A stretch of DNA of 46,458 nucleotides. Origin: Gammaproteobacteria bacterium. GTDB taxonomy: Bacteria; Pseudomonadota; Gammaproteobacteria; SZUA-140. Below, piece by piece: positions 1 through 46,458 of the stretch. The notes beneath the pieces are model-generated. The model ran no database searches and had not been told where the DNA came from. It saw nothing but the letters and a program-made list of their open reading frames with translations. Both the position numbers and the translations under genes were made by a program. Within the stretch, counting starts at the first letter, position 1; every line of letters starts with the position of its first letter. The stretch spans positions 1 to 46,458 of the forward strand of contig QIGV01000072.1 of assembly GCA_003230085.1 (NCBI GenBank). Direction: 5' to 3'.

Positions 1-84
1 ATATTAAAATGGGTTTACTGAAAATTATACAACGCCTGATTTGTTAACTGCCAAGATCACCTGTTTATTATGCGGCTTTTATTC

Positions 85-119
85 TTGACCTTGGTGTACC
101 ACACAGGCTGAGCTACACT
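85..119 (+). promoter_or_regulatory. Putative promoter of pgl-glgX with a degenerate MerR-type dyad
   Basis: TTGACC (85-90) is followed by a dyad of the form CCTtgGTG...CACacAGG, very like the operators at 22.5, 37.0 and 44.9 kb. The nearest -10, TACACT (114-119), lies 23 bp from TTGACC, too long for MerR-type activation. It lies 17 bp from an alternative -35, TTGGTG (91-96), so an ordinary sigma-70 promoter overlapping the dyad is equally possible. It precedes pgl by about 40 bp. Confidence 0.35.
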
Positions 120-156
120 ATCAACCCTTAAAAAACAGAATAACAATCAAATTACC

Positions 157-834
157 ATGAAAAATAACCGCTGGCATATATTGCCGGACCCGCAAACCCT
201 GGCTGAAACTGCCGCAAAAATAATTGAAGAATGTTCACAGTCCGCACTTACAGAAAAAGGCGCGTTTAAAATCGTACTGGCAGGAGGTACGACGCCAGAG
301 AAAATTTACCAGCATCTTGCTAAAATTAAAACAGACTGGTCCTGCTGGTCCATATATTTTGGAGATGAACGCTGCCTGCCGATTGATGACCCGCAGCGAA
401 ACAGCATAATGGCCACCCACAGCTGGCTGAAACACGTCTCCATTCCAGAAAACAATATACACCCCATTCCAGCAGAATTGGGGCCTGAAGCGGCTGCCCA
501 ACGCTATGCTGGAGAAATTGAAAGCGCTCTCCCTTTCGACCTGGTTCTGCTGGGTATGGGTGAAGATGGGCACACAGCCAGTCTGTTCCCAGGCCAGCAC
601 CATAATACGACGGAACTGGTGCATCCGGTACATGAAGCACCCAAGCCGCCTCCAGAGCGCGTCTCTCTCAGCCTTGAGGCGCTAAATAATAGCAACACCG
701 TCATCATACTTGTGGCGGGTGCTGCTAAACGCAAGGCGGTACAGCAATGGCAAGCCGATGAGGATTTACCGATTGCATCGATTCATGGTCGTAACGGCTG
801 TGAAATCTATCTGGATCTTGCAGCACAGCCGTAA
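157..834 (+). CDS. pgl: 6-phosphogluconolactonase
   Basis: Hydrolyses 6-phosphogluconolactone to 6-phosphogluconate in the oxidative pentose phosphate pathway, in the cytosol. At 225 aa it has the usual length of the DevB/SOL-type lactonase family. Visible family motifs are VLAGGTTP (about residues 40-47), YFGDER (about 67-73) and LLGMGEDGHTASLFPG (about 131-146), the phosphosugar-binding and catalytic segments. The ATG start has no strong Shine-Dalgarno sequence but gives the expected N-terminus. It is followed after 57 bp by glgX on the same strand, so the two are probably co-transcribed, pairing glycogen-derived glucose phosphate with NADPH production. The partner zwf is not in the window. 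Confidence 0.93.
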   Translation: MKNNRWHILPDPQTLAETAAKIIEECSQSALTEKGAFKIVLAGGTTPEKIYQHLAKIKTDWSCWSIYFGDERCLPIDDPQRNSIMATHSWLKHVSIPENNIHPIPAELGPEAAAQRYAGEIESALPFDLVLLGMGEDGHTASLFPGQHHNTTELVHPVHEAPKPPPERVSLSLEALNNSNTVIILVAGAAKRKAVQQWQADEDLPIASIHGRNGCEIYLDLAAQP

Positions 835-891
835 TAAATCGTACATAAAACTATCAACTCTTCCCTGTAGTGACACAAATTTCTCCTACTC

Positions 892-2976
892 ATGACAAAT
901 ATACTTAAACAACACTACGACATCCTCCCTGGCAAGCAGTATCCCGGTGGCGCAACATTCGCCCCTGAAGGCATTAACTTCTCCATCTTCAGTCACCACG
1001 CTACCAGCGTCGAACTACTGCTTTTTGAAAACGCTGACAGCACCCAGCCCTTCCAGATCATTTCTCTCGAACAGCGTTATCATCGCACTTTCTTTTTCTG
1101 GCATGTATTGGTCAAGGATTTACCTGTGGGCGCCTATTACGCCTGGCGTATCGACGGCCCGGGTGATGTGGAGCATACGGGATTTCGCTTCAATCGCAAC
1201 AAGGTGCTGCTGGATCCCTGGGCACGCGCCATTTCCGACAAGCTGTGGAATCACCAGCACGCCTGTGATGAAGATGATAATACAACCACTTCAATGCGCG
1301 CCATCGTGGTCGATAACCGCTACGACTGGGAGGATGACCAACCATCGCAGGTTCTCCCGGAACATACGATCATCTATGAAATGCACGTGGGTGGTTTTAC
1401 CCGCCATAGTAGTTCGAGCGTTACCCACCCCGGCACCTTTCAGGGGCTCATAGAGAAAATCCCCTATCTCAAGGCACTGGGCATCACGCATGTAGAACTC
1501 CTGCCTATCATGGCCTTCGATGAACAGGATGTACCGCCTGGAGTGGCAGCCCTGGGACTTAATAATTATTGGGGTTACAGCACCCACAGTTTTTACAGCC
1601 CGCACCCTGGTTACTGCGTCACACCCGATGATGGCAGCCATGTACGGGAGTTCCGCGACATGGTCAAGGCGCTGCACAAGGCTGACATCGGCATCATTCT
1701 TGATGTCGTTTTCAACCACACTGCCGAAGGTGGCGTAGATGGCCCGACCATCAATTTCAAAGGTATCGGCAATGAAGCCTTCTACCACCTTGAGCCTGAA
1801 GACCGTAGCCAGTACCGCGACTATACTGGCTGCGGCAATACCGTAAACTGCAATCATCCACTGGTAGCAAGATTCATCGTAGACTGCCTGGAATACTGGT
1901 CCAAGGAAATGCATGTAGATGGATTCCGCTTTGACCTGGCAAGTGTTCTTTCGCGTGGTGAGGATGGCAAACCGCTGTATCACGCGCCAGTATTATGGAA
2001 TATAGAATTCTCAGAAGCATTGATCAATAAACGCATCATCGCCGAGGCCTGGGACGCAGTAGGTCTTTATCAGGTGGGCGACTTTCCGGGGTACCGCTGG
2101 GCTGAATGGAATGGCCGCTACCGGGATACGATACGAAAATTTATCCGCGGTGATAGCGGTCTCATTGAGGAAGTCGCGTCACGCATTGCCGGTAGCAGCG
2201 ACCTCTACCAGCCCCGCGACCGGCTGCCAGCCAATAGTATCAATTTCGTCACCTGCCACGATGGATTTAGCCTGCTCGATCAGGTCAGCTATGATCACAA
2301 GCACAACGAATCGAATGGGGAGGATAACCGTGATGGCTCTGACAATAACCTGAGCTGGAATTGTGGTATCGAAGGCCCGACAGACCAGGAAGAAATCCTT
2401 ACACTGAGACACCGCCAGGCCAGGAATTTTATGGCCATACTGTGCCTCAGTCAGGGCGTCCCCATGATGCACGCCGGCGATGAACTGCTAAGAACCCAAC
2501 AAGGCAACAATAACGTCTATTGTCAAAACAACGAACTGGGCTGGTTTGATTGGAATCTGGTTGATATCAACAGCGACATGCTGCGCTTCACCCGCGAAAT
2601 AATTGCATTTCGCAAGCGCCATCCCTGCCTCATGCAACCCCGCTTTCTGACGGGTGTCAAAAATGAAGGCGCAGATATTACCTGGCATGGGCTCCACTTG
2701 CACCAACCCCTGTGGGGCGACCCTGCCGGCCAGATCCTGGCCTTTACTTTGACAGAACTGGCGCCTGGTAATAGCCATCTTCATATCATGCTGAACATGG
2801 GCAAGGAGGAACAGCAATTACAGCTGCCACTGATTCCCGAGCGTTATTGGCATCTCGCCATCGATACGTTTCTGGAACGGCCCAATGATATCCTGGCAAT
2901 TTCTGAACAGACAGCTATGACAGAATCCAGTTATCGTATCCAGGCACACAGCATCGCTGTCTTTGAAAGCCGTTAG
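892..2976 (+). CDS. glgX: Glycogen debranching enzyme GlgX
   Basis: Isoamylase-type GH13 enzyme that hydrolyses alpha-1,6 branches of phosphorylase-limit glycogen. The 694-aa protein starts with a CBM48-like beta domain (about residues 15-110) and continues with the catalytic barrel. The four GH13 regions are visible: DVVFNHT (about 270), GFRFDLAS with the nucleophile Asp (about 342), IAEAWD with the acid/base Glu (about 382) and FVTCHDG (about 452). It probably shares a transcript with pgl. A glycogen phosphorylase gene lies at the far end of the window (43.2-44.9 kb), so both enzymes for glycogen breakdown are present in separate operons. A RAYT element begins 7 bp after its stop codon. Confidence 0.95.
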   Translation: MTNILKQHYDILPGKQYPGGATFAPEGINFSIFSHHATSVELLLFENADSTQPFQIISLEQRYHRTFFFWHVLVKDLPVGAYYAWRIDGPGDVEHTGFRFNRNKVLLDPWARAISDKLWNHQHACDEDDNTTTSMRAIVVDNRYDWEDDQPSQVLPEHTIIYEMHVGGFTRHSSSSVTHPGTFQGLIEKIPYLKALGITHVELLPIMAFDEQDVPPGVAALGLNNYWGYSTHSFYSPHPGYCVTPDDGSHVREFRDMVKALHKADIGIILDVVFNHTAEGGVDGPTINFKGIGNEAFYHLEPEDRSQYRDYTGCGNTVNCNHPLVARFIVDCLEYWSKEMHVDGFRFDLASVLSRGEDGKPLYHAPVLWNIEFSEALINKRIIAEAWDAVGLYQVGDFPGYRWAEWNGRYRDTIRKFIRGDSGLIEEVASRIAGSSDLYQPRDRLPANSINFVTCHDGFSLLDQVSYDHKHNESNGEDNRDGSDNNLSWNCGIEGPTDQEEILTLRHRQARNFMAILCLSQGVPMMHAGDELLRTQQGNNNVYCQNNELGWFDWNLVDINSDMLRFTREIIAFRKRHPCLMQPRFLTGVKNEGADITWHGLHLHQPLWGDPAGQILAFTLTELAPGNSHLHIMLNMGKEEQQLQLPLIPERYWHLAIDTFLERPNDILAISEQTAMTESSYRIQAHSIAVFESR

Positions 2977-2982
2977 AAAATT

Positions 2983-3007
2983 AATTAAGGGGACAGTATA
3001 CTTAATT
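2983..3007 (+). repeat. Left terminal inverted repeat of the RAYT element
   Basis: A 25-bp repeat beginning AATTAAGGGG and ending CTTAATT. It is the inverted partner of 3756-3780 with one mismatch. It is itself partly palindromic, with AATTAAG at one end and CTTAATT at the other. Confidence 0.85.
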
Positions 3008-3034
3008 AAAATCCAGCACAGCCGTCAGACTTGG

Positions 3035-3688
3035 TTATGTCTTGGGCCCCGGGCGAGCGGGTCTCAGGGGTCTGCCTGCTAGCACCTCGGCTGTTTGTAT
3101 AAACCGATTATCCCCAAGTGGCCTACCGGTGCGTGAATGTTTTCGCAGAGCGTCAAGTCTCTGTTCAGTTTCAGCATCACCCAGGTAACCTTGCCAGTCC
3201 TTTATTCTCCCAAGCAGAGGAGATACACGGACAAAAACATCGTCTCGGCCACGGAGATGTGCACGCGCACTTGACCAAGGCCAGTCCTGAGCATTTTTCA
3301 CCATGCTTGCCCGAACCGGATTTAGTTCGACATAGCGGACCGCAGCAAGTAAATGTTCCTCATCCATTGGGAAGGAATGAAACCGCTCCTGCCAAAGATG
3401 GCCTCGCCAGTCATTCCTTAAATTGATCATTCGTGTATAGCGCCGATGGGCCTCGGCAAGCGATTCACGCAACCCTTCCGCTGCTTGAGGAACGAGTATC
3501 AGATGAACATGATTGGGCATCAGGCAATAAGCCCAGCATTCCGTCCGAGCAGCACTGCAAGCCTTGGCTACAAGACCCAGATAAATCTGGTAGTCATTCC
3601 GGGAAAAAAATATCTTCTGTCGCCGGTTCCCCCGCTGCGTTACATGATGAGGATACCCGGGCAAAACCACCCGTGGAATACGTGGCAT
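3035..3688 (-). CDS. REP-associated tyrosine transposase (Y1_Tnp/IS200-like, RAYT)
   Basis: A 217-aa HUH-superfamily single-strand endonuclease. The metal-binding motif HVH is at residues 60-62 (MPNHVHLI). The catalytic tyrosine is probably Tyr119 in VRYVELNPVRA, the RAYT-type signature. The start MPRIPRVVLPGYPHHV is typical of the family, and a GGAGGAA Shine-Dalgarno sequence lies just upstream. RAYTs are domesticated transposases usually linked to short palindromic intergenic repeats. Here the linked repeats are the flanking 25-bp inverted copies. The frame is intact and has all catalytic residues, so it may be active. Confidence 0.9.
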   Translation of the reverse strand: MPRIPRVVLPGYPHHVTQRGNRRQKIFFSRNDYQIYLGLVAKACSAARTECWAYCLMPNHVHLILVPQAAEGLRESLAEAHRRYTRMINLRNDWRGHLWQERFHSFPMDEEHLLAAVRYVELNPVRASMVKNAQDWPWSSARAHLRGRDDVFVRVSPLLGRIKDWQGYLGDAETEQRLDALRKHSRTGRPLGDNRFIQTAEVLAGRPLRPARPGPKT

Positions 3689-3755
3689 ACCGTTCCTCCT
3701 TGAACAGTTTTATTTATATACCGCCAGCCAATTCTAACAGAATTCTTGATCGGAT

Positions 3756-3780
3756 AATTAAGTATACTGTCCCCGTAATT
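3756..3780 (-). repeat. Right terminal inverted repeat of the RAYT element
   Basis: Inverted copy of 2983-3007 with one mismatch (G for A next to the GGGG run on the complementary strand). It lies 14 bp beyond the end of the SulP gene. Confidence 0.85.
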
Positions 3781-3793
3781 CGCTCAGAATTCC

Positions 3794-5317
3794 TCAGGCG
3801 AGTCTGTCATCCGCCACCCGGTAGCTGGGGTCTTCAATCACATTGGCCTCCACCAGATTACCTGCTTTTTCCAGTAGTACACGACATTCCACGCTCAGAT
3901 GACGTATATGTAATGTCTTGCCGGCATTGACGTAGCGCTCCGCAAGGGAATCAATCGCCTCCAGGCCGGAATGATCGTAGACTCGGGTATTTTTAAAATC
4001 GACCACGACGTCTTCAGGATCATTGCGCGGGTCAAACAAGTTTCGAAAACTGTGAATGGAACCGAAAAACAGGGGGCCGCGTAGCTCATAGACCTTGGTG
4101 CCTTTCTCATCAATATGATGGTCGCAATCCATGCGCTTGGCGGCAGCCCAGGCGAACACCACTGCAGAGACAATCACTCCCACAACAACCGCGACCGCTA
4201 GATCGGTTGCCACGGTAACCCCTGACACCAATACCAGGACAAAGGCATCCGCCTTGGGCACTTTGCCCAGGATACGCAGGCTTGACCATTCAAAGGTACC
4301 GACCACGACGATAAACATCACGCCGATCAGAGCGGCCAGGGGGATCATCTCAATCAATGGTGAGGCAAACAGAATGAAGGCGAGCAAAAATAGTGCGGCC
4401 GAAATCCCGGATGCCCGCCCACGCCCGCCCGAATTCACATTGATCATGCTCTGGCCAATCATCGCGCAACCACCCATGCCACCAAAAAAACCGGTCACCA
4501 CATTGGCCGTACCCTGCCCGATACATTCACGATTGCCACGGCCACGGGTTTCAGTCAGCTCATCGATCAGGGTCATGGTCAGCAGAGATTCAATCAGGCC
4601 AATAGCCGCCAGGATCGCGGCATACGGCAAGATGATCCATAATGTCTCCCATACAAGCGGGACTGCGGGTATATGAAAATCAGGCAATCCGCCGGCGATA
4701 GAAGCCATGTCGCCCACCGTCCGCACATCAAAGCCGAAAAAATACACCAGCAGGGTCACGACCACTATCGCCACCAGGGGAGCAGGCACCGCCTTGGTGA
4801 AACGCGGCAGAAAATGAATGATCGCCATCGTCAGGCCAATCAAGGCAAGCAGGAGCCACAGTGCCGAGCCGCTCAGCCACTCACTACTGTCCCCGGGCAT
4901 TTTGAAGTGCTGTAACTGGGCGAGAAAGATCACAATTGCGAGACCGTTCACAAAACCCAGCATAACCGGGTATGGCACCAGGCGAATAAATTTCCCCAGT
5001 TTCAGCAAGCCGACACTGACCTGGATTATTCCCATCAGCACCACGGCGGCAAACAGATACTCCACACCATGCCGGGCAACCAGATCGACCATGACAACCG
5101 CCAGGGCGCCGGTAGCGCCCGAAATCATGCCCGGACGACCGCCGATAGCCGCCGTGATCAACCCCACCATAAATGCGGCATACAATCCGACCAGGGGTCC
5201 GACACCTGCCACAAAAGCAAAGGCAATGGCCTCGGGAACCAGGGCCAGGGCCACGGTCAAACCGGATAATAGATCATTTTTCAGATTGGAGGTGGGCATC
5301 GCCCTTAGTTCAAACAT
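3794..5317 (-). CDS. SulP-family anion transporter with STAS domain
   Basis: A 507-aa inner-membrane transporter of the SLC26/SulP family, which moves sulfate, bicarbonate or other anions. The N-terminal motif [25 protein letters not shown] is the conserved first-helix region. About 10-14 hydrophobic segments follow, with [16 protein letters not shown] in the conserved second half. A cytoplasmic STAS domain occupies about residues 395-490 ([20 protein letters not shown]). The sequence does not decide the substrate. Bicarbonate uptake would suit an autotroph and sulfate would suit sulfur metabolism. It is transcribed divergently from the small membrane protein at 5522. MPTSN, six codons in, is an alternative start. 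Confidence 0.88.
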
Positions 5318-5521
5318 TCACGGTATTCCAGGGTCAGTTGACAAAAACAAAGAGGAAAAAAGCGCTGAAGTATATAACAGATTGAATCAAGCACCAATAA
5401 CCCATGGAAGAATACCTGAGAATGGCCTGCTGAACTTGCGTCGCAATACTCCCTTGTGTCAACATCAGGGGTTCATTTTCGATCACGAATAACATGGTCA
5501 CTATTCAAGGAAGTCACTGAT

Positions 5522-5887
5522 ATGAACAAAGTTGATTTTGGAGTCATCAAGGCCTTTCAGTTTCTGGCTCTGCTGTTTTTTACCTTTACCGTATTTCTTT
5601 ATTACGGCTCTATACTGCTGATTGCCCTAACTATCTTGCAATATCTCGCGATGATCTTTTCCCTGTTTGGTTCGTTTCTATCGGGCATCATCTCATTCGC
5701 AGCGCTTATCGGGCTGTGCTATTACATATACAAGCTTCCGGGACTAGTGGGTGCCTTACTGGAGATAGGAATGGAGATCATCAAACTGGGTTATAAAACC
5801 ATCTGCCATTTTGGTGAATTAGCGGAAAAAGCTAAGGGCGAACAAACGACAGAAAAGCAGGACTCTGACCAAGCCAGCGCCCAGTAG
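5522..5887 (+). CDS. Small membrane protein of unknown function
   Basis: The 121-aa protein is not recognised. It has three hydrophobic segments (about residues 10-35, 38-55 and 58-75), then an amphipathic stretch (LLEIGMEIIKLGYKTI) and a charged, Gln/Lys-rich tail. The ORF track starts at 5456, but ATG 5522 is preferred because AAGGA lies 8-12 nt upstream and the longer N-terminus is not protein-like. It is divergent from the SulP gene, so the two may share regulation. It converges on purA. Confidence 0.65.
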   Translation: MNKVDFGVIKAFQFLALLFFTFTVFLYYGSILLIALTILQYLAMIFSLFGSFLSGIISFAALIGLCYYIYKLPGLVGALLEIGMEIIKLGYKTICHFGELAEKAKGEQTTEKQDSDQASAQ

Positions 5888-5962
5888 CTAGCTCCAGGGA
5901 TAAAGCAGACCCAACTATACTCTCGTACGTCTAAACCCGTAGGCAATTATGGCTGGGTGCGC

Positions 5963-8474
<2,512 letters not shown>

Positions 8475-8553
8475 TTTGAACCAGTCGTGATTTAAGGGTA
8501 GCAGGTATATACGCTGCTATTGTCCGGGCAGAATATTAAACCAGAAATAAAAA

Positions 8554-8739
8554 TCATCTTAACAGATACAATAGCAGGACACCGACAACCATACTGGACA
8601 AGCCGGCAAAGCGTAATGTCTGATCATTTATTTTAAGCATACTGACGACTATCCGACGCATAAGCGCTGGATTAAGAAAGGGGATCATCCCCTCGATTAT
8701 CAATAGCAGGGCCAGGGCTGCTAACAGATCGTGCCACAT
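8554..8739 (-). CDS. DUF2065 (YjeT-like) small inner-membrane protein
   Basis: A 61-aa protein of two hydrophobic helices (residues 3-20 and 45-60) joined by a short basic segment (NPALMRRIVVSML). The sequence and the position between hflC and hisZ/purA match the DUF2065/YjeT family, whose role is unknown. It lies 29 bp after the hflC stop and is probably part of the hflKC transcript. Confidence 0.88.
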   Translation of the reverse strand: MWHDLLAALALLLIIEGMIPFLNPALMRRIVVSMLKINDQTLRFAGLSSMVVGVLLLYLLR

Positions 8740-8768
8740 GCAGTTGCCTTAGCAATACTGGTCGACAC

Positions 8769-9647
8769 TCATTTAGGAGCATTCCCCTTCGCACTCTTGA
8801 AGTACTTGAAGAAGTCTGAATCAGGCTCGAGCACCAGAATATCATTCTCCGTCCTGAACGTGGCTTTATAGGCATTCAGGCTCCTGTAAAATGAATAGAA
8901 TTCAGGGTCATTATTGTAGGCCTTGGCATAGATCTCTGCTGCCTTGGCGTCTCCCTGACCACGGGTCTGCTCGGCTTCTCTAAAGGCCTCCGCAACAATG
9001 ACCGTGCGCTGGCGATCGGCATCTGCACGAATTCGCTCAGCAGCTTCTGCGCCCTTTGAACGCAGGTCTTTAGCAGTACGCGCCCGCTCCGCCTCCATGC
9101 GCCGGTATACAGAGTTGCTGATATCCTCTGGTAAGTCGATACGTTTGATTCGCACATCGACTACCTCTATACCGAATTCTGTTGCCTGGATTTCTGTATT
9201 GGCGAGCAGGATATCCATGATTTTCTTGCGATCACCGGAAATAACATTCTGGATCGTACGCTTACCAAACTCGCTCCGCAGACCGTCCTTGATAATCTGG
9301 GACAGGCGGATATTAGCACGGAGAGTATCACCACCCATGGTCGTGTAGTACAAGCCAACATCATCGATACGCCATTTCACAAATGAATCGACGATGACAT
9401 TCTTTTTCTCCGCAGTCAGATACCTTTCCGGATCGGCATCCAGCGTCTGTATCCGTGCATCAAACTTCTTGATATTGTTAATGACAGGAATCTTGAAATG
9501 CAGTCCGGGCTCGTAATCCGTACGGACGATTTCACCAAATTTAAAAAGTGCGGCACGCTCCCATTCCTTCACGGTAAACAGGGATCCCCATGCGAGAACC
9601 AGGATCAAAATTAAAACAATGCCGATGAGTGGCTTACTGTTTCCCAT
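8769..9647 (-). CDS. hflC: HflC, SPFH-domain modulator of FtsH
   Basis: A 292-aa membrane-anchored SPFH (stomatin/prohibitin) protein that assembles with HflK into a periplasmic cage around the FtsH protease. One N-terminal transmembrane helix (about residues 6-25) is followed by the SPFH domain (about 26-190) and an Ala/Glu/Arg-rich coiled coil (RMEAERARTAKDLRSKGAEAAE). Its ATG overlaps the hflK stop codon by one base (TAATG), showing translational coupling. Confidence 0.96.
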   Translation of the reverse strand: MGNSKPLIGIVLILILVLAWGSLFTVKEWERAALFKFGEIVRTDYEPGLHFKIPVINNIKKFDARIQTLDADPERYLTAEKKNVIVDSFVKWRIDDVGLYYTTMGGDTLRANIRLSQIIKDGLRSEFGKRTIQNVISGDRKKIMDILLANTEIQATEFGIEVVDVRIKRIDLPEDISNSVYRRMEAERARTAKDLRSKGAEAAERIRADADRQRTVIVAEAFREAEQTRGQGDAKAAEIYAKAYNNDPEFYSFYRSLNAYKATFRTENDILVLEPDSDFFKYFKSAKGNAPK

Positions 9648-10867
9648 TAGCGTGTCTCCCTGCTACGCAAAGCTCTGCGCGAGCGCTGCGATGTGTTTTG
9701 TTGTGGCGCCGTTGACGTCAGGCTATCCAGCTGATTGTTCTGTAGCAAAGACCTTGGTGAGAAATTGCGCCCGGAATCCTGCATGATCCGGTCAAGCGGG
9801 AGATACAGTAGATTATTACCCCCCTCGACATCCAGCATGACTTTTCTGGATTTGCTCAGCACTTCTTCAATAGCATCCAGATACAAACGCTCACGGGTCA
9901 CTTCAGGGGCTTTTTTATACTCCGCCAATAACTGGGTAAACCGGCTGGCCTCACCCTCGGCTCGATCGACAACCTGGGATTTATAGGCATCCGACTCCGC
10001 CAGCATGCGGGCAGATTGCCCCCTTGCCTCAGGCAATACACCGTTGGCATAGGCTTCCGCCTCATTTTTAAGGCGGTCCCTGTCTTCACGGGCCTTGATG
10101 GCATCGTTAAAGGCGCCCTGCACCTCTTCAGGCGGCTGCGCATCTTGCATGTTGACGCTGGTTATAATCAAGCCAGCACCATAGCGGTCCAGGATTTCCT
10201 GTGTAATCGTCTCAGTGCGGGAGACAATTTCACTACGTCCTTCCGTCAATACAAAATCCATCTTGCTTTTACCAATCGTTGTACGCAGTGCACTTTCTGT
10301 AGCCTGATGCAAAGTCAGATCAGGGTTGCGCACATTGAATAAATAATTCTTGGCATCCTTGATCTGGTACTGAACTGCCAATTTGATATCAATAATGTTT
10401 TCATCCTGCGTCAGCATCAAAGCCTCACGCGGTACATTCTGTACGCCCTGACCATTGCCACCGGCAGAACGATAACCAATCTCGACGTTACGAATCTCTT
10501 CGACATTCACCACTTCAACGGTATCGACGGGGAAAGGGATGCGCCAGTGAAGACCGGCCTCGGTCGTTTCAAGATATTTTCCCAGACGCAGTACAACGCC
10601 ACGGTTTCCCTGATCAACGGTATACAGCCCGGTTGCAGCCCACAGCGTCAGGATGATTGCAGCAATGATACTCAAACTGGTTGCACCAGCCTTGAATCCA
10701 CCGCCTCCCGATCCGCTGCCGCCTTTGCCGCCTTTGCCGCCGAATATCCCGCTCAGTTTTTCCTGCAGCTTGCGGACTACTTCATCAAGATCAGGTGGGC
10801 CCTGTTCATTTTTTTGATCGCCCCACGGATCTTTATCTTTTTGACCTCCCGGTTCATTCCAGGCCAT
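9647..10867 (-). CDS. hflK: HflK, SPFH-domain modulator of FtsH
   Basis: A 406-aa partner of HflC. The cytoplasmic N-terminus is rich in Gly, Pro and Lys, with an FGGKGGKGGSGSGGGG stretch (about residues 42-58). It is followed by a transmembrane helix (about 64-86), the SPFH domain (VDQGNRGVVLRLGKYLETTEAGLHWRIPFP) and a long coiled coil. The C-terminal tail is Asn/Gln/Arg-rich. The gene lies 219 bp downstream of hflX, with a hairpin terminator between, so it may have its own promoter. Confidence 0.96.
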   Translation of the reverse strand: MAWNEPGGQKDKDPWGDQKNEQGPPDLDEVVRKLQEKLSGIFGGKGGKGGSGSGGGGFKAGATSLSIIAAIILTLWAATGLYTVDQGNRGVVLRLGKYLETTEAGLHWRIPFPVDTVEVVNVEEIRNVEIGYRSAGGNGQGVQNVPREALMLTQDENIIDIKLAVQYQIKDAKNYLFNVRNPDLTLHQATESALRTTIGKSKMDFVLTEGRSEIVSRTETITQEILDRYGAGLIITSVNMQDAQPPEEVQGAFNDAIKAREDRDRLKNEAEAYANGVLPEARGQSARMLAESDAYKSQVVDRAEGEASRFTQLLAEYKKAPEVTRERLYLDAIEEVLSKSRKVMLDVEGGNNLLYLPLDRIMQDSGRNFSPRSLLQNNQLDSLTSTAPQQNTSQRSRRALRSRETR

Positions 10868-10985
10868 TTGCTACTCCATTTTCTCAGTATTGATCTAAAT
10901 CATGTAAACCAGCTTCACATGATACCTCTACAAGGGAAACACTTTCACTACGCAACTAGGCGAATGCTACTACAATATTACTAAA

Positions 10986-11012
10986 GGCGCTGATTTTATG
11001 GCTCTCAGCGCC
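10986..11012 (-). terminator. Probable intrinsic terminator after hflX
   Basis: GGCGCTGA and TCAGCGCC form a perfect 8-bp stem with an 11-nt loop. On the minus strand it is followed by TTTAGTAAT, a weak U tract. It lies about 75 bp past the hflX stop and would separate miaA-hfq-hflX from hflKC. The rest of the 10868-11086 gap shows no gene. Confidence 0.55.
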
Positions 11013-11086
11013 TCATCGCAAGTATTTCCAGGGGACTCATACCCCAGGGGGTTCTGAATATAGTCCAGCTCGACCAAGTCTGCACC

Positions 11087-12412
11087 CTATTTCGAGACGA
11101 GTCGACATCCGCGCTGTTTCTTTAAGTAGCCCAGCACACCCTGCCTTACGACCACGTCGACTACCCATCCTCCATTCTCGCTCATTGACTCGCTTTCTAC
11201 CACCTTCCATTTAAACAGTTTATCACGCAAACGTGCGGCCTGAGGGTGAAGATATAACCGCTGTTGTACCGTCCCTGATTCTTCCAGCCCCGTCTTAACA
11301 TCAGAGTCTGTAAGTGAATAACCCGCAGTCAAATACTCTGATAGTGCCTGGCGCAGCAAATCGATCCCCGCGCCAGTTTGCGCCGAAATCCACACCCTGG
11401 TGGGCAAGCCATTTGCCCCTCGGTCGATATGGGGTTCCACATCTTCCAGCAAATCAATCTTGTTGTAGATCTCGATTTTGGGAACATCGTCCGCCTTAAT
11501 CTCTTTCAAAACCTGCTCAACCTGGTTAATCCTCTCATGCCGCTCCTCATCGTGAGCATCTATGACGTGGAGCAGCAATGCAGCCTCCGCAGTCTCCTCC
11601 AGCGTCGACCGGAATGCGGCCACTAACTGATGGGGCAGTCCACGGATAAAACCGACGGTATCCACCATCACCAGTTGATCCAGAGGTGGTAACTCCAGAC
11701 GACGCAAGGTCGGATCCAGCGTGGCGAACAACTGATCCGATGCATATGTCTTCTCACCCGTCAAAGCATTAAACAATGTCGATTTACCGGTATTGGTATA
11801 CCCGACCAGGGATATAGTCAGCACATTAGACTTGTTTCGAGATTGACGCTGAAGTGAGCGTTGTTTTTGCACCTTGTCCAGGCGCTTTTTAAGATGCCGA
11901 ATTCTTCCCGTAATTAAGCGCCGATCAGTTTCCAGCTGAGTTTCACCTGGCCCGCGCAGGCCGATCCCCCCTTTCTGTCGCTCCAGGTGGGTCCAGCCTC
12001 TTACCAGGCGCGTTGACAGGTGCCTTAGTTGCGCCAGTTCCACCTGCAGTTTACCTTCAAAGGTACTTGCTCTTTGAGCGAATATATCCAGAATAAGGCC
12101 AGTTCGATCGACAACACGACAGCCAAGAAATTTTTCAAGATTACGTTCCTGGATAGGTGACAGGGCATGATTGACTAGAACCAGTTCGGCACCTTCCTGC
12201 TGAACAATGGCGCTTACCTCTTCCGCTTTGCCCGACCCCATAAAATAACGTGGATTGGGAACTTTCCGCGACCCCCGTACTACGGCAACTACTTCAATAT
12301 CCGCCGAGGTTGCCAGTTCGTTAAATTCATCCAGGCACTCTTTTTTCCCCCGCGATGTAAAATCAATATGTACCAGTACCGCGCGCGTCCCGCTTTGAGG
12401 TCTATCAAACAA
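11087..12412 (-). CDS. hflX: HflX, ribosome-associated GTPase
   Basis: A 441-aa OBG-HflX GTPase that splits or rescues stalled ribosomes under stress. The N-terminal HflX domain contains LVNHALSPIQERNLE and GGIGLRGPGETQLETDRR. The G domain starts near residue 200 with G1 GYTNTGKST (most homologs have GYTNAGKST), G3 DTVGF and G4 NKID. The start is a TTG codon giving MFDRP, the conserved N-terminus. An AGGAGG Shine-Dalgarno sequence lies 11 nt upstream and supports the non-ATG start. The gene lies 35 bp after hfq. Confidence 0.96.
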   Translation of the reverse strand: MFDRPQSGTRAVLVHIDFTSRGKKECLDEFNELATSADIEVVAVVRGSRKVPNPRYFMGSGKAEEVSAIVQQEGAELVLVNHALSPIQERNLEKFLGCRVVDRTGLILDIFAQRASTFEGKLQVELAQLRHLSTRLVRGWTHLERQKGGIGLRGPGETQLETDRRLITGRIRHLKKRLDKVQKQRSLQRQSRNKSNVLTISLVGYTNTGKSTLFNALTGEKTYASDQLFATLDPTLRRLELPPLDQLVMVDTVGFIRGLPHQLVAAFRSTLEETAEAALLLHVIDAHDEERHERINQVEQVLKEIKADDVPKIEIYNKIDLLEDVEPHIDRGANGLPTRVWISAQTGAGIDLLRQALSEYLTAGYSLTDSDVKTGLEESGTVQQRLYLHPQAARLRDKLFKWKVVESESMSENGGWVVDVVVRQGVLGYLKKQRGCRLVSK

Positions 12413-12447
12413 GCTCGCAATATCCTCCTGAAACCAGAGGGGGTACG

Positions 12448-12699
12448 TCAGTGGTCATTATTGCTGGGTTCGTGGTCATCCATCAAGGGTGTTTTAACAT
12501 TGCGCGCGGGAACAATCGTTGAAATTGCATGCTTATACACCATCTGGCTAACTGAATTCTTTAATAAAACGACAAACTGATCAAATGACTCAACTTGCCC
12601 CTGAAGTTTAATGCCATTGACGAGATAAATTGAAACTGGAACATGCTCCTTGCGCAAAGCGTTCAAAAAAGGGTCTTGCAGTGTCTGCCCTTTGGCCAT
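12448..12699 (-). CDS. hfq: RNA chaperone Hfq
   Basis: An 83-aa Sm-like hexameric RNA chaperone that pairs small RNAs with mRNAs. The first 65 residues are almost identical to enteric Hfq ([28 protein letters not shown]), including the Sm2 motif YKHA at 55-58 with Lys56 and His57. The C-terminal tail is short (about 15 residues, acidic and Asn-rich) compared with the enteric tail. An AAGGAGA ribosome-binding site lies 7 nt upstream. The 130-bp gap to miaA is AT-rich and may carry a promoter. Confidence 0.98.
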
Positions 12700-12830
12700 T
12701 ATTATTCTCCTTATAATTCGCCGACACTCCCTCCGGCATTATAATTATTGTTAATATATCAATCTCTTGCAACACATTTCGCAAATTTCTATCCCTGATT
12801 TGTGATTGTATCACTAACCACTGTTGCAGG

Positions 12831-13805
12831 TTAATTAATTGTGGCGTCTGCAAGCAATTTCAATGTTTTCACCAAATTATTTTTATTTTCGCTCGCCAAT
12901 ACATTGACTGCCTGCTCCGAACGCAACCATGTCATCTGACGCTTGGCCAGTTGCCGGGTCGCGATAACGCCCCGAGTCACTGCCTCATGATAGCTGTATT
13001 GTCCGTCTAGATAGGCCCAGAGCTGACGATATCCAACTGCCCGTATGGCGGGCAGCCCAGAGTTCAAGTCACCGCGCTGATGCAGCGCCTCCACCTCACA
13101 AAGAAACCCATGATCAAGCATTTCCTGAAATCTGTTCTCGATACGCTGATGCAGGATTTTTCGATCTGTTGTCATCAGTCCAATTTTAAGCACGCGGTAC
13201 GGTAATTTTACTTTATCTTTACTATCAATTAGTTCCGTCATTGTTTTGCCGCTTAACTCAAAGACTTCAAGCGCACGCTGAATACGCTGCGGATCGTTAG
13301 GGTGAATCTGACTGGCGGAACGCGGGTCAATCCGCCGCAATCGCTCATGCATCGCCGGCCAGCCCTTTTGCTCGGCTTCTTTTTCGAGCGCAGACCGTAC
13401 TGCTTTATCGGCTCCAGGCAAACTAGACAAGCCCTGCTCTAATGCACGGAAATACAACATCGTGCCACCCACCAACAGCGGGAGTCGCCCCATTCGGGTA
13501 ATTTCTGCCATTTCCACAAGGGCATCAGCACGAAACTGTGCAGCAGAATAGGATTCCGCCGGATCACGAATATCAATCAGCCGATGAGGGGCCTTAGCGA
13601 GAATATCCTGGTCTGGTTTTGCTGTACCAATATCCATTCCCCGATAAACCATCGCGGAATCGACACTGATAATCTCGCAGGGCAATTGTGCCGCCAGGCA
13701 CACTGCTAAGGCAGTTTTGCCACTGGCTGTCGGGCCCATTAAAAAAATAGCTGGGGGTAAGGACGGCTTCACCTCAAGCCTCGATCTGGAACAGAAGCAT
13801 TGCAT
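12831..13805 (-). CDS. miaA: tRNA dimethylallyltransferase
   Basis: Transfers a dimethylallyl group to N6 of A37 in tRNAs reading UNN codons. The protein of about 324 aa has the P-loop GPTASGKT (about residues 24-31), [18 protein letters not shown], and the central segment [15 protein letters not shown]. The ORF-track N-terminus ([11 protein letters not shown]) is not family-like. A GTG codon 11 residues later ([20 protein letters not shown]) is a credible start. It is the first gene of the miaA-hfq-hflX series and is divergent from the c-di-GMP protein gene. Confidence 0.95.
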
Positions 13806-13949
13806 TGATTTCCATAAAGAATATCTTCACTACTGACAGGAACGCCGTCAACAGGCCATAAAACCCAGGAATGATGTTGGTTTTTCTAAATAATTGATCA
13901 TTTTAGCCGAAAAGTTAAATAGTTCTTCGATTCCGAATGTTAGGTAATA

Positions 13950-16900
13950 ATGGCCCACAGATCCATGACACAGGTTCATCAGGCAGACAGTAACGCAGAA
14001 AAGCGCGCCTATAAACGTAACCCCATCTATTTACGTGCCGTGTGCGTCGTAGGCGGGGATGTTGCTTATAATTGCGTCATTCGCGATTTTTGCAGCGGCG
14101 GATTGTATCTCGAATATGATCCAATTCCCCACTCTAGCTACCCGGCTCCCGGTACGCTCGTCACCATTAGCTGTACTGTACCCACATCGGCGCAGCGCAT
14201 CGACCTGTCAATGCAGGCACGCATTGCCCGCTCGACAGACAGTTTCAGCGGTATTTCCTTTCTCAAGCCCGACCCGAACGTGGTCATCATTCTGCAGGAT
14301 TATGCCAGCTCCCTGCAGACCAGAAAGCATCATCAGCAGAGCGCTACCCACCCTTCCCCTGATACGGACGACACCCACGAGGACTTGATCAGGGTCTGTC
14401 AGGACATGGTCGTAGAGCAGAGTATGGAATTAGCTACTAAATTTCTCGACGACTGTACCCAGCACCTGAAAAACCGCATCGATGTTGAAAAGGATACCCC
14501 GGTGCTGAATGCCCTTTTCGCCGCGCAAGGAGTATTTGATCTATCGGGATCCGCTTTCGCTAACAACTTATGTGACGCCATTCAAGAGAATTTAAATAAT
14601 TTCTCAATCACAACACACCAGACCAACCCCCAACAACCGGATCAGCAACCCGTTACTGAACTCAAGCTGGTAGAAGATGATGCTTTCGATCAATGGCTCA
14701 CGATGGTAGAGCTAAGTAACCCGGCTGAAATACACAACAAGCACCAACTTGCCTTGCTTGAACAGCGTCTAGCGATAATATACGAAATACCGGTACAGAA
14801 TGAGAACAATCCATTCAGCCCCACCTTGCTGGCAAAGTCATATCTCATCGCTATCGAGCAGACAGACATTGACAGCCTGGCGCTCCATGACTGTCATATC
14901 GTATTTAAAAAGATTCTTACCGATTTCCTGGCATCACTCTACGAGAATCTCAATCAATTGCTGATCAAGCATCACATCCTGCCTGACCTTGAGAATACAA
15001 TCAGCAAACCCCGGCAAGCTGCGCCTACCGAAAAAGAAGCGCCTCAGACTGAAGAGGTCCTGCCCTCTCAGACGGTGCAAAACCAGGTCGCACATAGACA
15101 GAGCGGCCAGCAAACATTCTATGATTTGGCCAGCAACCTGAGATCACTGCAGGACGGTATTAGCTCCCAGCAGAGCATGCCGTCTACAGCGACTCATGGT
15201 AACGCTAAGCCACCTGAAAACGCCCATGGTCCTGTTTCCTATTTCAATACGGATGAGGTGCTGCAGGCGCTCTCCAGGCTGCCACAACACAATCAGGCCC
15301 AGAACACACAAAACACTGACGCACGAGACTACTGTAGCCAGGTAAATGACCTACTTGCAGCGCAGGATGACAGCAATGGGGAACGCTACATCAGTCGGCG
15401 TGAGCAGAACATCATGGGTATCGCAGGGAACCTGTTCAACTCCCTGCTACAGGACATGCTGATTGCAGCCAATGTCCGGGGCTGGCTGCAGCAACTCGAG
15501 ATCCCCTTGCTCAAACTGGCGATCGTGGATGAATCCCTGTTTCACGACAAAGACCACGCGGCACGTCAAGTCGTCAACAAGCTGTCACAACTTGAACTCT
15601 ACAAGAGTACCGGCAGTGATCTCGGGGAAAGTGCCATCTGCCGCAAGATCAATTCACTGCTGGACAAGATCACGGAAGAAACGGCGCTGGATATCGATGT
15701 GTATAAGCATATATCACAGGAACTGGGACTACTCATCAAGATCCAGGATGAGGCCTACGATGCAAACCTGGGTGACCTGGTAAAGACCTGTGATGCAGAG
15801 CAGCAAATTCTCATCACTCAGGATAGTGATGAGAACAGTGAAACAGCAGATAACCACACGCTCAACACCAGTCATAGTGAACATTTACAACACTGGGTCG
15901 AAAAAGTTAATCGCTTAAAAATCGGTGACTGGCTGTTGTTCAGCGAAGACCCGGAAAACCTCCATCGCCTGCGCCTGGCATGGATTTCAAAGAAACGTGA
16001 TCGCTATGTATTCGTCAACTTGCGTGGCCTGCGGGAATGCACCCTGACCCAGCTTGAACTGGCGGGACAGTTAGCCGAGCAAACCGTTATCCCCCTTGAT
16101 AATGCCGACGATCCTGCACTTGATCGTGCTCAATATACGATGCTCCAGAACCTCCACAAACAGCTCCTTCATGAAAGTAGCCATGACCAGTTGACCGGAC
16201 TATTAAACCGCAGCAATTTTGAAAACTGCCTGAGGGTCATTCTGAATGATGATAAAAGTCAGATGGCTAATAATACCTTGTGTTACCTGAAGATCGGGCA
16301 ATTCGATGTGATCAATGCCACTTGCGGATATGAAGGAGGAGACAAGCTCCTCTCAGAAATCGCCGAAAACATGAAAAATGGCATCAATAAAGATACCGAG
16401 CTAGCGCGACTTGGTGGCAATAAATTCGGGATTCTCTTAAAAAACTGTCCCCTCGAGGAAGCCCGGCAAATAATTCTGGAATTCAGTAATGAGTTGCAGA
16501 GCACCCATTTCTGCTACGACGAAAGGGAATTCACAATCACATTCAGCATGGGTTTGGTCTCCGTCAGGGATCACAAAAATATTACGACGCTGCTACAGGC
16601 CGGCGAAGCAAGCTGTAAGGTAGCTGAAGAAAAAGGTAATAACTGTATCCATGTATATCGGGAAGATGACCAGGAGTTGTCACGCCAGCAGAACTCTATT
16701 TACTGGCTTGAGCGGGTTAATGACGCGCTCGAAAACGATACACTGGCAGTGCGCTGTCAGCCCATCGTGCCCATTACAGCGGATGGCTTTGGCGCCACAC
16801 ATCACTCTGAAGTACTGCTGTGCATGACTGACGAAAATGGTGATCCAGTCTCGCCGGAGGAATTTATCCTGGCCGCTGAACACTATAATAAAATGCCGGA

Positions 16901-17447
16901 AGTCGACAAATGGGTTATTAATCATATTTTCCAGTGGCTGAGTGATAATCAGGATAGCCTGCCCAGCATGGGCTCATTTGCCATCAACCTTTCGGGAAGA
17001 TCCTTGAATGATAGTGGATTTAGAGATTTTATAATTGAAGCTTGCAGCAATAGCGATATTTCAATGGAACATATCTGTTTCGAAGTCACTGAAACCGCAG
17101 GCATCACTAACCTGTCAAGTGCAGCAGACTTTATTCTAAAACTCAAAGAGACCGGCTGTAGTTTCTCCCTGGATGATTTTGGCAGCGGGATGTCATCCTA
17201 CGGTTATTTGAAAAACCTGCCAGTTGACTATTTGAAAATTGACGGCTCATTCGTCAAAGAAATGGACAAGAACCCCAATGACTTTGCAGTAGTCAAATCC
17301 ATTTGTGAAATTGGACATTTTATGGGCAAAAAGATTATTGCCGAATACGTCGAATCAGAAGCCATCCTGGAACAACTGCGCACTATTGGAGTAGATTATG
17401 CGCAGGGATACGCCGTGGGCAAACCCAGCCTGCTAAAGAAGCTCTGA
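13950..17447 (+). CDS. PilZ-DUF1631-GGDEF-EAL protein with degenerate motifs (c-di-GMP receptor/effector)
   Basis: 1165 aa. An N-terminal PilZ domain (about residues 15-115) carries RxxxR (R19-R23) and D46-F-C48-S-G-G, where Cys replaces the usual Ser of DxSxxG. A long Gln/Asp-rich region (about 140-740) resembles DUF1631. The GGDEF domain (about 740-900) has GGNKF instead of GGDEF, so cyclase activity is unlikely. The EAL domain (about 930-1160) has EVL instead of EAL and Cys at the usual Arg two positions on (SEVLLC). It keeps NLS, EVTE, DDFGSG, KIDG and the final Glu residues. The EVL pattern recalls FimX, a c-di-GMP-binding regulator of type IV pili. It is probably a receptor or scaffold rather than an enzyme. 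It converges with zapE, overlapping by 15 bp. An AGGT sequence precedes the ATG. Confidence 0.88.
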   Translation: MAHRSMTQVHQADSNAEKRAYKRNPIYLRAVCVVGGDVAYNCVIRDFCSGGLYLEYDPIPHSSYPAPGTLVTISCTVPTSAQRIDLSMQARIARSTDSFSGISFLKPDPNVVIILQDYASSLQTRKHHQQSATHPSPDTDDTHEDLIRVCQDMVVEQSMELATKFLDDCTQHLKNRIDVEKDTPVLNALFAAQGVFDLSGSAFANNLCDAIQENLNNFSITTHQTNPQQPDQQPVTELKLVEDDAFDQWLTMVELSNPAEIHNKHQLALLEQRLAIIYEIPVQNENNPFSPTLLAKSYLIAIEQTDIDSLALHDCHIVFKKILTDFLASLYENLNQLLIKHHILPDLENTISKPRQAAPTEKEAPQTEEVLPSQTVQNQVAHRQSGQQTFYDLASNLRSLQDGISSQQSMPSTATHGNAKPPENAHGPVSYFNTDEVLQALSRLPQHNQAQNTQNTDARDYCSQVNDLLAAQDDSNGERYISRREQNIMGIAGNLFNSLLQDMLIAANVRGWLQQLEIPLLKLAIVDESLFHDKDHAARQVVNKLSQLELYKSTGSDLGESAICRKINSLLDKITEETALDIDVYKHISQELGLLIKIQDEAYDANLGDLVKTCDAEQQILITQDSDENSETADNHTLNTSHSEHLQHWVEKVNRLKIGDWLLFSEDPENLHRLRLAWISKKRDRYVFVNLRGLRECTLTQLELAGQLAEQTVIPLDNADDPALDRAQYTMLQNLHKQLLHESSHDQLTGLLNRSNFENCLRVILNDDKSQMANNTLCYLKIGQFDVINATCGYEGGDKLLSEIAENMKNGINKDTELARLGGNKFGILLKNCPLEEARQIILEFSNELQSTHFCYDEREFTITFSMGLVSVRDHKNITTLLQAGEASCKVAEEKGNNCIHVYREDDQELSRQQNSIYWLERVNDALENDTLAVRCQPIVPITADGFGATHHSEVLLCMTDENGDPVSPEEFILAAEHYNKMPEVDKWVINHIFQWLSDNQDSLPSMGSFAINLSGRSLNDSGFRDFIIEACSNSDISMEHICFEVTETAGITNLSSAADFILKLKETGCSFSLDDFGSGMSSYGYLKNLPVDYLKIDGSFVKEMDKNPNDFAVVKSICEIGHFMGKKIIAEYVESEAILEQLRTIGVDYAQGYAVGKPSLLKKL

Positions 17448-18540
17448 TTTAGCCCCGCCGCTTCCTGCCATATCATACAAACGGCTGGCTGCCCGCTTAA
17501 AGCTGAACCTCATACGCCTCCCACGATAGAGTTTATCCGGCAATACAGCAATCGTGGTTATCAAGCAGATATTATTATCGTATAACGCATCGATGAGATG
17601 AATAAAACGTTGCGCGGCAGCATCCGCCGCTTCCTTCATTACAGGGATATGCGTGATGAGCAGTGTGTCAAAATTTTCAGCTATTTCCAAATAGTCACCA
17701 GACGAACGATGTGTGGCACACAACTCATGAAACCCGGCCCATAACACCCGGTCATTTCTCGCCATAATCTGGATATCTCTGTTATTGATAGACAGGTTTT
17801 CCGCCTGGCCAGGAGAACCCAGACCAGTCAGCGTCATATATCTTTGCAGTATATAAGCATGGGCATCTGTATCTGCCATGACGGGATAGACATGCCTGCC
17901 CTCTGCCACGTTCTCAACTCCATGCCTGCGGTAATCGATTCCACTATTGAGTGATACCGTGGTGGTGTATTGCTTTATCAACTCGATGGCTGGAAGAAAT
18001 CGCTGGAAGAAATCGTTCTCTTTGCAAACCATTCTTATAAAGTACGTCCGGCACTACATTGGACGTCATCACCAGCGCCACACCATTTGAGAACAACCCC
18101 TCCAGCAATCCACTGAGCAACATGGCATCGCCAATATCGTTGACGTGAAATTCATCAAGGCATAGTAGCTTTATATCGCTGGCCAATCGCCCGGAAATGA
18201 TCTCAAGAGGATTGGGGACAGAGGATAACTTTCCGATTTCTTTATGGATATACTGCATGAAAGCACTGAAATGAAAACGCTGTTTATCACAGATGGGAAC
18301 GCTATCATAGAAGCGATCCATCAGATACGTTTTTCCACTACCTACGCCACCCCATAAATATAATCCAGCATATGGCCGTGGAGCACGCCCTCTCAAGCGA
18401 TCAAAAAAACCTGCCGCTGAACGTGGTTGCATAAGGTCATCGTATAAAACCTGCAGCTGAGAAACAGCCTTTTCCTGATCAGGATCGGCAAAAAAGTGAT
18501 TACGCGATAGATCGATTTGATATAGATGTTTAGGCGTCAC
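17433..18540 (-). pseudogene. zapE: zapE (AFG1-like ATPase), frameshifted by a 13-bp tandem duplication
   Basis: Two overlapping minus-strand ORFs (17944-18540 and 17433-18032) are the two halves of one AFG1/ZapE P-loop ATPase that acts at the division ring. The first holds Walker A GGVGSGKT and Walker B LLCLDEFHVND. The second starts mid-protein. Both frames read RFLPAI at the junction. Removing one of two adjacent copies of CGATTTCTTCCAG restores QRERFLPAIELIKQY and one protein of about 364 aa, normal for ZapE. The rest of each half is well conserved, so the lesion is recent or a sequencing artefact. As written, the product would end after 17 foreign residues, losing the C-terminal half. 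Confidence 0.92.
17990..18015 (-). repeat. 13-bp perfect tandem duplication inside zapE
   Basis: CTGGAAGAAATCG occurs twice head to tail on the plus strand (17990-18002 and 18003-18015). Thirteen extra bases shift the zapE frame by +1. Confidence 0.97.
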
Positions 18541-18556
18541 AGGGGTATGGCTACAT

Positions 18557-18570
18557 ATAGTACGTACTAT
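18557..18570. repeat. 14-bp perfect palindrome upstream of zapE
   Basis: ATAGTACGTACTAT is fully self-complementary and lies 16 bp before the zapE start, next to a TATAAT-like hexamer on the minus strand. It could be an operator or chance in an AT-rich spacer. The rest of the 18541-18680 gap shows no gene. Confidence 0.4.
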
Positions 18571-18680
18571 TATATATCGGCATCACCACCGCAATGGATT
18601 AATGCCAGGGGCGTAAACCGGCGCCTAACAAAGAGATTTCTTGTCTGTGTATATGGTGAGAAAACCCCGACACAAGACGA

Positions 18681-19355
18681 TTATCGCTCTTCATCACCGG
18701 GTACTTCTACCGTTAAAAACGCTTTCCATTGATTCAGCGGCGGGAAAAAAGCCGGTGTCTTCCGAACATAATCATTGTATGACTCATCAAACTCCACCTC
18801 GGCACGTCGCTCTTCGAGCCTGGCCAGGCGCACATAAGCATAGAGCAAAATGGGAGCCATCAAAATGGTAAGTAACGTGGGCCATTGCACCAGAAACCCG
18901 ACAATGAAAAAGAAGAGCCCCGTATATTGCGGGTGACGGACGTAAGCGTATATGCCATCGGTGACCAGACCACCACGAGCGGCATGAATCTGCGCCCATC
19001 CCTTTGATAATAGTGTGTAACCCATAATCAGAAATACCAGACTCAACCCCATTACAATAGCCCAAGCCAGAGTTGAGCCACCGAATACCACCACCCACAA
19101 ATGACCAAACTTATGGCTGAAGGGCTGCAATACCGGATAAGCATCGCCTAGCCAACCAGTGAGCAGATAGATAGTCAAAGGAAAACCATACATCTCGGCA
19201 AAGAGGGCCACCAAAAAGGCGGTCACCACCCCCATGCTACGCCACTCGTCACTGCCCCGCGGCTTGAGAAAACCTAGAATAAAAAAGAGGAAAAGACCGA
19301 CATTAAAGGCTGCTACGACCCACAAACCGTAAAAATACCCGGTATTACCATCCAT
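18681..19355 (-). CDS. Isoprenylcysteine carboxyl methyltransferase (ICMT/PEMT)-family membrane protein
   Basis: A 224-aa polytopic membrane protein with about six hydrophobic segments. The C-terminal half carries GIYAYVRHPQYTGLFFF and LEERRAEVEFDESYNDYVRKTP, the S-adenosylmethionine-binding signature of the ICMT/phospholipid methyltransferase superfamily. The substrate in bacteria is unknown. It follows the copper ATPase by 41 bp and is the third gene of the merR-ATPase operon. Its placement suggests a role in envelope adaptation during metal stress, which is inference. Confidence 0.8.
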   Translation of the reverse strand: MDGNTGYFYGLWVVAAFNVGLFLFFILGFLKPRGSDEWRSMGVVTAFLVALFAEMYGFPLTIYLLTGWLGDAYPVLQPFSHKFGHLWVVVFGGSTLAWAIVMGLSLVFLIMGYTLLSKGWAQIHAARGGLVTDGIYAYVRHPQYTGLFFFIVGFLVQWPTLLTILMAPILLYAYVRLARLEERRAEVEFDESYNDYVRKTPAFFPPLNQWKAFLTVEVPGDEER

Positions 19356-19396
19356 CTATATTTATTTTCTCTAGTTCCGTAGAAACAACACCCATC

Positions 19397-21940
19397 TCAT
19401 AACTTGAGGCGACGCAGGCGCAAAGCGTTCATGATCACCGAAACCGAGCTGAAACTCATGGCTGCGGCGGCGATAATCGGTGACAGCAGGATGCCGAAAA
19501 ATGGATACAGGATACCCGCCGCCACTGGCACCCCGGCTGTGTTATAGATAAAGGCAAAAAACAGGTTCTGGCGGATATTGCGCATGGTCGCATGGCTCAG
19601 GTGCCTGGCCCGAACGATGCCGCGCAGGTCACCCTTGACCAGCGTCACGCCGGCACTCTCCATGGCCACATCGGTACCGGTACCCATCGCTATTCCGACA
19701 TGAGCCTGGGCCAGGGCGGGAGCATCGTTGATACCGTCACCGGCCATGGCAACAATATGGCCTTCGGCCTGGAGCTGTTTCACGACCTCGGCCTTCTGGT
19801 CCGGCAACACTTCGGCCTGAATCTGATCAATATCGAGCTTGGCAGCCACCGCCTCTGCAGTCGCCCGGCTGTCACCGGTAAGCATGACAACCTTGATACC
19901 GGCGGCATGCAGATCACGAATGGCCTCAGGGGTCGTCTCCTTGACTGGATCGGCTACGCCGATCAGTCCGGCCGCCTTATTGTCTATCGCCAGTAGCATC
20001 ACCGTTTGACCATCGGCACGCAGGGTATCCGCCTGCTGGGGCAGATCTCCGACCTCGATCCCCAGGCTTTCCAGTAACTTGATATTTCCCAGCGCCACCG
20101 GGTGGCCATCCACTGTGCCAGTAACACCCTTGCCGGTCACCGACTGAAAATTCTCAGTCTTGACCAGCGTCAATTCTCTCTCCTCGGCGCCCCGCACGAT
20201 GGCCTCAGCCAAAGGATGTTCACTGGCCCGCTCCAGGCTGGCGGCCAGCCGCAATGCCTCGTGCTCGTGAATGCCATCGGTCGCCACCACAGACACCAGC
20301 TTCGGCTTGCCTTCAGTCAGGGTGCCAGTCTTGTCCACCACCAGGGTGTCCACCTTTCTCAACACTTCCAACGCCTCGGCATTCTTGAATAACACCCCCA
20401 TCATCGCCCCTTTACCGGTGCCGACCATGATGGACATGGGTGTTGCCAGCCCCAATGCACAGGGACAGGCGATGATCAATACCGCTACGGCATTGATCAC
20501 GGCGTAGGCGATAGCAGGCTCCGGCCCCCAGATACCCCAAACAATGAAGGTAATCACTGCGACCGCTACCACGACCGGGACGAAATAGCCCGCCACAAGA
20601 TCCACCAAGCGCTGGATTGGCGCCCTCGAACGCTGCGCATCGGCAACCATCTGCACGATCTGTGACAACAATGTATCAGCGCCAATTTTTTCGGCTTTCA
20701 TCAGCAGACTACCCGTACCGTTGACCGTGGCACCGATCAGACGCTCCCCCGCCATTTTTTCTATTGGCATTGCCTCACCCGTCACCATGGACTCATCCAC
20801 GTTGCTTTCCCCATCGATCACCGTACCGTCCACCGGCACCTTTTCACCGGGACGCACCCGCAGCGTATCGCCAACCTGAACATGTTCCATCGGAATGTCT
20901 TCTTCAGTGCCATCGTCCCGGATGATGCGCGCGGTCTTGGGTGCCAGCCCCAGCAATAGCTTGATGGCCGCATTGGTCTGACTGCGCGCTCGCAGTTCCA
21001 GCACCTGTCCAAGCAATATCAATGCGGTGATCACCGCTGCCGCTTCAAAATAGACCGGTACAACGCCAACATCATTGAACACCTCGGGCGGGAAAACACC
21101 GGGGAAGATTGTAGCAATAATACTATAGGTATAGGCAACCGATACACCGAGCCCAATGAGGGTAAACATATTCAGGTTACGCGTGATAATCGACTGTATG
21201 GCGCGCACATAGAATATCCAGCCTCCCCAGACGATCACCGGGGTTGCGACTATCATCTCAAGCCACTGGCGCAAACCGGGATTGATCAGCTCCGCCATGC
21301 CTTCGGGCCAGAACTCGGCGGCCATGGCGCTGAATAACACCGGGATGGCCAACGCAGCACTGACCCAGAAATGTTTGGTCATATAGTCGAGTTCGCTGGT
21401 GTCCTCCTCTGCCTCTACCGTGACGGCCTCCAGGGCCATGCCACACTTGGGACAACTGCCCGGTTCGTCCTGTACGATTTCCGGGTGCATGGGGCAGGTG
21501 TATTCGGTCTTGCTCGGTGCAGCGGTAACCACCATGGGATCCAGCGCCATGCCGCACTTGGGACAACTGCCCGGTCCTTGTTGCTGGACTTCCGGATGCA
21601 TAGGGCAGGTATACATCGCCGTATCCGATGTCGCCGCCGGCGTGCTTGAAGATGGGTGATCATGTTTACCTTTACCACCACAACAGCTATGCGCCTTTTC
21701 CGTTTGTCCGTGCTTCGATGCCTCGCCAGGATGCTGTTGTTGCTTGCCACCACAGCAGCTATGTTTTTTCTCCGCATGTTCAGGCTTTGATGCCTCGTCA
21801 GGCTGGAGATACTGTGCCGGTGATTCCTTGAATTTTCCCAGACAGCGTGCGCTGCAGAAATAGTAGTGCTCATCTTCATGAACCTGATGAAACTCCGAAT
21901 CGGAAGCCACCTCCATGCCGCATACAGGATCTCGTGCCAT
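19397..21940 (-). CDS. Copper-translocating P1B-type ATPase with YHS and tandem heavy-metal-binding domains
   Basis: 847 aa. N-terminal modules in order: a YHS domain (about residues 4-45, DPVCGMEV and [10 protein letters not shown]), two HSCCGGK repeats in His/Lys-rich linker (about 60-90), and two heavy-metal-binding domains (YTCPMHPE...[10 protein letters not shown], about 109-170). A classical GMxCxxC HMA domain is absent. The membrane and catalytic core has CPC (about 490), DKTGTLT with the phosphorylated Asp (about 534), GDGINDAP (about 733), and in the last helices YN and MSFSSV, which are Cu(I)-ATPase signatures. It should export Cu(I), possibly Ag(I), from the cytosol. It is the second gene of an operon after merR. 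Confidence 0.93.
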
Positions 21941-22006
21941 TATTCTTTTCCTTTTATTCAGAATATAAGATTTATTTCATAAATTTCAGACAAAATCTGT
22001 CAAAAT

Positions 22007-22423
22007 CTACAGTGGTTCTATCACCGTCTCAATCAGATGACAGATCTCATCACCGTCTGGTTCTCCGTCCGGCATGGCTTTCCATTTTTCCAATGCCTCC
22101 TCCATACGGTGTTGCAGAGCATTCAGTTCAGCCAACCTGATACGGTTATCATCGATACGCTGGCAAATAATATCACGGACAGCGGGACAGGGTGATTGCC
22201 CCTGGCTTTCGTGCCTGAAAATTTCCTGGATATCGTTCAGGGAGAAACCCAGTCCCTTCGCCTGGCGGATAAATTTCACCTTTTTGATATCACTACCATT
22301 GAACAACTTGTAGTCGTTGTGAGGGTCCCGCCTTGGGTTTAGCAACCCGATCCTTACATAGTGACGTATGGCATCGGATGTCACCTGGGCTGATTTGGAT
22401 AATTCGCTGACTGTCATCATCAT
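22007..22423 (-). CDS. MerR-family metal-responsive regulator (ZntR/CadR-like)
   Basis: A 138-aa activator with a MerR winged helix (TVSELSKSAQVTSDAIRHYVRIGLL, residues 4-28), a second DNA-binding segment (NDYKLFNGSDIKKVKFI), and a dimerisation helix (about 79-115). Cys79 (SPCPAVRDI) and Cys128 (EICHLIETV) align with ZntR Cys79 and Cys124. The intervening ZntR-type CCGxxH loop is replaced by an acidic MPDGEPDGDE. Cys87 is an additional Cys. The ORF track starts at a GTG at 22429. The ATGs at 22423, 22420 and 22417 sit better behind AGGTG. The copper ATPase follows after 66 bp. The promoter upstream (22476-22507) has the 20-bp spacer expected of its own target. Confidence 0.9.
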   Translation of the reverse strand: MMMTVSELSKSAQVTSDAIRHYVRIGLLNPRRDPHNDYKLFNGSDIKKVKFIRQAKGLGFSLNDIQEIFRHESQGQSPCPAVRDIICQRIDDNRIRLAELNALQHRMEEALEKWKAMPDGEPDGDEICHLIETVIEPL

Positions 22424-22475
22424 AATCACCTATGAAATAGTGTATTACGTTTCTTCTTCCTGAGCATTCTACCGC

Positions 22476-22507
22476 AGTCTAATACCCAGGTGTCACACAC
22501 AGGTCAA
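22476..22507 (-). promoter_or_regulatory. MerR-type promoter/operator of the merR-copper ATPase operon (P1)
   Basis: Minus-strand TTGACC (22502-22507) and TAGACT (22476-22481) are separated by 20 bp, the over-long spacing that MerR-family activators correct by DNA distortion. The spacer and flank hold a dyad ACCTGTGTGTGACACCTGGGT-like in form (ACC...GTGTnACAC...GGT). The site lies 5 bp after the rquA-like stop and about 50 bp before merR. Confidence 0.85.
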
Positions 22508-22511
22508 GCTT

Positions 22512-23249
22512 TTAATCACAATTCAATTTAAATACCATCACCCGGTAGAAACCGTCAAATATTTGATGGTTCTCAGTCAATTCAACGCGCTTCCCGAGAG
22601 CCAGCGCCTCGGCCTGCAACATGGCCACGATATCTTCACGCCAGAACTCCTGCAGGAAGGGCTCATAGCGGGTCAATAACTTGCGGACCGGCCAGCAGCG
22701 ATACAGCCAATGTGTACTCGGCTCCATGCCGTATTCTGTCACTACCAGGCTTCCTCCCGGTTGCAACACCCGAATAGTTTCACTCAAAACATGCCGCCGG
22801 GCTTCGGTCGGCATTTCGTGCATGAGAAAAAAGATCAGCACAGTGGCAAAACCATTATCCCTAAGCCCAAGATATTCGGCGTTCATGCGCATGGGCAACA
22901 AACCATATCGTTTCGCAGCAAGTTTTGACCGACTGGCCTTTAGCTGAGCAGAAGACACGTCAAGAAGAAAGAGCGGTTCATCTCCCAAATGATGCACCAG
23001 ACTCGGTGTCAGCTTGCCATACACACAGGTTAGCTGCAAAAAACGCCCGGCAGGACGTTCCACCAGACAGGACATGGTCTTTTTCAATAGGCGGTTATAC
23101 TGCCCGAACAAAATAATATTGATGATTGGCTGATGATCAAAAAACCAGATCGCGGGTCGCCACAAATATGCCCACCAATAATGGCGCGCCAGATAAACCG
23201 GTGTGCCATCCAGAAAATAGCGCCAAAAAGATAGACCAAATTTCAGCAA
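22512..23249 (-). CDS. rquA: RquA-like methyltransferase-fold protein (rhodoquinone biosynthesis)
   Basis: The 245-aa protein matches the pattern of RquA, which converts ubiquinone to rhodoquinone with S-adenosylmethionine as amino donor. Diagnostic segments are PVYLARHYWWAYLWRP (18-32), FFDHQPIINIILFGQYNRL (36-54) and LQLTCVYGKLTP (71-82), which stands in place of the usual DxGxGxG loop, then LLDVSSAQL and LIFFLMHEMPTEARR. Rhodoquinone lets a bacterium run fumarate reduction in low oxygen. The only in-frame start seen is TTG at 23249, without a clear Shine-Dalgarno sequence, so the exact start is uncertain. It is divergent from the cytochrome c gene. A generic quinone methyltransferase is the alternative. 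Confidence 0.7.
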   Translation of the reverse strand: MLKFGLSFWRYFLDGTPVYLARHYWWAYLWRPAIWFFDHQPIINIILFGQYNRLLKKTMSCLVERPAGRFLQLTCVYGKLTPSLVHHLGDEPLFLLDVSSAQLKASRSKLAAKRYGLLPMRMNAEYLGLRDNGFATVLIFFLMHEMPTEARRHVLSETIRVLQPGGSLVVTEYGMEPSTHWLYRCWPVRKLLTRYEPFLQEFWREDIVAMLQAEALALGKRVELTENHQIFDGFYRVMVFKLNCD

Positions 23250-23324
23250 GCGTAAAATACCATCTAATAAGAATGCCTCATCCTACGTGATGGCAGGACA
23301 ACAATCCAGATCCGCCAATGGTGC

Positions 23325-23352
23325 TTGACAACACAAAAATACGGGGTATTGT
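23325..23352 (+). promoter_or_regulatory. Sigma-70-type promoter of the cytochrome c gene
   Basis: TTGACA (23325-23330), a 16-bp spacer and TATTGT (23347-23352) lie about 38 bp before the ATG of the small cytochrome c. The near-perfect -35 makes this a good constitutive promoter candidate. Confidence 0.6.
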
Positions 23353-23389
23353 TGAGATTAATCGGGATATAGTAAGGAGCAATAATGAC

Positions 23390-23674
23390 ATGAATAAAAA
23401 ATACCTCGCAGCCCTGTTAACCACGACCATACTCAGCATACCGTTTATCGCATCCGCCAACCCGGATGGTGAATCACTATTCAAAAGCAATTGTACAATG
23501 TGTCATGATATCGACCAGAAAAAAATGGGGCCCTCTGTAAAATCAATGAACACTGATCCCAAAGTTTTGCACGCAACCATCACCGCAGGCAAAAATGCAA
23601 TGCCAGGCTATGATGGAAAATTAAGCGGCGCCGAGATTGATGCACTGGTCAAATACCTGGTGGCAAACCAATAA
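23390..23674 (+). CDS. Small periplasmic class I cytochrome c
   Basis: 94 aa. A signal peptide (KKYLAALLTTTILSIPFIASA) is followed by one haem-binding CTMCH (residues 35-39) and a likely axial Met in NAMPGYDGKLS (about residue 68), ending in the helix ALVKYLVANQ. This is the cytochrome c5/c551-like short soluble type. The ORF track starts at 23318, but ATG 23390 has AAGGAG 10 nt upstream and gives a clean signal peptide. It precedes the cytochrome-porin gene on the same strand by about 110 bp and may be its periplasmic electron acceptor, which is inference from position. Confidence 0.9.
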   Translation: MNKKYLAALLTTTILSIPFIASANPDGESLFKSNCTMCHDIDQKKMGPSVKSMNTDPKVLHATITAGKNAMPGYDGKLSGAEIDALVKYLVANQ

Positions 23675-23783
23675 AAACATGACTATCGATAACAGACTGA
23701 GATCTGTCACAGGTATTGTTATGAACTGACATCCTGTGTATCACCTTCTTCATACGGACAATAATAATTAAGGGGAATCCGAG

Positions 23784-24974
23784 ATGAAAATGAGATATCG
23801 TTATTTTAAAATCGCAGGCACAATTGGGCATTCCAGATTAATCTGGCTAATATCAGCCACCCTCATCGTCAATTTTTTTCTCATCAGCACTGCAAATGCG
23901 ATCCCTGCCTTTGCCCGAAAATATCAGGCTGAATGCAGTACCTGCCACAATAACTGGCCTGCACTGAATGCCACTGGCCGCAAGTTCAAGGAACAGGGCT
24001 ACCGCATGTCTCGCGCAGAGGAACAGGGCTTTCTGAACTGGGACAAAACCCTGCCCGTTACCGCCATGATCAAGGCCCGACCCTATGAAAAAGAAGATAA
24101 CGGCGACAAAAAAATACGTGCGCTGCACGAGGTAGAAATCATGATAGGGGGCGTGATGGCCAAGGATATTTCCGGCTTTTTCGAACTCGAGGCAGAGGAT
24201 GACAATGATTTTAATGTTGAGGTGGGATCAGCCTCAATTGCCTATCACCCTATGGATGCGCTCAATGTCCAGTTTTCATGGGGAGCGATCACCTGGAACG
24301 ATCCCTATGACGTCTATTCCAATGCCCGCAAGTTAACCCGTAACCGTGCCTCAGTTATCAATGAACGCTTTGGTGGCGCAGATAATAATGGGCGCGTGCG
24401 TGATTCACGGCAAAACGTCACCCTCTATGGTCGACCAAAGGAAATGATCTACTATAGCATTGGTATCAGCGGTCTTGCAGATGACTCAAACGGTGAGGAC
24501 AGCGACGTTATCAACGGCCGCCTGGCCTGGGATATCAAACAGAATATCATGGTAGGGCTCACCGCCATGAGCGGCTCTTGTGAGAACACCGCAAGCAATT
24601 GTGCCGTTAAACGAGATTTTACCCGGGTCGGAATCGATGCACAGGCAGACTTCGACAATATTCGCGTGATGGGCGCCTTACTGAGCGCCAAAGATGACAA
24701 TGCCGCGGGTACGAACGAGGATGAAAATTTAGCGCTATACGTCGAAGCCAGCTATGCCTTCAAGAAGGACGGTCGCACGACCTTTGTCCCTCTACTGCGT
24801 TTAGACAGCTATGAGAGAAATGACGGCAAGGATGATTTCACTGAACTCACTGCCCAGGTCAGCTATTACTTAACACAAAACGCGCGTGGCTTCATTGAGT
24901 TCTGGAATCAGGACGCACCGGGCTCAGGTAATAATAACAATATGCTGACTTTGCAGGGTGAGGTCACATTTTAG
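23784..24974 (+). CDS. Cyc2-like outer-membrane cytochrome-porin fusion
   Basis: 396 aa. A long signal peptide ends at about STANA (39). The mature N-terminus, AIPAFARKYQAECSTCHNNW, carries one haem site (CSTCH, 51-55) followed by PALNATGRKFKEQGY. The pattern CxxCH...PxLNxxGRxFKxxGY is the hallmark of Cyc2-type fused cytochrome-porins, which move electrons across the outer membrane. The remaining 320 residues alternate in beta-barrel style and end in GEVTF, with the terminal Phe typical of BAM substrates. Cyc2 is known for Fe(II) oxidation, but related fusions occur elsewhere and the electron source cannot be told from sequence. GGGGA lies 8 nt before the ATG. Confidence 0.75.
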   Translation: MKMRYRYFKIAGTIGHSRLIWLISATLIVNFFLISTANAIPAFARKYQAECSTCHNNWPALNATGRKFKEQGYRMSRAEEQGFLNWDKTLPVTAMIKARPYEKEDNGDKKIRALHEVEIMIGGVMAKDISGFFELEAEDDNDFNVEVGSASIAYHPMDALNVQFSWGAITWNDPYDVYSNARKLTRNRASVINERFGGADNNGRVRDSRQNVTLYGRPKEMIYYSIGISGLADDSNGEDSDVINGRLAWDIKQNIMVGLTAMSGSCENTASNCAVKRDFTRVGIDAQADFDNIRVMGALLSAKDDNAAGTNEDENLALYVEASYAFKKDGRTTFVPLLRLDSYERNDGKDDFTELTAQVSYYLTQNARGFIEFWNQDAPGSGNNNNMLTLQGEVTF

Positions 24975-24977
24975 TCG

Positions 24978-25010
24978 CTATGAAATAATTTTCTGAAAAT
25001 TATTTCATAG
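24978..25010. terminator. 15-bp perfect hairpin after the cytochrome-porin gene
   Basis: CTATGAAATAATTTT and its exact reverse complement are separated by 3 nt, starting 4 bp after the stop codon. The stem is AT-rich and not followed by a U tract, so it may stabilise the mRNA 3' end rather than terminate on its own. Confidence 0.55.
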
Positions 25011-25060
25011 GAGGGACTTATCCAGTTCATCCGGGCCAGGCTCTGATCATTATATTTTAA

Positions 25061-25117
25061 ATTTCCCGCGGCTTACCGTCGCGGGAAATAAACCACCCCG
25101 CAGCAAGCTGACGGGGT
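25061..25117. terminator. Two GC hairpins between convergent genes
   Basis: ATTTCCCGCG pairs perfectly with CGCGGGAAAT (25061-25070 and 25080-25089, 9-nt loop). ACCCCG pairs with CGGGGT (25095-25100 and 25112-25117). The second is followed on the minus strand by GGTTTATTT and could end the RND transcript. The first could end the cytochrome transcript. The rest of 24975-25149 shows no gene. Confidence 0.5.
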
Positions 25118-25149
25118 ATTATTGTAGGAGCCCACCAATCCCGTCAGTT

Positions 25150-27501
25150 TCACGCTGTAGAAATATTCTTCTCCCGGCAGGTGGCGCAATCACATTGCTT
25201 ATCTTTGTCCATAAACATCAACAATGCTGGCAGTAGCAGAAAATCCATCGCCAGAGCCACGCTGACTGCTGTGGCTGTGAGAACCCCCATGTCTACATTA
25301 AGTTTGTAGCTGGAGAAGGCCAGCACGGAAAAGCCGGCAACCATGATCAGGGTGGTCACCCACAGTGCCTTACCCACATGCGAAAAACTATAGCGAATAG
25401 CATCGTGAGTGCCCAGACCTTGTGCTTGTTTGGCACGGCGGTATTTGCTGAGTATGTGCACCGTATCATCGACGATCAGACCCATACTGGTGGCAGTGAT
25501 CATGGATGCGATGATACCGATTTCACCAACAAAAACTGCCCACAATCCAAAGGTAATCAATACCGGGATAAAGTTGGGGATCAGGCTGATCAGACCCAGG
25601 CGGATACTGCGCAGGGCGATGACGAGTATTAAGGAAATCAGCATGAACGCCAGCGCAGTACCACTCAGCATGCCAATAATATTTCTCATAGCAAGATTCA
25701 CAAACATGACAATCGTGCCTGTTGCCTTAGCTTGCATGGCTGGCGGCATGTTTTCCGTCAGCCATGTCTCGGCGCGCTTAATCACTCCAATAATCTGTTT
25801 TTGCGGGAGGGTATCCAGGGTCACCGTCAGTCTGGATGCAGATTTACCCAGATCGATCTGGCTGTTGAGATCAAGCCCGTAGGGCAAGGACATTTCATAT
25901 AACAACAGGTACTGAGCCGCCAGGTCGCGCTTGTCCGGCAGACGGTACCAGGCGGGATCATCTGCGTGCATGGATTTATTCAGCCGTTTCATGATATCGG
26001 TGAAGCTGTTGACATGGGTGATCTCAGGCTGTGCACGCAGCCAGTTAGTAAAGGCCTCCAATCGTTGCAGATACCCAGGCTCAGAAATACCACCGGATTC
26101 GCCGGAGTCGATAGAAAACTCCAGAACATAGGGACCCGTAAGGTTGGCGGTGGCGAAATCTGTATCGACCCGAAACGGAATGCTTTCATCAAACCACTGG
26201 ATGAAGCGGTCATCTAATTCAAGACGGGGGATGAAAGATATCAAGACCAGGCTAATGATCATCATACCCCAGAATACTGGCACGCGCCGACTGACTACAA
26301 AGTCGCCAAAGCGATCCATGGCCAGGCGTCGGCTCACTACCTGTGGTCGAAGTCGCAATGGCAAGACTGACATCAATGCCGGCAGAAAAGTCATGGAGAA
26401 TAACCACGCCGCGACAACACCGATGGCCGTGATATTGCCGAGCTCATTAAAAGGTGGTGAATCGGAAAAATTGAGGCTCAGAAAACCGATACTGGTCGTC
26501 AACGTGGTCAGAAACACAGGCTCTGCAGTGATACTCAGACTTTTCACCAGCGCATCATGTTTCGAATGACCGTCCCGCATTTCGTCGAAGGTGGCCAGCA
26601 GGATGTGCACACTGTCGGCGATGGCGAGGGTAAGAATGATAATCGGTGCCAACGCGGTCGATGCATTCATCTTGATACCCAACCAGGACATAAGTCCCAA
26701 CGCGGTGACCACAGACAGGCTTACAACAAATAGTGTCGCCACGGTACCAGAAACCGAGCGCAAGAAAATCAGCAGGAGCAAAATCATCAGGCCATACATC
26801 ACTGGCACCAGGATGTACGAATCTGATTCGCTGACCTGAATCTCAGCCGCACTGAAAATGGCGATTCCGGTGAGCGCCACTGTCAGGTCAGGATAAGCGG
26901 CGCGCAACTCTTCTGTCAGTTTTTCGGCATAGGTCACTGATGCCGGCAAGTGCCCGGTGTGATCCTTGCCGGGAAACTGCAAAGTGACTGAAACACCAGT
27001 AGTGCCGGCATCATAGGAGATCAGGCGTCCCGCCAACGCCGGTTCTGCCAGTGCAACGGCCTTAATCCTGTCCAGACCGATGGCATCAAGCGCCTGAGGA
27101 TTTTCCACCAGGTCGGCCACGGTCAAGTCATCGCCATCGGCCTCGGTATACTGGTAGTTGGTGATAGAATCCACACGAATAGAATAAGGAATTTGCCAGG
27201 CCTTTTTAGTTAGTTGCCTGACGACCTCCAGGGTCTCGCGGGTAAAGATGTTTTTGTCCTTCGGCTGGAGGACGAAAAGAATATTCTCGGAACTGGTATA
27301 GGTGTCCTCGAATTTTTCGAAGGCGATCAGTTCGGCGTTGTTTTTACCGAAGTACACTTTGTAATCGGCAGTGAATGAGAAATTACGTAAACCCAGGCTG
27401 GCAGCCAGGGTCGCAAGCAGGCACGCAATCAGCACCGGCCAGCGCCAGCGTATCGCCCAACGTGCATAGGCAGGAACAAGATGTTCAGTCAGTTTTTGCA
27501 T
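25150..27501 (-). CDS. RND-superfamily (MMPL-type) exporter
   Basis: 783 aa with the two-fold RND layout: an N-terminal helix (about residues 17-37), a large periplasmic loop (about 40-220), a cluster of five to six helices (about 225-370), helix 7 (about 400), a second loop and a second helix cluster (about 620-765). The segment ALAPIIILTLAIADSVHILLATFDEMR and its repeat SMGLIVDDTVHILSKYRRA are the duplicated RND helix-4 motifs. It belongs with COG1033 exporters of hydrophobic compounds; the substrate is unknown. The C-terminus has an unusual CDCATC cysteine cluster. It lies 96 bp downstream of the acyl-CoA dehydrogenase gene on the same strand, which fits lipid-related cargo. Confidence 0.85.
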   Translation of the reverse strand: MQKLTEHLVPAYARWAIRWRWPVLIACLLATLAASLGLRNFSFTADYKVYFGKNNAELIAFEKFEDTYTSSENILFVLQPKDKNIFTRETLEVVRQLTKKAWQIPYSIRVDSITNYQYTEADGDDLTVADLVENPQALDAIGLDRIKAVALAEPALAGRLISYDAGTTGVSVTLQFPGKDHTGHLPASVTYAEKLTEELRAAYPDLTVALTGIAIFSAAEIQVSESDSYILVPVMYGLMILLLLIFLRSVSGTVATLFVVSLSVVTALGLMSWLGIKMNASTALAPIIILTLAIADSVHILLATFDEMRDGHSKHDALVKSLSITAEPVFLTTLTTSIGFLSLNFSDSPPFNELGNITAIGVVAAWLFSMTFLPALMSVLPLRLRPQVVSRRLAMDRFGDFVVSRRVPVFWGMMIISLVLISFIPRLELDDRFIQWFDESIPFRVDTDFATANLTGPYVLEFSIDSGESGGISEPGYLQRLEAFTNWLRAQPEITHVNSFTDIMKRLNKSMHADDPAWYRLPDKRDLAAQYLLLYEMSLPYGLDLNSQIDLGKSASRLTVTLDTLPQKQIIGVIKRAETWLTENMPPAMQAKATGTIVMFVNLAMRNIIGMLSGTALAFMLISLILVIALRSIRLGLISLIPNFIPVLITFGLWAVFVGEIGIIASMITATSMGLIVDDTVHILSKYRRAKQAQGLGTHDAIRYSFSHVGKALWVTTLIMVAGFSVLAFSSYKLNVDMGVLTATAVSVALAMDFLLLPALLMFMDKDKQCDCATCREKNISTA

Positions 27502-27597
27502 GACAATTCCCGTGACTGGTCACTGCTGTCCCGGCTATCCCTTCTCCCACAGGGATTTAAAGGGACAGTAGTGTTGACTGACAGTTCAAGCGGTAGC

Positions 27598-29316
27598 TTA
27601 GCTGGTGGCGCAAACTCCCTGAATTAATCCGGGTAGATCAGGATTGTCCATCGGATCATCTTGTTCGATAAACAGGTGGCGATATAAATCAATCATCAAA
27701 CTCTTCCCGGACTCGATGTTCTGGCTGAGCTCCCAATCGAGTTCGAGCAGCAGACTCAGGTAGCTATTGAGCACGCACATACGATCGACAACACTGCGAA
27801 TATGAAGGCTGGCATAATCAGTATCGCTTGATAACAAGTGCTCTATGCGTGACGTCACATCATCTAATAGCTGGGCCGCACGAGAACGATGCGCTGTCAG
27901 AGATAAATGTCCGATTGCCGCAAGCACATCGCGCAATTCAGCCAACCAGGGGAGATGCAGGCTGCGGCTAGCAAAGTCTCGCAGCACCTGGGCACACAAG
28001 GTGTTGTGGGTGCCCTCCCAGCTCTCCAGCACGATCGCATCTCGGTAGAGACGTGGCAGCACTGAAAACTCCTCGATAGTGCCATTGCCACCCAGCACCT
28101 CGATGGCATCACGGACCACCTGGGTACACTGGACTGCGGTCCAGTATTTGTTGATATTGACGTGGGTTCGCCTTGCGCCTTTAACATCACTCGATGGCTG
28201 GCCGGCAGCAAGCCGGTCATTCATGGCAAGAATGCGAAACGTGGTGGACACGGCGGCGCTGGTAATGACCTTCATACGGGCAAGAATCTGTGCGAGTGTG
28301 GGATGCTCGATAATTGCCTTGCCGAAAGCAGTGCGGTGCCGGGCATAGCCTTGTGCTTCAATACAGGCACGCCGCATCAAGCCACAGGTGGCTACAGCAT
28401 TGTTAACTCGTGAGGTGTCGAGCACGATGCCCATCAGATTCTTGAAACCTTCTTCCAGCGGACCAATGGGTTCGCCAAGCGCGCCATTGAAATCAACCTC
28501 AGCAGAGGCCATCGAGCGTGTACCGAGTTTGTATTTCAAACGGCGAATCGTGAAATCATTGACCTCCCCGTCCACTGCCCTGGGAACGAGGAACAAGGCA
28601 AGGCCTTGCGTCCCTTGCGGTGCACCCTCAGGCCTTGCCGTCATCACAAAGAAGCTCGCATCGATGACCGAGCAAAACCATTTCTCTCCGCTGATACGGT
28701 ACAGTCCCTTGCGCCTGGCATCCGGGGTGGCAACACAACTGTTCGCAGCGACGTCCGAGCCACCCTGTACTTCAGTGACAAACTGCGCGGCGTGCAAGCG
28801 CCTTTCATAATCTGTCTCTAGCAACTGTGGTAAATAGGATTTTTTTTGTTCGGCTGAGCCGACTTGCTGCAGCAGCTTGATCAGCCCTGCTGTACACGCC
28901 ACCGGGCAGGCGTGCCCACCCTCACCATTGTGAGCAATAAAATAACCCAGAGCGCCACTAAGAATTTCATTGCCCGGTTCTTTCAATACCGCGAGTACAC
29001 CGGTACCCCAGACACAGGCGCCAAGTTCGTGATAGCTCGGGTGAAACACCACTTCTTCTGTACGTTCGCCGATGCCGTTGAAACGGCTCAGGTATGGCAG
29101 GTTCTCATCACGATTGGAGACAATGGCCAACTCATCCATTCGGGTAGCCGACAGGCTTGCGGCCTTGCTTAGCATGGCCTTATGGCGTTGATAGCCTTCG
29201 CCCATATGCATCATTAGAATCCGCTGGAAATTGGGATCGGCCTGCAGGTAATCTGTGGGCTTATGCTCCCGCCATGCGGCGAGTGAAGCGCGAGCCTGAT
29301 CGTTTTTTTCAGACAT
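27598..29316 (-). CDS. Acyl-CoA dehydrogenase (AidB/long-form family)
   Basis: A 572-aa flavoprotein. The FAD/substrate-binding segment AAQFVTEVQGGSDVAAN (about residue 180) and the C-terminal AIEVLGGNGTIEEFSVLPRLYRDAIVLESWEGTHN (about 410-445) contain the Glu of WEGT that acts as base in most family members. The extended C-terminal helical domain and the TEVQGGSDV motif place it near AidB and the larger acyl-CoA dehydrogenases rather than the short 380-aa ones. It is divergent from prpBCD across a gap of only 77 bp, so it may feed propionyl-CoA from odd-chain or branched acyl substrates into that pathway, which is inference. Confidence 0.88.
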   Translation of the reverse strand: MSEKNDQARASLAAWREHKPTDYLQADPNFQRILMMHMGEGYQRHKAMLSKAASLSATRMDELAIVSNRDENLPYLSRFNGIGERTEEVVFHPSYHELGACVWGTGVLAVLKEPGNEILSGALGYFIAHNGEGGHACPVACTAGLIKLLQQVGSAEQKKSYLPQLLETDYERRLHAAQFVTEVQGGSDVAANSCVATPDARRKGLYRISGEKWFCSVIDASFFVMTARPEGAPQGTQGLALFLVPRAVDGEVNDFTIRRLKYKLGTRSMASAEVDFNGALGEPIGPLEEGFKNLMGIVLDTSRVNNAVATCGLMRRACIEAQGYARHRTAFGKAIIEHPTLAQILARMKVITSAAVSTTFRILAMNDRLAAGQPSSDVKGARRTHVNINKYWTAVQCTQVVRDAIEVLGGNGTIEEFSVLPRLYRDAIVLESWEGTHNTLCAQVLRDFASRSLHLPWLAELRDVLAAIGHLSLTAHRSRAAQLLDDVTSRIEHLLSSDTDYASLHIRSVVDRMCVLNSYLSLLLELDWELSQNIESGKSLMIDLYRHLFIEQDDPMDNPDLPGLIQGVCATS

Positions 29317-29393
29317 ACCTTCTCTCTACACGAGCGCCGCTTTGATAGCCGCGCAGATAACAGTGATTGGAAACATCATGCTACACTACCACC

Positions 29394-30287
29394 ATGAATC
29401 CTGCAATTTCACCGGGGAAGCGTTTACGTGCAGCGCTGAAACAGGAACACCCTCTGCAGATCGTTGGGGTGATAAACCCTTATTGTGCCCTCCTCGCCGC
29501 ACATAGCGGATTCCGCGCCCTCTATCTTTCCGGTGCCGGTGTTGCCAATGCATCCCATGGCCTGCCCGATCTCGGCATGACAACCTTGAACGATGTCGTG
29601 GAAGATGTTCGCCGCATCACCCGGGCCTGCGATCTGCCCCTGCTGGTGGATGCCGACACGGGTTTCGGCCACCGCCTGATGATCGAACGCACGGTGCAGG
29701 AACTCACCGCAGCGGGTGCAGCGGGCATGCATATAGAAGATCAGCAAAATGACAAGCGTTGTGGTCACCGCCCCAACAAACGTCTGGTTTCCACCGAGGA
29801 AATGGTGGCTCGCATCAGTGCTGCGACAACAGCACGACCTGATCCTGAATTTGTCATCATGGCACGCACAGATGCGCTTGCCAGTGAAGGACTCGATGGC
29901 GCATTGCAACGGATGCAGGCCTACAGCGCAGCAGGTGCCGACATGCTGTTTGCCGAAGCCTTCACCACCCTGGAACAATACCGCACCGTGACGGCGGCAC
30001 TCACTGTACCAGTGTTGGCGAATATCACCGAGTTCGGCAAGACACCGTTGTTCAGCGTGAACGAATTGCGATCCGCTGGCGTGGCGCTGGCGCTTTATCC
30101 TTTATCTGCGTTTCGTGCCATGAGCTCGGTGGCCGAGCAGGTATACACCACGATCCGGCAACAGGGTAGCCAGAAAAGCACGCTGGATCTCATGCAAAGC
30201 CGCGATGAATTATACACACACCTGAATTATCTCGAATCTGAACGCAAACTGGATCAGGAGGGGCCGGACGATGAGCGAGAGGAATAA
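29394..30287 (+). CDS. prpB: 2-methylisocitrate lyase
   Basis: Cleaves 2-methylisocitrate to succinate and pyruvate, the last step of the methylcitrate cycle. The 297-aa protein belongs to the isocitrate lyase/PEP mutase superfamily, with LPLLVDADTGFG for Mg binding and KRCGHRP with the catalytic Cys. LYLSGAGVANASHGLPDLG is typical of PrpB. The ORF track starts at a TTG (29367), but ATG 29394 matches the family N-terminus. Its last 17 bp overlap prpC. Confidence 0.95.
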   Translation: MNPAISPGKRLRAALKQEHPLQIVGVINPYCALLAAHSGFRALYLSGAGVANASHGLPDLGMTTLNDVVEDVRRITRACDLPLLVDADTGFGHRLMIERTVQELTAAGAAGMHIEDQQNDKRCGHRPNKRLVSTEEMVARISAATTARPDPEFVIMARTDALASEGLDGALQRMQAYSAAGADMLFAEAFTTLEQYRTVTAALTVPVLANITEFGKTPLFSVNELRSAGVALALYPLSAFRAMSSVAEQVYTTIRQQGSQKSTLDLMQSRDELYTHLNYLESERKLDQEGPDDEREE

Positions 30288-31392
30288 TAGTGGCTTGGCC
30301 GGTGTGGTCGTAGGCCAAAGTGCGATCGCCAGCGTTGAGTCATCCGGTAACGGCCTAAGCTATCGAGGCTATGACATTCTAGAGCTTGCTGAACAGGCGA
30401 ATTTTGAAGAAATCGCCTATCTGTTAATCCACGGCAGGCTGCCAACAGAGGTCGAACTGCGTGATTACCAAAGCGACCTCATGCGACACAGAAACCTTCC
30501 CGAAGCATTGAAGACAGTACTTGAGCAGTTGCCACCCGAGACGCAACCCATGGATGTACTGCGAACAGGCTGTTCGGCGCTGGGCTGCCTTGAGCCGGAA
30601 TCGGATCAGCGGACAGTGACATCGATCGCCGATCGTTTGCTGGCAAGCTTTGCCTCAATGCTGTTGTACTGGCACCATTTTCATGTCAACGGCCAGCGCA
30701 TCGAGACCATGAGCGATGAGACATCGGTCGCCGGTCATTTCCTAAGCCTGCTTAAACAGGAGACCCCGGACGAGCTGACGCGGCGCGCAATGGATGTATC
30801 GCTGATCCTGTATGCAGAGCATGAACTCAATGCATCAACCTTCGCTGCCCGGGTCGTCGCCTCCACCTTGTCTGATACCTATTCGGCGATGACCGCGGCG
30901 ATTGGCGCACTGCGCGGCCCCTTGCACGGTGGTGCAAATGAAGCTGCCATGGACATGATCGCGCGCTACGCAACCGTTGAAGATGCCGAACGAGGCATGC
31001 ATGAGGCCTTGTCGAACAAACAATTGATCATGGGCTTTGGTCATCGCGTCTACAAACAGGGAGACCCGCGCTCACCGATTATCAAAGCCTGGTCGAACAA
31101 GCTGGCAGTAGCAACAAATAAGACCCGCCTGTTCGAAGTCTCCGAGCGCATTGAGCAGGTGATGATGCGCGAAAAGGGATTATTTCCCAATCTCGATTTC
31201 TATAGCGCCTCAACCTATCATTCCTGCGGCATCCCGACAGCATTTTTCACACCATTATTTGTCATTGCACGGTGCACAGGCTGGGCGGCCCATATTATCG
31301 AACAACGCGAAAACAATAAGTTGATTCGCCCTCTAGCCGAATATACTGGTCCCACGCCGCGGTCGTATATCCCGATTGAACGGCGTCATTAG
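30271..31392 (+). CDS. prpC: 2-methylcitrate synthase
   Basis: Condenses propionyl-CoA with oxaloacetate. The 373-aa sequence has the citrate synthase fold with catalytic residues in LHGGANE, GFGHRVYK and DFYSAST, plus the type II N-terminus LSYRGYDILELAEQ. Its place between prpB and prpD identifies it as PrpC rather than a citrate synthase. The start lies inside prpB with GGAGGGGCC upstream, showing coupled translation. Confidence 0.94.
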   Translation: MSERNNSGLAGVVVGQSAIASVESSGNGLSYRGYDILELAEQANFEEIAYLLIHGRLPTEVELRDYQSDLMRHRNLPEALKTVLEQLPPETQPMDVLRTGCSALGCLEPESDQRTVTSIADRLLASFASMLLYWHHFHVNGQRIETMSDETSVAGHFLSLLKQETPDELTRRAMDVSLILYAEHELNASTFAARVVASTLSDTYSAMTAAIGALRGPLHGGANEAAMDMIARYATVEDAERGMHEALSNKQLIMGFGHRVYKQGDPRSPIIKAWSNKLAVATNKTRLFEVSERIEQVMMREKGLFPNLDFYSASTYHSCGIPTAFFTPLFVIARCTGWAAHIIEQRENNKLIRPLAEYTGPTPRSYIPIERRH

Positions 31393-31418
31393 AAAATATT
31401 CGTCTACCCGGACACCCA

Positions 31419-32852
31419 ATGACCACTACCGATCTGACACCCTACGCCAGCGCAGATCCACTGTTACGCGACATCGCCGATTATGTTATCGACTATACCA
31501 ATGACAGTGCTATTGCCCGTGAGACGGCGCGTTATTGTCTGATGGATGCTTTGGGCTGCGCGATCGCCGCCCTGAACAGTAGCGAATGCCGGCGGCGTCT
31601 GGGGCCAATCGTCCCCTGTGCAGTATTACCCAACGGCGCACGGGTACCGGGCACGGACCTGGAGCTCGACCCGGTACGTGCCACCTTTAACCTCGGCTGC
31701 ATGGTGCGCTGGCTGGATTATAATGACACATGGCTAGCGCAGGAATGGGGCCACCCGTCCGACAATCTGTGCGCCATCCTGGCCTGCGCCGACTATATCA
31801 ACCGCAATCAAGCCCCGGCACTGACCATGGGAGATGTTCTGGGTTACCTGATCAAGGCCTACGAGATCCAGGGTATTCTCGCACTGGAAAACAGCTTCAA
31901 CCGCATCGGGCTGGATCATGTGATTCTGGTCCGGATCGCATCGAGCGCGGTGGCAACTGCCCTGTTGGGTGGCAGCAAGGATCACATCGTCAATGCGCTC
32001 TCCAATGCCTGGCTCGATGGCGGTGCACTACGAACCTACCGTCATGCACCTAACACGGGCTGGCGTAAATCCTGGGCCGCCGGCGATGCCGCCGCGCGCG
32101 GTGTACAGCATGCGCTGGCATCAATGGCAGACGAGATGGGCTATCCCACAGCCCTGTCAGCGGCTCACTGGGGGCTTGAAGATGTTTTATTATCAGGCCA
32201 ACCACTGAAGATGCCTCGTTCCCTGCAAAGCTATGTGATGGAAAACATCCTGTTCAAGCTTGCCTCGCCAGTGGAATTTCACGCCCAGACCGCCGTCGAA
32301 TGCGCACTGGAACTACATAAAAAAGTGGCCAACCGGCTCGACAAAATTGAGCGCATCGTTTTGGAAACCCAGGAATCGGCCCTGCGTATCATCGATAAAA
32401 CGGAGCCATTGCGCAACCCCGCCGACCGTGATCACTGCCTGCAATATGCTGTGGCAGTCGCGCTGATTTTTGGTGAACTCACCAGCCGACACTATGAAGA
32501 GGAGACGGCAAAAGATCCGCGTATCGACAAACTGCGCGATAAAATGGAAGTCTTGGAAAATCCGGCCTACAGTCGTGATTACCTCGATCCCGACAAACGC
32601 GCCATTGGTAATCGGGTGACGGTCTATTTTACCTCCGGAGACACAGCGCAATGTGAGATGGACTATCCACTCGGCCACCCTCGCCGCCGGGAAGAGGCGC
32701 TGCCACTGCTGATCGATAAGTTCCGTACAAATATTGCCGACCATTTCTCCTCTCAGTGGGCCGACAAAATGGTTCAACTTCTGACCGATCAGGCACGGCT
32801 CGAACAGATGCCTGTGCATGAGTTTATTAATTGTTGGGTCGGCTCTACATAG
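31419..32852 (+). CDS. prpD: 2-methylcitrate dehydratase
   Basis: Dehydrates 2-methylcitrate toward 2-methylaconitate. The 477-aa protein is a MmgE/PrpD-family member with RETARYCLMDALGCAIAAL at the N-terminus and VRWLDYNDTWLAQEWGHPSDNL, the conserved active-site segment. Neither acnD nor prpF follows, so this is the cofactor-independent PrpD version of the pathway, with aconitase expected elsewhere. It starts 26 bp after prpC. No prpR regulator is in the window. Confidence 0.95.
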   Translation: MTTTDLTPYASADPLLRDIADYVIDYTNDSAIARETARYCLMDALGCAIAALNSSECRRRLGPIVPCAVLPNGARVPGTDLELDPVRATFNLGCMVRWLDYNDTWLAQEWGHPSDNLCAILACADYINRNQAPALTMGDVLGYLIKAYEIQGILALENSFNRIGLDHVILVRIASSAVATALLGGSKDHIVNALSNAWLDGGALRTYRHAPNTGWRKSWAAGDAAARGVQHALASMADEMGYPTALSAAHWGLEDVLLSGQPLKMPRSLQSYVMENILFKLASPVEFHAQTAVECALELHKKVANRLDKIERIVLETQESALRIIDKTEPLRNPADRDHCLQYAVAVALIFGELTSRHYEEETAKDPRIDKLRDKMEVLENPAYSRDYLDPDKRAIGNRVTVYFTSGDTAQCEMDYPLGHPRRREEALPLLIDKFRTNIADHFSSQWADKMVQLLTDQARLEQMPVHEFINCWVGST

Positions 32853-32880
32853 CACTTACTTATAATATCTGCCCATAAGT

Positions 32881-32985
32881 CCCCTCTCCCACAGGGAGAG
32901 GGCTAGGGTGAGGGGGATTCAAACAAAAAAATTCCTTAGTTTAAAATCACCTCACCCCAACCCTCTCCTGCAAGGAGAGGGGGTT
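32881..32985. repeat. Paired palindromic intergenic repeat
   Basis: CCCTCTCCC-aca-GGGAGAGGG (32882-32902) and CCCTCTCC-tgcaa-GGAGAGGG (32961-32981) are two tight hairpins. Their inner flanks also pair: GGGTGAGG (32906-32913) with CCTCACCC (32950-32957), around an A/T-rich centre. The two halves are inverted near-copies of one another. This form is common as a dispersed, non-coding repeat in proteobacterial genomes. It may also end the prp transcript. Confidence 0.8.
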
Positions 32986-33041
32986 TATATAAGTACCATT
33001 CAGAGCTGGACCCAACTAACCAGGATTAAAAAGCAGCGCTA

Positions 33042-33821
33042 TTGAATATCATAAAATGGCTTAAAAATCGGCGTATTCGTTATACACTCAGGCACCACCC
33101 GATCCCTTTCGATTTGTGGAAAGCGGTGACCCGCAAGTTGGTATTGCTACATGACTTGAGTTCGGTGGAAAAAGCCCACTTGCGTGTATTGGCGACTTTG
33201 TTTATTCGTAGTAAAACGTTTACTGGCGCACACGGTTTTCAAATCACAGATGAGATGCTCGTCATTATCGCCACCCAGGCGGCACTGCCGATTCTGAAAC
33301 TTGGACTGGATTATTACAATGGCTGGATCGAGGTTATCGTTTATCCAGGTGCTTTCCGGACAAACCATAACAATATCGATCCGAGTGGACTGGTTTCAAG
33401 CGAATCAAATACCTTGAGTGGAGAATCCTGGTTACGCGGCCCGTTGATTCTCTCCTGGCAAGATGTTGAACATGATCTACACGCACCACACCTGGGGCAT
33501 AACGTCGTGATACATGAGTTCGCGCATAAACTCGACATGCTGGACGGCAGCGCAGACGGCTTACCCCCACTTCATCCCCAAATGAAAATCAAACAATGGG
33601 CAGATGCACTCAGTACTGCCTACGAAGTTTTACGCCAGCAGGTCGCCCACCATCACCGCACACGTATCAACGCCTATGCCGCCACAACCCCCGCCGAGTT
33701 TTTTGCTGTCGTCAGTGAATATTTTTTCGCTGCGCCAGATATCCTTAAACAGCACTGCCCGAGTGTATACCTCCAATTAACGAAATTTTATCTTCAGGAT
33801 CCTCTTGTTCGCCGAAAATAA
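33042..33821 (+). CDS. mtfA: MtfA-like zinc-dependent peptidase (M90 family)
   Basis: A 259-aa homolog of MtfA, which in enterics binds the glucose repressor Mlc and has aminopeptidase activity. The zinc site is HEFAHKLDMLDG (about residues 157-168), with the further ligand region AEFFAVVSEYFF near the C-terminus, followed by the family-typical PSVYLQLTKFYLQDPL. The start used is TTG 33042. The nearby ATG at 33056 is out of frame, and no strong Shine-Dalgarno sequence is visible, so the start is uncertain. It stands alone between a repeat and a 261-bp spacer. Confidence 0.88.
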   Translation: MNIIKWLKNRRIRYTLRHHPIPFDLWKAVTRKLVLLHDLSSVEKAHLRVLATLFIRSKTFTGAHGFQITDEMLVIIATQAALPILKLGLDYYNGWIEVIVYPGAFRTNHNNIDPSGLVSSESNTLSGESWLRGPLILSWQDVEHDLHAPHLGHNVVIHEFAHKLDMLDGSADGLPPLHPQMKIKQWADALSTAYEVLRQQVAHHHRTRINAYAATTPAEFFAVVSEYFFAAPDILKQHCPSVYLQLTKFYLQDPLVRRK

Positions 33822-34082
33822 AAAAGATATTAGAAAGTTAACCCATCAATTATACATATAATATAACCTACTCTGACTAGCTTGGCACGAATAGCAGACC
33901 ACACACAAACTTACGCATACTGACAGGCAACGGTTAACAGTCCTTGAAACTATATTCTCAATTCACTACTATTCCAACGAGCATCAATAATGCAAGAAGC
34001 TAACGATGTTAATTAGCTATGCACGTATCCCGGTCCACGGTCAAAAACTGAAAAAGAGGAATCTTCCCATGCCTTCCGAATC
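33822..34082. other. AT-rich intergenic region with a five-residue leader ORF at its end
   Basis: No gene seen. A run of TATA-like sequence (about 33850-33870) may contain a promoter. At the end, AGAGGA precedes ATG 34069, which opens a five-residue ORF (MPSES) whose TGA overlaps the psiE-like start as ATGA. Confidence 0.5.
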
Positions 34083-34553
34083 ATGAAAAGACTTACTGTT
34101 CACACTACAAAATTACTGACCTGGACTAATCGCCTGACTCACATCGTGATAAGCCTGGCACTCGTCAGCGCCACGATCCTACTGGCCGCACTCTTCTTTA
34201 ACGATATCTACCTGGCAATTAAAAGCCACTCTCTGATAAAGGGATTTCTACATGCCCTGGGTATTCTGTTATTGCTTTGGACCATGGTGGAGCTAATCAA
34301 TACAGAACTCGATCACCTGCAAGGAGGAACCATTGACGTGGCGATATTTATCGAAGTCGCACTGGTTGTCGTGGTACGTGAAATTATTATGTTACCCGTG
34401 TCAGAAATACACCCCTCCTGGATTGAATTGAGTATGTGGGCCGGTGCAGCCACCTTGCTGGGTTTAACATACTATCTTGTTCGTTCTGGCCAATACCTCT
34501 TGAGAAAAACGGCTGTATTACAGAACATCAATAAGTCACCACCGAACAAGTGA
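34083..34553 (+). CDS. PsiE-like (phosphate-starvation-inducible) membrane protein
   Basis: 156 aa with four hydrophobic helices (about residues 18-40, 50-70, 82-100 and 112-132). The segments ELINTELDHLQGG and VALVVVVREIIMLPV are typical of the PsiE family, inner-membrane proteins of unknown function first seen under phosphate starvation. The start codon overlaps a tiny upstream ORF, so expression may depend on translational coupling. The downstream gap (34554-34684) holds a 17-bp palindrome, CCATGCCAGTGGCATGG (34601-34617). Confidence 0.75.
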   Translation: MKRLTVHTTKLLTWTNRLTHIVISLALVSATILLAALFFNDIYLAIKSHSLIKGFLHALGILLLLWTMVELINTELDHLQGGTIDVAIFIEVALVVVVREIIMLPVSEIHPSWIELSMWAGAATLLGLTYYLVRSGQYLLRKTAVLQNINKSPPNK

Positions 34554-34684
34554 ATATTTCAAGTGTATATCCGGGGCCACTGCGTCGAGGAATTTGACGC
34601 CCATGCCAGTGGCATGGTTACTATTTCATTCAAATCGCCTCGGCTCTGCAAAGACTAAAAATATGAACATCTTGCACTCCAGCA

Positions 34685-35152
34685 TTATGGCTTAACAGGC
34701 GCCACATTAACACCAAGACTATACACCAGTTCACCTCCAAAATAGGCTGCTGTCAGCAGGACACCAGCTCCTGCCAGAGTGATAACGAAGAACAGCCAAC
34801 CCATGGTTGCATTGAGCCGTATACCACGCCAGCGCGCAAATACCTGCCATATGGCAAGACCAATCAGCATCCAAAGTGTTGTAAGACCCAATTCCTCATG
34901 CTTCTCCAGCGGCGCTTTGTCAAAGCCAAGATCAACCGCTTTATCTAAAGCGATATCACCAAATACAGCAGCAGCAGCTGCTGCTAATGCGGCCAGCAGC
35001 AGCGCACTCAATCCGACAGATGGCAAACAATTTTTTGCTGCCAGATCTCCTCCTTTCAGCAACACCAGAAAATCAATGAAAACGGCCAACAGAAGCAATA
35101 CAATAGGAAAATGAACCAGCATTGGGTGAATGTGTGCAATATCTATCATCAC
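34685..35152 (-). CDS. DUF2231 membrane protein
   Basis: 155 aa with four predicted helices. The first begins IHPMLVHFPIVLLLLAVFIDFL, the hallmark of DUF2231, whose paired His residues may bind haem or metal. An Ala-rich second helix (LLLAALAAAAAAVFGDIAL) and an acidic/basic loop with HEELG follow. The function is unknown. It is transcribed opposite to the flanking psiE-like and dedA genes. Confidence 0.8.
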   Translation of the reverse strand: MMIDIAHIHPMLVHFPIVLLLLAVFIDFLVLLKGGDLAAKNCLPSVGLSALLLAALAAAAAAVFGDIALDKAVDLGFDKAPLEKHEELGLTTLWMLIGLAIWQVFARWRGIRLNATMGWLFFVITLAGAGVLLTAAYFGGELVYSLGVNVAPVKP

Positions 35153-35286
35153 TTTTCTCTCTTTTCATTTATACATGAACGAAGTAGATTTCTTCAGCAG
35201 TCTGAGACTGCTTTCATACTCCATTTAGAAGGTTAAATACAGTATACCGAATCCCAAATATTAGTTTTGTAGCGTTTAGAAAAGAT

Positions 35287-35925
35287 ATGTCAGAGTTCTT
35301 ACAATCCCTCATGACAGTGGCAAACAACTACGAGCCATTACTCGTAGAGTATGGCCTGATAATTATTCTCACTGCCATCGCGATAGAGGGTTTCGGAATA
35401 CCTGCACCAGGTCAAAGCCTGCTTATCGCGGGTGCACTACTAAGCACACGCGGTGAATTCGATATCCGCCTGTTACTTATATCGGCCTCGCTTGCCACGA
35501 TAGCCGGAAGTACGCTGGGCTATATTATTGGCAGAATCGGCGGCAGAAAACTGCTGCTTCGTCTACCACTACGTCCCTCCAGACTTGAACGTATGGAGGC
35601 ATTCTGTCAACGCTATGGCACACTACTCGTCATCCTCTCGCGCTTCATCGACGGCCCCCGGCAACTCACTGGTATTTTCGTCGGCAGCCTGAAAATGCCG
35701 GCCATAGTGTTCCTCCTGGCAACCAGTGCAGGTGCAGTGTTATGGGTTGGTTTTTGGGGGATCAGCAGCTACTACCTTGGCCAGCATATACATGCCATTG
35801 CACAGGTTTTCGAATCTATTGCGCCTTACACCTGGATTACTACAGGGATTTTAATCCTCGCAATATGCATATATCTGTTCCGAAGACACCATCACCGTAA
35901 TAAGTCAACGCCAGGGGAACACTAG
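35287..35925 (+). CDS. DedA-family membrane protein
   Basis: A 212-aa member of the DedA/VTT superfamily, which includes flippases for undecaprenyl phosphate and phosphatidylethanolamine. Family motifs are EGFGIPAPGQSLLIAG (about residues 37-52), LGYIIGRIGG, and SRFIDGPRQLTGIFVG (about 118-133). In many DedA proteins the first motif ends PGE rather than PGQ. It overlaps the DUF4396 gene by 4 bp, tail to tail. Confidence 0.87.
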   Translation: MSEFLQSLMTVANNYEPLLVEYGLIIILTAIAIEGFGIPAPGQSLLIAGALLSTRGEFDIRLLLISASLATIAGSTLGYIIGRIGGRKLLLRLPLRPSRLERMEAFCQRYGTLLVILSRFIDGPRQLTGIFVGSLKMPAIVFLLATSAGAVLWVGFWGISSYYLGQHIHAIAQVFESIAPYTWITTGILILAICIYLFRRHHHRNKSTPGEH

Positions 35926-36740
35926 CCAAAAAATTCCCCGGATAGCCAAAGTCCTCCTGCCAAAAAACCAAATGTAATTATAATTACGACTATGACAGTG
36001 CCCGACCCTGGTCGTTCACCACCGCCATGATCGTCGTGACCACCTTCGCCCTGGTCAACAGGGCTGCCATGTTCAGCGCCATGTTCCAGCTCTGGGCGGA
36101 CAGTCAACATACCGTGTTTCATGTTGTTGACGACCAACCACCAATTGATTGGGTAGGCTAGTGCGAACCCTACCACCAACGCCATCGACATGGTAAACCA
36201 GAAGGCGAGTTGAAAGGGGTCACCGGCGCCCTCAATCCGATGCATCAGGAATTTCATGGTCGGGATCATACCGGTCATCAACAGGTTCATCGACACCAAC
36301 TCGGGGATGAACGTTTCCTTTAGCGACCGTGTGTACGAACCGCCAACCATATCACGCATAGCGAAGGCCTGGAAATAGGCCCATCCAAAACCAAATCCAA
36401 GTGTGTACTCAAGCGCGAAATCACCCCATGCCGAGAGGCCCAGGTAGGCGCCGATTGCAGCGCCAGTAATGATACCGATACCGTCTCCGGCAGCACAATG
36501 CATGGTTGAACCAAGTACCTGGCGCCACGTTGCAGAAACATACTGCTCATGGGTGCCTTTCAGCGGTTCGCGGCAGCCAAGCACATAGAAGAATGCGCCA
36601 AGCGGACCGGTAAAAACAACCAGGATAACGAACGCCCACTTGAGTACCGTCGACTCAGGCGTCTTTGGTATATCAATGACGACAAAAGCCACCGACAGGC
36701 CGGTCAAAACAAACCAGGCGATCATAATACCTTCAATCAT
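35922..36740 (-). CDS. DUF4396 membrane protein with a His/Asp-rich loop
   Basis: 272 aa with about six hydrophobic segments. The middle, FALEYTLGFGFGWAYFQAFAM and LVSMNLLMTGMIPTMKFLM, is typical of DUF4396, a family of unknown function. Near the C-terminus, before the last helix, is a loop EHGAEHGSPVDQGEGGHDDHGGGERPG with five His and several acidic residues, a plausible metal-binding site. AAGGA lies 9 nt before the ATG. A MerR-type promoter (37029-37060) and a 280-nt leader lie upstream. Metal handling is inferred from the loop and the promoter. Confidence 0.75.
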   Translation of the reverse strand: MIEGIMIAWFVLTGLSVAFVVIDIPKTPESTVLKWAFVILVVFTGPLGAFFYVLGCREPLKGTHEQYVSATWRQVLGSTMHCAAGDGIGIITGAAIGAYLGLSAWGDFALEYTLGFGFGWAYFQAFAMRDMVGGSYTRSLKETFIPELVSMNLLMTGMIPTMKFLMHRIEGAGDPFQLAFWFTMSMALVVGFALAYPINWWLVVNNMKHGMLTVRPELEHGAEHGSPVDQGEGGHDDHGGGERPGSGTVIVVIIITFGFLAGGLWLSGEFFG

Positions 36741-36825
36741 AATATCTATCCTTGCACAATGCTTTTATTGATTATGAGTTTTTCTTCTTTTTTCGACCAG
36801 GGCCTGCGCTCGCCGACATACATTT

Positions 36826-36894
36826 TCAACAATGACGACCCAGCTTCATTGATATCGGAGCAATCCCTCGTTCTGAGAGCAGCTGCATTGACAT
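36826..36894 (-). CDS. Possible 22-aa leader peptide
   Basis: MSMQLLSERGIAPISMKLGRHC is preceded by GAGGAGG six bases before its ATG, a stronger ribosome-binding site than that of most genes here. It lies 85 bp before DUF4396. The peptide is not recognised. It ends in Arg-His-Cys. It may be a leader ORF or coincidence. Confidence 0.4.
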   Translation of the reverse strand: MSMQLLSERGIAPISMKLGRHC

Positions 36895-36925
36895 GGTGTG
36901 CCTCCTCAAAATAATACACTTCTCA

Positions 36926-36969
36926 CTTTACCCGGATGACGACACAGGCTGCAACCCATCCCGGTAAAG
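36926..36969 (-). repeat. Leader hairpin upstream of DUF4396
   Basis: CTTTACCCGGATG (36926-36938) and CATCCCGGTAAAG (36957-36969) are inverted repeats with one mismatch and an 18-nt loop. On the minus strand the stem is followed by GTGTATTATTTT and then the GAGGAGG of the small ORF. Confidence 0.6.
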
Positions 36970-37028
36970 ACCATTTTTTCCGCAGTGGTATCGGCATGTG
37001 AAACTGCAATGGTGTTAAGCTTGAGCAC

Positions 37029-37060
37029 AATGTAAAACCTGTGTGCAGCTTACGGGTCAA
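37029..37060 (-). promoter_or_regulatory. MerR-type promoter/operator upstream of DUF4396 (P3)
   Basis: Minus-strand TTGACC (37055-37060), a 20-bp spacer and TACATT (37029-37034). The right half of the spacer, ACACAGGTTT, nearly matches the alpha-glucan phosphorylase promoter (ACAAAGGTTT), and a 21-bp dyad ACC...GGT spans it. The left half-site differs more than in the other two. Confidence 0.6.
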
Positions 37061-37247
37061 GCGATTTTACCTTACATTGCACGTTCCGATGCTGGATGTC
37101 GCCTGGAAAGAAAACGAGTGCTTGCTGCTGATCGCACCTCCCCTGACCACTCTGTCAACAGCTGGGGTTTCGGTCAAGGAATATAATGGCAGTAGCCAAA
37201 CATGGCATTGAGGTTCTGTTACCATCGGGAGATAATGAGATTCATAC

Positions 37248-38456
37248 ATGAATAAAATCGACACCGACAGTAAGTACAGAACCCTGACCCCGAGCCAGAT
37301 TCTCTCCTGGGTGGAGGATGAGACACAGGTTATGCGGTTGCGTACCGATCTTGACGTCATCCCCGGGGGATACATGGCGGCAGCGATCCCGGTACTGGTC
37401 GACTGGCCTGCCAGCAAACCGCACGGTGATCAGGCGTTTATCGTTCTGCGGCACGTCAACTATGGCGGTAACCCGTTTGAGAAATCCACCATACTGCACA
37501 GTGTGCGGGTCCCGCTTGATGGGCTGGCGAGTGTTGAGCTCACGCTGGTACCCTTTGGCGAGGGCGGGCGGCTAGGGCCCTTGCAACATGTGCAGTTGCG
37601 TTTCATTTTTGAATCGGGCAAGGAGCCTGAGCTGCTTAACCTTGCTGGTGCAGAAACCGGTGCAGACCCGCGAATTCCCGACCTTGTGTTTAGCTGGGTA
37701 TCCTGGCGACGCCCGGATGTCAGCTGGAACTTACGCAAAGGCATGGATGACGAATCACAGATTTACTGGCTGAGTCTACGTGCCTTCGCCGGCTCACAGA
37801 AATTTCTGGAGGATGTGCTGGAAGGACGCGACTGGTATTGTTATCCCTTGCGCTTACCGGGCGGGAAAGAAGGCTTGGCTGAACTGTTCATGTCGACGGT
37901 AACACTGGGAGATGGTGTTGCACGCGATACACTGGCGCGCATGCTTGCGGGTGGAGAGGAAGCTTGGTTGAAGCATGCGCCTCCCGATAATAACGCAGAG
38001 CAGGATATTCGCAGCCAGTGGAACGAACTTCTCGTACACATCAAGAAATCAGATCCACAGGCATTGGCAGAGGTGCTTCTTCCCCCGGAGCAGGACACCT
38101 ACCACCCACTGGTACGTTCCTGCGCTACTCTGGCGCGCCATACTGTGTTACTGACAGTAAAGCGGTTGATTGCCAACGGACAGGGAGAAGGTGTGGTACT
38201 GGATAAACTGCCCGAACCGTTTCTCGGTACCACAGAAGTCTGGATGAAGGAATTCGCCCATGCCGGCCTGAGAGGGCTGTTTCTGTGTGCACCAATCGCC
38301 ATACGTTACGTGATGAGGCACCACGAGACAGTACCTAAAGACATCCCTGCTGAGCTCGATGCTGCCGGTCTCATTCAGCGGCACAACGGCAAGCGTTGCC
38401 GGATTCATTACAGTCATAAGGGTACAACGCCCTATGGCCCTGCATTTTTTGTCTAG
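37248..38456 (+). CDS. Unrecognised 402-aa protein
   Basis: Not recognised. It is a soluble protein with no signal peptide or membrane helix. The N-terminal half looks beta-rich (VIPGGYMAAAIPVLVDW, STILHSVRVPLDGLASVELTLVPF) and the C-terminal half helical and charged. HVNYGGNPFEKS and WVSWRRPDVSW stand out as possible conserved motifs. GGGAG lies upstream, but it also serves a six-residue ORF (ATG 37234, MRFIHE) that overlaps the start. The alpha/beta hydrolase gene follows after 15 bp, so the two form a pair. The 187 bp before it also contain the P3 -35 region on the other strand. Confidence 0.7.
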   Translation: MNKIDTDSKYRTLTPSQILSWVEDETQVMRLRTDLDVIPGGYMAAAIPVLVDWPASKPHGDQAFIVLRHVNYGGNPFEKSTILHSVRVPLDGLASVELTLVPFGEGGRLGPLQHVQLRFIFESGKEPELLNLAGAETGADPRIPDLVFSWVSWRRPDVSWNLRKGMDDESQIYWLSLRAFAGSQKFLEDVLEGRDWYCYPLRLPGGKEGLAELFMSTVTLGDGVARDTLARMLAGGEEAWLKHAPPDNNAEQDIRSQWNELLVHIKKSDPQALAEVLLPPEQDTYHPLVRSCATLARHTVLLTVKRLIANGQGEGVVLDKLPEPFLGTTEVWMKEFAHAGLRGLFLCAPIAIRYVMRHHETVPKDIPAELDAAGLIQRHNGKRCRIHYSHKGTTPYGPAFFV

Positions 38457-38471
38457 ACCTTACCTGTTGAC

Positions 38472-39251
38472 ATGCGTTTTTTAAGCTGGCTGACAGACAG
38501 GCTTATTCTTCAATCCAGCCGGCATGATATCCAAGTGCCGGAAAGAAGTCCTGCGCGATTCATACATGGTGATGGTGAACTGGAAGTATGGGTGCACCGC
38601 GTTGGACAGGACACGCAGGGAACGCCGGACCTGTACCTTCTCGAGTTTCCCGGAACGGCCAGTCGCGCCGAGCACAAGACTGATTTTATCGAGGACTGCT
38701 GGTCGCTAAGGTGCGTAGAAATCTGGGCAGTTAATCCTCCCGGTTATGGTAATAGCAGCGGCACGGCGAGTCTGCAGAAACTGCCGGCAATGGCCGAATG
38801 TGCCCTGCAGGAAGTTCGGCAGGTTGCCGGAGAAACCCCCGTGATTGTTGCCGGCGGTAGTCTCGGTAGCGTAAGCGCACTTTACCTTGCTGCACATCAC
38901 CCGGTTGATGGTCTGCTGGTACAAAATCCACCGGCCCTGCGCGAGGTGATTTTGTCACTATCGGGCTGGTGGCACTTCAAGTGGCTAACCCGTATGATTG
39001 CCAAACAGATACCACGTGAACTGGACAGCCTTGCAAATGCCCAGAGGGTGACAGCTCCCGCTGTCTTCGTCACTGCGCAGCAGGACAAGGTTGTACTGCC
39101 CCATATCCAGAATCAGATCATCAAAGCGTTCAATGGACCGTTAAAAATATTTTCCATGCCGGAAGCAGAACATGATACCCCCCTGACGGAGAGCGACTTT
39201 GAACAACTACGCCCCCTGGCAAGCTGGCTATTTGATACCGTTACTCATTGA
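38472..39251 (+). CDS. Alpha/beta hydrolase
   Basis: A 259-aa protein with the nucleophile elbow GGSLGS (Ser about residue 137), an acid in TAQQDKVV (Asp about 202) and a His in EAEHDTPLT (about 236), together a plausible catalytic triad. The oxyanion region is NPPGYGNSSG. There is no signal peptide. The substrate is unknown. Esterase or thioesterase activity is possible. It is co-transcribed with the 402-aa unknown gene and converges on the lycopene-cyclase-domain gene with an 8-bp gap. Confidence 0.78.
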   Translation: MRFLSWLTDRLILQSSRHDIQVPERSPARFIHGDGELEVWVHRVGQDTQGTPDLYLLEFPGTASRAEHKTDFIEDCWSLRCVEIWAVNPPGYGNSSGTASLQKLPAMAECALQEVRQVAGETPVIVAGGSLGSVSALYLAAHHPVDGLLVQNPPALREVILSLSGWWHFKWLTRMIAKQIPRELDSLANAQRVTAPAVFVTAQQDKVVLPHIQNQIIKAFNGPLKIFSMPEAEHDTPLTESDFEQLRPLASWLFDTVTH

Positions 39252-39259
39252 ACAATAAC

Positions 39260-39964
39260 TCAGCGATCACGACCCTCCAATTTACGCCAGGTAAAATGTT
39301 CGTACACACCCGACCAGTACATACCGAAGCCGATAGCAAACAACAGCTCCTCAATGGGCATATAACCAATATTTATCCCGGATAACACTCCCAGATTCCA
39401 AACCCGATCAATATAACCCGGGGCACTCCATTCCAGACCTGCTAAAAAGATGGCGTAATAGATCAAAAACAGCAAACCTCCAATCCAGGTTTTTGATTTC
39501 AGATCCGGCCGACAGAGAACAGTTGCCAAAGCACCGGCAAACATGGCAAGAATTGAAGGGTAAATCGGGTTCCAGGGGAATAAATAGAGCGCAATAAAAA
39601 CAAAAAATGGCGTGGCCAGTGCTTTGTAATGATGCCGGTGCAAAGAGTGATGGCGTTCACAAGCGCCCACAGCCTGAGGAATTTTTTGGGTTAGAAGGTT
39701 ATAAAATACGGAGCCAATACCACCAATACCAAAACAGAAAATCAGGCTTTCGATATCAAATCCTGTATTTTCTGCCAGATCAAACAGGCTGGGTGGCATC
39801 CAGTATTCCGGTACAAACAGCGGTTCGCTCAGGCCGAATGGCATCGTAAACAGGCTCGCCCATAGCATAGCCCGGCGCTGCGCGGGAAACACCATATAGA
39901 CAAGCGCCCAAGGTATCAGAAATGCGCTCGACCAGAGCAACCAGACGTATTGATCAGGATTCAT
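39260..39964 (-). CDS. Lycopene-cyclase-domain (CrtY-c/d-like) membrane protein
   Basis: About 234 aa with six to seven membrane helices. CFGIGGIGSVFYN and YMPIEELLFAIGFGMYW resemble the repeated motifs of heterodimeric/fused carotenoid beta-cyclases (P-x-E-E-x-x-F). No other carotenoid gene is present, so the name reflects fold, not proven activity. The ORF track starts at a GTG (39997) overlapping the phospholipase gene; ATG 39964 is preferred because it follows that gene's stop by 13 bp. It is the last gene of the glgP operon. Confidence 0.6.
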   Translation of the reverse strand: MNPDQYVWLLWSSAFLIPWALVYMVFPAQRRAMLWASLFTMPFGLSEPLFVPEYWMPPSLFDLAENTGFDIESLIFCFGIGGIGSVFYNLLTQKIPQAVGACERHHSLHRHHYKALATPFFVFIALYLFPWNPIYPSILAMFAGALATVLCRPDLKSKTWIGGLLFLIYYAIFLAGLEWSAPGYIDRVWNLGVLSGINIGYMPIEELLFAIGFGMYWSGVYEHFTWRKLEGRDR

Positions 39965-39977
39965 TGCAGACAGCGCC

Positions 39978-41105
39978 TTATAACCATCGCCTGACACTCC
40001 ATCCCAAAAGCTCTGCTAATCGCGGTATCCAGCGGCGATTCCGCCAACGTGTGGCACACACCGCTGAAGCTTCTGCCACGTCAAGCTCAAATTGTGCTTG
40101 TAAACGACTGCAGAGGTCAGGGTCTCGACTGACCAGGTTCAATTCATAGTTTTGAAACAGACTGCGATAATCAAGGTTGGCAGTACCCAATGTCGCCCAG
40201 TTTCCATCCACGATGGCGACCTTGGCATGCAACATTCTGGGCAGGTACTCATAGATCCTGACACCCGCATCTAACAGATGTGCATATACGGCATTGGCTG
40301 CCCAGCCCGCCAGGCGTACATCACTGGTACGCGGCACTAATAATCGAACATCAACACCCCGTTTTACCGCCGCAAGCAATGCTTTCTGCGTACGATGATC
40401 GGGCACAAAATAAGGCGTCGTCAGACAGACCTGTTTTTTGGCGCTGCTTAATAAGTCTTTATATAAACAGGCCAGTCGCCGCCGACAAGAGCGGGTCTGA
40501 TTGGGTACCAGCACACTGCTTTTCCGGCCATCGTTATAGGGCAACCAGCGTCGATCACCGCGCCAGAATGCGTCAAACAACTCGGCAGCCTGGCGGGCCA
40601 GAAGCCCTTGAAAAGAAGCGTGAGTATCACGCCAACGTTCAGCGCCAAAATAGCGCCGTGAACTTTGCCGATGTATATTAAAGCCACCCAGAAAGGCCTG
40701 ATGACCATCTACCACCAGTAGTTTACGATGATCACGGCGGTTGTAGCGCAACGGTTCACGCCAGTGCCAGGGATGAAAGTGACGTACCTGCACCCCCGAT
40801 TGACCTAGCTCAGGTCCCAATGAGCGGTAAAACTGAAACAACGATCCTAGCGCATCTACCAACAGACGCACCTCTACTCCAGCCCTTGCCCGCTCCGATA
40901 AAGCACGGGCAAAACGACGGCCCACCTCATCATCGGCGAAAATGTAAGTCTCCATCCACACCTGCTCTTGCGCACCTTCGATAGCTGCGAGCATCGCCTC
41001 AAACAAATGGTCACCTTCCGTATACAGCTGAATGGTGGCGCCAATAGTGCCTGGCTCCGGCAGTGGGTTGCATGAACAAGGATCATCCACCATGCTATTT
41101 CGCAT
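39978..41105 (-). CDS. Phospholipase D-type cardiolipin synthase
   Basis: 375 aa with two HKD catalytic motifs: HRKLLVVDG (about residue 125) and HAKVAIVDG (about 291), each followed by the conserved GGFN and GTANLDYRS segments. No N-terminal membrane helices are visible, unlike ClsA, so it is closest to the ClsB-type soluble or peripheral enzymes. It would condense phosphatidylglycerol into cardiolipin. It starts 11 bp after the AlbA_2 gene. Confidence 0.88.
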   Translation of the reverse strand: MRNSMVDDPCSCNPLPEPGTIGATIQLYTEGDHLFEAMLAAIEGAQEQVWMETYIFADDEVGRRFARALSERARAGVEVRLLVDALGSLFQFYRSLGPELGQSGVQVRHFHPWHWREPLRYNRRDHRKLLVVDGHQAFLGGFNIHRQSSRRYFGAERWRDTHASFQGLLARQAAELFDAFWRGDRRWLPYNDGRKSSVLVPNQTRSCRRRLACLYKDLLSSAKKQVCLTTPYFVPDHRTQKALLAAVKRGVDVRLLVPRTSDVRLAGWAANAVYAHLLDAGVRIYEYLPRMLHAKVAIVDGNWATLGTANLDYRSLFQNYELNLVSRDPDLCSRLQAQFELDVAEASAVCATRWRNRRWIPRLAELLGWSVRRWL

Positions 41106-41116
41106 TCAATCCCTGA

Positions 41117-41908
41117 TCAGCGCCGCGACACATGCGCCAGTGCTTCTCGAACATCGAGTTCCCGAGTCCCGTTACCAGTACGTAAGAAATAGCGAGGGAC
41201 CTTACCATCGACACAATATACGGGCTCTGGTGAATGCTCCACAACGATACGGCAAACATCTTTTTCATCTATTCCATAAAACATGCAATGCACAAGTGCA
41301 CAAAGATCCCCTCCCAGACGTGTTTTTACGATGTCTGTGATACACCGCTCAAACCCATCCCGGCCTTTATGTTTAAGCGTCTGGTAATCGTTTGCTAATC
41401 CGACGATGTCTCCATCGTCATTGACACCCACCAGCAGGCTTCCGCCCTTATGGTTCATAAATCCCGCGATCGTTTTTGCAATCACACTCTCGAGCGCGCG
41501 ATTAGGCTTGTCCTGCTGGTGGTCCCACCGCACCGAGGACTTAAATTCAAGGTGCTCGCTTTCGCCACTTTTGATCAAAAACGGCAGGTCCACGGCCAGT
41601 TCTTTTTCAAGAGACCGAACGGTTCGATGCTGCCTGATAATGGCAAGATGATACAAGCCAAACCAGGAACCAATGCCACCACCAATAAGGCCGAAAATTA
41701 TGCTCATGGGGATCATCTCAATTGAAAAAGAGGTTTCCAGTCGAAATAGCAAAAACTCCCACAGACTTCCTACACCTGTCGTCATCGTATCCTTAAATTC
41801 AAACCAGTAGACAGCTTTGGTCAGGGGGTGCAAGACAATGATCCCTATCACTGCGCCAAGCAGAAAATGACGCGTCAATGACCACATGTCAGAAGATGTT
41901 ACTTTCAT
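41117..41908 (-). CDS. Membrane-anchored AlbA_2 (schlafen-type) protein
   Basis: 263 aa. Two N-terminal helices (about residues 14-30 and 62-84) are followed by a basic linker and an AlbA_2 domain (about 112-245) with EHLEFKSSVRW, KTIAGFMNHKGGSLLVGVNDDGDIVGL and YFLRTGNGTREL. AlbA_2 domains occur in putative DNA- or RNA-binding regulators, and membrane anchoring is less usual. Two Cys residues lie in LCALVHCMFYG. It is 29 bp downstream of the CxxCH membrane gene and co-transcribed with it. Confidence 0.82.
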   Translation of the reverse strand: MKVTSSDMWSLTRHFLLGAVIGIIVLHPLTKAVYWFEFKDTMTTGVGSLWEFLLFRLETSFSIEMIPMSIIFGLIGGGIGSWFGLYHLAIIRQHRTVRSLEKELAVDLPFLIKSGESEHLEFKSSVRWDHQQDKPNRALESVIAKTIAGFMNHKGGSLLVGVNDDGDIVGLANDYQTLKHKGRDGFERCITDIVKTRLGGDLCALVHCMFYGIDEKDVCRIVVEHSPEPVYCVDGKVPRYFLRTGNGTRELDVREALAHVSRR

Positions 41909-41937
41909 GGCCTGCTACAATAATCTGGCATTGATGT

Positions 41938-42666
41938 CTAGCATGTTTTGTGGGGCGAACGCCTGAACCACATCTGATACAGGGAACTGAATATCTGTAT
42001 CGCTAAACATAAACCCAGCACCCCGCCAGCAATAACTACGGTATAAGCGTAAACAGGATCCCACTTGGTGAGAAACCAGGCCAGGATATCCACGAACATG
42101 GCAACAAAGGGTAATACAATCAGGGTAGACTTCAGCCCACTGTGCATCTCGACACGCCGGAACACCATACCCACGCCGAACAGAATAAGACCAATACCAA
42201 ACAAGTGTATGTGTGATACTTTCATCAGACTATGAATCGACATGCCGGTATCAATGCCGGTTACCTCCTGGATACCCTCATAGGTGGACAAATTCGGAAT
42301 ATCCAACCCGGACTCGGGACTATGACAATCCAGACAGCGCTCGGCCAGTATCGGTCTAACAACCGATTTATATCCGCTTTCGGGTGCTCCGGATTGAATC
42401 CAGGCAACAATTTTTCCACGCGCCTTGATCTGGATATATCCCGACATCGGACCTCGCATTGCCGCCTCCAGGCGACTACCACTACGGTTACCATAATAAT
42501 CTTCTGCAATATCCTCTACCGAAAGACCAGGCTTGCCATCGACATTTTCAAAACTTGTATAGAGAAAAGCCAGCGCCATCAAATACCCCAGCCCCATCAG
42601 TAAAACAAATGAGGTATAGAGCAATCGTTCACTGAATTCACATTCACAAATAGGTCGTAATTTCAT
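41938..42666 (-). CDS. Membrane protein with a haem-type CxxCH motif
   Basis: 242 aa. One N-terminal helix (about residues 15-37) leads to a periplasmic-type loop with CLDCH (111-115, in RPILAERCLDCHSPESG). Three to four helices follow (about 150-168, 179-198, 207-228), the first containing SHIHLFGIGL. The loop could bind one c-type haem and the membrane His residues a further haem or metal. The family is not named here. It follows the YHS gene by 14 bp in the glgP operon. A role in redox or metal sensing is possible but not shown. Confidence 0.75.
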   Translation of the reverse strand: MKLRPICECEFSERLLYTSFVLLMGLGYLMALAFLYTSFENVDGKPGLSVEDIAEDYYGNRSGSRLEAAMRGPMSGYIQIKARGKIVAWIQSGAPESGYKSVVRPILAERCLDCHSPESGLDIPNLSTYEGIQEVTGIDTGMSIHSLMKVSHIHLFGIGLILFGVGMVFRRVEMHSGLKSTLIVLPFVAMFVDILAWFLTKWDPVYAYTVVIAGGVLGLCLAIQIFSSLYQMWFRRSPHKTC

Positions 42667-42680
42667 TTTCTAATTCCAGT

Positions 42681-43169
42681 TTAATGATGGTGGGAAGAGG
42701 TGACTTCCAGACTTTCGATCTGTAGTTCCTCGCTTTCTTGTAAAAAAGCGCGACGCAAGCGCTCTGACCAGCCTCCTCCCAGTTGAATGCCAATCTCAAC
42801 CAGCTTTTCCTCAAGCTGCTTCAATGTCACCTGCAGCAAGTCATAGGTGATCTCTATGGTGTCTTGCGATACCTTGAGATCCTTGATACCCATCATCGCC
42901 TGCAGTGCCTCACTGACCTGCGTGGTATCCTCCGACGACAAAGGCTGGGACAGGCGAATGCGGCGCCGCTTGACCACTTCCCGACCCTCCTGCTTGGGCG
43001 CCTTGTGCCCGGGTGTACCGATATATAAATGGGGATTGGTCAAAAAACGTGCCTTGCACTGCTTTGAACAGAATGCGAAAGACATCTGTAAATATTCAAT
43101 CGCATTGTCCTGCGAGTCCACCATCATCCCACATACCAAATCCTTGACCCGATCATCATCTTGGCTCAT
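42681..43169 (-). CDS. YHS-domain metal-binding protein
   Basis: 162 aa. The N-terminal YHS domain (about residues 8-48) has DLVCGMMV and FCSKQCKARFLTNPHLYIG, matching the YHS module at the start of the copper ATPase in this window ([18 protein letters not shown]). The C-terminal half (about 75-140) resembles the ferredoxin-like HMA fold but lacks GMxCxxC (MMGIKDLKVSQDTIEITYD). The last residues are SSHHH. It is a likely cytosolic metal carrier or sensor. It starts 13 bp after the phosphorylase gene. Confidence 0.82.
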   Translation of the reverse strand: MSQDDDRVKDLVCGMMVDSQDNAIEYLQMSFAFCSKQCKARFLTNPHLYIGTPGHKAPKQEGREVVKRRRIRLSQPLSSEDTTQVSEALQAMMGIKDLKVSQDTIEITYDLLQVTLKQLEEKLVEIGIQLGGGWSERLRRAFLQESEELQIESLEVTSSHHH

Positions 43170-43182
43170 ACCTCACCTCCTT

Positions 43183-44877
43183 CTAGTGTATATACGCCTC
43201 GGTCACATAACGCCGCATCATGCGGTGGGTATTGAAAAATGAAGCATTCTTGCAGATAGCACCTTTCATGACCTTGACCCATTTGTCCTGGTGATTGTGA
43301 TACAGGGGCAAAACAACATGTTCCAGTTTATGGTACAGAGATTGTTCATCCGCACCATTATCGGATTCTGCACTGTCACCGATTGACCAGCCGGTCACCC
43401 CTTCAATGCAGCCCTCGATCCACCAGCCATCCAGAATACTCAGGTTGGGAACACCATTGAATGCCGCCTTCATGCCGCTGGTCCCGGAGGCTTCCATTGG
43501 ACGTAGTGGCGTATTCAGCCACACATCTACACCCGCCACCATTAAACGGGCAATCTCCATATTGTAACCCGGCAGAAAGGTCATATTGACGATGCCGTCA
43601 AGTTCATGAATGTGGCGATGGAGCATCTCTATAAGCTGCTTACCGCCCTCGTCATGGGGGTGCGCTTTACCTGCCAATACAATTTGAAAAGGGTATTTTT
43701 GCGCAATCCTCTTCAAACGTTCCAGGTCGGAAAAAAGTAAATCGGGGCGTTTGTAAGCCGTCATGCGGCGCGCGAAACCAAAGGTGGGAAGATTACTATC
43801 AAACGTCGCCCCGGTCAGCGTCTTGATTTTATCTATCAGCGAAGCTTTCGCAAGCTGGTGTGCGTTTAGGACTTCCTCATCTGAAATACAACATTCGGCG
43901 CGCACCAACAGCTCCGGTTCATGACACCAACCACTCAGGTGGTGATCAAAGAGTTTAGCAAAACCCGGATGGGTCCAGGTATAGGGATGCACCCCGTTGG
44001 TGACTGCATTCACCCGGTAACCGGGAAACATCTTGCGGGAGATTTCGGCATGGCGCTTGGCCACGCCGTTGACGTATTCACTCAGATTAAGTGCCAGGCG
44101 CGTCATATTGAGCTCGTCCTCCCCGGCAAGCTGTTTCAAAGTAGGCAGATCGATAAAATCACCCAGAACACTTTTCACCAGATCATAGGAAAACCGGTCA
44201 TGCCCGGCTTCCACCGGCGTATGTGTCGTGAAACAGCACAGCTCCCGCACCAGCGGAATATCATAGGATGGCTCACCGGGGCGCCTGTCCTCGGGGTGAT
44301 AGGCAAAGCGTTTCAATAATTCCAGGCCCAGCAAGGCAGAATGACCTTCATTCATATGGTGCTGGCGGACTTCAAAACCCAGTGCCTGTAGCAAACGCAT
44401 GCCGCCAATGCCTAAAATAATTTCCTGTTTGAAACGATAGCTTTTATCTCCCCCATACAGTGTATGAGTAATCTTCCGGTCTTCACTACTGTTCTCGTCC
44501 AGGTCCGTATCGAGTAACAGAACAGGTTGCCTGCCCCCCATATGGCCTTCAAGGATATAGAGCCAGGCACTCACCCAGACGGGGCGTCCTTCAATCGTGA
44601 CTGAAACCTTGGCGCCCAGTGGAGTTGCATGATCCGCCGGATCCCAAAACGCGGGCTGCTCGGTCTGACGCCCCTGTTCATCAAGCGCCTGACGAAAGTA
44701 CCCTGCCCTGCTGACCAGACTGACCGCCACCATCGGCAGATTCAGATCGGTAGCTGAACGCATGGTATCGCCGGCCAGCACCCCCAGACCGCCACTATAG
44801 GTGGGAATATCATTGCGTAGTGCAATCTCCATCGAAAAATAGGCGATCCGCGGTTCGTGGATAAATTCATTCAACAT
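43183..44877 (-). CDS. glgP: Alpha-glucan (glycogen) phosphorylase
   Basis: 564 aa, the short GT35 form (alpha-glucan family phosphorylase) with no N-terminal DUF3417 domain. [28 protein letters not shown] is the N-terminal substrate and phosphate region. [19 protein letters not shown] (about residue 466) holds the Lys that binds pyridoxal phosphate. It releases glucose 1-phosphate from glycogen. The ORF track starts at a TTG (44883), but ATG 44877 is preferred because AAAGGA lies 7 nt upstream. It is first in a six-gene operon behind a MerR-type promoter, and downstream of phosphoketolase. Confidence 0.93.
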
Positions 44878-44905
44878 GGCCAAATCCTTTTATTTATTGT
44901 TCTAC

Positions 44906-44937
44906 AGTCTAAAACCTTTGTGTAACACCCAGGTCAA
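44906..44937 (-). promoter_or_regulatory. MerR-type promoter/operator of the glgP operon (P2)
   Basis: Minus-strand TTGACC (44932-44937), a 20-bp spacer and TAGACT (44906-44911), identical in both hexamers and in spacing to the merR-copper ATPase promoter. The 21-bp dyad is nearly perfect: ACCT-GTGTnACAC-AGGT with two mismatched positions in each arm. It lies about 30 bp before the glgP ATG. Confidence 0.85.
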
Positions 44938-44946
44938 TTGCTTACT

Positions 44947-46458
44947 TCAGTGGCTCCATTTCCAGTTGCGAATCTCGGGCATATCTTCCCCGTAAGTGGT
45001 GATATAGGTTTTATGCTCAATGAGTTTATCGCGCATTTGCTGCTTCAGATAGGCGGCCGATGGACCCAGCTTTGCGACACGGTCAATCACATCCTGCACC
45101 AGGTGATAGCGATCCAGATCATTCCTGACCACCATATCAAATGGTGTGGTAGTGGTGCCCTCCTCCTTGAAACCCCGCACATGCAGATGATGATGACACA
45201 GGCGTCGGTAAGTCAGGCGATGGATCAACCAGGGGTAACCATGATAGGCAAAGATCACAGGAACATTAGAGGGAAACAGATCATTAAAATCAGCATCTGG
45301 CAAACCATGGGGATGTTCACTGGACGGCTGCAATGTCATCAAGTCCACGACATTAATAACCCGCACCTTTAAATCCGGTAGATGGTGGCGCAGTATATCC
45401 ACTGCGGCCAACATTTCGATGGTGGGCACATCCCCTGCCGCTGCCATCACAACATCCGGGATGCCGTCCTGATCATTACCCGCCCACTCCCAGATGCCGA
45501 TCCCGGCGATGCAGTGCCTGACGGCCTCATCCATATCCAGCCACTGAAGTTGGGGCTGCTTACCGGCCACAATAACATTCACAAAATTTCGGCTGCGTAA
45601 GCACTTATCCGTGACAGCCAACAACGTGTTGGCATCCGGTGGCAGATAGACCCGAATGATATCCGCTTTTTTATTGACCACATGATCGATAAAGCCGGGG
45701 TCCTGGTGAGAAAACCCGTTATGGTCCTGGCGCCAGACGTGAGAGGTCAGCAGATAGTTAAGTGATGCAATGGGCTGTCGCCAGGGAATTTCAGTGCTGG
45801 TCACCTTGAGCCATTTGGCATGCTGGTTAAACATGGAATCAATGATATGAATAAAGGCCTCATAGCAGGAAAACAGGCCATGCCGTCCGGTGAGCAAATA
45901 ACCTTCCAGCCATCCCTGACAGGTATGTTCACTAAGAATCTCCATCACCCGACCGTCAGTGGCCAGATGATCATCCTCGGGCAGTGTCTCAGCCTGCCAG
46001 GCCCGGCCGGTCACCTCAAACAAGGCACCGAGACGGTTGGAGGCCGTTTCGTCGGGGCCAAAAATACGGAAATTACGACTTTCCTGATTGAGCTGCATCA
46101 CATCCCGTAACAACTGCCCCATGGCTCGCGTCGCCTCACCCAGGCACTGACCGGGATGATCTACCGCCAGCGCATATGCCCTGAAGTCCGGCATCCTGAG
46201 ATCCTTCAACAGCTTGCCGCCATTGGTGTGCGGATTGGCGCCCATCCGCAGCGCTCCCTGTGGCGCCAGCGCTGCCAGTTCCGGGATCAGAGCCCCACGT
46301 TCATCGAAAAGTAATTCAGGCTGGTATGACTTCAACCATTGCTCAAGCAGTTTGAGGTGTTCGGGTTTGCTAGCAAGTTCTCCAAAAGGCACCTGATGGG
46401 AACGCCAGTAGTCTTCGGTTTTTTGGCCATCCACTTCCCTGGGACCGGTCCAGCCCTT
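44947..46458 (-). CDS. xfp: Phosphoketolase (partial, C-terminal part)
   Basis: Splits xylulose 5-phosphate and/or fructose 6-phosphate with phosphate to acetyl phosphate and a shorter sugar phosphate, using thiamine diphosphate. About 503 of the usual 790-800 residues are inside. The frame runs off the right edge, where KGWTGPREV is the conserved mid-protein motif, so the 46434 start of the ORF track is an internal [22 protein letters not shown] and [15 protein letters not shown] are diagnostic. It precedes glgP on the same strand with no terminator between. Phosphorylase and phosphoketolase together would turn glycogen into acetyl phosphate. Confidence 0.95.

Follow-up and report, generated by a model that had tools for sequence, protein, structure and literature searches.

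A MerR-type operator common to a copper ATPase locus and a six-gene glucan phosphorylase operon points to a probable metal-responsive island in a gammaproteobacterium

Gene content of the glgP operon

The stretch of DNA analyzed here (the window) comprises 46,458 nucleotides of contig QIGV01000072.1 from a Gammaproteobacteria bacterium (SZUA-140, assembly GCA_003230085.1). Six co-directional ORFs occupy positions 39260-44877 of its minus strand, in the order glgP, YHS protein, CxxCH membrane protein, membrane AlbA_2 protein, cardiolipin synthase (ClsB-like) and Lycopene_cyc-domain protein. An earlier interpretation made from the letters alone (the sequence-only reading) had assigned the genes to these families and described them as tightly spaced, and both points were borne out, as all six ORFs were confirmed with gaps of 11-29 bp between them (13, 14, 29, 11, and 13 bp from glgP to the cyclase gene, the final gap becoming -20 if the latter begins at its GTG start). 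The genes, glgP-yhs-cxxch-albA2-cls-cyc, are predicted to form one transcription unit behind one MerR-type promoter.

The first gene, glgP (43183-44877, minus strand, ATG start), encodes an alpha-glucan phosphorylase that scored 546.4 bits against TIGR02094 (cut-off 191.7) and ~320 bits against 9l6i, a solved alpha-glucan family phosphorylase. The YHS-domain protein (42681-43169, minus strand, PF04945) has conserved residues C13, C34, and C38, and a C-terminal HMA/CopZ-like region with a His tail, residues 70-127 giving weak matches to CsoZ/CopZ. The product of the third gene (41938-42666, minus strand) is a membrane protein of ~4 TM helices with a single CxxCH motif (CLDCH, residues 111-115) that is invariant in the alignment; it matched no family in Pfam or NCBIfam, its AF2 model is poor (pLDDT 58.6), and its putative haem label is taken from the CxxCH motif only. 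The SLFN_AlbA_2 protein (41117-41908, minus strand, PF04326) carries an N-terminal membrane anchor of ~2 TM helices ahead of its AlbA_2 domain. The cardiolipin synthase-like phospholipase D family protein of the ClsB type (39978-41105, minus strand) has both of its HKD motifs, HxK(x4)D, intact and conserved as H126xK128..D133 and H293xK295..D300, and scored under the NCBIfam equivalog cut-offs of the ClsB model (217.6 bits vs. 281) and of the general cardiolipin synthase model (245.7 vs. 290). The last gene, cyc, encodes an integral membrane protein matching PF18916 at 55.7 bits (39260-39964, minus strand, with the likely start at ATG 39964, or 39260-39997 with the alternative GTG).

Directly upstream of glgP and on the same strand is the 3' part of a phosphoketolase gene, xfp (44947-46458), which is cut by the contig end and whose N-terminal part was not found elsewhere in the host assembly. 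The location of xfp had been left out of the sequence-only reading, as had the MerR/CopA partner ~22 kb away in the window.

A MerR-type operator at three sites in the window

The promoter of the glgP operon (44905-44937, minus strand) has the form TTGACC-20 bp-TAGACT with the dyad ACCTGGGTG..CACAAAGGT, in agreement with the single MerR-type promoter proposed earlier. A second copy (22475-22507, minus strand), ~22 kb from the glgP operon, precedes merR-copA-ICMT, an arrangement that would provide autoregulation, and a third (37028-37060, minus strand) is situated 320 bp upstream of the gene for a DUF4396 membrane protein (35922-36740, minus strand), a putative member of the regulon. All three sites have a 20 bp spacer with an internal palindrome, the feature by which MerR-type metal regulons, with promoter spacers of 19-20 bp, are recognized (PMC1526738). 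The likeness to the CueR/HmrR, ZntR, and MerR regulons extends to the pairing of a regulator with an efflux ATPase; however, the dyad in the window is ACCTGTG..CACAGGT, not ACCTTCC..GGAAGGT, its MerR keeps SPCP and a C-terminal CHLI, and the proposed regulon takes in carbon and lipid genes.

Merging the three window sites gave a pattern that occurs at three exact places in the 2.9 Mb host assembly, all in the window, and with up to three mismatches at no further place in the host genome; the reversed control pattern occurs at none. Since the assembly is 81% complete, further operator copies may be missing. A weight matrix trained only on other genomes, with the window left out, ranked the three window sites first to third (DUF4396 site 30.7 bits, glgP operon 23.4, merR 23.0; next site 15.9). 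Scanning with the matrix placed the operator before merR in ten other loci (L002, L088, L089, L090, L093, L095, L103, L135, L140, L144) and, in other genomes, before CFA, FAD-oxidoreductase, YHS, HD, ICMT, and COPA genes. At +85 a fourth site resembles the operator weakly, but it was rejected because its spacer is wrong. A sigma-70 scan with 16-18 bp spacers returned four sites, below chance expectation, and is blind to MerR promoters because their spacers are 19-20 bp. The operator allows the regulon to be predicted in other genomes.

The MerR regulator and the copper ATPase

The operator at 22507-22475 precedes merR-copA (19397-22429), where a cognate regulator lies beside its efflux gene. 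The merR gene (22007-22429, minus strand) encodes a protein with the conserved Cys of SPCP and a C-terminal CHLI motif, and is, as judged from sequence, probably the activator of the glgP operon. As the operator of the glgP operon also precedes merR-copA, the signal would be a metal. The copA product (19397-21940, minus strand) is a Cu+ P1B-1 ATPase of the CopA type whose N-terminus carries YHS and CPMHPE repeats, and the same operon encodes an ICMT/PEMT-like membrane methyltransferase (18681-19355, minus strand).

The identity of the metal is less certain. The regulator has kept a Cys where MerR/CadR proteins typically have one, its best alignments are with mercury and cadmium regulators, and it scored 63.6 bits against the CueR equivalog, under the cut-off of 147.4; its scores with the ZntR and MerR NCBIfam models are above that with CueR, all being below cut-off. 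The CueR operator, ACCTTCC-N7-GGAAGGT, had no match with fewer than three mismatches in the window, and its two matches are at chance level. Given the retained MerR/CadR-type Cys and the lack of a CueR-type operator in the window, MerR may respond to a divalent metal or to a soft metal resembling mercury (Zn, Cd, Pb, Hg) in place of Cu(I), which would make the island a general heavy-metal resistance locus. We consider this unlikely, although it is the strongest of the competing explanations, as against it the ATPase is of the copper type (596.8 bits against TIGR01511, cut-off 397; the Cd model was also passed, with a lower score) and the RND/TolC, YHS, and DUF2933 genes among the neighbors are of kinds seen in copper loci (PMC8478169).

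Recurrence in other genomes

The complete gene order of the window was not found in any other genome compared. The sequence-only reading had expected a conserved order, and had offered non-recurrence or separate promoters for each gene as grounds against its proposal; the first of these two is what we observed, in that only the pairs AlbA_2-CLS, CLS-cyclase, and YHS-CxxCH recur, and, up to 10 kb from the cyclase gene, no other non-redundant cluster has more than four of the six partners (glgP, yhs, cxxch, albA2, cls, xfp). Each of the six families does recur near a cyclase gene or copper ATPase in other genomes, in shuffled order. A copper ATPase (~45% identity or more) is found within 15 kb of cyc in 17/22 genomes (expected 0.48, P about 1e-24), and XFP is near cyc in 5/17 (expected 0.27, P 5e-6). 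Within 10 kb of cyc, CopA or MerR is present in 56 and some metal-core gene in 67 of the 85 other non-redundant cyc clusters, which also contain YHS (28), CLS (9), CxxCH (9), AlbA_2 (8), XFP (7), and GlgP (5) genes; clusters with XFP or GlgP near cyc are thus a minority. Further recurrent members of the island are ICMT-like, RquA-like, patatin, cyclopropane-synthase, acetate kinase, and YHS genes. In locus L089 these families form a single-strand run, merR-x-copA-ICMT-x-glgP-YHS-DUF5676-CFA-copA-xfp-yhs-FAD-cyc-ack, and in a genome of the same family (G002, L150) glgP, ICMT, CxxCH, copA, YHS, and CLS are present with cyc convergent. The cyc gene is carried by 2/20 genomes of the host order and 29/369 of the class, and plasmid copies exist.

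The island of the window is best read as a larger form of a known type of genomic island, the merR-copA-cupredoxin-DUF2933-ICMT cluster of Alteromonas macleodii and others (PMC8478169). In both, merR stands directly before a copper ATPase, an ICMT-like gene is present, DUF2933 is found (here in many relatives), and the genes are carried on islands or plasmids and are widespread. The text describing those islands does not contain the words lycopene, phosphoketolase, cardiolipin, or YHS, and in the window a second operon, with GlgP, CLS, and the cyclase, has the operator in common. In the literature searched, we found no paper that connects a MerR-copA island with phosphoketolase or a lycopene-cyclase domain.

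A proposed role for the glgP operon

The six genes have the look of a metal-stress response because they have an operator in common with the copper pump and because, in many bacteria, related genes recur next to such pumps. We propose, with a probability of roughly 0.62, that the glgP operon belongs to a mosaic copper island under a dedicated MerR, as its metal-switched arm for envelope repair and phosphoketolase bypass. Metal in excess, Cu(I)/Ag(I) being the likeliest, would bind the Cys/His site of MerR, which would switch on merR-copA-ICMT, DUF4396, and the glgP operon by twisting their promoters with 20 bp spacers. CopA would export the metal and the YHS protein bind it or hand it over; a YHS domain has been described as a probable copper sensor (PMC4626032). 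Cls, the cyclase-domain protein, and ICMT may rebuild membrane phospholipids and prenyl lipids, joined elsewhere by patatin, cyclopropane synthase, geranylgeranyl-reductase-like, and RquA-like enzymes. GlgP and phosphoketolase, with acetate kinase in relatives, may convert stored glucan to acetyl-phosphate and ATP by a route that would by-pass the copper-sensitive glyceraldehyde-3-phosphate dehydrogenase; inhibition of bacterial GAPDH by copper is known (PMC6350627). The likeness to the phosphoketolase-acetate kinase pathway lies in xfp upstream of glgP and in ack beside xfp in relatives, but the window genes sit in a MerR/CopA island, not a sugar regulon. The stress module envisaged by the sequence-only reading is supported in its theme, storage carbon and phosphoketolase joined with membrane lipids and the six families recurring near cyclase or copper ATPase genes, but it had missed the metal signal.

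It is improbable, in our estimation, that the island instead serves low-oxygen or energy stress, with fermentation of glucan to acetyl-phosphate and quinone/membrane adaptation in hypoxia and the metal pump incidental. Such a role would suit the cytochrome c genes nearby, the adjacency of phosphoketolase and acetate kinase in five clusters, and the presence in the same region of a gene for an RquA-like (rhodoquinone-type) class I SAM enzyme (22512-23249, minus strand), a recurrent island member whose window protein is under the NF038261 equivalog cut-off (159.1 bits vs. 175), the RquA model being matched by 13/13 family members. It is at odds with the MerR type of the promoter, common to merR-copA, with the frequency of CopA or MerR in the clusters (56/85), and with the lack of an FNR-like site at the glgP operon promoter, so that oxygen as the signal found no support and FNR/ANR control of the operon was rejected. 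Weak TTGAT-N4-ATCAA matches are more numerous in the window (44) than in shuffled sequence (27). Least probable is a passive hot spot at which unrelated accessory genes pile up beside mobile copper resistance genes with no common function, for while the highly shuffled order, the plasmid copies, and the accessory distribution of genes such as cyc would fit it, one operator fronts several units, lipid genes included, in different genomes, genes overlap or nearly touch within operons, and the conservation of cyc (below) indicates selection.

A metal-switched envelope-repair and carbon-bypass arm would take MerR/CopA islands beyond simple metal export, adding membrane rebuilding and carbon rerouting to the regulon. 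The operator also opens the roles of the YHS, AlbA_2, CxxCH, and cyclase proteins to study with a defined inducer.

The cyclase-domain protein

Across several phyla the cyc protein retains 59-88% identity, and dozens of its positions are invariant, which argues that it is under selection; the cyclase tree likewise spans several phyla, a spread that cannot prove individual transfers. Invariant residues in the alignment include E58, D81, E83, H120, H123, R163, E216, E217, and H234, and in the two-half PF18916 architecture acidic residues are conserved in both halves. The structure model (pLDDT 80.8) had no match below E 0.001 in a fold search against the PDB, nor did a sequence search of the PDB find a relative.

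With membrane-integral lycopene cyclases of the CrtYcd type cyc has in common the PF18916 match, a conserved acidic PxEE-type motif, and several TM helices, but it differs from them in having no NCBIfam match and metal genes as neighbors. CrtI was over cut-off in only 1/23 genomes and is absent from the host; since 22/23 genomes are without CrtI, a carotenoid role for the "lycopene cyclase" was rejected in them. The island thereby gives a context to the widespread orphan "lycopene cyclase domain" proteins, which are probably misannotated as carotenoid genes. A speculative and rather doubtful suggestion is that cyc is a metal-induced prenyl-lipid cyclase closing a ring on a polyprenyl tail (of a quinone or similar) and, together with geranylgeranyl-reductase-like and RquA-like enzymes, yielding a metal-resistant membrane quinone or lipid. 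Most SQS_PSY genes occur next to one another in twos, the arrangement of hopanoid HpnC/HpnD.

A shared MerR-type operator

The six genes at 39260-44877 (minus strand) form an operon that is linked to the copper-pump genes merR-copA and shares their operator. The close spacing proposed in the sequence-only reading was found (gaps of 13, 14, 29, 11 and 13 bp), and family matches bore out the claimed products, i.e., a TIGR02094 phosphorylase (GlgP), YHS, SLFN_AlbA_2, PLDc_2/cardiolipin synthase-like (CLS) and Lycopene_cyc (PF18916, hereafter the cyclase) proteins; the same searches assigned no family to the CxxCH membrane protein. Upstream, at 69 bp from the glgP ATG, is a phosphoketolase gene, xfp, which the contig end truncates; no match to its N-terminus was found in the rest of the assembly.

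The MerR-type promoter suspected before glgP is present between xfp and glgP (44937-44905) as TTGACC-20-TAGACT, spanning the dyad ACCTGGGTGTTACACAAAGGT. MerR-type metal promoters are defined by a palindrome inside a 19-20 bp spacer (PMC1526738). The same operator precedes merR-copA-ICMT (22507-22475) and the DUF4396 gene (37060-37028), also on the minus strand, and its half-sites are unlike those of CueR. Searching the 2.9 Mb assembly with a pattern merged from these three sites, three mismatches allowed, gave no further place; a control search with the pattern reversed gave none at all. As the merged pattern was derived from the window sites themselves, we also trained a matrix on 13 sites, all from other genomes, which ranked the three window sites first to third (30.7, 23.4, and 23.0 bits; next place 15.9). 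In other genomes the operator precedes merR itself as well as cyclopropane synthase (CFA), FAD-oxidoreductase, YHS, HD-domain, ICMT and ATPase genes.

The fourth-ranked site in the window (85-118, plus strand; 15.9 bits) is weak, with a -10 spacing that does not fit, and precedes 6-phosphogluconolactonase-like and glycogen-debranching glgX-like genes. The interval from the third operator to the DUF4396 gene holds a possible 57-aa leader ORF (36746-36919, minus strand). Divergent from the DUF4396 gene is a 402-aa ORF (37248-38456) with no Pfam or NCBIfam match and no relative among the fetched loci, followed by an alpha/beta hydrolase gene convergent with the glgP operon.

Relation to a known copper island and proposed role

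The nearest described system is the merR-copA-cupredoxin-DUF2933-ICMT genomic island (PMC8478169). We consider the window system a variant of it, since merR (22007-22429), copA (19397-21940) and ICMT (18681-19355) are kept from its core, and carbon and lipid genes are added in a second operon of MerR type. In the MerR, a Cys of the SPCP motif and a CHLI motif at the C-terminus are retained, and the ATPase is, judged by its sequence, of the copper class. Adjoining merR, directly upstream of its operator, is a class I SAM enzyme (22512-23249) closest to RquA, with a score under the curated cut-off; as all 13 of its island relatives match the rhodoquinone (RquA) model, the island may alter quinones. 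The nearest family of the island FAD-oxidoreductase is geranylgeranyl reductase, likewise under the cut-off. Near merR-copA, beside an MMPL transporter gene, is encoded a porin-like protein (23784-24974) that carries a CSTCH motif at its N-terminus, and the contig also carries an ORF that, as read from its sequence, resembles a REP-associated tyrosine transposase (3035-3688, minus strand).

We propose that MerR, on binding metal, would switch on metal export and also activate metal handling by YHS. A membrane repair arm would comprise CLS, the cyclase and ICMT, with patatin and CFA elsewhere. In a carbon by-pass arm, glucan phosphorolysis and phosphoketolase would yield acetyl-phosphate without GAPDH, an idea based on the published inhibition of GAPDH by copper in Staphylococcus aureus (PMC6350627).

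The cyclase-domain protein

A carotenoid enzyme role for the cyclase in these bacteria was ruled out: of 23 genomes, just one has a phytoene desaturase above the cut-off. Squalene/phytoene synthase matches were mostly adjacent pairs, the arrangement of hopanoid synthesis genes. The cyclase is probably an enzyme acting on another prenyl substrate, given that its acidic and His residues show no variation across 41 diverse members. Its predicted structure (pLDDT 80.8) had no relative among solved structures.

Recurrence in other genomes

We compared 80 fetched genome loci of the cyclase, plus regions taken from whole genomes. The expected conservation of gene order held in part: the six-gene order is unique to the window, and pairs from it recur, with AlbA_2-CLS in two other clusters, and CLS-cyclase and YHS-CxxCH(-CLS) in one each. 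Elsewhere, GlgP also adjoins the cyclase, and XFP adjoins YHS. Among 85 other non-redundant cyclase clusters, CopA or MerR lies within 10 kb of the cyclase in 56 and some metal-core gene in 67; at the same distance are YHS (28), CLS (9), CxxCH (9), AlbA_2 (8), XFP (7), and GlgP (5). Counted on whole genomes, 17 of 22 have a CopA-like ATPase no more than 15 kb from the cyclase gene, against 0.48 expected (P ~1e-24); for phosphoketolase the figure is 5 of 17, against 0.27 (P 5e-6). The per-genome copy numbers of ATPase and XFP were read by hand. One locus (L089) has merR, copA, ICMT, glgP, YHS, CFA, xfp, yhs, FAD-oxidoreductase, cyc (the cyclase gene) and ack (acetate kinase) on one strand, and in G002 (locus L150), a genome from the same family as the host, glgP, ICMT, CxxCH, copA, YHS and CLS share a strand and cyc is convergent. 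The cyclase gene is accessory, occurring in 2 of 20 genomes of the order and 29 of 369 of the class, and its plasmid copies adjoin copper and arsenic genes.

On the Croceicoccus marinus plasmid pCME4A9II (L136), the cyclase gene adjoins DUF2933-ICMT and is split into two annotated ORFs; its neighbors, unusually, include enolase, phosphoenolpyruvate synthase and type II GAPDH genes, another link of the cyclase gene to central carbon metabolism. An ABC transporter ATPase with a C-terminal YHS domain (L026:11807-12718) is a recurrent island member, found in 13 of the 85 clusters.
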